A DNA stretch of 64,000 nucleotides, taken from Deroplatys truncata (lineage: Eukaryota > Arthropoda > Insecta > Mantodea > Mantidae). The notes beneath the pieces are model-generated. The model was not told the origin of the DNA. It searched no databases and saw only the letters and a program-made list of their open reading frames with translations. This document shows positions 1 to 64,000 of this stretch, in pieces (the stretch's first letter is position 1; each line of letters begins with the position of its first letter). The stretch is from the NCBI GenBank assembly GCA_030765065.1, contig CM060986.1:77679573-77743572 (forward strand). The letters are read 5' to 3'. Both the position numbers and the translations under genes were made by a program.

Positions 1-1246
1 TTTCAGGTGCAGTGCGAGTTCTCTGACATATACGCTCCACCCAATGAACTGACCTTTCCTGTAGAATGTAACTAAGGTCTTCTAGATCGAGAACGGCTTG
101 CACCAGTTTCCTTAAACCGATTTTGTTGCTATTTTCTTAGTAGAATGGCCTTCTTTATTCAGCGCTACAATTACAGCATATTTTCCATTTCCAATCTCCT
201 TCTTCCTACCCAATAGGAGTATGGTGTAAAATAATAGAGAAAAGAACACAGGTACACCGCTGGATGCGTGTAGTGTAAACAAATGTCAGCTTGCTCCTCA
301 CATCCACTGCTGATAGAATAGGGCCGGCACAAATTAATTACCCTAGTTAAAGAGAGAATCATTGCTCATGTTGACAGTACATCAGTGCCTCCTACACCAG
401 CAGGTATTCCCATACACAACACTGACGAGTAGTATTCAGTGGTTTATACGTGTTTGTATCAAAAGTAGCAAACTGATATGAATGTAACAACACCTTCAAT
501 TTGGATACTCAAATCTGAAGATTTCAGAGGCGATCGCAAGACTTTGACCGGTATTGTAGGTCTTCGACTCAGATTGTATTATTTCCAGAATTATTGATAT
601 TCCGAAGGCCGGGCATGCATGGGTATGGCGTTACGTTTTGTGTTTAAGAAATGCAAATTACGATATGCAAATTTATATTTCGCCTTCAGACTTTAAAATC
701 TGACTGAGATATGCGCGAAAAGCATCTATAATAAGCTATAATTACATTTGGAGTTTTATTGTTGCTCAATTTCTCCTACCATTGGTACTCTTTAATATTA
801 TTTTGAGTTACACGACTGATAGCGTTTAAAGATTAGCTATACTTATCGCGACGTCCGACCCCATTGATAATTACATGCATGTTTTTTATATTAGACTATT
901 TCTGTATATTAAGTATAAATTTATGGCCTGGAAAGTAACCGTAACTAAACAAAACTCTGGCCGTTATTATCCGAATTTTTACCTCGTGCAGATTTGCTAC
1001 ACATACAAGAACTACCTAATATAAGAAATGACAAGTGTGGGGTGTTTATTAGCAGGCGTAGAAATTTCTAAGCATTAAAGAATTCTTAGGAATGTCTTTA
1101 TTTCCACCTCTTCCATTCCAGTGGACAGGAAAGACTTGGCAAGTTGCTGACACATGTGGTACCAAAATGGAAAACAGTGCTATTATGTTGGTAACATATC
1201 TGACGTTGTAGGACAGATATTGTATGAAAACGTACAAATAAGTATT
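1..1246. other. Unannotated AT-rich DNA
   Basis: I see no gene, RNA or recognised repeat here. Open frames are short (about 60 codons) and lack protein-like composition. Confidence 0.5.
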
Positions 1247-1808
1247 TGAGTATGCCTGATGTTGGTTACGTGAGTAAACAAATCTGCTGTGTTACATTCA
1301 CATGACCTCCTCTACCCTCTATCGTTTATAAGCTGGTATAAACTAATTCTCCTAAAGCTTATTTTTCCATTTACTTCATTATAATTGAGCTAAACCTTAC
1401 AAAAAGAGCGCTATATACTGGGCTTAAAATTCCCTACTGTTTCCATGCAATCGCGAGAAACAATTGAATGTTGAACGGCCGTTCAGAAATGACCAAGAAA
1501 TGAACAATTCGAACCTTTAATAACGGATATCTCATAAACGGATTAAGTCACAGAAAACTTCTTTCAAATAAATAATGTGTGTTAAAGAGATCTACAATTT
1601 TTATATGTACGTTTTCGTTTATTGTTTTACGTTTATCAGTTATACGAGATTACACAAGATCCCTTCCGAATGAAGAGGCTTCAAAGGCTATTCCCAAAGA
1701 ATTCAAGATATACATTTTATTTGTCATGCAAATATCTTTAATATATTGTATTTTAATCAAAATCATTAGAGACATTTTTTAAGAAATCAAAATTTTCGAA
1801 AACTGTTC
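1247..1808 (-). repeat. R1 interspersed repeat, first part (split by Polinton-like element)
   Basis: Begins with the R1 terminal signature (TTACATTCACATGACCTCCTCTACC) and follows the same order of blocks as other minus-orientation copies, for example 45480-46315. It stops at GTTCCATGTA and resumes at 16187, so the 14.4-kb element inserted into this copy. R1 has no coding capacity that I can see. Confidence 0.8.
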
Positions 1809-1814
1809 CATGTA
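1809..1814. repeat. Left target-site duplication CATGTA
   Basis: CATGTA directly precedes the first base of the element and recurs immediately after its last base (16187-16192). A 6-bp duplication is the hallmark length for Polinton/Maverick integration. An R1 copy elsewhere (46057-46062) carries a single CATGTA at the same place, which is the empty-site configuration. Confidence 0.9.
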
Positions 1815-1880
1815 AGTATTAGGGATTTAGGGTTTCTGGCCCACTTAATATGCATGGAATGCAATTAATATGCTAATTAG

Positions 1881-1912
1881 CCCCCCGCCCCCTCCCCCTC
1901 CCCCACCCCCCG
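1881..1912 (-). repeat. C-tract near left terminus (G-quadruplex potential on minus strand)
   Basis: Runs of 4-6 C separated by single bases lie 66-97 nt from the left tip and are mirrored at 16090-16121 at the same distance from the right tip. The complement has more than four G-runs, fitting a quadruplex motif. A role in end protection or replication is inference. Confidence 0.7.
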
Positions 1913-2143
1913 CTGTGCCTTGGTAGTTTTACTTGCACCTGAGGGTCATAAATATTGTTGAGCACAATGGAAGCTTGACAGTTAAGTAATTAAGGCTGTC
2001 AATCAACTGTCAAAACGAACAAAGGGGTCATAAATTTAAGGTTCTGTAACAAAGGCGAGTTGTTTTTCCTACCCCTTCCACATCAGGTCACTTCTGCACC
2101 TGGTCAGTTACCCACCCCCACTTGCATTGTTTGTCGAACACGT

Positions 2144-2420
2144 GGCATACTCATCCCACTACTCCATAACAAAGCCTGACCCTTTCCATTCTGTAAGAGA
2201 TTCTATTGTGTGTGCCTTTCTATTGTCCCGGGCAAGCACTCTTTAGAAAGACCATCTGGCATACTCATCCCACAACCCAATAACAAAGCCTGACCCTTTC
2301 CATTGTGTAAGAGATTCTATTGTGTGTGCCTTTCTATTGTCCTGGGCAAGACTAGTTTAGAAAGACACCTGCGGCGTTCCCATCCCACTACTCCATAACA
2401 AAGCCTGACCTTTTCCATTG
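2144..2420 (+). repeat. 115-bp tandem repeat, left arm
   Basis: Three starts of the block GGCATACTCATCCCA or its variant lie at about 2144, 2258 and 2373, a period of 114-115 bp; the third copy is partial. Each unit includes CATAACAAAGCCTGACC and ends with a TAGAAAGAC block. The same array is mirrored at about 15590-15860. Confidence 0.8.
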
Positions 2421-2699
2421 TTTGACCACCTGCTAGTTAACAAAAGAATTCGAGGGTTGCTTTATACTCGTCCTGTCCTTGTTTGTGTGAAAGAGAGAGA
2501 AACTAGTTTACCAACTCTGCGTAACAACGTCAGGTCGGCCATCATGATTTTGCCTGAGGGAGTTCTCTCCGATGTTTTACGACATCCTACTAATATATCC
2601 GAGCATAGTTAACAAGCATTCTGCTTGGCCCATTTCAGGCAGTGACTGAAAAAGCGCCTAATATACATTTCATTACGTGCATTAAACCTCTGAGTGATA

Positions 2700-4740
2700 T
2701 CCATTGATCGGTGTTCGATTCTTGCTGTAATCCAAAGTTTATTGCTAATGAGAAATTAATGACTGATATTATTATATCATTACCTTAATTAATAAAAAAG
2801 GCGTTCAGAGAATTCTAGCTCGAGTCTTACCAAGTGAAACTCTAATGCGTAATAACTATTAAATTATGCACCACCAGATTAAAAATGTATTTAACAAATA
2901 TAATTAATTTTTTTATATATCATTACAATAATTAATAAAAGGGTGTTCAGAGGGTTCTAGCTCGAATCTTGCCCAATGAAACTCTAATGCTTAATAAATA
3001 TTAAACTATGCAAGATCAGATTAAAACGTGTTTAACGAATATAATTTAATTTTTATATATCATTACAATAATTAATAAAAGGTTGTTCAGGGGGTCCTAG
3101 ATCGAATCTGCGAAATTCTAATGCTTAATAAATATTAAACTATGCACGGTCAGATTAAAACGTGTTTAACAAATATAATTTAATTTATACAACATTACAA
3201 TGTTTAACGAACTGTATTGTTAGGAACCAGAGGTCCATAGTTTGAATCTTACCCTGCGAAACGTTATAATAACTATTAAAATATTGAAGTAGGGGGCGGT
3301 CGGATTAAAATTGCAATTAGCAAATTTAATTATTTATATTAAACCTGGTGCATACTTAGATATCCCGATGTCTAGACAACATTCTTTCTTCTTCTCCTCT
3401 CTTTTTCTTTCTATCTATCTCTTTCTTTCTCCACGACTTGTACACATTCAGGCGTTCGCATATACACGAGCACTTGTACACACATCGGCAAACATACACT
3501 GGTGCACGCATGCAAGCACATACACACACGCACATACATACAGCAACACACACATACATACACTAGTACACACACGCATTCACGCACCTCATGCGTGTAC
3601 CTACATACACCAGTGCTCTTACACTCACACATACATATACATGGACACACACACACATACACGCACACACACTCACGTACATACATACATACATACACCG
3701 TTACACTTGCACATACGCACACGACCACACACACACACACACACACGTGCAAGCACATATGCCTGTTCACTTACACCCAACAGCACACGATCACACACAC
3801 ACACGCGTGCAAGCACATATGCCTGTTCACTTAAACCCAACAGCGCCAACCCACACACGCACACACCAACTCACACACATGTCCTGAATGAAAAGAGACA
3901 AAATCATGCAATAAAAACTAATTATAGCTCGGGATGCAAGGCTCCATTTACGATTTGCTCGAAACCGGTCTTGATGAATGGGTTCGAATCCTAGGAGGGA
4001 TTACAAATTCATCTTCTAATAACTCCAAAACTAATTAAAATAAAGACAGTAAATAAACTTTATTACCTTTATGTCATTAGTTCCTTTCTTGAGCATGTAT
4101 ATTAGAGTCCAGGTGTCATGGGTTCGATCCTCAACTTTAAAATCTCAATTATCTCAGAAACTAGCAGGGATTAAGGTGCGGACCAAAGCACGATTTTAGT
4201 TCCTATGAGGGGCAATTAATGCTTTATATAATTTCCAATCAGTTGTCCCTAGCTCGAATCCCGATCTTTCAGTGACTTCCTTAATTTTTCACAGTGTTCT
4301 AGAATATATCACTTAGATCGATGCTGTAACTGCATATAGGTCTTTTAAACACAAGCTATTATTATAAATAATTTTGTTTCTGGCGTTCTGAGTTCGAATA
4401 CCGATTCAATGAAGTTTACTTATAAATTTAATAACAGTAAATAATTAAGACAAAGGTACCAAATAAACCCATTACGTTTATGTCATCAGATAATATCTTG
4501 CGGGCGTATATTAGGGTACCTGACGTCCAGGGTTCGATCCTTAAGTTTAAATCTCAATTATCGCAGAAACTAGCAGAGATAGAGCTGTAGACGAAAGCAT
4601 GTTTGATAGCTCATACAATGAACAATTAATGCTGTATATAATTTTCAATCAGTTGCCCATAGTTCGAATCCCGATCTTTCAATGACTTCACTGATTTTCC
4701 TCTGTACTCTAGGATACATCACTTAGATTGATGCTTTAAC
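2700..4740 (+). repeat. 130-142-bp periodic array with B-box-like motif, left arm
   Basis: A TpsiC/B-box-like motif (consensus GNTCGAATCC) recurs at 2713, 2818, 2960, 3100, 3239, 3981, 4121, 4251, 4391, 4531 and 4661. Most spacings are 130-142 bp. In the second half a 410-bp higher-order unit (three basic units) is visible: 4121 pairs with 4531, and 4251 with 4661. The 3981 copy, GGTTCGAATCC, is a perfect polymerase III B box. No folded tRNA is seen. A CA-rich block (3447-3880) interrupts the array. Confidence 0.75.
3447..3880 (+). repeat. CA-rich low-complexity block, left arm
   Basis: The block consists of ACAC/CATA/CACG iterations with an internal duplicated stretch (CAAGCACATATGCCTGTTCA near 3749 and 3809). 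Open frames across it on both strands encode only His/Thr- or Cys/Val-rich repeats and are by-products of the composition. It is mirrored at 14185-14575. Confidence 0.85.
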
Positions 4741-4782
4741 TGTATGCAGCTTTGTGTAACGACATTATGGATGTACTCTGTG

Positions 4783-4840
4783 TGAGAGAGAGCGAGAGAG
4801 GGAGAGATAGAGAGAGCGAGAGAGGGAGAGGAAGTGAAAC
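4783..4840 (+). promoter_or_regulatory. GA-repeat tract upstream of the arm promoter
   Basis: GAGAGAGA/GCGAGAGAGG iterations lie about 140-190 bp upstream of a TATA box and are mirrored at about 13245-13295. In insects such tracts can bind GAGA-type factors; that role here is inference. Confidence 0.5.
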
Positions 4841-4868
4841 AAGCAGGGATAGAAGTGCTGAGGGCCTC

Positions 4869-4984
4869 TGCGCATGCGTAGCAAGAGATGATGTCATTGG
4901 CTGCAATAATCACGTGACGTGTAAGCATCACAGCCATGATGGCGTGCCGGCATCGCCTGGAGGGGGTTTAGATCCCTATATAAA
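4869..4984 (+). promoter_or_regulatory. Promoter of the left-arm gene
   Basis: A compact motif cluster is visible: TGCGCATGCGTA (4869-4880, close to the NRF-1/erect-wing palindrome), TGATGTCA (4889-4896, CRE-like), ATTGG (4896-4900, inverted CCAAT), CACGTGACGTG (4911-4921, E-box overlapping a CRE half-site) and TATATAAA (4977-4984). The first coding ATG is at 5108, about 125 nt after the TATA box. The whole cluster is preserved in the right arm. Factor binding is inferred from motif similarity only. Confidence 0.65.
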
Positions 4985-5107
4985 CAGATATCTGCCCATG
5001 TTAGAACTGCTGTGTACTTATTAACTTTACATTCAAGATATAAAAAGCTTTAAAAGTAACGTGAGCTGCAGGCCGTCTACACATTCAGCACATATCAAAA
5101 CGTGACA

Positions 5108-6417
5108 ATGCAAGGTGAGTTCTAAATAACTACACAAAATCACTGTTGGCTTTTACAATACATTTAATTTTATTTAAATGTTACAGTACATGAAAGACGA
5201 TTCGTTACAAAGAGCATCATATTTTCTAATCTGTGCTTTACATTCACATGGATTTCACTGCATACTCTTCTTCAGTTCACGTGATTTTCGCCACACATTC
5301 TTCTTACATAAACATTCATACGATTTTCCCTCATTCTTTGTTTCACTATACACTCACATGATTTCCTCTACTCATTCTTTGTTCCCCTACAGGTTCATGC
5401 TCTGTTAACATTCACATGACTTTCTCTGCACATTCTTTGCTTCCAATAACATTCACATGATCTTCTCAACACATTATTCTTACTTAAAAATTCATATGAT
5501 TTTCCCCACTCATTCTTTGTTTCACTATACATTCGCACACGATTTCCTCTACTCATTCTTTGGTTCTCTGCTGGCTCATCTTCAATGAACATTCACATGA
5601 TTTTCTGTACTTATTCTTTGTTTCTCTACACATTAATAGGCTTACTTACAAAACATACACACCCTAGTTCTAATATAAAGAAGTGTATAACTCGTTCTTC
5701 AACTTGAATAATGTAGTGAAAATAATAATTCATGACTATGTCTGTTACAGATTGTTTAGCTGATAGACTTAACAAGATGGTGGAAGAGCGTAGTTTCCTA
5801 CCGACTCGCCGAGTTCAAGATCTCGAAATAGGTCTTAACTATGGGATAAAGTCCTTAAAGAGAGTTCAAACAAGATATGGTACCAGGATCGTATCTTCGC
5901 TGGAGGATTGTCAAGTGTTCTTGCCAGAGCGCTATAATTCGTTAACCGATCAAGAGATTGCAGAAATACCTGGGAACATATACCTCCAGTATAACGGCAT
6001 GGCAGAGACGGGGAAATTTAAGACATGTAAATTGTCTTTTTTACATGCAAAGAAGGTGCGTAGAAGTGTCAAACTTAAGTATTGAATTTTCTCCCATTTC
6101 ACAATGAAAAATTCATAAATAAAACAACTGACTCATTGATATTACATATAAAGATACAAAAGATGCATATTAAAGAATTTTATAAAAAATTTACGAAATT
6201 ACAATATCACATGCTTTGAGTTCAATTATATCTAGCGCATTGAAATAACTCTAAATATCCGATTGTTTATACAAATCTTTGTGCTTCTTTTTACATGTGC
6301 AATATGCTTCATTTTACATGTATCATAACAAAAAATGTAATTCTTTTCAGGTTGCCTTTACATGGCCAAGATAGTTTTCTATGACTTCATTGTGCAATGT
6401 TTCAGGGTGTGCAATAA
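5108..6417 (+). CDS. Three-exon Polinton arm gene, left copy; candidate ssDNA-binding-like protein with truncated tail
   Basis: Exon 1 is 7 nt (5108-5114, ATG CAA G) followed by GTGAGT; exon 2 is 5751-6055, after TCTGTTACAG; a GTGCGT donor at 6056 pairs with a TTTCAG acceptor ending at 6405. All phases join in frame. Without splicing, an ATG at 5732 gives a 117-residue frame ending at 6085, with AATAAA at 6118. The core has a Lys/Arg-rich strand pattern (SLKRVQTRYGTRIV), then DCQVFLPERYN and a short IYLQYNG strand, which suggests a small beta-barrel (OB-like) fold. Here exon 3 reads G-V-Q and then stops at TAA (6415-6417); six glutamate codons follow the stop. The right copy reads through into that acidic tail. 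A basic or beta core plus acidic tail resembles ssDNA-binding proteins, but that function is inference. It lies behind its own TATA promoter, pointing into the element. Confidence 0.7.
5115..5750 (+). repeat. Intron 1 of the left-arm gene with a degenerate 40-50-bp minisatellite
   Basis: The GT-AG intron is 636 bp. From about 5236 to 5630 it contains about nine degenerate units built on CATTCACATGATTTTC...CATTCTTTG. The right-arm intron is 814 bp because it holds more units. One unit (5408-5430) shares ACATTCACATGACTTTCTCT with the end of the R1 repeat. Confidence 0.7.
6118..6123 (+). terminator. Poly(A) signal AATAAA, left-arm gene
   Basis: AATAAA lies 33 nt after the unspliced stop codon at 6085. 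It would serve the intron-2-retained transcript; the spliced form would need another signal further on. Confidence 0.45.
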
Positions 6418-7133
6418 GAGGAAGAAGAGGAGGAATAGCCTGCTGCCATGCAAAGGATGCTGACGCTATTGGAGTGTGGAATAAGCACCATCGGCACCTA
6501 CAAGAAACGGGTGCTGAGACATCTACATCACCGAAACACATTAAGACAGGATCCTTATATAACATTACAGGGTATGCGATGAAAAAATACGGACAATTTT
6601 GTATACAATTCAATGCATAGCTGAGAGTTAGCTCGAGCGAGTCTACCTATATTCACTGAAATTAAGCATTGTGAGCAATAATTTAAGTGACTGTGAAAAT
6701 ACTTTAAGTAATGGTGAAATTTGTATCCTAAAAGACTTGAGCCCTGTATACATTAACAGCATTAAGACTGTTTGCCACGCTGGAACACAAATAATGAAAA
6801 TAAAAAGACTTTCATTTAAATAATAAGGAAATTTGCAAAACCTGCTGTTACAAGTGTAGTGACATATACAGAAACAATGAGTCGGACGAGAAAGTGATGG
6901 AAATGTAAGATAAATAATAACAATAAAAGAATTAAGGTATGCTTTTACATAGTGTTTTTATTCATTAAAAATCTTTGCATTCCTAATGAAAAATAAATCA
7001 TTATAATGATTAGTTTAAGTTATGTCACAATGATCAAAAAGAGAACAGTCTTTAGATGCATTACTCGATCTTAAGTCAGAGCATCAAAAAAAGACAAATC
7101 ACAGCTTCTCCATTTTAGATGTGGTGTCACTAT
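6418..7133 (+). other. Arm sequence between the three-exon gene and capsid-gene tail
   Basis: This stretch is conserved between the arms. A short frame (ATG near 6456, about 41 codons) follows exon 3, but I do not recognise it and it has no obvious counterpart function. The remainder is AT-rich and looks non-coding. Confidence 0.4.
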
Positions 7134-7227
7134 TCAGGAAAATTCCTGTAACACAGCAGCTTGAGTATGCAGATCCGTGGTCCTAAATGGGTGAAACAGA
7201 GTCTTATCCAGCTTAACAGTCTTGAGG
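7134..7227 (-). pseudogene. Duplicated 3' tail of the double-jelly-roll-like capsid gene, left arm
   Basis: The minus strand encodes the same last about 30 residues (including FHPFRTTDLH) as the right-arm copy at 10668-10761, ending in a stop at 7134. Upstream of residue KTVKL it runs directly into the minisatellite, so only the tail was duplicated. This fixes the arm-duplication breakpoint inside the capsid-like gene. Confidence 0.6.
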
Positions 7228-8957
7228 TCACCTTTTTTCCCTTTGCTGGTCACCTTTTTCCCTTTTCTGGTCACATTTATCCCTTTGGTGGTCACGTTTT
7301 TCCCTTTGCAGGTCACGTTTTTCCCTCTTCTGGTCTCATTTTTCCCTTTATTGGTCATATTTTCCCTTTGCTGGTCACATTTTTCCCTTTGCTGGTCACA
7401 TTTTTCCCTTTGCTGGTCACCTTTTTCCCTTTGCTGTCACGTTTTTCCCTTCGCTGGTCACATTTTTACCTTTGCAAGTCACGTTTTTCCCTTTGCAGGT
7501 CACATTTTTACCTTTGCAAGTCACGTTTTTCCCTTTGCAGGTCACCTTTTTCCCGTTGCTGGCCACCTTTTTCCCTTTGCTGGTCACATTTTTCCCGATG
7601 CTGGTCACCTTTTTCCCTTTGCAGGTTCGGTTTTTCCCTCTTCTGGTCCCATTTTTCCCTTTGCTGGTCACATTTTTCCCTTTGCTGGTCACATTTTTCC
7701 CTTTGCTGTCACGTTTTTCCCTTTGCTGGTCACATTTTTCCCTTTGCAGGTCACGTTTTTCCCTTTGCTGGTCACATTTTTCCCTTTGCAGGTCACCTTT
7801 TTCCCTTTGCTGGCCACCTTTTTCCCTTTGCTGGTCACATTTTTCCCGATGGTGGTCACCTTTTTCCCTTTGCAGGTCACGTTTTTCCCTCTTCTGGTCC
7901 CATTTTTCCCTTTACTGGTCACCTTTTTTTCCTTTGCTGGTCACATTTTTCCCTTTGCTGGTCACATTTTTCCCTTTGCTGGTCACATTTTTCCCTTTGC
8001 TGGTCACGTTTTTCCCTTTCCTGGTCACCTTTTTTCCTTTGCTGGTCACGTTTTTCCCTTTGCTGGTCACCTTTTTCCCTTTTCTGGTCACCTTTTTCCC
8101 TTTTCTGGTCACCTTTTTCCTTTGCTGGTCACCTTTTTCCATTTTTTGGTCAAGTTTTTCCCTTTGCTGGTCACCTTTTTCCCTTTGCTGGTAACGTTTT
8201 TCCCTTTGCTGGTCACGTTTTTCCCTTTGCTGGTCACCTTTTTCCCTTTGCTGGTCACCTTTTTCCCTTTGCTGGTCACATTTTTCCCTTTGCTGGTCAC
8301 GTTTTTCCCTTTGATGGTCACCTTTTTCCCTTTTCTGGTCACGTTTTTCCCTTTGCTGGTCACGGTTTTCCCTTTGCTGGTCACCTTTTTTCCTTTGCTG
8401 GTAACGTTTTTCCCGTTGCTGGTCACCTTTTTCCCTTTGCTGGTCATGTTTTTCCCGTTGCTGGTCACCTTTTTTCCCATTGCTGGTCACGTTTTTCCCT
8501 TTGCTGGTCACCTTTTTTCCTTTGCTGGTAACGTTTTTCCCGTTGCTGGTCACCTTTTTCCCTTTGCTGGTCATGTTTTTCCCGTTGCTGGTCACCTTTT
8601 TTCCCATTGCTGGTCACGTTTTTCCCTTTGCTGGTCACCTTTTTTCCCTTTGCTGGTCACATTTTTCCCTTTGCTGGTCACCTTTTTCCCTTTGCTGGCC
8701 TTTTCCCTTTGCTGGTCACCTTTTCCCTTTGCCGGTCACCTTTTTCCCTTTGCTGGCCACATTTTTCCTTTGCCGGTCACGTTTTTCCCTTTGCTGGTCA
8801 CGTTTTTCCCTTTGCTGGTCACCTTTTTTCCCTTTGCTGGTCAGATTTTCCCTATGCTGTCACCTTTTTCCCCTTGCTGGTCACGTTTTTCCCTTTGCTG
8901 GTCACGTTTTTCCCTTTGCTGGTAACATTTTTCCCTTTGCTGGTCACCTTTTCCCTG
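7228..8957 (+). repeat. 21-bp minisatellite (about 82 units)
   Basis: The consensus unit is CACNTTTTTCCCTTTGCTGGT, where N is A, G or C. Variants (TTCTGGT, CGATGCTGG, CTGTCAC) build higher-order duplications: a block near 8381 recurs at 8508 (about 127 bp, six units), and one near 7594 recurs at 7845 (about 251 bp, twelve units). Because 21 is divisible by 3, several frames stay open for hundreds of codons, giving FPFAGHL or FPLLVTF heptads on plus and KGKNVTS heptads on minus. These are arithmetic by-products rather than genes. The array abuts the inner end of the left arm. Confidence 0.95.
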
Positions 8958-9076
8958 AATGGGTTACATGATAGGCAAGTCAAGAACATTGACATGAAAC
9001 AGTTTTCCACTAGTTCACATCTAAAGTCGCTTTCAAAGTCTAACATATCAATAGGCTGTGAGCATTCTTGTTTCAT
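8958..9076 (-). CDS. Short unknown frame next to the minisatellite
   Basis: The minus strand from 9076 encodes about 43 residues (starting MKQECSQPIDMLDF) before entering the minisatellite frame. A TTTACTTTAG acceptor-like site lies just upstream. I do not recognise it; it may be the edge of another Polinton gene cut by the array, or chance. Confidence 0.2.
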
Positions 9077-9210
9077 CCTCTCTAGCTTGACAGCTAAAGT
9101 AAAATAAATCGCTCTTAATGTATATACGCTAATGAGAAAGTATAAAAGAACTATCCTGAATAAAAATCGATTAGTATAACGTGAGAGCTAAGGTGGTTAA
9201 GCTCGCAAGA

Positions 9211-9826
9211 GGTTTCGGTTTAATTAACTCTCTCACTAGCCTGCAACCGTTGAACTACATTTACCTGGTTACATAGGCTGAGGAACTGTGGTAAAGCTAG
9301 AGAAAAATTAAAGAGAGGAGACCCTGGAATCATTCCGTTAGACGATTCGTGTAATCTTAGTGGCATTGCCAACGCTCAGCATAAGGTCTCTGCTTCGAGA
9401 AACATTGCTGACAAGATCTGGCTGAAACGACTTGGAAAAGCGTGCAAACATCTGATGTTACATTAGATGAAAAAGTTGGCAGCGTGACTAGTAACAGCAA
9501 TTATGAAGGGAAAGGTAGCTCCAGGTGCAGTAACCACGAAGAAGAAACGAGGAGGATTTCTACCGCTCATACCAATTATTGCAGCACTAGGAGCCGCCGC
9601 TGGAGGTGCATCACAAATTGCTAAAGCTGTAAATACGAAAAAAGCTGCAGATGAACAACTTGCTGAAATGATGAGACGTAATAGAGAAATTGAAGCAAGA
9701 GGGAGAGGTTTTCGAGTGAAGAAGAATAAGGGAAGAAACACAGAAACGAAGAGGAGACAGAGCCAGAAAGGGAATTCAAAAACTCAGGCAGAGGGCTATA
9801 ATTGTCCCGGAAAAAACATTGAGTAA
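9211..9826 (+). pseudogene. Broken phospholipase-A2-like / basic core protein gene of Polinton type
   Basis: In related Polinton/adintovirus and parvovirus capsid proteins, a short PLA2 domain helps membrane escape and a Lys/Arg-rich, Gly/Ala hydrophobic segment follows (pX/core-like). Here the remnant shows GFGLIN, then VELHLPGY in another frame, a stop (TGA 9279-9281), a further shift, then REKLKRGDPGIIPLDDSCN and, in the same frame, stops at 9464-9466 (TAG) and 9485-9487 (TGA). The position expected for the catalytic His-Asp pair reads Ser-Gly. After ATG 9503 a 107-codon frame stays open: KKKRGGFLPLIPIIAALGAA (hydrophobic Gly/Ala segment), an IAKAVN helix, then a basic tail. So the PLA2 half is dead; the core half could still be translated. 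Confidence 0.75.
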
Positions 9827-9905
9827 CATAGACCTTGACTTGTACGCCCGACGTTTAAAGATTCCTCATATTAGGATGCGAATGTCTTCTTTATTAGATC
9901 AGTGA
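9798..9905 (+). pseudogene. N-terminal remnant of an adenain-like (Ulp1/C48) Polinton protease
   Basis: Overlapping the end of the preceding remnant in another frame, 35 codons read LSNIDLDLYARRLKIPHIR and then stop at 9903-9905. In Polintons the cysteine protease gene follows the core protein, and its N-terminus has this L-x-N/D-x-D-L...YA-x-x-L-K-I-P pattern before the catalytic region. The His, Asp and Cys catalytic segments are absent. The assignment rests on this short motif and the gene order. Confidence 0.45.
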
Positions 9906-9926
9906 ATAATAATAATAAAAATGTCA

Positions 9927-10352
9927 TTAAAATGTCCTTTCACTTTTGATTTTTTCCAGTAATTGTTCTATAGGAACGTTCTGTGGCCCTTCAGTGACAA
10001 AGTTAATCCATCTAATCAGCTGTCTGAATCTGATTTCCTAGTGAATATATTTAGGTTGAGCATCATACGAATTTAGCACAGTATTGCATCAGTCTCCTTC
10101 CTCTATAGTAAAAGTGGACACTCCATCTACTAGTGTTCCCATCTGTTACGGCTGGATAACGTATTTCACAGGAACCTTCAAATCAAATTTTACCTGTTGT
10201 TCATAAAGATCCGCTTCATAGAGCAAACAGGGGAGCCTAACAGCAATATCATTGCCTTTAGAAACAAGGATATAAGCATAATGCCTATAGTTTTTAGAAG
10301 AAGTCAACGACGTCGAGGATATAATAATGGAATGATTCGACGCACACATCAT
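9927..10352 (-). pseudogene. Minus-strand Polinton-like gene remnant, unknown function, three in-frame stops
   Basis: One minus-strand frame runs from 10352 to the TAA at 9929-9927, about 141 codons, with only three internal stops: TAA 10148-10146, TGA 10091-10089 and TAG 10040-10038. No frameshift is needed. Protein-like stretches are visible: NYRHYAYILVSKGNDIAV, LPCLLYEADLYEQQVKFDL, MGTLVDGVSTFTIEEGD, and RFRQLIRWINFVTEGPQNVP. It is divergent from the capsid-like gene that begins nearby. I cannot name the family with confidence; a minor capsid or penton-like protein is one possibility. The frame without its stops would still be shorter than a full penton. Confidence 0.5.
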
Positions 10353-10761
10353 GCTCTGCCCATGACGCCCATCAGGTTAACATCACGCAATCAGCAGTTC
10401 CTACAGTTATTGGGCTTCAGAATCCTATAATCATGGACATCTTCAATGCTACCGACACCGAGATTCGACGACAAGATCACTAAGAAGAGGAACATGTGTT
10501 TTCACCATATAATACATCAGCTTTGGACTCTAACAACGAGTTTAGAATCCCTTGTCAAGTTGAACATTTATATACTTTACACCGTCTCAGGGTGAAGAGA
10601 ATGCTGTTGTTAAACCTGTACTCATCGAGTGGAGAAGGCTTGTGATTCGACTTTCTGATGCTGAGATCCTCAAGACTGTTAAGCTGGATAAGACTCTGTT
10701 TCACCCATTTAGGACCACGGATCTGCATACTCAAGCTGCTGTGTTACAGGAATTTGCCTGA
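10352..10761 (+). pseudogene. Double-jelly-roll major-capsid-like gene, internally deleted
   Basis: A plus-strand frame around ATG 10433 reads NPIIMDIFNATDTEIRR, hits TAA at 10481-10483, and continues in frame with EEEHVFSPYNTSALDSNNE and FRIPCQVEHLYTL. After a shift near 10590 another frame gives VLIEWRRLVIRLSDAEILK, then FHPFRTTDLH, ending at TGA 10759-10761. Arthropod Polinton double-jelly-roll proteins have a comparable N-terminus (acidic, Tyr-rich, then a strand with IP) and a W...SDAE...PFR.WDL segment near the C-terminus. These proteins are normally several hundred residues, so most of the gene is gone. The last 94 nt lie within the inverted arm and are duplicated at 7134-7227. Confidence 0.45.
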
Positions 10762-11456
10762 ATAGTGACACCACATCTAAAATGGAGAAGCCGTGATTTG
10801 TCTTTTTTTGATGCTCTGACTTAAGATCGAGTAATGCATCTAAAGACTGTTCTCTTTCTGATCATTGTGAAATAACTTAAACTAATCATTGTAATGATTT
10901 ATTTTTCATTAGGAATGCAAGGATTTTTAATGAATAAAAACACTATGTAAAAGCATACCTTAATTCTTTTATTGTTATTATTTATCTTACATTTCCATCA
11001 CTTTCTCGTCCGACTCATTGTTTCTGTATATGTCACTACACTTGTAACAGCAGGTTATGCAAATTTCCTTATTATTTAAAAGAAAGTCTTTTTATTTTCA
11101 TAATTTGTGTTCCAGCGTGGCAAACAGTCTTAATGCTGTTAATGTATACAGGGCTCAAGTCTTTTAGGATACAAATTTCACCATTACTTAAAGTATTTTC
11201 ACAGTCACTTAAATTATTGCTCACAATGCTTAATTTCAGTGAATATAGGTAGACTCGCTCGAGCTAACTCTCAGCTATGCATTGAATTGTATACAAAATT
11301 GTCCGTATTTTTTCATCGTATACCCTGTAATGTTATATAAGGATCCTGTCTTAATGTGTTTCGGTGATGTAGATGTCTCAGCACCCGTTTCTTGTAGGTG
11401 CCGATGGTGCTTATTCCACCCTCCAATAGCGTCAGCATCCTTTGCATGACAGCAGG

Positions 11457-12966
11457 CTATTCCTCTTCTTCTTCCTCATATTGCACACCCTGAAACATTG
11501 CACAATGAAAGTCTTAGAAAACTATCTTGGCCAAGTAAAGGCAACCTGGAAAGAATTACATTTTTTGTTAAGATACATGTAAAATGAAGCATATGATACA
11601 TGTAAAATGAAGCACAAAGATTTGTATAAACATTCGGATATTTAGAGTTATTTCAATGCGCTAGATATAATTAAACTCAGAGCATGTGATATTGTGATTT
11701 CGTAAATCTTTTATAAAATTCTATAATATGCATCTTTTGTATCTTTATATGTAATATCAATGAGTCAGTTGTTTTATTTATGAATTTTTCATTGTGAAAT
11801 AGGAGAACATTCAATACTTAAGTTTGACACTTCTACGCACCTTCTTTGCATGTAAAAAAGACAATTTACATGTCTTAAATTTCCCCGTCTCTGCTATGCC
11901 ATTATACTGGAGGTATACGTTCCCAGGTATTTCTGCAATCTCTTGATCGGTTAACGAATTATAGCGCTCTGGCAAGAACACTTGACAATCCTCCAGCGAA
12001 GATACGATCCTGGTAACATATCTTGTTTGAACTCTCTTTAAGGACTTTATCTCATAGTTAAGACCTATTTCGAGATCTTGAACTCTACGAGTCGGTAGGA
12101 AACTACGCTCTTCAACCATCTTTTTAAGTCTATTAGCTAAACAATCTGTAACAGACATTGTCATGAATTATTATTTTCACTACATTATTCAAGTTGAAGA
12201 ACAAGTTATACACTTCTTTATATTAGAACTAGGGTGTGTATGTTTTGTAAGTAAGCCTATGAATATGTAGAGAAACAAAGAATAAGTACAGAAAATCATG
12301 TGAATGTTCATTGAAGATGAGCCAGCAGAGAACCAAAGAATGAGTAGAGGAAATCGTGTACGAATGTATAGTGAAACAAAGAATGAGTGGGGAAAATCAT
12401 ATGAATGTTTAAGTAAGAAGAACGTGTTGAGAAGATCATGTGAATATTAATGGCACCAAAGAATGTGCAGAGAAAGTCGTGTGAATGTTAACAAAGCATG
12501 AACCTGCAGGGGAACAAAGAATGAGTAGAGGAAATCATGTGAGTGTATAGTGAAACAAAGAATAAGGGGGAAAGTCGTATGAATGTTTATGCAAGAAGAA
12601 TGTGTAGCGAAAATCATGTGAATGTTAATGGAAGCAAAGAATGTGCAGAGAAAGTCATGTGAATGTTAACAGAGCATGAACCTGTAGGGGAACAAAGAAT
12701 GAGTAGAGGAAATCATGTGAGTGTATAGTGAAACAAAGAATGAGGGAAAATCGTATGAATGTTTATGTAAGAAGAATGTGTGGCGAAAATCACGTGAACT
12801 GAAGAAGAGTATGCAGTGAAATCCATGTGAATGTAAAGCACAGATTAGAAAATATGATGCTCTTTGTTACGAATCGTCTTTCATGTACTGTAACGTTTAA
12901 ATAAAATTAAATGTATTGTAAAAGCCAACAGTGATTTTGTATAGTTATTTAAAACTCACCTTGCAT
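11457..12966 (-). CDS. Three-exon Polinton arm gene, right copy; candidate ssDNA-binding-like protein with acidic tail
   Basis: Exon 1 is 12966-12960 (ATG CAA G), exon 2 is 12145-11841 and exon 3 is 11489-11457. Introns of 814 and 351 bp have GT-AG ends, and the exon lengths (7, 305 and 33 nt) keep one frame, giving 114 residues. The protein ends HAKKGVQYEEEEEE, an acidic tail after a basic, strand-rich core. Across the 354-nt unspliced frame I count about 11 substitutions against the left copy, roughly six changing residues (Asp/Asn, Asn/Lys, Gly/Glu, Gly/Val, Ile/Val, Met/Ile), so selection on both copies is not evident. This copy keeps the tail that the left copy lost to one base change. 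ssDNA-binding is inferred from the OB-like pattern plus acidic tail, not from a recognised signature. Confidence 0.75.
12146..12959 (-). repeat. Intron 1 of the right-arm gene with expanded minisatellite
   Basis: The intron is 814 bp. From about 12290 to 12840 it repeats units built on CAAAGAATGAGTAGAGGAAATCATGTGAATG. It has roughly four more units than the left arm. Confidence 0.7.
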
Positions 12967-13089
12967 TGTCACGTTTTGATATGTGCTGAATGTGTAGACG
13001 GCCTGCAGCTCACGCTCCTTTTAAAGCTCTTTAAAGCTTGAATGTAAAGTTAGTAAGTACACAGCAGTTCTAACATGGGCAGATATCTG

Positions 13090-13205
13090 TTTATATAGGG
13101 ATCTAAACCCCCTCCAGGCGATGCCGGCACGTCATCATGGCTGTGATGCTTACACGTCACGTGATTATTGCAGCCAATGACATCTCTTGCTACGCATGCG
13201 CAGAG
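13090..13205 (-). promoter_or_regulatory. Promoter of the right-arm gene
   Basis: Mirror of the left promoter: TATATAAA on the minus strand (13097-13090), then CACGTCACGTG, inverted CRE/CCAAT motifs and the TACGCATGCGCA palindrome near 13192-13203. Motif order and spacing match the left arm. Confidence 0.65.
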
Positions 13206-13379
13206 GCCCTCAGCACTTCTATCCCTGCTTGTTTCACTTCCCCTCCCTCTCTCGCTCTCTCTCTCCCTCTCTCGCTCTCTCTCACACAGAGTACATCCAT
13301 AATGTCGTTACACAAAGCTGCATACAGTTAAAGCATCAATCTAAGTGATGTATTCTAGAGTACAGAGGAAAATCAGTGA

Positions 13380-15300
13380 AGTCATTGAAAGATCGGGATT
13401 CGAACTATGGGCAACTGATTGAAAATTATATACAGCATTAATTGTTCATTGTATGAGCTATCAAACATGCTTCGTCTACAGCTCTATCTCTGCTAGTTTC
13501 TGCAATAATTGAGATTTTAACTTAAGGATCGAACCCTGGACGTCAGGTACCCTAATATACGCCCGCAAGATATTATCTCATGATATAAACGTAATAGGTT
13601 TATTTGGTACCTTTGTCTTAAATATTTACTGTTATTAAATTTATAAGTAAACTTCATTGAATCGGTATTCGAACTCAGAACGCCAGAAACAAAATTATTT
13701 ATAATAATAGCTTGTGTTTAAAAGACCTGTATGCAGTTACAGCATCGATCTAAGTGATATATTCTAGAACACAGTGGAATATTAAGGAAGTCACTGAAAG
13801 ATCGGGATTCGAGCTAGGGACAACTGATTGGAAATTATATAAAGCATTAATTGCCCCTCATAGGAACTAAAAATCGTGCTTTGTTCCGCACCTTAATCCC
13901 TGCTAGTTTCTTGAGATAATTGAGATTTTAAAGTTGAGGATCGAACCCATGACACCTGGACTCCAATATACATGCTCAAGAAAGGAACTAATGACATAAA
14001 AGTAATAAAGTTTATTTACTGTCTTTATTTTAATTAGTTTTGGAGTTATTAGAAGATGAATTTGTAATCCCTCCTAGCATTCGAACCCATTCATCAAGAC
14101 CGGTTTCGAGCAAATCGTAAATGAAGCCTTGCATCCCGAGCTATAATTAGTTTTTATTGCATCATTTTGTCTCTTTTCATTCAGGACATGTGTGTGAGTT
14201 GGTGTGTGCGTGTGTGGGTTGGCGCTGTTGGGTTTAAGTGAACAGGCATATGTGCTTGCACGCGTGTCTGTGTGTGTGGTCGTGTGCGTATGTGCAAGTG
14301 TAACGGTGTATGTATGTATGTACGTGAGTGTGTGTGTGCGTGTATGTGTGTGTGTCCATGTATATGTATGTGTGAGTGTAAGAGCACTGGTGTATGTAGG
14401 TACACGCATGAGGTGCGTGAATGCGTGTGTGTACTAGTGTATGTATGTGTGTGTTGCTGTATGTATGTGCGTGTGTGTATGTGCTTGCATGCGTGCACCA
14501 GTGTATGTTTGCTGATGTGTGTACAAGTGCTCGTGTATATGCGAACGCCTGAATGTGTACAAGTCGTGGAGAAAGAAAGAGATAGATAGAAAGAAAAAGA
14601 GAGGAGAAGAAGAAAGAATGTTGTCTAGACATCGGGATATCTAAGTATGCACCAGGTTTAATATAAATAATTATATTTGCTAATTGCAATTTTATTCCGA
14701 CCGCCCCCCTGCTTCAATATTTTAATAGTTATTATAACGTTTCGCAGGGTAAGATTCAAACTATGGACCTCTGTTTCCTAACAATACAGTTCGTTTAACA
14801 TTGTAATGTTGTATAAATTAAATTATATTTGTTAAACACGTTTTAATCTGACCGTGCATAGTTTAATATTTATTAAGCATTAGAATTTCGCAGATTCGAT
14901 CTAGGACCCCCTGAACAACCTTTTATTAATTATTGTAATGATATATAAAAATTAAATTATATTCGTTAAACACGTTTTAATCTGATCTTGCATAGTTTAA
15001 TATTTATTAAGCATTAGAGTTTCATTGGGCAAGATTCGAGCTAGAACCCTCTGAACACCCTTTTATTAATTATTGTAATGATATATAAAAAATTAAATTA
15101 TATTTGTTAAATACATTTTTAATCTGGTGGTGCATAGTTTAATAGTTATTACGCATTAGAGTTTCACTTGGTAAGACTCGAGCTAGAATTCTCTGAACGC
15201 CTTTTTTATTAATTAAGGTAATGGTATAATAATATCAATCGTTAATTTCTCATTAGCAATAAACTTTGGATTACAGCAAGAATCGAACACCGATCAATGG
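13380..15300 (-). repeat. 130-142-bp periodic array with B-box-like motif, right arm
   Basis: Mirror of 2700-4740. The motif on the minus strand recurs near 13396, 13526, 13666, 13804, 13938, 14078, 14752, 14893, 15033, 15175 and 15280, again interrupted by a CA/TG block. Confidence 0.75.
14185..14575 (-). repeat. TG-rich low-complexity block, right arm
   Basis: Mirror of the CA-rich block of the left arm but lacking one internal duplication, so shorter. Confidence 0.85.
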
Positions 15301-15589
15301 ATATCACTCAGAGGTTTAATGCACGTAATGAAATGTATATTAGGCGCTTTTTCAGTCACTGCCTGAAATGGGCCAAGCAGAATGCTTGTTAACTATGCTC
15401 GGATATATTCGTAGGTTGTCGTAAAACATCGGAGAGAACTCCCTCAGGCAAAATCATGATGGCCGACCTGACGTTGTTATGCAGAGTTGGTAAACTAGTT
15501 TCTCTCTCTTTCACACAAACAAGGACAGGACGAGTATAAAGCAACCCTCGAATTCTTTTGTTAACTAGCAGGTGGTCAAACAATGGAAA

Positions 15590-15860
15590 AGGTCAGGCTT
15601 TGTTATGGAGTAGTGGGATGGGAACGCCGCAGGTGTCTTTCTAAACTAGTCTTGCCCAGGACAATAGAAAGGCACACACAATAGAATCTCTTACACAATG
15701 GAAAGGGTCAGGCTTTGTTATTGGGTTGTGGGATGAGTATGCCAGATGGTCTTTCTAAAGAGTGCTTGCCCGGGACAATAGAAAGGCACACACAATAGAA
15801 TCTCTTACAGAATGGAAAGGGTCAGGCTTTGTTATGGAGTAGTGGGATGAGTATGCCACG
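15590..15860 (-). repeat. 115-bp tandem repeat, right arm
   Basis: Mirror of 2144-2420, with the same two-and-a-fraction copies. Confidence 0.8.
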
Positions 15861-16089
15861 TGTTCGACAAACAATGCAAGTGGGGGTGGGTAACTGACCA
15901 GGTGCAGAAGTGACCTGATGTGGAAGGGGTAGGAAAAACAACTCGCCTTTGTTACAGAACCTTAAATTTATGACCCCTTTGTTCATTTTGACAGTTGATT
16001 GACAGCCTTAATTACTTAACTGTCAAGCATCCATTGTGCTCAACAAGATTTATGACCCTCAGGTGCAAGTAAAACTACCAAGGCACAGC

Positions 16090-16121
16090 GGGGGGTGGGG
16101 GAGGGGAAGGGGGCGGGGGGC
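16090..16121 (+). repeat. G-tract near right terminus (quadruplex potential)
   Basis: G-runs of 4-6 separated by one or two bases, 66-97 nt from the right tip, matching the left C-tract. Confidence 0.7.
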
Positions 16122-16186
16122 TAATTAGCATATTAATTGCATTCCATGCATATTAAGTGGGCCAGAAACCCTAAATCCCTACTACT

Positions 16187-16192
16187 CATGTA
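16187..16192. repeat. Right target-site duplication CATGTA
   Basis: Exact copy of 1809-1814, directly after the terminal ACTACT of the element. Confidence 0.9.
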
Positions 16193-16440
16193 AAAGATAG
16201 CTGGTGCTGGAAAGTTTTCTTGAAAATCATTGTGTTGCATCCTTGGAAAATATTGAACATGTACACCAAGTTTGGTATTTATCCGACTTTAGTGTTTGAG
16301 TGATGTGTTCACAGACACACACACGGACATGTTTCCAAAAATGGTCTCAAAACATGTATTTCCGGTGAAAACTCGGTATCGAGTTTTTGGGTGGAATACG
16401 ATACCACCTCTACCTACTGCGTACGTGATAGAGAAAGTAA
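16193..16440 (-). repeat. R1 interspersed repeat, second part
   Basis: Continuation of the R1 copy begun at 1247. It includes the conserved blocks AAAGTTTTCTTGAAAATC, a short ACACAC tract, and the R1 end GATAGAGAAAGTAATAA. Confidence 0.8.
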
Positions 16441-17524
16441 TAACACGTAATATCTTGAATTTCCTGTATTTAGTATGCTAAGCTATTTTGATCCTGTTTA
16501 GAATTTATACCGTTTTGTGTAACCGGGGAAGTATAAGAGACAGGCACACTTACTATAGGAAACATTTAGAGCTCATTAAAATAACATTTCTATCCTATAG
16601 TGGTTTTCGTAGAGTTAGGAGTTTTCAAGCTATTCCATATTGTATATTTGCATTTTCCAATGCCTAAGTGCATCATGTGACGAACAGTTTTGTGCTTGCG
16701 GTTCTAGTTTTTGTTTTATTTACTTAGCAACAGTTCGTTAACAACATTTCTAAACTTATTCCTTCACGTTTCGCCTTTAACAAATATTTTAGTAATCCTT
16801 GTGCATGTTCTATGCACCTAAACACTTATTGAAACCGTTTCGTGGAACATTTTTGTCATGAATATTGTAACTTGAATAGAAATCACCTTTTTATAGGAAT
16901 ACCTTAAAAACGTAATGGTCAGAGAAAGTCACGTTAGTGTACAGTATCAAAGTTTCAAAATAATAGGGTTGCTCTATATTGAAGATTCATGAAAATTCGT
17001 TATTGTTAATAAATTCTTGCTATTATAGTATCTATCTTTGAACAAACTTGCAAATAAATGATTTTTATTTTAATTATATTTTATCTTTCACACTACTAAA
17101 GGACATACTATGTTTCAACAAAAAATATAAATATAAATTTAATTGGAAATGTTTTAAATAAAAACCAAAAGCTCTTATGTGCGTGCGTGTGTATCAGTGT
17201 GAGAGGAGGGGAAAGAGATAGAAAGAGAGAGATAACTAAAAGTCAATGAATATCATATAGTACTTGTGTAGGAAACCTTCTATGGATTAAGAGTGAGCAC
17301 ACCAAGCGTTTACAGGATTTCTTTTATTTACTGTTTGTTTTCTCAAGTATATCTTTAACCATTTTGATTAAAACATCATAGCTTTGAAATAGTGACGTGA
17401 TGAATAAGTAGCACATCTTTGATTTATTTAAATGTCACTCCAGCTCCTCCTCAGTCTTATGAAATTTTCTACAGCTTGCAAACAACAAAGAATTAAAGCT
17501 ATTACGTAGAGAATATAGGGGAAA
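16441..17524. other. Unannotated AT-rich DNA
   Basis: Nothing recognised apart from a short TG/GA-rich patch near 17180-17230. Confidence 0.5.
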
Positions 17525-17617
17525 TATTGTATTCTACCCAATATTTCGATGTCAGGATTTTATGGAAATATATGTTTTGAGGCCCCTGAACCCAAAAAAG
17601 CATTTTTATAGAAAGAC

Positions 17618-17657
<40 letters not shown>

Positions 17658-18400
17658 AAACAGCATAACTCAAAAACGAAAAGCCGGATAAATACCAAAT
17701 TTGTTATTTAGGTTCAGTACCTTCTACGGATACGAAAAGAAGACTCGCAAAATTTCTAACCCCCTAAACTACTCTTTATCTGGAACATTTTTAGAAAGTT
17801 TTTATTTTTTAAAAACTGGCACTAACAAGTTTGCTTAAAATACCACCTATTAAAGACATTTACATGACGAATAAAATGTATATCTTGAATTTTCTCGGAA
17901 TAGCCTGTGAAGTCCTCTTCATTCGGAAGGAATTTTGTATAATCTTGTGTAACCGGTAAAGGTAAGCTGTAGAGGAAAACGTACTGCACAAGAAAGTGTA
18001 GATCTTTAAAACAAAAAATTTATTTTTTAAAATAAAACTATTTGTGGAATCCTTAATTTCCGAGATATCTGCTATTAATGGTTCGACTTATTTTTCGTTA
18101 TGTAGTCATTCGGTTAATATCCTGTCGATTTCCAGTTGTTTCTCGCGATGTGAATGAAAAGAGTATGGATGTTTAAGGCCGACGTATACCGTCTACTTCC
18201 TAAACATTTGACTGTCGCTATCCCCTTTGTATCCATAAATAAATATGTTATGTAGCTATTCTGCAAAGGTTTATTTCGATTAAAATGTAGTAGATAGAAA
18301 AAAAGCTTTAATAAAACTGGTTTGTACACCTATTAGTAAATGATAGAGGGTAGAGAAAGCCATGTGTATGTATCGCATCAGAATTGTTTTTAAAATAGTT
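17525..18400 (+). repeat. R1 interspersed repeat
   Basis: Near-complete plus-orientation copy with an expanded (TG)n tract at 17620-17656 at the usual internal position, then AACTCAAAAACGAAAAGCCGG and the downstream blocks to GTAGAGAAAGCCATGTG. Confidence 0.8.
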
Positions 18401-18652
18401 ACTTTTTGGCTTATAATGCATAATACAGGATCAACCTCAGCAAGCGCCTCAAACATTTCAAAGGGTCATAACCGGCCGCCAAGCCTGTTGTATAGGCTGT
18501 TTTTTTTTCTTCCTGAACCCGCTTATCTGTATTGGCAGTAGCTTGATAAGTTCCATTATCTTCTGAGAGGGGTTTTGGGTCAGCAGTAATAGAGTAGTAG
18601 CCGCGTACTCAACGTGAGATAATGTGGCATCACCACGCGTTCCGAGTGATTG

Positions 18653-18850
18653 TAGTACAGTCGCGTGCATGGTTACTGCTATGTCTGTAGCTAAAAGTAA
18701 ATTGGGTGGAAGTAAGGTTATGTTTTCTCAGACACGGGAAGTGATATGGAGTGTGTATAACTACTTTAGGAAGAATATAGATGAAGAACCACTTTGCAAA
18801 GACAGTTGAAGAATCTATCGGTGTATCCGTGAGCGGTACAGCTTTTGTCA
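18653..18850 (+). pseudogene. Transposase-type helix-turn-helix fragment
   Basis: One frame reads FSQTREVIWSVYNYFRKN; after a one-base shift the next reads KTVEESIGVSVSGT. Together they have the helix-turn-helix pattern seen at the N-terminus of several insect IS630/Tc1-related transposase-like proteins (an Arg-Glu-Val-Ile helix, a Val-Tyr-x-Tyr/Phe-Phe motif, then Thr-x-Glu-x-x-Gly-Val-Ser). No DDE domain follows. The family name is uncertain. Confidence 0.4.
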
Positions 18851-21800
18851 GCACTTTACATGTTTACATGTATGCTTCGGTTGCAAACCTAGCAGATCCC
18901 TATTGTTCCACGCAAGCGGAATACTACCAGCCATTCTCTCCCACCCTAGACTACCTTCTCCTCCTCATTTCTGCAGGGTCGGGTCGAACAAATCAGCCCG
19001 TAACTCAGCCGCTTGCCGAGTAAGCCAACACGAAAGAAAGCATATTGTGACGTTTTACAGAAGGTACTGGAAGTGTTGTCCATCGGCTTGTATGAAAACC
19101 GGTGACATCTGCCCACACATTTCAAATTTAGTTGAAATCTTACAAATTTAAGGTTGGTTAATAATCAAAGTTATATCTGAAGATTTCCGAACCAAAGCTT
19201 AAGGCTTTGAAACTTCGCTAGTTGAATTCAACCGGTGGCAGGAAATAAATACCTTGTTTTTCTTTATTTCTGTTACTATTAGATTAGAAACGGAGTTATA
19301 AATGTTAGAATTATATTATAAAGGGAATATAATAGCAGTGTACACTAGAGAATAGCCAAATCGCTGTTAACGTATTTATAGTAGTAACGTATTAGAAACA
19401 GCTAGTGTGTGTATTAATGGTTTTTGCTTTCAACTGTCACGTGGAAAACCGGATTTGATTCCACACCGGACATCAAAATATTAATGTACCTTATTAAGCC
19501 TTTAATGAGTAAAACCTATTTTCAATTATTATTTCCAAATCAAATGAAGGAAGCTTTTAAAGACTTGGCATGCATCCAGAAATGCCAAGTTTACCTGAAT
19601 ATCAGTAGTGGATATTCAGGTGACATGAGTGAAGTGCCATTTCACCTGTTTTTATGCCAGAGACATTTTCATTATCATTTTTGTTTTCGTGATAATTTAA
19701 TGATCATCTTGTCGATCAACCATCTGTTGCCGATCCCTCTGCCTTTTTCTGTCTTGCCAACGACGTACTATTCACACTTCTAATGGTTGACTTTCTGTTG
19801 GTTAGAGCGCTTTCTGAAGTGAACAAAATCACAATTTTAAATAAAGGTTAATATTTTTGACGTTGAACTGCTTTGGCAAATCTTCATAATTGCTATGGCA
19901 ACTGTGACGTACTCTAGTGAGATTCTATTTTTGGAAACTCTGGCATATACTTACTTACAGCAATTGACATGAAGAGTAGCTAGAGGTTTCTCTGTAACTT
20001 GCCAACTGCCTTAGTGGGCAGAGTTGGCAGAACTTAAGTAATTAGGAGTGCTTTGTATGTTTGGTTTCAAGCGCCGATAATTTTAAATTTGGCGTCAGTT
20101 CTATTTTAAAGTTATTTATAGGTATAGCTTTTCTTCTGCTATTAAAGTGAAATATGTATCCGTTTAGAGACATAGTGTTAATACTACAAGAGACACCGTT
20201 TAAACAATTCCATGACAGATGATGATATTGTCCAGACTTATTTCCTACTTTAGTATGAAATAATAGACAATATTTCCTTGGAAATGGGCTTGAGATTCTA
20301 AGATTGCGGAAATTACAACTTCTAAGCCTCACAGACTCGACAAAATCCGAAATTTTCAACAAAGAGTTCCCTGCAAATGGTTTAGTAAATTTAGAACAAC
20401 ATTCACAGATTTTGAAAAATATACCTCGATTACAAAATTAACTATCACGTTTCTATATCGATGACAGTTTCAGAAGCAAGAATTTAGAACATATTCACAT
20501 TTTCACGCGGTACAATATCACAATGTCAGCTTTGTTCATTGGCTAGTATTTAAATACACCGAGAATTGTCAAAACTTATCGAGAGCCAACCTTTTTAGGA
20601 AGATATTATTGATAAATATGCCAGCCTGAAGGACAGGAGGATAGATTTAATTTACAAGAAATAGGGTGGATTTAGATAATTCTTTTTGTGCAGTAAGCCA
20701 TCACTTCACCTCTGTTTTTACTACCGGCCGTCACTGCTGAGTATCCCAATTAAAACAATACAAAAGCTAGCATTATTTACTTTTAATAAAAAACATCCTA
20801 TCACAAAAGGTAACGGTATGGCCCCACCCATGTAGATAGGCTCGTAAAATGTAATGGAAGAAATAGAACGACATGTCGGTTACCTTGTATTATTTAAACC
20901 AGGTAATAGATGAGGATTATTAAATAAAGGATGTTAGCAAAGAAACATGGGTGAAATTTCTTCAAAATTGATAGAAACTTAACAGTAGCTTATATTTGAA
21001 ATTCTGCTAAAACTGAATGATTTTTTGGATTATTTCCTAAAATTACTAGTAAAAACTATAATGCAAGACACAATAGGAACTTAACTAGAATGAAGCACTA
21101 TGGACAAGTTTATGGACTTGTTTCAGTATACTGAAGGAATACTATTTACAATTACCTATCAGCATGACTTTGTAAGTAGAGAGTTTTGCATATCTACATC
21201 TACTGAAGTACGTAGTGTAGTTTTGAAATCTTCTGTGTTATTTAGAAAGGTTAAAATGGAATATGATTGCTATTAATATACTAAAATAAATACAACATAA
21301 TAGGACTTTGTACGTGTTTAATACACGCGTTATAGTCTGTAGTATCCACAAGGGCGAGAAAGTTGCCATGGATTCAAATCTCTTCTTTTTATTCTACGCG
21401 CTCCTCGCGGGAAGGATGGAACTGAAGTATAAGTGGAAAAGTTTAAAAGTCCGTCCCTCTTTCTTTCTAACCAGAAAGCTGTCTCTTCACCTTCCTAACT
21501 TCTGCTACCAACACAAGACGGAGCTTGCATTGAAACATGCACAAATCAGGTTAATACACAAGGAAATCTGAAGTAAGTTTGACATCGTTATATTGCTTTA
21601 CTCTGTGACTCAGAATTCAATATGAATCCGATTCATCAATATTTTATAAAGAGGAAACCTTTGTTTCGAAAAATAAAATAGCTCTAAAATTAGTTCTACA
21701 TCCTTCTGAATTCATTGCTTGCAACAATCATAGTACTACCTCTCTGAGCAATAATACTGTGCAGACAGGAGGCAGAGGAAGCTTGTGCAGAAACATAGCT

Positions 21801-21972
21801 GACAGGCCGTATTACGTCACCACTCCCGGTGCGTAGCATGTATACGTCTGCAGTAAGGAACTGCAACAGTTGAGTTTAGTGGTCACAGTAGACGGTTCGT
21901 AAACAAGCCTAACTGCAAACACCGCCACGCGAAGTCATACGCTCACAAAGTAGAAACATAAAATTCAATGTG
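18851..21972. other. Unannotated AT-rich DNA
   Basis: I find no gene, repeat array or recognised element. A 19-bp inverted repeat (ATGCCAAGTTTACCTGAATATC...GATATTCAGG, around 19580-19622) could form a small hairpin. Confidence 0.4.
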
Positions 21973-22215
21973 TTACAGTTTTGTAAAGAAGAGAAAGTAA
22001 CTATACTGTTTCGTATGTTGTGTTGATGTTTTGAGGTCAGGCTGTACTGTAACCTCGCGGGCATCATCTCTTCTGTCTAAAGCTAGCAATGGCACATTAG
22101 CGACCTCGCCTGAAAACTGCACTCTTTCGTCAGGCAGGTAGTGCACAGAGCGCCAAAGAAAATCTTCGGCGGATTCTGTATCGTTTTCTAAGGTCTTTAG
22201 AGGCACGTCCTTCAC
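21973..22215 (-). CDS. Unknown protein-like open frame (possible exon or retroelement fragment)
   Basis: The 80-residue minus-strand frame is richer in GC and in charged residues than its surroundings (for example KTLENDTESAEDFLWRSVHY and SGEVANVPLLALDRRDDARE). Just upstream on the minus strand is TCTGCAATAG, a possible splice acceptor, so it could be a terminal exon of a host gene or of a processed copy. I do not recognise the product, and no partner exon is apparent. Confidence 0.3.
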   Translation of the reverse strand: MKDVPLKTLENDTESAEDFLWRSVHYLPDERVQFSGEVANVPLLALDRRDDAREVTVQPDLKTSTQHTKQYSYFLFFTKL

Positions 22216-23555
22216 CTTACCTATTGCAGAGCATGGTGGATTGATAACACAGCAGTAAGCGGGAAAAGAGGGGAGGTTAATGCCTTTGCTTTTTCTGGTG
22301 TTATTGAAACCAAAACATGTTTATTGTCTCAGAACCAGCCATACCGTATACTAACAAAATTACTCGTGGACGTATTGGGGGTATGTGAGAGGCTGGTCGC
22401 ACTGTTACAGCAATTGCGACAGCAGTGCACAATAGTGTTTTTATAGAAAATTACTGGATAAAAATATCCCAGGAAAGGGAAAGATGATCTACATACTCCT
22501 CAGAAAGTGGACAATTCCCGTAAAACATCCGCAGATGATATTCGTTTACAACTGCAGATTACTCTTTTGTTATAATTGACTGATCATGTTTAGAAACTAG
22601 AGATACATATGTATATGGTTTACCGAATATCACATACATATTATGGCAATAAAATTAGGTTATATTTTTGTCTATAATCCTGTTGTATTCCTATGATCAG
22701 CAATGTGTTAGTAAAGTATATTAACCAATTATAGTTTGAATTAGAGGGAAAACATGATAATTTATGTGTTTATTATTTAGGTATGTTTGCTTCTATGCAT
22801 CAACAAGCATTGATATCACAGTTAGAATATAATTCTGTTTATTTTTTGTTATAAACTGCTGCCTTGCTATGTATTTAATGAATACTATTCAGGCTTAATT
22901 TGCACCCCCTGAAAATCTTCTCCCACTGCACATTCCACATTTCACTAACATGTCCACTCATAAAGTTTTCCCCTTAGCTTTTAACCATCTCAAAGGCGTG
23001 TCCTGCACTGGCTGATAAGGTATGGGCTACCTATCACGATAAGAGGTATGTATGACAAAGTGAATGCACTCACTCTACCTCTTTCTCTTTTAGCCAATAC
23101 GATCGAGAGCGTAGACATATATTTTGTTACTACGCCATTTTGTAACCTTTGTTGTGGTTATTAGTGTAAATGTTTAGCACGACTGGCGCAATCCTGCACC
23201 GTGATCTAAAGCAACCAATGAAATGGCCATGGCTTCGCAAGGCCACGTACAACGATAAATAATGTGACATAGACGTGAGGTGCAGTGAGATTTTCTTTGG
23301 TGCTCTTTGTGCGTATTCAGCCAAGATAGTACACAAAGTACAGACTGTTGTAATACCTTCGTTATCACAGTAATACCAGACCAAGCCCGCTCGCAGGTGT
23401 GTGACGTTACGCCGCAAGTGGATGTTTTAATGTTTGAGCTTATGGACATTTGGTGGAAAATTTTATTTTATCGCAAAATAAATTGTACGTTAACAGCATG
23501 AGGGAAATTCACAGGTTCGTAAAAGAATGTACACACAATTTAACGAACATGAACA
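22216..23555. other. Unannotated DNA
   Basis: No recognised feature; a GC-richer patch near 23150-23420 has overlapping short frames on both strands without protein-like character. Confidence 0.4.
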
Positions 23556-24090
23556 CTACTGTGTTAGTACGTAATTATATGTCACAGATTTTATACAATT
23601 TTCCTGCAGCTGTTTAGTTATTTCTGTTCTCAAAATGAGATACATATCATAACGGTGAATGGTGGCTTGAAACGATGGGCAGTTTATCCATGGGGACTTC
23701 TGCACATTCTGTTGTAATTTCCTGACGAAGGGCCTCGATACAAGCCATCCTTCAAGGTCCCCCAAAGGTAAAAGTCCAGAGGTGTTAAATCTGGTGAACG
23801 TGCTGGGACTCAAATGCACCTCTTCGTTCTAGTCAGTGACCCCGCAGATTCTCGTTCTGGAAAGCCTGCAAGCATCCGTGGTAATGTAGGGTGTCCCGTC
23901 TTGTTGGTATAAGAACTTACGTGCACGTTTAATTGATGTGCTTAGCATTTGCAGACACCTAGTGTTAGTAACTGTACCTTCAAAGAAGGGGGGTCCTATT
24001 ACACCTCCAGGTCACAGTCCACACCAAAATTCACTCCCGGTAAATTGGCTGCCTTGTTTATATGAATTTATGGATTTTATGGCACGCAGA
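23556..24090 (-). pseudogene. Mariner-superfamily transposase remnant, C-terminal half
   Basis: Reading the minus strand across several frames gives GGVIGPPFFEGTV, then YQQDGTPY (second catalytic Asp context) and RSPDLTPLDFYLWG (third catalytic Asp context), the typical order of a DDE domain of the Tc1/mariner superfamily. The helix-turn-helix part and first Asp are missing. An R1 copy begins immediately beyond, at about 24105. Multiple frameshifts make it inactive. Confidence 0.7.
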
Positions 24091-24104
24091 TATGGCAATC
24101 CTTT

Positions 24105-24860
24105 ATTTATATACTCTACTGAAACCTACTTTAAAAATACTATTTTTCTACCTACTTCCTGTTAATCCAGATAAATGTTTGTAGAAATGGTTTCATTACA
24201 CTCTAAGAGAGGATAAACGAGATTGAAGCCGCAGTCAGATGTTTAAGAAGACTATAAGATGTCCATACATATTACGCGACATCAGGAGGAACACATGACT
24301 TTAAAAGCCGTAGAAGTATTAGAGAATTCAAAACCAATAGCAATAAATATCCCAGTACTGGCTAATGAAACTTGTGTACATTATAAATTAGCTTTATAAC
24401 GATATATGCATTTTTTATGAGATAATGTTTTGTCAAACCCTATGGTTTAATAATAATGCAACCTTATAAAATATAAATCACAATAAAGAGGTCTCGCAGG
24501 CTTCTTGCAGAAAATTCAGGATGTACATATTATTGGTTAAGAAAATATCTTAAATATATGGAATTTTCCTCAAAACTTTAGAGTCATTTTAAGCAAAGCA
24601 TATAAACATTCATCATGTAAATGAAAGTTTCGTTTGGGGAGATTTTCTTGAAGATCTTCGTGTCGCATGCTTGGAAGATACTGAATTTAAATACCAAGGT
24701 TGGCATTAATCCAAGTTCTTTTCACAAACAGACTAACGCACACACAACCAGACCTTTAGAAATAATGATATTTTTGCATTCAGGAGGCCTCAAAAGCTAT
24801 ATTTCCGGTGTAATGTCTAATATATATATAGGTGGTAGAGAAGGTAGAAACAATTTTTCT
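24105..24860 (-). repeat. R1 interspersed repeat
   Basis: Minus-orientation copy, decayed, with the blocks GTTAATCCAGATAAATG, GTCAGATGTTTAAGAAG and GGGGAGATTTTCTTGAAGAT in the R1 order. Confidence 0.65.
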
Positions 24861-25549
24861 GAGAAAAATACTGACAGCTATCTATGCCTAGGAAGTTGGG
24901 TAGGTAAATATAATCTATACTTTGTAGGCTTATTTACAAATACCTGTTTTCCTAGACGCTGCATATGTTTGGAGTGAAATAGTTGCGGGTTTTAAATGTG
25001 TAGTCGGCAAACAGTAACAATAAATACCGTATGTCATCCTAAATATTTTTGTTTCGAATTACTGATTGGTAAAAACATACGTAAATAATATGGAATCATA
25101 ATAAATAGCTAGCACAAATAATAAACATGCAGACACAACACATACTCTATATATCGGACTATAAAGCCCTTCTTTAGGCTAAAAGAAATCCGAACACATT
25201 AGCTTGAAAGTGACAGGCAGGGAGAGTAATACCAACCTGCCCGTGTAAGAGCTTTTTGCGAAAGGCAATATGACCAACATTCGTGGGTGCGAATGTATAA
25301 CTAGATGAAATCTGGGCAAGCCCAATTACTTGTAGTGCTGACAAAAATGTTACACTTAGTGATGCAATAATTTTAATGAACAGTATTTAATATATAAATT
25401 CACGTAGGTAACACGACAAGAGGAGTTAACACCGTTGGTTACTGCATGATTTATAGTCTCAAATTTAGTCCAGGAGAAATTGGATCTGAATTTGTTGTTT
25501 CCCAGCCTTGTATTTTTATGGCTATACACATCAAACGTGTATATATACA
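24861..25549. other. Unannotated AT-rich DNA
   Basis: Nothing recognised. Confidence 0.4.
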
Positions 25550-26850
25550 AGGTGAATCGCCTAAAACTTGCACCGCAAATATTTCGGAAATGGAAAGTGC
25601 TATTGATGTGCAGTTGCCACAGCATTGATTGGTAGTCAGAGGCTCGTACATTTAGCCTAAAAATAAATTTTAATAATACTGAGAAAGAGTATTTTTGAGC
25701 AAACATACAATTTTTAAATGGAACAATGTTTAGTTACATCAACAAAATAAAGATAGAGTAAATTAGAATGTCAATGGTTTTCGTTGCAGGATTCTAGTGC
25801 AAGAGGTTTACGAGAAATCGTATTTTGAAAAGTTTCCACACCGACAATTGTTTGTCCCATTGAACCTGCTTGGTTGCTAGGTACGATGTTGTTGGTTTGT
25901 TTGCTTTGTGTTTTCTTTCATTTATTGCATTGCGACTTTCTGGTCAGTTAGTTTGTAATAGTTCAAGCCGAAAGTCGTGAGTGGAAGATGGGGTTTACTA
26001 ATGTAGAAAAAGCCGACATGTTCATGGTGTATGGAGAGTGTAGGAAGAAGCAGTTCGTTCCTGTACGGTGTATACGGAAACGTATCCCAATAGACGTCGA
26101 TCATCTCGGCAGTTATTTATCAACCTCTTCAACCAATTACGTGAAAGTGGTACTGTAACACCTAGAAAACGTAACAGAAACAAACAAGTGACGGAGAAGA
26201 GACAGAAATTAATGTTTTGGCTGCCGTTGCAGTAGATCCGCAAATTAGTTCCCGCACAATAACACGTGGAAAAGGCATAAATCAGGCAAGTGTACTGCGC
26301 ATTCTCCATCGACATAGGTTCCATCCCTATCACATCTCTCTCCATCAAGAGCTCCATGGAAACGATTTTGAGAATCGTGTTAACTTTTGTACATGGGTAT
26401 TAAGACATGATACTCTAGATTCATCACGTATCTTGTATGGTGATGAGGCAACATTTATTTATCATGGCCAGGTAAACCGCAGAAACATGCACTACTGGTC
26501 TGTTGACAATCCCCGTTGGCTTCGCCAGGTGGAATGTCAGCATCCATGGAGTTTAAACGTGTGGTGTGGGATAGTGAACCACCAGCTCATAGGCCCTTTG
26601 TTCATAGAAGAAACAATGAACTCGCACAAGTATCGCAGCCTATTGATAGACCATCTGCCACAGATGCTAGAAGACGTTCCTTTGCAGACTAGGAGGAACC
26701 TGTTGTACCAATATGATGGCTGTCCAGCCCATAGTGCACGAAGTACTACAGCTTGTCTTAACGGATTGTTTCAATGCTGTGAAAACTGTACATCAATAGC
26801 ACTTTCCATTTTCGAAATAATTGCGGTGCAAGTTTTAGGTGATTCAGCCT
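25550..26850 (+). mobile_element. Degenerate mariner-superfamily transposon with about 78-bp inverted ends
   Basis: The left end (25550-25627) and right end (26772-26850) are inverted copies: GGTGAATCGCCTAAAACTTG opposite GCTGAATCACCTAAAACTTG, continuing through TTGCACCGCAA and CTATTGATG. Between them lies a transposase pseudogene. The element is about 1.3 kb. Confidence 0.75.
25989..26771 (+). pseudogene. Mariner-superfamily transposase, frameshifted and C-terminally deleted
   Basis: The N-terminal region reads TNVEKADMFMVYGECRKK (a helix-turn-helix-type start common in arthropod transposase-like proteins), shifts frame, then from 26217 a long frame carries SVLRILHRHRFHPYH, the first catalytic Asp in LYGDEATF, NVWCGIVNHQLIGP and the second Asp in YDGCPAHS. 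The region that should hold the third acidic residue is missing: the frame passes into the right inverted repeat at about 26772. It is therefore non-functional. Confidence 0.75.
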
Positions 26851-26979
26851 TTCAGCTTGCGGTTTGAGAAGTTATGCAATCCTGCCGTTGTGCAGAATAT
26901 GCCGTAAGCACTGTCCACTGCATCGGTCGTATCAATTTCAGCCGAAATGGCTGGTTTGCATCACTGTGCGTACAGTGAC

Positions 26980-27060
26980 TTGCACTCGTAGCGCAGCCGT
27001 GTGCGAGTTGGCCTTTAGTAGTGCAGGTCCCAGGTTCAAACACCGTCACTGAAGGTACCT
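26980..27060 (+). repeat. tRNA-derived SINE head
   Basis: TAGCGCAGCCG fits a polymerase III A box, and GGTTCAAACAC about 45 nt downstream resembles a B box. The following CGTCACTGAAGG and AT-rich tail fit a SINE rather than a tRNA gene. Confidence 0.45.
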
Positions 27061-27427
27061 TTTATGCTTAATATATTTAACGAGAACTAACAGTTTGGCT
27101 TGGAAGTGTCGTTTCACTTAATTTAATTATAGGAATTTCCTTAAAGCACAAGTGTTTACTTGTTAGAATATGCTTTAATAAACATCATAATTAAATGCGA
27201 GAAATGAACAAAAAAAGTCATTTATTTAGGCGTGATTTGTACTTCCGATCTTCATAATAACTTTCCAGCATGATAATCATTGAGCTACTAGAGGAGCTAA
27301 CAATGAGCACCACCGTAGCCCTAGTCAGCGGGCTGTGAATGCGATGTCAGCACTTTCATTTCGCATCGCCTGTAAAATACAGGGTTGTCTAATTACCAAT
27401 CCGCAGGATGAGAACACTCACGCCGTA
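27061..27427. other. Unannotated DNA
   Basis: No recognised feature. Confidence 0.4.
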
Positions 27428-27463
<36 letters not shown>

Positions 27464-27470
27464 TATGCAT
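27428..27470. repeat. (AT)n microsatellite in a self-complementary context
   Basis: About 15 AT repeats bounded by GCATATAT and ATATGCATATGC; the whole tract can form a hairpin. Confidence 0.85.
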
Positions 27471-27549
27471 GGGTGATCAATCTTTAAAGCTCAAGAAGAA
27501 ATATATGAGGCGAAAATAATGTTTACTGTGTGACTGTTCATGGTTTGTT

Positions 27550-28200
27550 TGTTTGTTTTTTTTGTGTTTCACTCAGAATAATGTTGTTCTTTCACCACAC
27601 TAGCGCGCGCGCGCGCGCGCACACACACACACACACACACAGATATACAGTGTATAATTCCAGTTTTAACAGTCACTTCACTAGTTTCAGTGTCACTGTT
27701 TTAATCTAGTTCAACTTTCACTGACATTTCACTTTCCTCGTCGCGTAGCGGCATAATGAAATGCACACGACGCAGTCTCTTCTCCCTGGATAGTTCACTT
27801 AACTAGCTGGAAATTCGAACACAAGACGTCTCCAATCTCTCCTGCTGTAGCAGTACTTACTGCTCGTTATGGCAGTTGCCACAAACTCGCTAGGAGAACA
27901 ACATTTTTCGTCGCACCATAATCGCTAACTCGCTCACTACTGACTGAGCTTGTCGATTGCCTCGCATTCGTGAGAACTCTAGCTTATTTAGACGGTGGAA
28001 TCTTCAACAGAGAATTCTTGAACCATCTGGAGGCGAGGGGGAAAGAAACTTCCAGAAAATTCTGGTTATCTGCTGATAGCGCTTTCGATGTTACGCCGGG
28101 CGAGAGCGTTGCTTATCTCTGCTTACATCCGACTTCGCGGCGCTGATCTCCAATAACCTTAGATTATAGCCGCTACGTCTTAATGTATTTCTATAACAGA
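27550..28200 (-). repeat. R2 GC-richer repeat, minus copy
   Basis: On the minus strand this matches the layout of 62640-63160: a GCGCTCTCG...GGCGTAA block, TTCTGGAA, a CTAAATAAGCTAGAG leader, GAGTGAGCGAGTT-like runs, then GACGCTACGCGACG-type sequence. It contains a (GC)n(AC)n microsatellite at 27603-27641. It may be an LTR or 5' leader of a retroelement; no coding part is seen. Confidence 0.5.
27603..27641 (+). repeat. (GC)n(AC)n compound microsatellite
   Basis: About nine GC followed by about eleven AC dinucleotides; alternating purine-pyrimidine, so Z-DNA prone. Confidence 0.9.
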
Positions 28201-28554
28201 AATTTTAGCTTTACAGTTCGTACCAACATATGAATAAAATTGGGGTCATCCAAAGTACACACCAGAGGTTTAAACAATATAGATATTATGAAGTGAAAGA
28301 GTATACTTCTAATTGCAATGACTAATTAATTAATTCATTCATAAATAAACAAAAATACTCTGCACTACTGTCAACTATATATATACATATAAATTATCAA
28401 TTATACATCAAGGTTACTTATGGAGTCCTGAAAGATCCCACTTGCGAGTATTGCTTTTAGTATTTATCCGGGTTTTCGTTTTTGACTAAAACTTTCCAAA
28501 GAGAGACTGTTATACAGATACAGAACCGAACGTCCTTCTAAAACCATTTTTACT
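28201..28554. other. Unannotated AT-rich DNA
   Basis: Nothing recognised. Confidence 0.4.
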
Positions 28555-29665
28555 TACGTACATAGGGTAGAGAAGGTGTTGTATTCCACCCAAAAATGTG
28601 ATGCGAGATTTCACCGGAAATACACGTTTTGAGACCCATTGAATGAAAACACATGTTTAGAAAATGTGTGTGTCTTTGAGCAGTATAACTCAAAAATGAA
28701 AAATCGGATAAGTACCTAGCTTGGTATTTAGGTTCAGTACCTTCCACAGATGAGACACACAGATTTTCAACAAAATCCCCCCACTGCAAACTACATTTTA
28801 CATGGACCATTTTTCGAAATTCTTTATTGTCTTAAAATGGCTCTAAAGATTTTGATTAAAATACTGTATATTAACAATGTTTACATGACAAATCAAATGT
28901 ATATTTTCAATTTTGTGGAAATAGCTTGTGATGTCCAGTTCATTCGGAAAGAATTTTGTATAATGTTGTATAACTGGTAAATGTTAAGCTATAGGAAAAA
29001 CGTACTACACAAAAATGTAGATTTCTTTAAAACACACTGCTTACTTTAAATAACTTTTTGGTGGCATTAGCCATTTCCGAGACATCCATTATTAATGGTT
29101 GGAACTTCTCCCCTTGAAGTTTAACATCCTGTAACTTGGTAGGTTATATCGGGCGCTGAACGAATGAAAAGGATGAAATCATGCTCAAATAAGCCCGAAG
29201 ACCATAGAGATTAAACTTAACTGACATTCATTTTCTCAGGATAAGGAAAACCCCGGAAAAAAGCTATTCCACTGACCCACCCTAACCGAAATTCGAATTC
29301 GGGACCTCTTGAATGCGAGGCAGACACGCTATCCCTACACCACAGTGGCGGGCTAGTAGTTCGAATTGTTTTAATACTTTGTCATTTTTATCAAGTCCCT
29401 TCGATTTTCACTTGTTTCTCGCGATTTCAAGGAAACAGTATGGAATTTCAAGGCCAGCATTTAGTGTCCAGTTCTTAAACAGTTGACTATTGTGATATCC
29501 TTTATATCTATAACGAAACGTGTAATGTAGCTATTTCTGCAAAGGTTTATTTGTATTAAAATGAATTAAATCGACAAAAATAGCTTTCATATGAATAGTT
29601 TTTTGATATCCACTGTTAATAAATAATAGAGGGTAGAGAAAATTATGAGTATGTAACACATTAGA
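28555..29665 (+). repeat. R1 interspersed repeat interrupted by a SINE
   Basis: Plus-orientation copy with all R1 blocks, split by a minus-strand SINE at about 29118-29355; R1 resumes with AGTTCGAATTGTTTTAATAC. Confidence 0.8.
29118..29355 (-). repeat. tRNA-derived SINE nested in R1
   Basis: The minus strand begins GCCCGCCACTGTGGTGTAGG, has an A-box-like GGTGTAGGGATAGCG, and a B-box-like AATTCGAATTTC about 45 nt later after CTCGCATTCAAGAGGTCC. A SINE body with TTTTCCTTATCCTGAG follows. Order and spacing match tRNA-derived SINEs. Confidence 0.75.
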
Positions 29666-30552
29666 GTTCGTTTATTGTTTTCTATATTCCTTAAGGGGTC
29701 CTCAAAATTAGATTTCGAATGAAGTCCCTGTCACATTTTTGGCTTCTTTACCTACATAAACAAGCAGCAGAGAACTAAAAATAGATCCGCTTTGAGTAAT
29801 TTTATATCAGCAGTGTTGCACACCGTATAACATAAAGTGGGTACTACAGTGTTATGTTACAGTGGTACTGGGACCTGCTGAAAGCGTATACTCGTGTGAC
29901 ACAATAGAAACAAGTGGCATACTCGTGAACAGACTCGTCAACAAGTATTTTAAAGCCCCAACAATTGGTCCTCATTAGAATTATCACCATATCTGAGCTG
30001 AAAGAGAACTCTCATGCATGCATAGCGTGCATATCTCTCAGGCACTCTTGGGCAACCCGAGTCTCTCGTGAGATGCTCTTGGTAGCTCGTTAGTGTGTAG
30101 CATTACGTTAGCTTTTTGGTTGCTTGTAAGGGATTCTCTCTCTGGAGTGCGAGTGGCTCATTTTTTTCTCTTAACGCAGTCTCTTTCATTGTACATACCA
30201 AGGTTTCAACAAGTTTCATTCTGCAACCAATATACTTGCCTTAAACATTCTTAGACAATATACCTAGTAGGACCTACAACTTCGTACCCATTCTTCTCTC
30301 TCACCCTCCATTCCCCCATCGCTGTTCCTCTCATATTTGCTTATGTTGCTTTCCAAAATTAAAAATAAAAGGGCTTTTTCTGAGATATCAAGCTATACAT
30401 AACCAGTTTAAGGGTACCTGAACTTGAATTTTTGAGGTTTTAAAATTTTCACGGAAGAAATTCTCAGCATTGTAGAATGAGGAAGCGATTGGACTTTCTG
30501 GTTATTTAAAATCACCGCATGAGGCTTAATTACCGGCCTTTCACGCCCAACA
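29666..30552. other. Unannotated DNA
   Basis: Nothing recognised; no frames above about 60 codons. Confidence 0.4.
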
Positions 30553-30554
30553 TA

Positions 30555-31054
30555 CAGGATTGTTCAAAAAGAAGGTTCGGACTTTAAATATTTATTTTTA
30601 ATGAACCACAGTAGATGGCGACACATACAAAACATCACTTAATAGAGAAAGTTCAAAATTTTATTTTGTGTGTTCAAAATGAGCACCAATTGTTATGCGA
30701 GGACGACCGATGCTTTTTCGTTTGCATAAACAACCATCCTCTACGAATTTATTGCATCAAGTGTAAATTTTTTATGACAGGCGGCTCATTGTTGAACTTA
30801 CAACGAAATGCACGCTGCAATGAAACAATGGATTCACTCTTTGCATAATGCAGCACACAAAACGTCTTTCCTGCGGGGTCGCCATTTTCTCGTAAACAAA
30901 CACAGCGCTGCTGTAGATACTGAATGGAATTAGTAGGTGGGGCTTAAAATTTTGAACTTTCCTCTTTAAAATTATGTTTTGTATGTGTCGCTATCTATTG
31001 TTGCTCATTAAAAATGAATATTTAAGATATTTTTCTTCTTATTGAATAACCCTG
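30555..31054. mobile_element. 500-bp MITE with about 105-bp inverted repeats and TA duplication
   Basis: The ends CAGGATTGTTCAA and TTGAATAACCCTG are flanked by TA on both sides (30553-30554 and 31055-31056). Inverted repeats extend about 105 bp, covering ATTTTTAATGA, GGCGACACATACAAAACAT and AAGTTCAAAATTTT with their complements. The TA target and end motif fit a Tc1/mariner-derived MITE. No transposase is inside. Confidence 0.85.
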
Positions 31055-31056
31055 TA

Positions 31057-31454
31057 GAATGAAACGCTGAGAACCACAGCAGTTACAGAGTGTGCATAAA
31101 TAAAACTCAATTTAATTTAATTCCTTAAATGGGCATGTGCAGATATGCGTAAAAGTAAAAACTTTAATTTCTCTTAATATTGTTTTCTTACACTTTTGCC
31201 GTTTTGAAATGTTCCTCCGTGATGCATTTTGACGAGGTTTCTTTCAGATTTTCAGTATATATTCCTTGAAGTTTTATGAGATCTAAAGAGTTTCTTGATA
31301 TAAAATATAGTTTTGGATTTGGAGTTTTAGTAATTTTCACGTAGAACAACAAAATTAATTTTATCGTATAGATATGTTGAATATATGGTAACATTTAAAC
31401 AAAATGGGTCGAAATTTGTAAAATATACCTATTTCATTACTGAGTATTCTTAGT
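31057..31454. other. Unannotated AT-rich DNA
   Basis: Nothing recognised. Confidence 0.4.
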
Positions 31455-31760
31455 ACAACGTTGAAAAATCTATTGGACAGGAAGGCTGACGTGGTAAAGC
31501 TAGTGCTCACATTCAGAAGATTCCGTGTTCAAATTCCATTGACCAGTCAACTTGACATGGGATTTTGGCAGTTTTTCTCCGTTGTTAACGGAATACTGTG
31601 TGTGGGTAAACTTCCGGCCATCTTCCTGTCATCCATTTCGCTATCTCATTTCCTTCTTCACCATCATCCCTCTAACGGGTTGATTATACATATAGGACTT
31701 CTGTGATTCAGATCCCGTAACTGATGTACAGACGTTGGGGTGAAAGTCCTACAAACAGAA
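31455..31760 (+). repeat. tRNA-derived SINE
   Basis: The tRNA-like head GAAGGCTGACGTGGTAAAGC (A-box-like) is followed by GTGTTCAAATTCC (B-box-like) 47 nt downstream. The body includes GTGTGGGTAAACTTCCGGCC and a CATCTTCCTGTCATCC block. Confidence 0.65.
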
Positions 31761-34134
31761 AATAAGAAGATAACGAAGATGAGAGATACCAGAAGGGAAG
31801 ATAGCAAATATCATGAAGTACAGATACTGTTTTGGCATTATCTGTGTGTGCTACCAACTAAACTTTAATTAACACTCGTGGCAAATCTCTTAAAGCTGAA
31901 AGCATCCTAAAGATTCAATATCCCATTTCTTTGTGCACATCTTTTCCTCAGTATAGGGAGTAAAATATTATCGAACAAATCTTTCAGCTCTGCTTTGCAT
32001 TCATATAAAATTCCTACTGTGACCAGAAACGACAAAACAATGTTGAATAAATATTTAAGGAAGAAGACGGTAATAATGAAAAATTAGCATATTTTCTTAA
32101 ATACGAAGTTAACTGATATTTTTAAATAGTAATAATCTCAGAATGTATTTTTATAAAGATTTATTACGTAGAATTTTGTAAGATACTAAAGAAGTCAAAT
32201 CTTTTCACTTTTTATTTCGTGACTCTTTATAACTCCACTCTTATAGGGAAATGAATTGAGATGCCATATTCTGTCAGTGGATGTTATTCACCAAGTTTTA
32301 TGCCGACCAGTTTAATTCTTGATTGAAAAGGTAGCTTAAATGCATAAATTTTTGGTTTAAGTGTATCTCCAAAATTATTAATAGTATTTGTGTTACAGTT
32401 GTGTTACGTGTATAAATTCGGTTCCATATGCCTTATCGGGTCCTTATATGCAGCCTTCGAAAATGAAGTGTACAGTTAAAACCTAATATGAAAATGAAAT
32501 AAAGGCCACTTGAATTTATATTTGAATAATGTAGTACGAGAATGGCAACACTGGCTGGAATTTTAAAATAAATCTGCGAATTCAAACAGATTTCTAGCAA
32601 TTTCCCTACCACCGGAAGTACAAGGTGTATTGAGATCATCGCTTTTGATGAAACAAAGATCTGGTTCTATAGTTGGTCTAGTGTACTTTTTTAATCAAGC
32701 GAGTGGCCACCCCAAGAACTGAATACAAACAAGCAGGACATCTATAACCCTACCATCCCCTACTACTGTGAGAAATACCAAACTTAATAAATTGAAAGTG
32801 ATTGAACATGTGGTTTATCAGAGCTAGAGGGACTGCCACAGTGTTCATGAAGAATCTATTCTGAAGACTTCATCTCTCTCCATTAGTTATTACTGACGTG
32901 AGCCTAGCCAATCTCAGGGGATCAGTGGCTATTTTAAGAAACCATCTACGTAAAGCATAAAACCATATATACTTATGTATAAACACTTAAATACTTTAAT
33001 TTCATGTATATTATTATTTTTCTATTTAAAATTCATAAAATTATCTATATACAACTAAATAAACATGCATATGTTTAGTTGTTCTATTTGATACAATTGC
33101 ACTCATTATTTTAAAGGCAAGCCATAATTTATGGGAATATTTATAAAATAAAAAAATGTGGATAGCACATTTCAGTGTACCTTGTTTGCATCTTAGAAAA
33201 ATTATGAATAAATGAATCTGTAACCCAATTGACTAAATTAGACTTCCTTCTCTGTACGCTCATCTCACTCACCAGATTATTAATAACCATAAAGCTAGAA
33301 ATTGTAACATTTGGAAACTTAAAATGGAATTTTGTCCAACTCTTGCAGAAAAGTATTTCACGTACGCATCATATAGAAAAATATGCTGTTTTAAGCATTC
33401 TTCTCGCTTGGCACTACAGTTCCAATTGAACACTGTCCTCTTCAATTCTTTGTCTCCGTTCCTCTCTATTCCTTGCCCAGCTTTCAGGCTGTTATTCCCA
33501 GTAGTTTTCTTGCATCCCCTCGCAGTGCATTTTCCCGTCTGTACCTGTCTTCCGACTTCTTTTACCAATAACTCTATGCCCCAACGCCTTTCTTTGTACG
33601 CACTGTTCCTCCATCCAAATCACGTGTTCTGGCCTCTATAGTCTTTTTTAATTTAATGAAGGTAGATATTCTAATATCCTTGTACAGTTCATATATTTAA
33701 TCTTTTAATCTTGTTTTCCACGCTCCATATTCTTGATTTGGTTCATATATAAAATGTTTACTTCAAACGTATCCAATTTTTTATGAAAGTGTTTTAGAAA
33801 GTGTCCGCAACGACAGAAATGATTGTATGGTCGTTTTGTATAGTTCGTTTTTTTTATTATTTTTATGAACTGCTCAGAATTTTATTAAGTCTAGCATCAA
33901 TAGGTGCTGTCTGCTTTAAAGGTTCTTCCACTAATTCTCGTCTTAATTAAATATAAATTACTCGTTAAACCTCTTATAAAAATATTTACAATTTGAATGT
34001 TCTAATTCAATTACTTTAGTATTTTTTATAGTTTGCATGTATTCACATAGCGTTTAAGCTTTTCTCCCCTAAAATACAGCCCCATTTCCGGTACATGTAT
34101 TGTTAATTATTCTTAATAAACATGCTTAAGCTTT
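31761..34134. other. Unannotated AT-rich DNA
   Basis: No recognised gene or element. Frames up to about 105 codons at 33269-33641 overlap on opposite strands and have no protein-like signature. Confidence 0.4.
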
Positions 34135-34750
34135 TGTTACAGTCTATGATATTGATGTCATTGGCACAGACCACTGTATTGTTGTACTCATTGATTGTTA
34201 TATTTTTTTATGATATACTGCAGGATCAAACTAAAGATCAATGGTGTCAGCATATTGTAGCGTATGTGGGTGTATTGTCGCATCGGACACATTATTGCTG
34301 TGTATAATGTTGTTGAGGTAATTGTTGTGTTTGTGTGTTTAGTTCTTATCCGGCCCGTCAATTCCATCTTCCTAGTTGGGGGTTGAAGGCAAGACAGGGA
34401 ATAGCTTCCTTGTGTGTGTCGTCTTGGCGTCACTTGTAGCCAGAGTATAACGTAGGTCTCCCAAGAGCATGGTTGCGTGTGTGCATGATGGATGTGTGTG
34501 CGTGGGGCATCTCCGCCAGTGTTCTTCTGTAATCCTTTGTGTATAATGTAGGGCACCTTGTTAAGTATAATAAATCAGAGGTAAATGTATGTATATTTTA
34601 TGTTCTAAATACCCCACGCCCGCTTAGTTTGTGCAGCAAGTTCTTGGTACCTCTCATGTGCCTCTGAGTTACGTTCCCCAATGTTTATGCCGGGGTAACA
34701 AAATTTAATATTCTAACTGCAAACCTTTCGGTCTCATCCCGGGTATAACA
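34135..34750 (+). repeat. Solo-LTR-like sequence, copy 1
   Basis: Starts TGTTACAG and ends GGGTATAACA (TG...CA). It aligns with 50097-50621 through GATGTCATT..CCAGACCACTG, CCTTTGTG.ATAATGTAG, AATAAATC and the closing CTTTCGGTCTCATCCC. The AATAAA near 34569 fits an R-region poly(A) signal. No clear duplication flanks it, and no internal retroelement genes lie nearby. Confidence 0.5.
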
Positions 34751-35059
34751 ATATCACCTTATTTTAAATCTGCCTACATCAAAATTTTGTGTTAAATCTC
34801 TCTGAATTGTTACTCATGAAGTATTTTACATTGTGATCATAGTTTACTAGAAAATATTCTATACTTTAGTCTGTTTACGGAGTCATAAGCGGCTTTGAAG
34901 TCCACGGTGCTACTAAATATTCTATAATATTATACCTAAATCTGCTTAAAGCATACACAGCCATATTGAAAAGTGTATGGCCAACGTACAACACAATTAT
35001 ACTTTTACCTAGACACAAACTTCCATCCCAAGCAGCTACCAGAAAACTCAAACGATAAA

Positions 35060-35350
35060 CACACTCGCCGTTTACTGTGAGCTTGAGAACGAAGGTAATG
35101 GTAGAAGCGGCGACTGTTGCTCAGGCCAAGGCCGCAGCATAGTCGGTATAACCTAACATAATTACATTTCCACGCACTTTCTGGAGGAGGGGGAAAGACA
35201 AAGCTTTCAGCAAGTTTTAGTTCGATAGCGCGCTAGGTGCTTACGCTGGCAAGCGGCGTTATACTTGTTTACTCGTACCGCTCGGCACCGACCTCCCGAT
35301 AACCTTGGGTCATAGCCACTGCATTTCAATATGCTTTATAATTTCGAAAA
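35060..35350 (-). repeat. R2 repeat, partial minus copy
   Basis: Shares with 28000-28200 the series GGAGG.GGGGGAAAGA, GATAGCGC, GGCG..GTTATACTTGT, CTCCCGATAACCTTGGGTCATAGCC. Confidence 0.5.
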
Positions 35351-36985
35351 TTAGTGCACTAATCATACACTAAAATTGTTAAGTTTAGGCCCAGCTGTAA
35401 GTTTATGTTGCTCATCGATTAACACAAGTTTGTATACTGAGAAGGATCTTTCCACATGTAACATATTGAACAAAATATTAACAGCGCTTTGCTAAATATG
35501 GGTAAACTTCTTCAGGAAGCACCACGGTTTCAACTTTATTTATTCACAGAACACAAAACTTTGACGTCGGGAATTCTCTCTAAAACACTGCACAATCTAC
35601 ACTTAATTTTTCTACTCTCTTTGAAGGAAAGTCTCAGGTTCACTCTGAATCCCATTGAGAAGTGATTGGGTGTCTCCGCAGCGAGGAATTTATTAATATT
35701 ATTATGTGTTGGAGCTGAATATATGATGCTGTGATGGTGTGTCATATACTGGATGTAACATATATCTGTTGTTGATTCTGCTGCCAGCTGCTTCAATTAT
35801 AGAGCTATGAGTATTGGATGTATTGTGAAGGACAACACCAGTTTAATTTGACTGAGGAATTTATTGTGAACTAATATTTTAGTTCTTGAAATGAGTTGTC
35901 GACCGTTTGAAATAAAGAGACAGAGTGATTCTGAATTTTAGCACTCTAAACTATAATACTTGAATTATTATACCTGCTAACTTTTGCGGTTTGAAATAAC
36001 CGTTTCCACAATAATAGAAACCAGACCCCTAACTCGCCGTGAGTCGCTAAAATGTTGACCGGCAGGACTCCTTGCAGGAGTCGCGAAATCTTAATTACAC
36101 AAGGACGTCACTGGGTGCATAAAATATGACACGAGCAAGTACTGTTGGTGGTAACAGGTGATACTGGAGCTAGATGCATGAACATTTATTAATTTTAGCT
36201 CCACCTACATATATTATTCTCCTACCAAACGCGCAGCCAATTTTCAATTATTACCTATTCTTACGTCTCTGACTTTGTTACTAACTGAGGCTGGCTAAAT
36301 TCTCAAAACGTAAATGCCTTTCTCTTTTCCGGAATTGGCCTACGTGTCTGTAAACGTACGGAATTTAACTCTAAACTGCGTTCCCATAAATCCAAGCTAA
36401 TGTTTTTGCTCCTTCTCGGCTCACTAATGACTCTGGCTTGCCCTTTTCTCGTGGCAAATCTAGGTAAATCAAACCTGTTACTTTATACTTGATTTAACAC
36501 ATGGGAATTATTTATTTCAATTATTTTTAATTGTTTATATCTACCCTTCAATAATTAGGGTATCAATGTTTTATTACATTCTCGATGCATAGAAACATGA
36601 CAAAATATGCAGTAACATCGACAAGTTCTAATTATATGCACCACTAAATTTTAAAGACAAGCTCAGATGAACATGAAACATATTGAAAATCTTTATTCTG
36701 TATAACAAATAAAAGAAACTAAATATGCATTTGCACACAAATCCGATGTCTATTATTAGTTACGTTATCCGTACCCTGCCGGGTCTTCATAAGCAAATTG
36801 ATCGGCGAGTATTGCAGCTGTCGCAAAGTGGAGGATTACTGAAAAAAACTTCTACAAAACGTATTATGCAATTATAAGCGTAAAGAAGAACCTTCGAGGA
36901 CTCGGCAAAATTCCTAAAAAAAATCGAAATAACCTTCATCAATATTTAAAGAACGTTTTACCTTCTATACTTACCTATAGCAACT
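35351..36985. other. Unannotated DNA
   Basis: No recognised element. A minus-strand frame at 35536-35796 (86 codons) has no family signature. Confidence 0.4.
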
Positions 36986-37640
36986 AAAGGAGGTATTACG
37001 CATATCCAAAAATGTACGTTTTGAGGCTCCCTGAATACAAAAACAAGCATCTTTAGAGAAAGGTGTGCGTGCGCATGTGTGTATCTTTGTGAATAATATA
37101 ACTCAAAAAGGGAAAACTCTATTCAGAATCAAACTGGGTATTTAAATTTATCATCTAAAGATGTGACACAATATTTTAAAACATTCTCCCTCCTCAAACT
37201 ACCTTTTACTGAAAAAACGATTATTGTTTTTTATTTTCTCAAAAATAACTCTAAGGAGCTTTATAAAATAATATATGTTTAGGATATGACAACTACAATA
37301 TATAGCTTGAATTTTCTGATAATAGCTTGAGAAGATCTTGTATTTCTAAATGAATTTTGTATAATAAAAAAATCGTAAGAAGTAAATAAAATCGTACTAC
37401 ATAATATAGGTATGTCTCCTTAAAGCACACAGTTTGTGCCAAATAATTTTTTCTTAAAAATTGAGTTCTTATTTAAGGATGCTCTTTAACTAGTATGGCT
37501 CCTAGCGTCCCATTATATATTGGGCGTGAAAGACAGGAAAAGTTTGCTCAGAGGCCTCTTAATCAGGCTTGAGGTTATTTCACGTGCCTTAAAAGAGCTA
37601 GTAGAGAAAGTCATGTAGCAGATTTTTCTTGGCATTCAAA
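36986..37640 (+). repeat. R1 interspersed repeat, truncated
   Basis: Plus-orientation blocks from TACGTTTTGAGGCTCCCTGA through CTCAAAAAGGGAAAACTC to the GTAGTACG-like middle, ending with GTAGAGAAAGTCATGTAG. Confidence 0.65.
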
Positions 37641-37734
37641 GAGCATGGAATTTCGAAGACATTACATAGCTAAATGGGACGCAGCATAACTCGGTTTATC
37701 AAAAATAAAAAAAAATCTTGAAAAATTTTGTTAT

Positions 37735-37960
37735 ACCAAGTTGGTGTTGATCCGACTTTTCGTTTTTGAGTATTGTTGTTCATAGAAATACAGCCCCGCA
37801 AAAAGACACACGCGCACACAGAAGACCTTTTTCTAAAAATGCCCCTTTTTATTCAGAATGCCTCAAAATACGTATCCAGTAAAATCTCGGTATCGAATTT
37901 TTGTGTGGAACGCAATACCTTCTCTACTTACTAGATATGTGATAGAAAAAGTAATAAAGC
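37735..37960 (-). repeat. R1 interspersed repeat, terminal fragment
   Basis: Minus-orientation fragment from CCAAGTTGGTGTTGATCCG to GATAGAAAAAGTAATAA, with a short CACACACG tract in the usual place. Confidence 0.65.
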
Positions 37961-38388
37961 AAGATGGTTGATGCCGCATGTCAGGGTGATAAACGTTAAC
38001 TTGAGTCATTAGGTTTACAACTAGGGGACTTTTTTGTGGGGGGAGAAACAGGAATAAAGGATTTAGGAAAAACAAGAATATATAGGGTATTTGGGAAGAA
38101 AAGGAAGAGGAATGGAAAGGGTTTAATGCTGTTTTGGCGCTTTTCATTGGGGCACAGTGATGTCATGGTGGCTGGTACCGCCGTAGCAAACCCGCTGCTT
38201 GTGAGTGCATAGTAATGTGTGGCGGAGTGCTCCGCAGTGGGGATGAGGTAACTGTCATGGCCGAGGCTCTGACACGGATCTTTGACGTTGGTGTTTTGTG
38301 ATTCATGAGTGAGATTTTGTGGGTACCTTTCCCGGGCCTGTTACCTCCAGGCAATGGTCATTGTGAAGTGGTGTTGGTGGCGCTGAGG

Positions 38389-38952
38389 TATTCATCTGTT
38401 GCGGCGTCTGTTGTATTGAGCAGGTTGTTGTAGGACATGTTGCTCGATGAAGTTGCGTATTAGTAGATAGCTCTCCTCCAGCTTGTGGTGATTGTCCTGT
38501 AGTTGGCGGAGGCTGTTGGTGATATCTGTGTTGGTACGTAGTTGTTGTTTCCTGATGCCGGCGAATGATGCCCCGATAGCCGTCAGACGCTCGGCACGAT
38601 CGTCGGTGGTGTCTGTAGCGTGGTCTTCTTCCAGATAGCTTTCAATGTGGTACAGCTTACGCTGAATGGATGGCAGCAGGTCTGGATCGTCATAATGAGA
38701 TAACTCATCGATTGAAGTCCTCAATCTATTGAGACTTCCGGTGGCGCTTGCGTAGGTTCGGTTTGAGGTGCGTTGTTCCGCTTCGATGCCGGCAAACCGC
38801 CGGTTGGCGGCCTGCCGAAGCGCTTCCAGTTTTTGGTTGAGTGTTGGGACCTCTGCCTGTATGGTGGCTGAGGCCGCCAGAGGTTCTGTGATGGATGCTT
38901 CTATTGCTGACAGTGTGTTAGTTGTGGCCGTGTTGCTGTTGTCGGCCCAGAC
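38389..38952 (-). CDS. Coiled-coil-rich open frame of unknown origin (possible retroelement Gag-like piece)
   Basis: The minus strand is open for about 187 codons between a TAG upstream (near 38955) and the TAG at 38389-38391, in a locally GC-rich island (37.97-38.95 kb). Composition suits a helical, coiled-coil protein: LSAIEASITEPLAASATIQA, TLNQKLEALRQAANRRFAGI, SIQRKLYHIESYLEEDHATD, LEESYLLIRNFIEQHVLQ. No ATG lies near the upstream edge, so it may start in an exon or be truncated. No zinc knuckle, protease or reverse transcriptase follows. Gag-like is a guess from the shape only. Confidence 0.4.
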
Positions 38953-38955
38953 AAG

Positions 38956-39829
38956 CTATTTAATGTAGACGCACTATTTCGGTTTTCTGCTGATATTAGG
39001 AATCATTGTCATATCATTGGCTCTCTAATATTCTTTTCTTTGGTAAAAAGGTTTGGTCATCACCTTGCTTCTCTGCCATAATCACTGATTATAACCTCGA
39101 TGTGCCTTAAGTATTAAGTACTTTACCATAGTATGGTCTTAATTTACATAACATGTGTATGTAATCAAACTTTGCAAATGTTTGTACTGTAACAGTATGA
39201 AGGACAACTTTTAGGTACGTTTTAATATGATTTCGGCGTATTACGTAAATCAAAAATTGAATGTTTTGGTTTCTTTCTATTCACATATTCCTCCTGTAAA
39301 AATAAAACCCCACACAAAGAGACAACGTTAACACCAAACATGGCAAAAACAATTCAAATTTCTAGTTAACTGCATAATTACTCATACTCACAATTGGTAG
39401 TAACCTAATAGCCTAATAACCTAAGCTAATAATTAAATGTACGTATAATTAGCCTAATTAATGTAACTTTAATCTAATATAAATAGTAATGTAATTACTA
39501 TAATCATATGATTGATAAAATTAATCAGTGCCTCAATTGGTGACTACATGTACGGAGTATAAAGTTTGAACACCGGAATATAAAAACAGGACGCCAAAGT
39601 AACAGATAAAATATAATCAAACCTACCGATATATGTAACAGTGGTCTATGCGCAGAAGTTGCCTGTTATGAATGGAACCGAACAACCCGAAAATCACCAC
39701 ATTCTAGTGACTTGTCCCATAATAGTGGAAAAATGTCAAAGTTTTAGTTTAGTAACCTCTCGTGTATTGTAACCTCTATATCCGCTTATTATAAGTCAGA
39801 CTTTCGCTTTGGTTTACTGTATTATTACT
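38956..39829. other. Unannotated AT-rich DNA
   Basis: Nothing recognised; a run of short TAACCTAATA/CCTAAGC iterations lies near 39400-39480. Confidence 0.4.
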
Positions 39830-39957
39830 TTTTCTACCACGTACATAGAAGTTGGAGAAGGTATTGCATTCCATACAAAAATTAGATACCGAGGTTTCAC
39901 CGGAAATACATATTTTGTGAACCCTGAATCCAAGAAAAGCGTTCTTAGATAAGGTTC

Positions 39958-39990
<33 letters not shown>

Positions 39991-40755
39991 TATGTGTGTG
40001 TGAGCGCATAGTTTAAGAACGAAAAGTCGGATAAATACAAAAGTTGATATTTAGGTTCAGTATTCTTCAAAGATGACAGAAAAAGATTTTCAAAAAAATC
40101 CCCTTATCCGAAACTTCTCTTTACATGCAATATGTTTCGAAACTTTTGATTTTCTAAAAATTGGCTCTGACGATTTTGATTAAAATACCATATATTAAAG
40201 ACATTTACATGACAAATAACATGACGTGTGTCTTAAATTTTCTGGGAATAAGCTTTGAAGTCCTCTTCATTCGGAATGACGTCAACGTTAAACAGTAGAC
40301 GGAAACATACTACAACAAACTTGTAGATCTATCTAAAACACACAATTTATTTCCGACATATCCGTTATTAATGGTTCGAATTGTTCAACACGCCATACGT
40401 TTAAAGTCCTGTCGATTTTCAATTGTTTCTCACGATTGCATGGAAACAGTATGAAATTTTAAGACCAATATATAGCGTACAGTTTTTAAACATTTGGTTT
40501 TCGCTGTTCCGTTTATTTCTATAACGAAACATGTAATGTAGCTATTTCTGCAGAGGTTTATCTCGATTAAAATGAAGCAGATATAAAAATAAGCTTTCAT
40601 AATATTTTGTATATCCACTAATAAACGAACGAAATGTGTAATGAAATTTTATCTTGATTGGAAAGAAGTGGATAGGAGAATAAACTTTTGTAATAATGAG
40701 TTACATAAGAATATAAAATGTCATGTGAATGTGACACATCAGACTGTTTTATTTC
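39830..40755 (+). repeat. R1 interspersed repeat
   Basis: Plus-orientation copy with an internal TG/CGTG tract (39960-40003). A roughly 70-bp extra segment near 40640-40705 precedes the terminal GTCATGTGAATGTGACACATCAGA. Confidence 0.75.
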
Positions 40756-40872
40756 TCGGTAGTTTAGCGCCAGTCGGGAATAATGTTATTTATAATAAAG
40801 TAGTACATTTAAGATACGATCTCTAGCAGCTTCATGAAATATTCTCATTTAATTTATACTTTAACTATTTAA

Positions 40873-41804
40873 GGGGACAAGGTAGTCTGAACACATGGAA
40901 AATATACCTAGTGTGGTAAATACCGCTGTCTTAAAGTTCTCAATGGTTTTTCCTGAAATTTTGGTGAATTATTCTATAAATCATGGTAATTATTTCAAGT
41001 GGTTTTTCGCATAGTTTATGTAGTTAGGTCCGTAAAAATTATTTAATTAAGCAGAAAGATAATAAAATCTACTCTTAAAACATCTGAATTCATGTACCTT
41101 TTTCTGTGATACTACTTGCAATACAGAATCATACGTTTGCATGCTTGTTCTTAGTATAATCAGCTATCTTCTGAACCTCAATTATTTAGTTATGTATATC
41201 AGTTCACTATAAATTGAAAAAAAAATATTTGCAAAGTCAAAAAAGTAAGAATGTGAAACATTTGCAACGTTGTTGCTTTCTTAATATCATAATGTAGGTT
41301 ATAAAATTATGATTTTAGTTCAGAAAGATTGTGTTGTATACATGTACTGAAAATTTTGGCTCTCTACCTCTCATACTTTCTGAGAAAAAGGTACATAAGT
41401 ATCCAAAAATGTTGTTTTGAGAAAACTGAATTTAAAGTTTGAACATTAATATTCTTACACATTTCAGTACATTTCAGGGACATAATCATCTGCACCTTCA
41501 TTCCTGGATTGCTTCAGCTTTTCTGATGGACTTCTCTTGGTCCTGGCCTCTTTTGTTAATTGCTGAACTGCTCGCTGGGCATGGTATAGAAGTTCGTTGC
41601 TGAAAGATACCAGTATGTTGTAAAAAGGGGCGTTGCATGACAGCTTTAAAGGGATGCAAACAAGCATTCAAGTGATATTTAAATGTCTTAAAACCTTCGT
41701 AACTCCCAAAAAATATATATTTTCTGAAACTGGAAATAATAGAGATTTTATTAATGCCTAAAACAAAAAATGTGATTTTTTACCATTTCAGAGTACCTTG
41801 TCCC
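40873..41804. mobile_element. TTAA-flanked DNA element with GGGACAAGGTA inverted ends
   Basis: The left end GGGGACAAGGTAGTCTGAA and right end TTCAGAGTACCTTGTCCC are inverted; TTAA precedes the left end (40869-40872) and lies one base past the right end (41806-41809). A related left end with TTAA occurs at 57464. Inside, the minus strand 41667-41464 encodes a short basic stretch (LTKEARTKRSPSEKL, then a DDYVP motif) that could be the tail of a transposase. The TTAA target suggests a piggyBac-like mechanism, but the family is not established. Confidence 0.55.
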
Positions 41805-42454
41805 ATTAATGCGTACATATCCTTTTTTACGGTATTAAGTTAAACGAGTGTATAATATGTTTGGCGTGGGCTACAACAAGCTATATAAAAGCCTTTCCAG
41901 CTTGCGGTTCATTTAACGCCATTTCTGACTAGCGCTACACAAAAGAGACCCAAGTTATGTGGCCATATGAGACCGCTGAATGTACCTGTATAATGACCGG
42001 CGGTCACAAAGCCGAACAGCCTGAATAGGCGAATCAGCCGACCCAAACCTTAATTGCGTTTTGTACAACCATTTTACTTTACGTATACTACTTCAGAGAT
42101 TCTGTTTTTGATAATAGTTTTATGTGTGTGTTTGATGCGCACAGCATTCGCTGGAAACCTAGTGAACGGAAGCAAAACCTTGCTAATTTCAATCCAAACA
42201 ACTGAGTATCATGGGTAATACCCAAACTGGGCAGATTTTGAAAGCGAGCTATGTTTATCATTGTTTCTTCCTCGCCAACAGACGAAACAGTATAATTATC
42301 GACTAAAAAGCCTATGTGCAATTTAAAAAGAACTAGAATATTAGAGATTCCATAAGGGAATAAAATATGATTTTCAATAATCACAATCCTTTATTCTCCC
42401 AAAAATACTTCATGGAGAACTTATAAACGGTTTATATCTATTTATATCTAATAA
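41805..42454. other. Unannotated DNA with a TATA-like motif
   Basis: TATATAAAAG occurs at about 41881-41890, and GAGACCGCTGAATG (near 41970) is shared with 58790-58803, hinting at a low-copy repeat. No gene seen. Confidence 0.3.
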
Positions 42455-43000
42455 TAAAGAACTTTGTGTGTTACATTCACATGACTTTCTCCACCAGCTA
42501 TCGTTTATTAGTGGGTATAAAGCTATTCTTACTACAAATTATGTTTCTATCTGCTTCATTTCAATCTAGATAAACCTTTGCAGAAATAACTACATTACAA
42601 ATTTCGCTACAGATACAAACAGAATATCGGCAGTCAAGTTTAAGAACTGCTCGCCCTAAAATTCCATACTATTTCCATGCAATCAAGAGAAACAACTGAA
42701 AACCGATGAACCCTTAAAAGAATAATAAAAGTCTTCAAACCCAACCATTCATAACAAATATCTCAAAAATGGTTTATGCCAGAAAACAGCTGTTTTAAAT
42801 ACGCTGTGTTTTTAAAGAGATCTGCATTTTATGTCTACAATATTTTCGTCTATTGTTTAATGGTTGCCAGTTACACAAGATTATACAAAGTTCCTTTAGA
42901 ATGGAGAGGACTTCAAGAGTATTCCCAGAAAATTCAAGACATACATTTTATTTTTCATATAAATGGAGGCAGTAATTTTAACACTTAAATGATTTTAGTC
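42455..43000 (-). repeat. R1 interspersed repeat, one half
   Basis: Minus-orientation copy from TTACATTCACATGACTTTCT through AGAGATCTGCATTTTATG to AAAATTCAAGACATACA. Confidence 0.75.
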
Positions 43001-43739
43001 AAATTATATAATATGTAAATTCAATAACAATCTGTGTATGTAATAATTTGTAAAATGTATGTATCAGTCATTGCTTATATTATTGTAAACATGTTCAATA
43101 ATGTTATGTGAATGCATTACGAAATTTAATAATGTAGGAGCTGTGAGAATAATAAGTTTAAAAGTTGCCTATTGGAGTAGGATTAGCCAATCAGAGACTT
43201 GAAATACAGAAATTTACAAGTTTAGACGGTTGAAATCAATTCAGTTGCCTCCAAACAGTGCTCATAACCAGACGTGTTGCTTCTAGATATGGCTCATAAC
43301 CAGACGCGAGATGTGTCCTCCAGAAATTAAATATGTATTCGTGTGAGACGAAAATAGTTTACGTGTTATAAAGTGCAAGTATTAAATAAAAGAATCTCAC
43401 AGCTTTCTATATCAGTGAAGTGCTATTTAATTTGTGTCAAGGATTAATAAAAAGGAGTCAATTAAAACTTAAAATTTGTGTAAGCCTACATTCTTCAGTC
43501 GTACCACACCCTGATATGATATCCATGTCTCTAAAATAATACTGACGCAGCCGAGGCAAACATAAATATTGAATATCTAAAGAAACAGTTTAATTACAAA
43601 GATAATATTTTTTTAAATTGTTGGACGAAGGCTACCGGGTACTATACGTGCGGTTGCAACCAACTTCATGTTCGGCTCTCCAACAGTTTAAATATAATAC
43701 AACTCCTTCAATACAAATTACTTCAAATTGACGCCCAAA
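43001..43739. other. Unannotated DNA
   Basis: A near-duplicate pair of GCTCATAACCAGACG motifs occurs near 43260 and 43290. The AATAAAAG and flanks could be retroelement leader, but no boundary is clear. Confidence 0.3.
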
Positions 43740-44372
43740 GCGTGGTGCTAATAAATAACATAACAAAACATCTTCTTCAAAATATCTTTAGTATGTGGTA
43801 TTTTAATAAAGATCGTTACTTTTTTTCGAATCAGAGGTTTCTCCGGAACCAGGACAGAGCGCTGCAAGTAGGCTGTAACGGCTCTTTTTGCTTCCAACGT
43901 GACCCTGGGAGGGAGGGCTGAGGGGAGAGATCTGAAATGTGACCAGATCTGAATGAAAACGGGCGGAAGCATGGACGAGATCCCTAATTTTTCCGGATAG
44001 AAAGCATCCGACGCCACCCAAAAGCAAATAACCTCCAGCGTTCTCGGGGCGGAGGCTACTCGGATGAGAGACATAAATGAGCAATCCCCGCAGCGACACC
44101 AGTGAAGAAACCTCTACATTGGGCAAACCACCGTCCAGACGCAACGTGCCGAACACCGTCGGCTGGTTCTACAGCCCTGAAACAGATGACAAGGAAGATG
44201 ATGATTACAGGAAATGACAGTCTTGGTAGAAGATGTACTACCCTAGCATTCGCCCGTCGGGGAAACCACAAAAAATCATGAGCCAGAGTAGCCGGTTGCC
44301 GAGGATCGAACCCGGAACCTCCCAAACGCGGGCCTTACGTTGACGCTTGAGCCAACCCGTTTTGGTCCTTGT
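43740..44372 (-). repeat. Long tRNA-derived SINE
   Basis: On the minus strand it starts near GGGTTGGCTCAAGCG (A-box-like), with GGTTCGATCC (B box) about 50 nt on and GTGGTTTCCCCGACGGGCGA after that. The body extends over 500 bp of GC-richer sequence to about 43740. Minus-strand frames in the body overlap one another and are not convincing genes. Confidence 0.65.
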
Positions 44373-44384
44373 AAAGGTATATGG

Positions 44385-45245
44385 GTATCGGGGGATATTC
44401 TTGAAATTCTTAGTCACATTTTTGGAAGATGCTGAACTTATAGCCCAGTTTGGTATTTTTCGGCTTTTTGTTTTTGAGCTATGCTGCTCACAAAATATTT
44501 TTTTTCTAAAAATGCTTTTTTAGATTTCAGGGGGTCTCAAAACATATATTTCCTGTGAAATATCGATATCCAATTTTTGGTTGGAATGCAGCACCTTCAC
44601 TAGAGAAAGTAAAAATATGCATTACATGCATATGACTTTCTCTGCCGAATATCGTTTATTTTATACTTAGTTTGTACAAAATGTTCCTATCAAAAATTTA
44701 TCTTTTTATCCACTTCGTGTTAATCAAGATAAACCTTTTACACAAATAGTTTGGTTATACACTTTTTGTAGGTACAGATGAGCCCAATCGATAGTCAAAT
44801 GTTTTAAACCTAGTGACCTATGCTGGCCTTTAAATTAAACACTCTCTATATCATTTCGAGAAATAAGTGAACAGCGCGCGAACTTTAAAGAATGATAAGT
44901 ACTGCAAAGTTCAGTACAGATATATAGAGCATAGCTGATGCCACAAAAACGTTATTTGAAATAAATTCTGCTTTAAAGAGATCTGCAGTTTTTTTGTAGT
45001 ATGCTTTTGTGTAACCCTTAAGGTTTATTAAAATTATACAAAAATTCCTTCCGAGTGAAGAAAACATCACAGGTCCCTCCAAGAAAATTCAAGATAAACT
45101 TTTTATTTATCATGCAAGTATCTTAAATATAATACATATAAACATAATATAAATAATAAATATCTGGTACTTTAATCAATATAATTAGAGGAATTTTTTA
45201 GAAAATAAAAAAAATGTTAAAATGCTCTATGTAAAGGGTAGTTTG
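44385..45245 (-). repeat. R1 interspersed repeat, two rearranged pieces
   Basis: 44385-44615 is the end portion (GAAATTCTTAGTCACATTTT to ACTAGAGAAAGTAA). It is followed at 44620 by the start portion of R1 (CATATGACTTTCTCTGCC to ATGCTCTATGTAAAGGG), so the two parts are in swapped order or come from two abutting copies. Confidence 0.7.
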
Positions 45246-45311
45246 GGCTTTCATTTTGCAAATCCTCGTCTCATCCTAGAAAGATAATATAAATAACAAG
45301 TTTGATATTTA

Positions 45312-45430
45312 ATTTCCCTCGTAGCCGTGGTCGCTGGAACGTATAGCTTCAGCGCGTCGCCAAACTGAGGGTTGCGGGTTCGACTCCCAGCATGTATACG
45401 TATATGTGTAACAGTAATTGTAGTAAAACA
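45312..45430 (+). repeat. tRNA-derived SINE head
   Basis: TCGTAGCCGTGGTCGCTGG matches an A box, and GGTTCGACTCC (a perfect B-box consensus) follows 55 nt later. The downstream sequence is AT-rich with TGTAACAG. Confidence 0.6.
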
Positions 45431-45479
45431 GAGAAAACACGCCATTAATAAACCACGAAAAACAGGACAACATTTTAAA

Positions 45480-46315
45480 AATCTGATGTGATGCATTCAT
45501 GTGACCCTTTCTACCCTATATCATTTATTAGTCGATATACAAATTATTTTTACTAAAACATTTCTTTTCAATCTACTACATTTTAATCCAAATAAACCTT
45601 TGTAGAAATAGCTATATTACACATTCGTTACATATTCAAAGGGAACAGCGATAAGGAAATGTTTAATAACTGGACGCTATACGCTGGCCTTAAAATTCCA
45701 TACTGTTTCCATTCAATCGCGAGAAACAAGTGAATGCTGAAAGGACTTTTAAAAATGACCAAGTATTAAACAATTCGGGCCTTTAATAACGGATATCTCA
45801 GAAATGGCTTATGCCACAAAAAAGGGTTTGTGTGTTTTAAAGAGATCCTCTTTTTTGTGTGGTACGTTTTCGTCTATCCTTAAGGTATAGTAGTTGTGCA
45901 AGATTATTCTTCCAACTGAAGTAGGCTTCGCAGGATATTCTCAGAAAATTCAAGTTAAACATTTTATTTGTCAAGTAAATATCTTTAATATATTGTATTT
46001 TAATAAAAATCTGTTGATTAATTTTTTTAGAAAATAAAAAAAATTGAAAAGCGCTCCATGTAAAGGGAGTTTGGGGTGGGAAATTTTCTTAAAAATCTTT
46101 GTGTTGCATCCTTGGGAGGTGCTGAACATAAATACACAGTTTGGTATATATCTTACCATTCGTTTTTGAGTTATGCTGTTCACACTCACACAGACCTTTT
46201 CCTAAAAGTGCTTTTTGGATTAAGGGACGTCAAAGCATGTATTCCTGGTGAAATTTTGGTATCGAATTTTTTGATGAAATACAGACTTAATATACGTAGT
46301 GGAAAGTAAAATAGC
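45480..46315 (-). repeat. R1 interspersed repeat, best minus copy; shows the Polinton empty site
   Basis: Complete order of R1 blocks from GCATTCATGTGACCCTTTCT to GTGGAAAGTAAAA. At 46053-46070 it reads GCTCCATGTAAAGGGAG, the uninterrupted equivalent of the site where the 14.4-kb element inserted. Confidence 0.85.
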
Positions 46316-46484
46316 TGTGTTCGATTCCCTCTGAAAAATAAGTTTTGTTTTTCTTCTTTTGTCTAAGATTAGAGATGCATGCATACGCGAATAGCAATGG
46401 CAATTTTAATTTCTGAATAATCCAGAAGAAAATACATTTTGCTTTAGTGTATTGTAAAAGCTGTGTTTTCGTATCTAAGTTGTG

Positions 46485-46655
46485 CTGTTCACACACACAC
46501 ACACACATCACAGAGGCACACTTTTCCAAAACCCTTTTTTTATTCAGGGGGCTGCAAAACATGTATCTCCAATGAAATCTGTATATCGAATTTTTGTATA
46601 GAATACAAAAGAATGCTCTACTTAGTGTAAGTACGTTGTAGAAAAAGTAAGAAAT
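46485..46655 (-). repeat. R1 interspersed repeat, terminal fragment
   Basis: Fragment with CTGTTCACACACACACAC, the ATGTATCTCCAATGAAATC block and terminal GTAGAAAAAGTAAG. Confidence 0.65.
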
Positions 46656-47282
46656 AATACTTATTTGAAACATCAATCTAAGGTTTTATAATAAGTGGAA
46701 CGTCTTGTAGACAAACGTAAAATCGTGTTCTGTTCCAAATACTCGATTCTGCTTTGTTTCCTATACTCTAGTGCTTCTATCAAGCCTAAGGGAACTTGTG
46801 TTACCAAATTTCCGTTCATGCTGTACCGGGAAAATAAAAAGACGTTGTACCTGGAAACCGCTACAGAGCCCGAGGCCTGGCGAGAGAATGGCTTCTACAC
46901 ACAAGCCTCCTCTCGAACCTTCGAGGTCTACCTCACATCTGTCAAACTCACATGCGTCCATTTACTGCTTTCTCTCGCCGGACTCAGAAGGCAGAGAAGT
47001 CAAGGAAGCCTGACAAATGGAAGTTTTCCAGTCAATGTAGCGCTTCTGCCGTTTTCTTTTCATTCTTTCCTTGATGTACAAACGGAAATATAGTCTACCT
47101 TCGGTTTCTACACCATCCTCTTTCTATAGGCGAGGTAGTTTTAGAAGCCCGTTTATAACGTGGTGTTTTGTATAGCCACTCGTATTTCCTGCTAAACCCT
47201 GCACGGTAGAACAGTCGTGAAACTGTACGCACATCCTGTTAGTGTATATTTACAAGCGGCTCTAAAGAATACTAAGAATTTG
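46656..47282. other. Unannotated, locally GC-richer DNA
   Basis: A plus-strand frame at 46695-47093 (132 codons) overlaps two frames of similar length; none has a recognisable motif. I treat it as non-coding. Confidence 0.35.
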
Positions 47283-47480
47283 TTGCGTAAACACTCACAT
47301 GGGATTTTCTACCAATTCCCTTATTATTGTACTATTCATATAAAAATCAAATAGTCCATTCGTTTTGCATTAATCACAATAATGTTTTCCTTTGAAATGC
47401 TTTTGTTTATTCAATACGTACTTGGTAGTATTCACTCTGCAAAAACAAAACACATCGGCTTATACAAGAATACAATTTTA
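47283..47480 (-). repeat. R1 interspersed repeat, decayed fragment
   Basis: CACTCACATGGGATTTTCTA followed by a TTATTATTGTACTATTC block and TGCATTAATCACAATAATG, in the R1 start order. Confidence 0.45.
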
Positions 47481-47589
47481 ATAATAATGAGCGTATGTGG
47501 AGAAAAAAGAAAGAGAAACATAAGTTTACTTTCTCTACCACATGTATTCGAATGCATGGATATTGCCTAGTTCTTGCATTCTACCAACA

Positions 47590-48924
47590 CAGAGTGATTT
47601 AAGAAGAATTGACACATTTATTTCTTTAAATAATCTGTTAAAAATTCACTCAATGCCCCAATTTTAGTACCAAATAAAGCAGAACGTTCTGGAGTTTCGA
47701 TTACCTGTCATTAGATGTGCAGATGTTCATGTTTTATCCTAATTGTTAGTTTTATTGTCGGTAAATGTTTTTCAGATTTTCTTCTAGTCAACGTGAAAAT
47801 GGAGTACACTTTAATGAACGCCTCTTTCTTGTAAAGCAATACTGGATTACGAATTCAATTACAGCTACTCAAAGGGCATACCAGAGAGAATTTGATGCTT
47901 GGAATCCTCCCCAAAGAAAGATAATACTGGGACTGGTAAAAAAATTGGAAACAATTGGATCTCTGGTGACTGAAAAAGGCAAAAACTCGTTCATCTAGAC
48001 TTCCCACGGTTATTGTTGACGTAAGAGCACGACGGAATCAGTCACAAAAGAATCATTAAGACATTTGTCGCAGGAGATAGGGTACAGCTACTCAATGTGT
48101 CAGAGAGCTGTGAAAAATGCAGGCCTAAAGCCGTATAGGATTACGGTTGTCCAAAGTTTACAGAAACCAAATAAGGATAGACGACTGAATTATTGTCGTT
48201 GGTTTCAGCGTTCATTGTGCAAAATCCTGCCCTATTGTCAATCATATGGTTCACAGATGAAGCATGGTTCGATTTATGTGAAGTCACGCTATCGCGCCAA
48301 CGAAAATCCACATGTTATTTATGAAGCACCTATGCACCCGGTTAGAACCGGAGTTTGGTGCGCAATATCCAAACAGAGAATAGTGGGACCAATTTTGTTT
48401 TAAAACAATGTGAACACTGCAGAGTACCGACGGATTTTCATGGACTTTGCTGATCAAATAGACGATGTAGAGCTGAGTCAAGGATATTTTCAGCAGGACG
48501 GCGTTATATGCCATAGATCAAATGAATCTATGGTACGAATTGAAAGTTTCTTTGACAAACGGATAATTTCCAAGAACCTGTAGCCACCGAGTTCTCCGGA
48601 TTTGACATCCCCGTACTTCTTTCCATGAGGTTACTTAAAAGACAGGGTTTATACCACACGTCCCCAGACATTGGACGATCTAAAGCACAACATTACACAG
48701 GAGATTCAAGCTATTGACATAAGAGCCCTCCAACGAGTGACAGCAACATGGAACGACCATGAATTGTGCCTTATGCAGAATGGAGGACATTTTCAACATT
48801 TGCCATAAAGGTAAATAATCTCCCAAAGCTCCTTTGCATTTCAGGTATATTAAATTGTCGCCAGCATAACTCCTTTTGAAACAACTAAAGAAATAAATGT
48901 GTGAGTTCTTCATAAATCACACTG
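47590..48924 (+). mobile_element. Degenerate mariner-superfamily transposon with about 45-bp inverted ends
   Basis: The left end CAGAGTGATTTAAGAAGAAT and right end (complement) CAGTGTGATTTATGAAGAAC are inverted and continue through CACATTTATTTCTTTA. Length is about 1.33 kb, usual for mariner-type elements. It holds a broken transposase. Confidence 0.8.
47765..48808 (+). pseudogene. Mariner-superfamily transposase, several frameshifts
   Basis: The N-terminal helix-turn-helix region reads FNERLFLVKQYWITNSITAT...PPQRKIILGLVKKLETIGS, then stops at 48000. After a shift, SQEIGYSYSMCQRAVKNAGLK continues. The first catalytic Asp is visible as GAT 48256-48258 (TDEAWF context), the second as GAC 48497-48499 (QQDG), and the third as GAT 48599-48601 (SPDLTSP), about 34 codons later, which fits a D-D-D mariner-like triad. 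A stop interrupts just before the third (TAG near 48581). The C-terminus runs to TGGAGGACATTTTCAACATT and a stop near 48808. Confidence 0.8.
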
Positions 48925-49319
48925 TATTTTCTTTACTCCCCCTTTTCGTCGCTCCTGACCCTGAAACATGTGTTCATAGGGTAATACATAATTGCCAAAT
49001 ATTTGACATCACACTGCATGAGACGGAATCAAGTAGGGGCTGGTGTGGACCGTCGTTGCGATGAGTGCCTTTAAGCCGCTAGAGTGAAATGTTTCTGAGC
49101 CTCCCCCCTTTTGCCATTCACCTAGGCCTGGACCTTCGTTCCTAGACTAATTTGTTTGTATTGGACTTGAAGTCAAACCAGTAAGACATTTGGCTTACCG
49201 ATGGCTGTTGTGGAATACGGATGATACGGATTTTCTGCCAATATTAAACATTGGAGAATACTACATGAAACCAAAACATTTACACATTTCCATGTACTCG
49301 AATGCTGCATTCTATCCAA
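48925..49319. other. Unannotated DNA
   Basis: Nothing recognised. Confidence 0.4.
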
Positions 49320-49960
49320 AAAAAACTATTTCGAGATGACTACAAAAGGTAGTATGTATCTTGTAAGTTCAGGACTTTCCAAGAATGTGACAAGAATTTT
49401 CAAGACGATCCCACCACCCAAAGCTATCACTTACATAGTTATTTACACAATGTACACGTGTTTCTTGAATTTTCCGGGAATAGCTTATGAAATACTCTAC
49501 ATTTGGAAAGAATTTTGAATATGTTTGTACAATTGGTAAACGTTAAGAGATACAAAAAACGTACAGCACAATACACACATTATTTGAACCACACAATTAT
49601 TTCAAGTAACTTTTTGTGGCATCAGGAATTTCCGAAATATCCGTTATTATTGGTTTGAATTTTCGTCGTTCTTTTAATGTTTTGTAGCTATTCGGTTGTT
49701 CCTCACGATGTCATAGAAAGTATGGATTTCAAGGCCAGCATAGAGCCATTCACTTCTAAAAATCTGACTAAATATTCGGTTTCCACTGTCTCCCTTATAT
49801 CTACAACAAAATTTGTAATGCAAGTAGTTTTTCAATTATTTATATGAATTAACATGAGAAAAACTAGCTTGCTTAAAAATAGTTAGTAGAATATACATAA
49901 AATTAACGATAATGGGAAGATTGTTATGTGAACGTAACATATCAGATTTTTTTAAACATT
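49320..49960 (+). repeat. R1 interspersed repeat, one half
   Basis: Plus-orientation blocks: TCCAAGAATGTGACAAG, ACATAGTTATTTACACAATG, GAATTTTCCGGGAATAGC, TTTGTGGCATCAGGAATTTC and the terminal GTTATGTGAACGTAACATATCAGA. Confidence 0.75.
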
Positions 49961-50096
49961 TTTAATATACATTGTGCCACGGATCATCCTGAAAAGCTTA
50001 AAATACCCATTAAAATATATCTCTGAAACGGCCAACGCTAGAGAAAGTTTATTTGAATCAAATAATTTTCATATTTTAATAAAATAAAACAAATAT

Positions 50097-50621
50097 TGTG
50101 GCGTATTATTAATTTGTCATTACCAGACGCACTGTTGTGTTGTACTGTTGCTACCAGACGTAGCATTATTGGCTGTTTTTGGTTATATTTCGGCTTATTC
50201 GGTGTCTCCTTTTGGCGTGGACCACGCCAAAGGGGGGATCTGTTTGAAATTGTCTGGTATGACGTCAGCCCTGTCTGGCTTTAGTTAGAACACGGTTGGT
50301 GGGCCCAAGACAGCGTCACTCGAGAGTAAGTGGTCGTTGGGTCAAGGCGCGTGTGCAGCGGGTCTCCAGCTCGTATCTCCCTCCATCCTGTTTCCTTTGT
50401 GCATTATGTAGAGTCGCCAAACTTTTGTTAATAAATCCCAGATAATGTGTGTTATGTAATGTTTTTGTGTAATATGAAACCCACGCCTTCCCCTTAATTA
50501 CACACCAAGGTCCCGGACTTCTAGCTGCTAGCGAGTTGCGCCCCCACCCATGCACGTGTTGGGGTGATGTAAATTGAGCGTATTCTGGTGACCTTTTCGG
50601 CCTTCACTCCTACATGTAACA
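50097..50621 (+). repeat. Solo-LTR-like sequence, copy 2
   Basis: 525 bp from TGTGGCG to ATGTAACA (TG...CA), similar to 34135-34750. AATAAATCCC (about 50430) fits a poly(A) signal, and CCTTTTCGGCCTTCACTCC closes the element. The flanks AATAT and ATTTT resemble a decayed duplication. Confidence 0.55.
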
Positions 50622-50999
50622 ATTTTTATAATGGTATAAATGTTAACAACATGCTTATGTAAATTATATATAGATCAATAATTTGTGTGTTATGCAACAT
50701 AGGAAAACTTTTCATTTCTTCTAAATCATGTCCCACAAATAGGCTCCATTTCTGCTTCGACAATTTGCCAGTCTGTGCTGTATATCGTCAAATGTACTTC
50801 AACAGAAGTAGCATTATTTTTTCTATGAGTATTCTCGTTAAGGTCTACAAGAGAGTGTGGAGGATTTCAATAAACCTTGTTCTTCAAAGAAAGAAATCTC
50901 AGGCGAGAAATCTCGGAATCCTGGGGAGCATGCAACAATGTCTCTACTTTTCGAGATGATTTAAAGACCTGATTCAGAGTTGCCATGGAAATCCCAACA
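50622..50999. other. Unannotated DNA
   Basis: Nothing recognised. Confidence 0.4.
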
Positions 51000-51190
51000 G
51001 TGTGTGCTGAAGCACCATCTCGATATTGTGACTTGTCCAGTTTTCAACTGCCACGTCTCTCATTTCTCCTCCTGATTCAATTTTCATTGGGACTTCACTA
51101 GTACACGTTGTCATTTCGTTAATATGAACTAGTTCAATTTCTCCTCACTTCACTTTCTTCCTGACGTAGCGGCGTAATAAAATACGTAAG
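51000..51190 (-). repeat. R2 repeat, partial minus copy
   Basis: Shares GAACTAGTTCAATTTCTCCTCACTTCACTTTCTTC and GACGTAGCGGCGTAATAAAAT with the 27680-27770 part of R2 and, inverted, with 62990-63060. Confidence 0.5.
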
Positions 51191-51829
51191 ACGCCGATAT
51201 ATTTGGTAAATTTATTTTGGTTAAAATTGGAAAACAATTCGAAAAAAACAATATGTTATTTTGAAGGTCCGTTAGATACTTCCCAAGTTGTAACCTTATT
51301 CAGTACGCAAAATAACGTGCAGTTTGTTTACTTTGTAGAATGTCGTGTATTAATATGATGGACAGTTTTATAAGCCAGCGGATTTTAAAAAGTGTAAGTA
51401 GTCCTTAACCTTGAGTGCCTTTTTTTGCTAATTAGTATTTTTATATCCCAATTTATTGCAATCAAAAGAGACTTATTCATCTAGAGAGAAAAAGGTGAGG
51501 AGATTCTGTCGGCATTAGATAATGAAAAATAGTGTAGAAAAATATAATCTAACACGATTCGCAGCATTCGCTTGTATATTAAACTGTATTTAATATATTT
51601 TCATATAGATAAGCCAATTTCTTTCTTTAAAGATAGGAATCAAAATGTATAATTTGTATTCAAATTAGCATTGATATTAAATTTAATATAAATCATATTT
51701 GTTTGCGATCATGTGCTTTTTTCTTTTGGAAAATAATTCAATAGCGCCAGATATTTTAAGTTTATTATATCCATTTTAGAAAAGTAAGATAACGAATTCA
51801 GTTTTCACTTGAGATTTGGTACTTTATAT
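51191..51829. other. Unannotated AT-rich DNA
   Basis: Nothing recognised. Confidence 0.4.
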
Positions 51830-52735
51830 TTTTACTTTCTCTACTACGTATAGTAAGTAGGGGAAGTATTGCATTCGACCCAAAAATTCGATACCGAGAT
51901 TTCACCGGAAATACATGTTTTGAGACTCCCTGAATCCAAAAAAAGCATTTTTGGAAACATGTCCATGTGTGTGTGTGTGGTGTGTCTGTGTGTGTGTGTG
52001 TCTGTGTGTGTGTGTGTGTGTGTGTGTCTGTGTGCCTGTGAACAGCATAACTCAGAAACGAACAGTCGGATAAACACCAAACTTGGTATTTAGGTTCAGT
52101 ATCTTCCAGAGATGCGACACGAAGGTTTTCAAGAAAATCCCCCACCCCAGACTACCCTTTACATGGAACATTTTTCGAAAATTTTAATTTTCTCAAAAAT
52201 GGCTCTAACGATTTTGATTAAAATATCATATGTTTAAGGTATTTTCATGACAAATGAAATGTATATCTCGAATTTTCTGGGAATGTCTCCAAAAGTGTTC
52301 TTCATTCTGAACGACTTTTGCATAACTGGTAAACCATAAGAGATAGAGAAAATTTTATTACACAAAAAATGTAGATCGCGTTACAATACACAATTTATGT
52401 CATATACATTTTTTTTGTTGAGTGAACCGTTTTCGAGATATTGCTTGTTATTCCCTTAAATTGTCCAATACTTATACTTTTTCTCAAATTCGTTACTCAT
52501 TTTTTTATGTCCTGGACATGCAAAGAGAATGGAATGCGCCACATAGCAACAGCGCTTAAATATTTGACTATCGCTTAAAATCTACCATATTCCCCTTGCA
52601 TGTACAAGAAAATTATCAATAATATTGACATCTCGATATCTCGATTAAGATGAAGCATATGGAGAATATGCGTTTGTAAAAGTAGTTTGTACAAGAGTAG
52701 AGAAAGTCATGTGAGTGTAACACATCAGATTTTTT
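51830..52735 (+). repeat. R1 interspersed repeat, best plus copy
   Basis: From TTTACTTTCTCTACTACG to AGTAGAGAAAGTCATGTGAG, about 0.9 kb. The internal TG/TCTG microsatellite spans 51967-52038. The two ends share an inverted ACTTTCTCTAC / GTAGAGAAAGT. Confidence 0.85.
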
Positions 52736-52754
52736 TGTCTATTTTAATTAACGT

Positions 52755-52985
52755 TTGAAAAGGGCATTCCAGAGGAACTGTAGTTTCAGTTGAACTATCT
52801 AGTTCATTATCGTAAGGTATTTAGCGTAATAGAATTGCACATTCGCTTGAGATAAATCACTCTTTTGACTTTACCATTTGAAATAGCAGTTCAGAGGAGA
52901 CTACAGTTGTATTTTAATCTAGCTGCTCATTATCGGAATGTATTTGCTGATTCACATGTGCAATTAAAAACTAGAATTCCCGAGA
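52755..52985 (+). repeat. Two-copy degenerate direct repeat, about 118 bp
   Basis: GCATTCCAGAGGAACTGTAG...TCATTATCGTAAGGTATTT is repeated as GCAGTTCAGAGGAGACTACAG...TCATTATCGGAATGTATTT. Confidence 0.6.
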
Positions 52986-53539
52986 TAAGGCAATAGCGGA
53001 ATACAGCTTTTGAAAGCAGAGGCATAGAAGGAATAAAGCATATCAACATAAAGAGCGGCCAGAATTCAATTGCAGCACACACAGTGTTTGTTCTTTGATA
53101 CTTATATCTGGGAATCGATAAAAGAAGAGATTACACAGGATTATACTCTCTGCTTAAATAGCTTTTAAAATCGTAAAATTTGCTTTCAGTCTTTTCTCTC
53201 GTACCTCATACTCTGTGTTGAGAACCATTATGAGGGATTATCAACAAAAAGCATGATATTTCTCAGTGTCCTATTCTTCGCCCGGAATATACGGGTAACC
53301 CTGCTAAAGAATACTACAAGTAGTAAATTGTTATTTTCATATAACCGACATAAATATAATTCTGCTTCGTATTAGCGATTACAAGTAACGATTAACATAT
53401 TAAGGCCTTAGTTTACGTTTACGCGCTACCGGTAGTAATAATTGCTTACTGATGTGTTTTACAAGAAAGTATCTGTTATTCTGTAACAGGCTAGATGATA
53501 AGACGGAGCATGGTATATCTTAGCCAAAAACGTAGATTG
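52986..53539. other. Unannotated DNA
   Basis: Nothing recognised. Confidence 0.4.
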
Positions 53540-53725
53540 TATTGTATTCACATGTCTTTCTCTATCCCCTTTCGATTATTAGTGACCATACAAACTATTC
53601 TTATGAAAGTTTATTTTTCTACTACTACATTTAATCCAAATAAACCTTTACAAAACAGCTACATTACATATTTCATTATAGGTACAAAGGGAACAGCGTT
53701 AGCCAAATGTTTAAGAACCATCCGT
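53540..53725 (-). repeat. R1 interspersed repeat, fragment
   Basis: TTCACATGTCTTTCTCTATC to the AGCCAAATGTTTAAGAACC block, then broken by GC-rich sequence with a possible tRNA-like head (GGCCGGGTGGTCAAGCC near 53733). Confidence 0.65.
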
Positions 53726-53849
53726 GGCCGGGTGGCCGGGTGGTCAAGCCAGGAGGTCCCTCTTGTGGGCCCGGGGAAACACGACCCAGCAGTGGAGGTT
53801 CAATAGGCTTCCCTCTAGCAGGGCGAGAAGAAGTTCTAAATCGTTAGCC

Positions 53850-54644
53850 TCACCAGTTTATAGCCTGTTGAATAGCAAATAACTCAGCTTGGAATGTAGA
53901 GCATAAAGGAGCCAAATTACACGTATCTGAATGTATTTTATTGTTTCATGAAATACACCAAACAATGTATTGTATACAACAAAAACGCACCGTACCAACA
54001 CACCTACCTACATCTCTAAGAACTTCGGGAATCATCTGTATATACTTGAAGCTGTTGCTCGGTAATGATGTTGGAAACTTTATGAATTAAGTTGAAATAA
54101 AAATTCCTATTTCGCCAGTGTTTAATCTGCTAAATTAATGATATTTTATCTCAAACCGTTTAAGATAATAGACTGAAACTTTTACAGCTTTTAGATGCAT
54201 GTCTTCTATGCATCACAAGAATATTACTCTCTATTTTCTTGCTATTGGGTTTTAACGGAATGTCAATTGCTGGCTACTTTATGAGTGCACATGTATTCGT
54301 GTAGTGCTTGACAGTTGAGCAGTTGAGCTTAGTTGCGTAGTCGCTTTCCTGTACCATAATTATGCTTAGGAAGGTTTTTTTGCGTGTTCGCCTTTCTATA
54401 GCATCTATTTTTATTTATCTTTCTTTCATCCTGTAGGTGGAACTTTGGATGGTGATATTGAATGTCAACCAGCGTTTACCTTGAATAAACGACGAATAAA
54501 TATAGCTAGATTGGCGAAACACTGGATTTTAACTTCTAGAATGAAGACGAGGGACGCTACCGTCAAAGCCATCTAGCTCGGCACCCGTTATGTTTATAAT
54601 CGTTAATGAATAGTTACTTTCTCTGTTCTGTATTGTCTGACGGT
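53850..54644. other. Unannotated DNA
   Basis: Nothing recognised. Confidence 0.4.

Positions 54645-54710
<66 letters not shown>
54645..54710 (+). repeat. (TAA)n trinucleotide microsatellite, 22 uninterrupted copies
   Basis: Perfect 66-bp run. It would encode poly-Tyr on the complementary frame, which is not a gene. Confidence 0.98.
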
Positions 54711-56929
54711 TGTGTGTCTTACAAAGTAAACGTGTTACTTTTGATCTCCTTTTTGCACAGTAGTCCTTGTTCGTCAGCATAAATCACGCTTTAGGATTGG
54801 CTCATATTTCCCTTTAGGCATATAATACTGTAACAGGAAATGCTTTATAGCTGTTTACGCTTTAACTTTATCGTTCAATGACAAAAATAGAGTACCTACA
54901 TATTTATTTCAGGCAGCTTGGCCTAAAAGTAGAGCTTCTAACACAAATCACACAAACTAAAAGCTTTAGATTATTGCAGTAGTGCGATAATCTTCAGTGT
55001 GACCAACTTTGATTTCAAGTGCAATCAAATGGCAATTACCTTTCGTATTTGTACAGTTTAATAACTCGATTGGTTTAATTAGGTTCTACTTTTCATTGTG
55101 TCTTTTTACGTGATAATTTCTCATGGCGGTCGCATTATCAGTTCGCTATACAAATCGTCATACTTCAGTTTATTGCAAGTCGTTGTAGAGTTAACCTATA
55201 CGTTATATTGGCAGCTTTCTTTGATTTAAAACGTTACATAAGGATTAAATAGCGGAAATTATGAATTCAGAAGGCACTAAAATGGAAGTGAAATTACAGA
55301 AACAGCAGAAAGAATAACACTAGAAGTACTTAACCCCTATAAATAACAAAACAGAAAGCAATATGCTATCGTATTTAATCGCTTCCTTGCCTGGTGTAAA
55401 GCAAAACATGTCGAAAATAATTTCACTGAAAATGACTGCTAACGAATCAACAAAACATCAAAACATGACATCTCGATTTTTAACGTCGTTTATCTTGTTT
55501 CAAGAACCGCGCTCTAAACGTAATCTCTGTTAGTTTCAGGAATCAATATAATAATATTGATATTTTAAAAATTCTAGCGCTCTCTAAAAATGGTATACAC
55601 CAAACGTGTTAAGTGGTTTTATTTTGCTCTTAGGATTGGAAACGAAGGCCTACGGTCTTGATTTCGCAAACATTCCTACTCGAAAATAAAAACCCAGCTT
55701 TTAACCCTCGTATCATAATTTACTATTATGACTTCGTGTGTCTGGAGAATGAACATACACAACTTGTGTGACTAAAACTTATTATGCCTATTTCAATAGT
55801 TTCGAATGCAGAAGGGGAAAATTTTTCAAATGCCACCCTCATTTATAGGCAAGCTTTTTCTACGTAAGTACACATTTCTAGTGTTAAAATAGGAGGTGCG
55901 ATATTGGGGCATAGAAGACATACAAATTGGCGATTGGTACTCATTATCACCAAACCTTAATAATATATGATAATTACATTTATTGATATTGCACTATTAT
56001 TGTATGATACTACACATAGGAATTCAGCCAGTTTGAAATGTCCCCAATTTTACTGGAAGGAAATATTGGGTTTTACAATATTTATGGGTAGGCAAAAAGC
56101 TTCTTTTTCCTTTTTATTTTTTTTTACTTTAACATACAACCAAATCCGAAATATTTCGATTGAAATATAAATATTTTGCAAAATTAAGATGATGAAATGA
56201 AGTACTAGCACAATATTTTCAAAAAACGAGAATATACTTTCATATGAAATGCTCACGTGTTGAAAGTTTGAAATGTTTATACGATTTTGTACAGTATTCG
56301 CCTGTTTTGCATAATAGATAGTTTTATAACACTAAAACCTTGCCTACAAATAATAATAAAATATGTAACATTTCTAATGTTTTAAAACTCAATCATGTAA
56401 TATATTATTAAATTCCTAAACCAAAAACTATACTTAATATTACGAAAATTATTTAAATCTTTTCATCCAACTTCAATAAACATATACAACGAATTTTAAA
56501 TAAACATGGACAATATTGCTTCGTGGGGAACATTTTAAAGCTGAAATGGTATTAGAAAAGAAGATTACGGAAAAAATAAACCTTTAGCAATTTTGCGCTA
56601 TTTGCATACACCTATGTACATTCATTTAAACGTCACGTTTGACCAATTAAATTACCACAAGGACAAACCCCGATCCTGATTCTACATTGTTTGAGGATTT
56701 ATTACACAAATATTTATTTATATTCCATAATTTTTACCGAACTAGTGCTGGAAGTATGATTTCATTTTTAAATATTGCTGCTGTAATTCTCATTCATGCT
56801 GTTATTTTAACAGTGTTTAACATCCGTTGTTACTACATACATCACCACAGGTAACGCAAACGGATGATAACCAAAAATGAAATAATAATTAGGAACACAA
56901 ATTCAGGAAAGAAACGTAGCAAGTGTCCT
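54711..56929. other. Unannotated AT-rich DNA
   Basis: Nothing recognised over 2.2 kb. Confidence 0.4.
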
Positions 56930-57080
56930 AAGTTTAGGGCAACTCTCAGGCATTTGTCGTTTACAAGGACTGATGAATTCCTGAAGAAAGAAAAACAAAT
57001 TCACGTAGCACGTCCTGGCGGGATTTGAACCACTACCTCCCGTTCTTGAATTTGTCACTTAACAACCTTGGTCAATGCAT
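56930..57080 (-). repeat. tRNA-derived SINE-like sequence
   Basis: On the minus strand TGACCAAGGTTG (A-box-like, near 57070) precedes GGTTCAAATCCCGCC (B box, near 57025) by about 40 nt. Confidence 0.45.
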
Positions 57081-58369
57081 ACAGCTCAGTACTGTGTTCC
57101 CTAAAGCAATATATGTTAACACTGAGATTTATCGGCTTCTATCCAGTAATATGTAGTTCCGGATTTCAACTTTCATCCGTTTTTCTGAAGACGAAGACGA
57201 TGAACACCGTAGAAACGTGGGTTTCAAACCATCAACTTACCTGCCTAGAAGCCCGAGAAAACTTAGAGTTATTATACCGTCAGGAAAGCTTCAGCTCTTA
57301 TTTTATAATAGATGTTGTTTGAAACCGGATGTTTAGTTTAAACCCCTGACGTATAGGCAACTTCTCTACTTTACCTGTACAGAGGGACGGCCTATAACAC
57401 GATTAACTCAGCCTTATCCATCTCGGGTACACTTTATATGATGCAGATATTGTGGTTAAGGGGACAGGGAACATCCTATCTTAAAAATAGTTTAAAATTA
57501 TAATTCAGTGTCCCATTTTCTAATTATCCATTATTCACAGTTTATTGAAACCTTTAACCCTATGTTCATAAAACATTAATAAGTGAACCAGAGAGAGGGA
57601 TGTTGTATAATGTTTAATTGTAACTGTAAATTTTTTTGTTTAATTTTTGTTAATCTTGACACAAATGATCATCCAAAAGTCATTGGTAAAAACTCTTATT
57701 ATTAATTTATAACCTTGTGTTTAAAGATGAAAAGTTATACTTATAAAATTTATACTCTCAAGTTCCATACTTATAATTGAAACTTTTCAGAGAAAATGGA
57801 ACATTTGCAGATAAAATCTTGGTTTCAAGAAAAATACGTATAAACTAAAGAATAGCTATAGTATAGAAAATCAAAACCTGTAAGCAAAATGTATGCGTGT
57901 AATTACTGCAAAAGCATCTGCATTTTTTTCCTTTACATAAAGTATATTCGGCATTGAACATAAACATTTTTCATGCATCTATTTTCATCATTTTTCCCAA
58001 AGTCACTACCTTAAAAGTACTTTCAAGCTAAATTGCAGGAATGTTAAACATAAGTGCAATGTATTGTTTACATTCTCATTCTACAATCTGTCTTAGCAAC
58101 TGCGCTTACGTACAGGTAGTGTGCAGTCTAGGTTTGAAAGCTGGATTTAAAAATTGATACAAGTCCCAGTAATGGCATTGTATTTTTAAGAACCTCCATA
58201 ACCGTTATAACCATGAAAACTGCGTTGTTATATTTGCCCTGCATAGATTATCATATCATTTGGAAAATTTTAAATATTGAAGTGACTTTTAAGTAGTATA
58301 TTCTTCCAACGAACTAATCTCTAAAAATTATATGCATAAAATTCTCGGAACCATCTATACGCAGTGTGG
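57081..58369. other. Mostly unannotated DNA; a TTAA-GGGGACAGGG end at 57464
   Basis: GTTAAGGGGACAGGGAAC at about 57459-57476 resembles the left end of the 40873 element, including TTAA. No matching right end was found, so it may be truncated. The rest is AT-rich without features. Confidence 0.35.
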
Positions 58370-58640
58370 TTTACTTTTATATGGATTTTCTTTAAACTAT
58401 TGTTACAAAAGTTTATTTTTATTTCTATTTCATGTTAATCTAGATAATCGTTTGTAGAAAGAGCTTCGCTGCAAGTTCCGTTGTATGAACAAAGGGAAGC
58501 GATTAAAAAGCCAGTAGCCATATACCGGCTGTGAAATTTCTCACTTGTTACATGACATCACAAGAAGTAAAAACAATAAGTTAAATTACTGGAGAATTCA
58601 AAGAAAAAACAATGAATATATCTAAGAAATGGTTATGATA
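58370..58640 (-). repeat. R1 interspersed repeat, decayed fragment
   Basis: Blocks TTCATGTTAATCTAGATAA, CAAAGGGAAGCGATTAAAAAGCC and AGAATTCAAAGAAAAAAC in R1 order. Confidence 0.5.
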
Positions 58641-58849
58641 ATTTCTGTCTATTTCTAATGGTTTACCAAATATATATATGAGATGGCCCACACAAGCCGT
58701 CTTTCCTGAAGTTAGTTTATATAGGATAGCCAAGATGCCAAAAAGGTTTGCCTAATCAGAACCGCAAGGGAGACACCATACCGATAGAGATGAGACCGCT
58801 GAATGAAAAACAAGTGCCTGAAAACGAATACTTTAACTGCTATTACTTG

Positions 58850-59035
58850 TCCGAGAGCTCATTCTGTAGAGAAACTTCTTGCTATATGAGGTGTTCTGGG
58901 TTCATTTCCCGACTGGGCTAAATTATCTTTAAACAAAAGCATTTCACGGTATGTCCAGTTTCTGGTGTTTGAATGTGCGAACAACCATGTGAGTGTGTGT
59001 GTGTGGGGGGATTGTTATCGGTTATTTAATAAGCA
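58850..59035 (+). repeat. tRNA-derived SINE head
   Basis: GAGCTCATTCTGTAGAG resembles a tRNA D-arm/A box, and GGGTTCATTTCCCGACTGGG a TpsiC arm/B box about 45 nt later. A G/T tract closes the segment. Confidence 0.5.
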
Positions 59036-59859
59036 ATTCGATCGTTAACAAGAATTCAAGATTGCCGCTTGACGCAAAACTGAGCACACGTGTTAAGTCA
59101 TTTAGTTCTATGATAGTTAATCTAGAATCGGGACAACTAGATGCATCAACTGGTGCCTTAAAATAACAAAGATTAAATAAAATTATAAAAAGCAAAGCTG
59201 CTTTAGAACTAAATTATTTTCTATTAACACCTTATTATAATAAGCATGTGAAAAACTTCGTCCGCCTTGGTGGGTGAATTGATGTAAGGGCCACTCAGGC
59301 CCATGTTCTACCTGGAATGAATTCATCATTCCCTAATATATAATTTCTGTAAGTCAAAAAATTAAAAAGAAGAAAAACGTGCTCAGAAGACAGATGCCGC
59401 GTCTGAAAATTTTCGGAATACAGCCTTCTAGCCTCAGCTGCATTTTAGTGCGTCTCCGCACCTATCGCAACCATACCTGTGTGTTTGTTATTGGTGAACG
59501 TTACCTTTTTGTCTGAATTACCTGGCTCGAACTGCATGCAGGCAGCCACGCGACGCTTATGAGTACTAAACTAGCACGTAAACACCTGCAGACAGCAGCA
59601 CTACTTTGAACCTGCACTGTCCCTTTGAGCAGAAGTGATGTGTCAACTCCTTTTGCACCTATGTATGCGGGAAACATAAAACTGCAAAGGACACCTTGTT
59701 TAGGCCACCTAGTATATACAACATTAAGCAAAATTAATTCAGAATGAAGAGGTTTCCACAAGCTAATGGCAAAAAAGCAGTATTTAGATTTATTTAGCAT
59801 ATCTTAAATATGTGATAATTTAATAAAACTTGTTAGAGGTGCTATTGAACAAAATAAAA
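59036..59859. other. Unannotated DNA
   Basis: No recognised gene; a 99-codon minus frame at 59501-59800 has no family signature. Confidence 0.35.
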
Positions 59860-60100
59860 AAAAATATGTTGGGCTTTCTATGTAAAGACTGGTTAACACT
59901 TCTTGGGAAAATACTGCACTTAAATACAAGGTTTTGTATTTATCTAACATTTCGCGTCCAGATCATACTTCTAAGAATGCTCATTTTGGAATTCAGGGAC
60001 TTTCAAGCGTGTATTTATGATGATATTCCTACCTTAAATTTTTTGGGTAGAATGCAATTCTTCTACTTACTGTAGGTAAGTGCTAGGGAAAGTAAAAAGC
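59860..60100 (-). repeat. R1 interspersed repeat, terminal fragment
   Basis: GGGCTTTCTATGTAAAGACTGG to GCTAGGGAAAGTAAAA, in R1 order but lacking the CA tract. Confidence 0.55.
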
Positions 60101-60622
60101 AGAATTCAAGCAATATTTTAAATTCTTCGTATCTGAAATATAGTAAGTAATATAAAATATAAATGTATATAAGAACTTTAATTCTCCAAACACTGGGGAG
60201 GTATGTTGACTATCATCTTTAACATTACACCCGTGTACTGAAAGAGAACTTAGTGAAAACGCTTTATGAATATCAAGGGCACTGTCACTCACCCGTGTTA
60301 AAGCTTTCAGCTGAATTAATCTGGTTATAAGACGGTGTAGGAAGTTCTGACAATGACGAACACCTCAAGCCTTACATGGAGCAAAACAGTATTTAGGCGC
60401 GTTCGGTGCTGTGATGGAAATAATCAAGTGTAGTTAAATATTTTTGGGTTTCGACATATGCAACTCAGTTCTTTTGGCTTATAATAAATATTAATATTTT
60501 CATAAATGCAAAATAATGTGCTGGATTCGTCTTGTTTTTCCAGTCATTTTTATGAAATCCTGTTGTTTTTCAGATAAAACGCAATCTTCTAAGAAGGAAA
60601 ACAAGTTCTCACTGTAATAAAT
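60101..60622. other. Unannotated DNA
   Basis: Nothing recognised. Confidence 0.4.
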
Positions 60623-60623
60623 A

Positions 60624-62465
60624 CACTGGTGTGCAAAACTTAAGGTCGAATGTACGTTCGCATGCTACGTTACTGCCACGTAACATAGCTCGATGAAACT
60701 TGAACAATACATAGAAAGAACTGCTACAATATGATAGAGTAGGCAACTGTGCTGGGTAGAGGCCTAAAGGTTCACACGAAAAATCGAATTAATTTTTATT
60801 ACCCAGCATGTACATTGAGGGAACGTATACTCACTTGGCTGTGGAGGACCGAAACGTAGTGTGGAGTTTAAGAGGAAGGCGTGGGTTTCACTGTGCAAAA
60901 TCCATAACACAAATCTACTTAAACATTCCTAGATTTATTTCTCACCCGTTTGGGGTTTCTAAATTTTTAAAGGTGAGAGGAGATGTTCACCGACCCAAAG
61001 GCCGGCTTGCACGCGCGATCCGCTTCTCAAGGAATATTCAACAAGACTAATGCTATCCCTATCGCTAGCAAAACTGACTGAGAGACGAAAACAGCAATAT
61101 GTCTGGTAATAGCAATGTAAAATGACAATATTTCTGGTAATGACAATGAAACCTCCAAATTATTAATACGCCACACTATGCAATGAGACGAACAGAAATG
61201 ACATTTTCATTCAGGGAGAATAGATTACACTGAAGTCACTGCGACTCATAATGGTCCCCTGGACATTACAAAAGGAGGGACATGGTTCTTATAAGGGCGT
61301 ATGATCCCCCATGGACAGCGACCATACTTTGCAAAGTGCTCCTGTGCTGGCCACAGGGTTGGTAAGGAGTTAGGAGTTCTTGTGGTAGAAGGTTCCATCC
61401 CTCCATCAGCGCCTATGACATCAGATAGAAGGCCATTGGTGCATATGGACGTCCTGCAATGCATCTCCCCAATGCAATCTACACATTCTCGATGGGATTT
61501 AAGTCGGGAGAACGGGCAGCTCAGTGCATTCGTCGAATATCCTCCCATTCCAATAGCTCCTCCAACTACGCTGTTCGATGCGGTCGCGCATTCATCTATA
61601 AAAATGAAGTCAGTACCGAAAGATGCATCCCTAAAAAGATGTACATGGGGATGGAGTACAATGTCGCAATAACGTTGAGCGGTGAGTGTACCACGTTCAA
61701 AGATTTGGATGTCGGTACACCCATGCAACATTATGCCTCCCCACACCTGGACCACAAAAACGATCATATTTGACAATGTTCTTGAATGCATTACGTGTTC
61801 CCACCTCTTGCCAGATGAGGGTACGTCAATAATCACTACTCAGACTGAATCTACTCTTATCCGAGAAGAGCACGCGACTCCACTCCTCGTTGGTCCAGTC
61901 CTGATACTCTGGGCACCATCGCAAACGGTGCCGCCAATGTGCGGGTGTCACAACGTACTGGTCGTCGGGCAAAGAGACCACCCTATGCCGTGCCACTGTG
62001 GAGCCTGAGATTGCGTGCCATGTAGTCCACTTAAATGTGGTTGCAATTACAGCAAATGTTTGGCGAGGGTCCCTCCTTGCCTGTTGCACAATGTAGTGGT
62101 CATCTGCTGCTGTAGTTGACCGTGGTCTACCACCTATTCTCCTTCGGGTAGCAGTGCCGTGGTTTGGAACGCTCTCCATCCACGTGATGCTGTGATTAAT
62201 TCCAAATTCCTGGGTTACACTCGTCATACTTCATCCTTCTTCCAGTTTCCTGATGACTCCTCCCCATGTGAAGTCGTCCAAATGTTGTCTCCGGACCATA
62301 TTGTAATGAAGAACACCATTAAAGTGCAACGTACTATCTTGTTAATTGACACACGCTGACTTACCCCGTTCCTTCAACTGCTTCGTGTTGAACGGCCAGA
62401 CACATTTGGTGTTATGTTTGCGCTTATCTCACGCCATGTGACGTCCAGCTTTTTGTACACGTGTG
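60624..62465 (-). mobile_element. Tc1-type transposon, degenerate
   Basis: The left end, preceded by TA, reads CACTGGTGTGCAAAACTTAA. The right end (complement) reads CACACGTGTACAAAAAGC, an imperfect inverted match. The transposase lies on the minus strand. At 1.84 kb it is slightly longer than a typical 1.6-1.7 kb Tc1 element; the noncoding part is at 60.65-61.24 kb. Confidence 0.7.
61246..62227 (-). pseudogene. Tc1-family (DD34E) transposase with frameshifts
   Basis: The minus strand carries, in order: a helix-turn-helix region, the GRPRSTTAADDHYIVQQARR linker and second helix-turn-helix, then WCPEYQDWTNEEWSRVLFSD with the first catalytic Asp (FSDKSRF). A stop ends this frame at 61826. A second frame continues with VWGGIMLHGCTDIQIFERG, HPHVHLFRDA and the second Asp (FIDECATA, altered from the usual D-N-A-x-x-H surroundings). 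A third frame shows RSPDLNPIENV, with the catalytic Glu, followed by a stop. The family cuts and pastes at TA. This copy cannot make a functional protein. Confidence 0.85.
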
Positions 62466-62639
62466 GGAGACGTCTGGCAACATGCTCCCGCGCTTTCATT
62501 AATTTACACCAATTAGTTAATATATTATGTTAAATTATCTAACTCGTCCCTAAATTTGTTGTCATTTAAAAGACGCATATAAATGGATATATCTGACGCC
62601 TAAGAATAACCGTACAGTGTTGCGCATTGCACTTATGTG

Positions 62640-63165
62640 AGTTGTTTTAGATAAAGGGAGCATTGTATTGAACGCAGTGGTTATGGCCTGCGCCGAGCAG
62701 TCGGTGATAAACAAAGTTAAGTCGCGCTCTCATCTGGCGTAAATACTACTTCTGGAACTTTCTTTCACTACGCCTCTAGAACATGTTTCAAGGTAGTTAT
62801 AGAATGTTCTGTGGAAGGTCCCATTAGCTATATAAGTGAGCCTTCTCTACGAGAGGAGTCAGTTGAGTTGAGTCGGTCAATGAGTGAGCCAGCGAGTTGA
62901 TGAGCGCATTCTACTGCGACATCAAGTGTTGTTCTACGAGTGAACTGGTGACGACTGCTGTGAAGTGCACTGCGGAGTGAGTGAACCGTCCGGAAGAAAA
63001 AGATACGACTCCAAGAAAGTGAAGTGATGGGGAAATATGAACTAGTTCACATTAGTGAAATGTCTGTGTGAACTAAGTGAACCCCCAGTGAACGTTGAAC
63101 CAGAACAAAACAGTGACAATGTGAACTAAGAGAATCTACAGTTGAAAATCCGAGCAAAATCACAG
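62640..63165 (+). repeat. R2 repeat, plus copy with TATA box
   Basis: The best-preserved R2 copy: GCGCTCTCATCTGGCGTAA, CTTCTGGAACTTTC, then GCTATATAAGTGAGC (TATA-like, about 62829-62843), GAGTCAGTTGAGTTGAGTCGG, GAGTGAGTGAACCG, and GTGAACTA-type iterations to about 63130. It may be the promoter/LTR or leader of a retroelement. Confidence 0.5.
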
Positions 63166-63169
63166 TATT

Positions 63170-63975
63170 CTTCAATAAAGTTCGATGTTTGGTATGGATA
63201 TTTCGTCGGAAATATGTGTTTTGAGGTTCATTGAACACTGATCCCAAAAGATTATTTTCGGAAGTAAGTCCGTGTGTGAGTATATCGGTCTAGTGTGAAC
63301 AACATAACCCAAAAACGAAAGGACTTATAAACACAAAAGCACCTACTTAGGCTCAGAATCTTTATGTATGGACATAAACGTTTCCAAGGAATTCCCAGGC
63401 CTAAAATACCCTTTTTCATAGAAAATTTTTAATTATTTTTTATCTCCCCAAGAAGCTTTCTAATGATTTTGAATTGAAATATCATATGTTTAACATTTTT
63501 GCCGAAGTAATGAAATGCATTATCTTGAATTTTCTGCGAATAGCATGTCCACTTCATTCTGCGTTTATTTTGTATAATTTGGTATAACTTATAAGCAAAA
63601 GGAGATAGACAATATCTACTATAGAAAAATGTACATCCTTTTAAAACGCACTATTTACTTTAAATAATTATTCGTTTCGTTCATATTGATTTAACTCTTT
63701 CAATGCTTTAGTTTTTTAAGTAATGTCACCATTCTGCTGTTTCAAAGTCAGCATTTACCGACTCAGTTTTTAAAGATGTCACTGTCACAATAACCTTCTC
63801 TATCTCCTTTATAACCACATCGAAATGTGAAATGAAACTACGCAAATGTGTATCTCCATTGACTTGAAGTATATACAAAGTAATCTTTTATAAGAATGGT
63901 TTGAAGAAGTTATATAAAAAGAAAACATAGTTGCCAGAGAAAGATATGTGAATGTAACACATGAGATATTTTTCT
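63170..63975 (+). repeat. R1 interspersed repeat
   Basis: Plus-orientation copy from ATATTTCGTCGGAAATATGT through CCCAAAAACGAAAGGAC to GCCAGAGAAAGATATGTG and GTAACACATGAGA. Moderately decayed. Confidence 0.75.
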
Positions 63976-64000
63976 GTCACCATAACGAAGCTCTAATTGG

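What the first reader, a model, noticed from the sequence alone, without database searches (positions are those of the whole stretch)
1815..16186. Palindromic Polinton-like element with gene-bearing 5.4-kb inverted arms
The 14.4-kb element has exact 6-bp duplications (CATGTA), AGT-type termini and capsid-module remnants, but its terminal repeats are more than 5 kb and each contains a full promoter, a spliced gene and several satellite arrays. Polinton terminal repeats are normally about 0.1-1 kb. The structure resembles a snap-back or defective-interfering genome made by copying one end onto the other, which is plausible for a protein-primed linear replicon. It may represent a distinct non-autonomous Polinton type that mobilises in trans.
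Basis: partly seen in the sequence, partly recalled or inferred. Interest (0 to 1): 0.9.

Follow-up and report, generated by a model that had tools for sequence, protein, structure and literature searches.

The report
Fold-back Polinton with mirrored gene-bearing ends
A virus-like jumping element in this animal-type genome has had one end copied onto the other, so it is almost a mirror image of itself; this genome holds a family of such elements and one separate, very recent case, which suggests that these elements copy themselves as free linear DNA and sometimes fold back while doing so.

Summary
Window 1815-16186 is one insertion flanked by CATGTA; six related copies of the surrounding repeat show the empty site. 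Its mirrored arms (5,413 and 5,519 bp) differ at 103 of 5,337 aligned bases, so the second arm is not an assembly duplicate. Ten further insertions fetched from the same 4.29-Gb genome share the termini and have their own 6-bp duplications; eight of them carry 5.2-6.6-kb arms with the same gene (one arm split by a retroelement, two gene copies damaged). Five of five copies where the fold junction was read share it, so the family has one origin. No polymerase or integrase gene was found in the family. The centre keeps remnants of PLA2-PX and protease genes of a second Polinton lineage ("P") in this genome. One P insertion on contig C7 is an independent, very recent fold-back: 17,048 bp, TSD AACGAT, arms of about 8.3 kb, 385-bp loop inside the integrase gene. 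Best reading: fold-back replication of a free linear Polinton, followed by integration, gives palindromes like defective viral genomes, and one became a transposon family. Mobilisation in trans is inferred. The arm gene is unidentified.

The parts
1809..1814 (.). left target-site duplication CATGTA
   Evidence: read directly; single copy at the matching site of 5 of 6 paralogous empty sites, CAGATA in the sixth
16187..16192 (.). right target-site duplication CATGTA
1815..7227 (+). left inverted arm, 5,413 bp (terminus AGTA..., TA-rich repeats, CA-rich repeats, promoter and gene)
10668..16186 (-). right inverted arm, 5,519 bp, 98.1% identical to the left over aligned positions
5108..6055 (+). 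arm gene, left copy, predicted by eye: ATG at 5108, intron 5115-5750, exon 2 5751-6055; last exon uncertain (acceptor before 6351 or 6406); ORF 5732-6085
   Evidence: across 14 gap-free full copies dN/dS about 0.35 between elements
11841..12145 (-). arm gene exon 2, right copy (ORF 11811-12164)
7226..8956 (.). 21-bp satellite, about 83 copies, in the unique centre
9254..9466 (+). remnant of a phospholipase A2-like domain (N-terminal half of the PLA2-PX gene)
   Evidence: score 95 against the lineage-P PLA2-PX protein, best of 1000 shuffles 50; that protein has Pfam PF08398 at 3e-14
9503..9826 (+). PX-like core protein ORF; one PX domain where E2, E3, E9 and E10 have two in tandem
   Evidence: Pfam Adeno_PX E 2.5e-5, just under the cut-off; 65% identity to P0001 over 54 positions
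9720..9905 (+). remnant of the N-terminus of a protease-like gene (the adenoviral-type label is recalled)
   Evidence: score 89 against the lineage-P protease-like ORF, best of 1000 shuffles 48
10131..10667 (+). piece broken by stops that lies in BOTH arms of canonical relatives but only once here; identity not established
   Evidence: no Pfam, PDB or shuffle support as capsid

Best explanation
The window holds a member of a family of non-autonomous, palindromic Polintons. An ancestral Polinton lost its integrase side when DNA synthesis on a free linear molecule folded back near the start of the integrase gene and copied the virion-gene end a second time in mirror image. The product had two good termini, could be inserted by a Polinton integrase with a 6-bp duplication, and has since spread by using enzymes of other Polintons. 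Shown: the mirror architecture, independent insertions, one shared fold junction, a pattern on the arm gene like that of purifying selection, remnants of a PLA2-PX/protease Polinton, and an independent recent fold-back in lineage P. Inferred: that synthesis was protein-primed, that it happened on extrachromosomal DNA, that helpers act in trans, and that the outer arms are re-copied from one another during cycles.
For: 11 of 11 elements examined (window plus 10 fetched; 13 inverted terminus pairs counted by eye among 40 scored hits of 3,195 candidates, the other 14 hits having no scored partner) have 6-bp duplications; E7 has one extra base between duplication and terminus. No terminus copy lies inside any of the 11. 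9 of 11 carry gene-bearing arms of 5.2-6.6 kb; E1 and E8 are internal-deletion forms. The fold junction is identical in 5 of 5 copies where I read it and lies 38 bp after the stop of the X gene in the 2 of 4 copies where the marker was found. Left and right outer arms of one element are sisters in 9 of 11, inner arms in 6 of 9. The outer half is less diverged than the inner at p<0.05 in 5 of 8, with E4 at 0 of 3,094 against 11 of 3,094. C7 fold-back: 17,048 bp, TSD AACGAT, 385-bp loop, arms 99.6-99.8% identical where read at length, no inner terminus in the parts read. The 38 other lineage-P loci among 40 scored hits of 1,583 candidates show no mirrored partner in that list.
Against: No free DNA intermediate, reads or transcripts could be examined. 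The inner-arm tree does not pair W, E3 and E5, and the divergence gradient is reversed in E7 and not significant in E2 and E9; gene conversion after insertion could also equalise arms. No autonomous Polinton with the window family's termini was found; the 35 kb fetched of families A and E share no DNA with it. No clear microhomology marks the C7 fold.
Confidence: 0.75

Rival explanations
1. The inverted arms arose inside the chromosome after insertion, by inverted duplication or break-induced fold-back, and gene conversion keeps the arms alike.
For: Chromosomal palindromes are known to convert (recalled); arm identity varies along the arms.
Against: Eleven insertions at different sites, each with its own 6-bp duplication, share one fold junction where it survives and was read (5 of 5), so the palindrome existed before these insertions. 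The C7 palindrome has the duplication exactly at its outer ends.
Confidence: 0.08
2. Two Polintons inserted next to each other in opposite orientation, followed by a deletion between them.
For: The genome is full of Polintons, so close insertions happen.
Against: The outer duplications match each other in 11 of 11 and in C7, which two independent insertions would not give. No copy of the family's terminus lies inside any of the 11 elements, and none of C7's own terminus in the parts of C7 read (the earlier pattern check did not cover the C7 terminus). Copies of the window family meet at the same junction.
Confidence: 0.05
3. The long arms are ordinary Polinton terminal repeats that grew stepwise by terminal gene conversion in the linear form, not by one fold-back.
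For: Outer tracts are more alike than inner ones in 5 of 8 elements; long terminal repeats are reported in Polinton-like viruses (PMC4642659, passages seen).
Against: The shared abrupt junction after the X gene and the single sharp loop in C7 fit one event better. Stepwise growth may still act on top.
Confidence: 0.15
4. Assembly artefact: one arm was duplicated by the assembler.
For: Long inverted repeats are hard to assemble; no reads were available.
Against: The two arms differ by 103 substitutions and several indels, the element ends in a clean duplication against a repeat whose empty sites are known, and long gene-bearing arms recur at 9 of 11 loci. E4 and C7, with arms near 99.8%, are less protected from this objection.
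Confidence: 0.03

Closest known systems
Polinton/Maverick elements (including adintovirus-like Polintons with PLA2-PX genes; the adintovirus label is recalled)
   Same: 6-bp duplications, AGT...ACT-type ends, terminal inverted repeats, PX/PLA2 and protease-like gene remnants; lineage P in the same genome has rve integrase, packaging-ATPase-like and PLA2-PX genes
   Different: arms of 5-6.6 kb carrying a gene; no polymerase or integrase found in the family; about three quarters of the window copy is mirrored
Snapback genomes of adeno-associated virus (PMC8235507, outline and abstract seen)
   Same: double-stranded genome in a folded-back configuration holding one part of the genome; described as a class of defective particles
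   Different: AAV is not protein-primed (recalled) and these particles are virion products; here the fold-backs are integrated and one has become a family
Symmetric recombinant adenovirus genomes (recalled, not seen in any call)
   Same: protein-primed linear DNA virus with both ends derived from one end of the genome
   Different: not integrated with target duplications; known from passaged virus
Foldback/Galileo-type transposons with long inverted repeats (PMC3573991, start of abstract in a listing)
   Same: long, internally repetitive inverted repeats, structural plasticity
   Different: Galileo is classed with the P element by its transposase; here the ends, the 6-bp duplication and the genes are of Polinton type
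Palindromic insertions in fish pangenomes (PMC11202377, passages seen)
   Same: a class of polymorphic segments whose inverted repeats fill more than 90% of their length is named there, and Maverick families with terminal repeats are reported
   Different: the passages seen do not link the palindromes to Mavericks

Membership tests
Polinton/Maverick | 6-bp target-site duplication | tested here: met
   11 of 11 elements (E7 with one extra base), plus C7
Polinton/Maverick | terminal inverted repeats with AGT-type ends | tested here: met
   AGTA/AGTAG...ACT in 11 of 11; the end motif as a hallmark is recalled
Polinton/Maverick | terminal repeats of about 0.1-1 kb | tested here: not met
Polinton/Maverick | protein-primed DNA polymerase B gene | tested here: not met
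   no ORF of such size other than repeat-coded ones in the window element, and in E10 none outside the inserted retroelement; in the rest of the family the mapped features plus X account for the elements
Polinton/Maverick | rve integrase gene | tested here: not met
   as above for the window family, by ORF listing and feature map, not by a Pfam scan of every element; present in the C7 fold-back (PF00665)
Polinton/Maverick | virion genes (PX/core, protease, ATPase, capsid proteins) | tested here: inconclusive
   PX ORF and PLA2/protease remnants found; capsid and ATPase not found
Non-autonomous Polinton | mobilised by an autonomous element with matching ends | not tested
   Polinton polymerase matches abound but no partner with these termini was found in the 35 kb fetched from two families
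Snap-back / defective-interfering genome | one genome end present twice in mirror image, other end missing, short single-copy loop | tested here: met
   C7: 385-bp loop, arms 99.6-99.8% where read at length; window family: with a larger single-copy centre
Snap-back / defective-interfering genome | interferes with or depends on a helper | not testable with these tools
   needs experiments

The most novel reading that the evidence does not exclude
Polintons of this animal-type genome replicate as free, protein-primed linear DNA that sometimes snaps back. The folded products integrate like normal elements, and one has lived on as a self-maintaining satellite transposon. It keeps its arms alike by re-copying kilobases from the ends and carries a selected gene of unknown function in two doses, perhaps to help or to parasitise its helper Polintons.
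Probability: 0.4. Interest if true: 0.85.

Novelty: new variant of a known kind. Interest (0 to 1): 0.75.

Why it matters
Polintons are thought to replicate by protein priming outside the chromosome, but to my knowledge (recalled) this has not been shown directly in animals. Palindromic insertions with one clean duplication at the outer ends, sharing one fold junction across sites, are what a fold-back on a free linear molecule before integration would leave. They give that question a genomic fossil record. They also suggest that a product like a defective viral genome can become a transposon family. I saw no paper describing palindromic Polintons in the listings, which search openly licensed PMC papers only and showed part of the matching papers in most cases.

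Tried and rejected
Arm gene identity: no relative in the protein collection, in viral contigs, phages, Pfam or PHROGs, and only chance-level PDB matches (best E 0.71). A single-sequence AlphaFold model was too poor to use (mean pLDDT 40), so no fold search was run. By eye it recalls a small nucleic-acid-binding protein, but nothing supports that.

Capsid identity of 10131-10667: no Pfam, PDB or shuffle support. Most of its stops recur in the 10 copies of the all-frame read-out, so this piece was probably broken before the family spread.

Autonomous partner: family A has integrase with chromodomain and dUTPase, families A and E have polymerase matches, but the 35 kb fetched of them share no DNA with the window family. 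PolB beside a single-copy lineage-P locus (L077) rests only on a YMDTDS motif seen by eye and recalled; Pfam, PDB, phage and viral searches gave nothing useful, and tblastn against the fetched PolB pieces, which stop before this region, gave no hit. Viral-contig searches for the PX proteins found nothing. Genome searches with the arm-gene exon did not complete, so the copy number of the family is unknown. The pairs C14:109219427-109231939 and C7:204435411-204453833 and the 14 terminus hits without a scored partner were not fetched. In the dN/dS count 14 of 19 rows were used: E3_L and E10_R are partial, E9_L and E9_R have a 6-base gap, E1_R has a 10-base gap and shifted frame. In one search, three of seven window pieces matched lineage P; the other four did not. 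The pattern check for termini did not cover C7's own terminus and was replaced.
Full report
What is in the window. The element at 1815-16186 starts AGTATTAGGG and ends CCCTACTACT and is bounded by CATGTA on both sides. It sits inside a dispersed repeat; the joined flanks align through the junction to six other copies of that repeat in the window. Five of the six show a single CATGTA and one shows CAGATA at the site, so the boundaries are those of a real insertion. The arms are 1815-7227 and 10668-16186. Over 5,337 aligned positions they differ at 103, with a 178-bp satellite unit extra on the right and 64 bp extra on the left. The differences are fewer near the ends: 20 of 1,800 in the outermost part against 83 of 3,537 further in, p 0.0015; the cut was one of three tried, the others giving p 0.02. 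The centre holds a 21-bp satellite of about 83 units, then a PX-like ORF.

A family in the same genome. The host assembly, unnamed, has 4.29 Gb in 818 contigs; 'animal-type' is my inference. The left terminus had 3,195 first-look candidates, of which 40 were scored; among these I count by eye 13 inverted pairs less than 30 kb apart, and 14 hits without a scored partner. I fetched 10 pairs besides the window. All 11 elements have their own 6-bp duplication: CATGTA, AACATT, CACGCG, CAGGTC, CTTCTG, TATGTG, CATAAT, GACATG (with one extra base on the left), GCGGTG, TAGGCC, TTCATG. None has a further copy of the terminus inside. Mapping the window's features on them gives a canonical form (E2, E3, E4, E5, E9, E10). 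Its arms are mostly 5.9-6.6 kb and contain terminus, TA- and CA-rich repeats, promoter and gene, inner arm, the piece of window 10131-10667 and part of the next 300 bp; its centre holds satellite, PLA2-PX and a region I call X. Nine of 11, including the window, have gene-bearing arms of 5.2-6.6 kb (for eight of them). Exceptions inside these nine: E5's right arm (5.2 kb) lacks promoter and first exon, E3's left arm lacks the start of the main exon, and E10's left arm is interrupted by a gypsy-like LTR element. The window element lost the left copy of that piece and X. E6 and E7 have single-copy centres of only about 0.47 and 0.68 kb, E8 has 2.3-kb arms without the gene, and E1 keeps only 1.3 kb of one arm.

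One origin, then spread. In five of five copies where the border of X and the copied arm was read (E2, E3, E4, E9, E10) the junction is the same, GAGTTAG|AAAGATTCC, whereas the native side reads GACGTTT|AAAGATTCC or a close variant in the two copies shown. In E2 and E9 it lies 38 bp after the X stop codon; in E3 and E4 the marker string was not found. X encodes a 198-aa frame in E2, E3 and E9 with a sub-threshold BED finger match (E 0.011) and a C-terminus resembling the 261-aa gene that precedes the integrase in lineage P (pairwise E 1e-4). So the side that should carry the integrase was replaced by a mirror copy of the other end.

Arms that stay alike. In a tree of the outer 1.2 kb the two arms of one element are sisters in 9 of 11 elements; E1 and E2 are unresolved. 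Within-element divergence there is 0-2.3%; between elements it is 1.3-8.5%, mean 6.4%. For the inner arm the pairing is resolved in 6 of 9; W, E3 and E5 are not paired, and within-element values (0.3-3.1%) overlap the between-element ones (1.5-4.5%, mean 2.8%). Along the arms the outer half is less diverged than the inner in W, E3, E4, E5 and E6 (p 0.048 to 5e-13), reversed in E7 (p 4e-4) and not significant in E2 and E9; E1, E8 and E10 were not in this test. E4 has no difference in its outer 3,094 positions and 11 in the inner 3,094. This fits repeated copying from the ends. It does not prove it, since conversion after insertion would also do this.

The arm gene. Fourteen gap-free full copies of its main exon, of 19 rows, have no stop. 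Between elements (85 pairs, not independent) mean dS is 0.038 and mean dN 0.013. In an alignment of nine arms, one per element, the exon is the least diverged of the listed parts (1.7% pairwise, against 4.1% in intron 1 and 6.3% at the terminus), but the inner arm and the piece of 10131-10667 are also low (2.8-2.9%). This suggests selection while the family was active. Within the window copy there are 6 amino-acid changes and 5 silent ones over the ORF. Its function is unknown.

Source lineage and the second fold-back. A search with P0001 gave 150 scored hits of 3,419 candidates; many sit in 224-aa frames. By eye, two inverted pairs lie less than 11 kb apart, on C7 and C16. I read C7 in pieces. 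The flanking 2.6-kb pieces are mirror images at 99.6% over 2,567 bp; the centre has arms of 1,874 bp at 99.8% around a 385-bp loop; five outer 150-bp probes match at 149-150 of 150 and the next five do not. About 3 kb of each outer arm was sampled only by four of these probes. The ends are C7:206337044 and 206354091, each bordered by AACGAT: a 17,048-bp insertion with arms of about 8.33 kb. Its arms encode PLA2-PX (PF08398, 3e-14), a packaging ATPase-like protein (Pox_A32, 3e-6), a protease-like frame (no Pfam support of its own) and an rve integrase; the integrase runs on through the loop on one side and is cut at the fold on the other. Of the ATPase hits 40 of 1,583 candidates were scored; they fall at 39 loci and only C7 has a mirrored partner in that list. 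At one of the 38 others (C5), a 1.2-kb piece lying about 1-2 kb beyond the point that corresponds to the C7 fold shares no DNA with the C7 pieces and carries a frame with a polymerase-like YMDTDS motif (recalled; not confirmed). Fold-back therefore looks rare and derived in lineage P. Three of seven pieces of the window's centre match lineage P, in the same order: PLA2 (score 95, shuffle maximum 50), PX (196, 63), protease-like N-terminus (89, 48); the other four do not.

Mechanism. The simplest account is a template switch during synthesis of a free linear Polinton: the growing strand turns back in or next to the integrase gene and copies its own or the sister strand to the end. The product has two identical termini and can be inserted by a Polinton integrase. 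The C7 loop has no clear microhomology. Helpers are plausible: 152 polymerase match rows from 76 scored of 11,882 candidates, many with long open frames, are reported in the genome. Whether any helper recognises these termini is untested.

What it is not. Chromosomal inverted duplication, two neighbouring insertions and an assembly duplicate each fail on the duplications, on the shared junction, on the lack of inner termini or on the arm differences, as set out under the rivals. It is filed as a variant of Polintons, not as a full member, because polymerase and integrase genes were not found and the repeats are far longer than usual.

Noticed in passing
C7:206337044-206354091 (L052-L064, L075, L076): Independent fold-back Polinton of lineage P with arms of about 8.3 kb, 385-bp loop in the integrase gene, TSD AACGAT.
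   Followed up: yes
G000 C16:114629458 (-) and C16:114640100 (+): A second inverted pair of PX genes less than 11 kb apart, possibly another palindromic lineage-P element.
   Followed up: no
L048-L051: Two Polinton families (A and E) with long open frames: rve+chromo integrase and dUTPase shown for A, polymerase matches for both.
   Followed up: partly
L025 3623 to L026 1623: Gypsy-like LTR retrotransposon (named by eye from its ORFs) inserted in the left arm of E10, with two LTR-like copies.
   Followed up: partly
window 17620-18400, 28566-29104, 39814-40628, 45469-46283, 51827-52393 and others: Dispersed repeat that hosts the insertion; many copies, mostly 72-86% alike.
   Followed up: partly
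window 61826-62230 (-) and 48020-48403 (+): Tc1/mariner-type transposase fragments (HTH_Tnp_Tc3_2, below the Pfam cut-off).
   Followed up: no
L027 2526-3062: PX gene with two PX domains in tandem, as in E2, E3 and E9; the window copy has one.
   Followed up: yes
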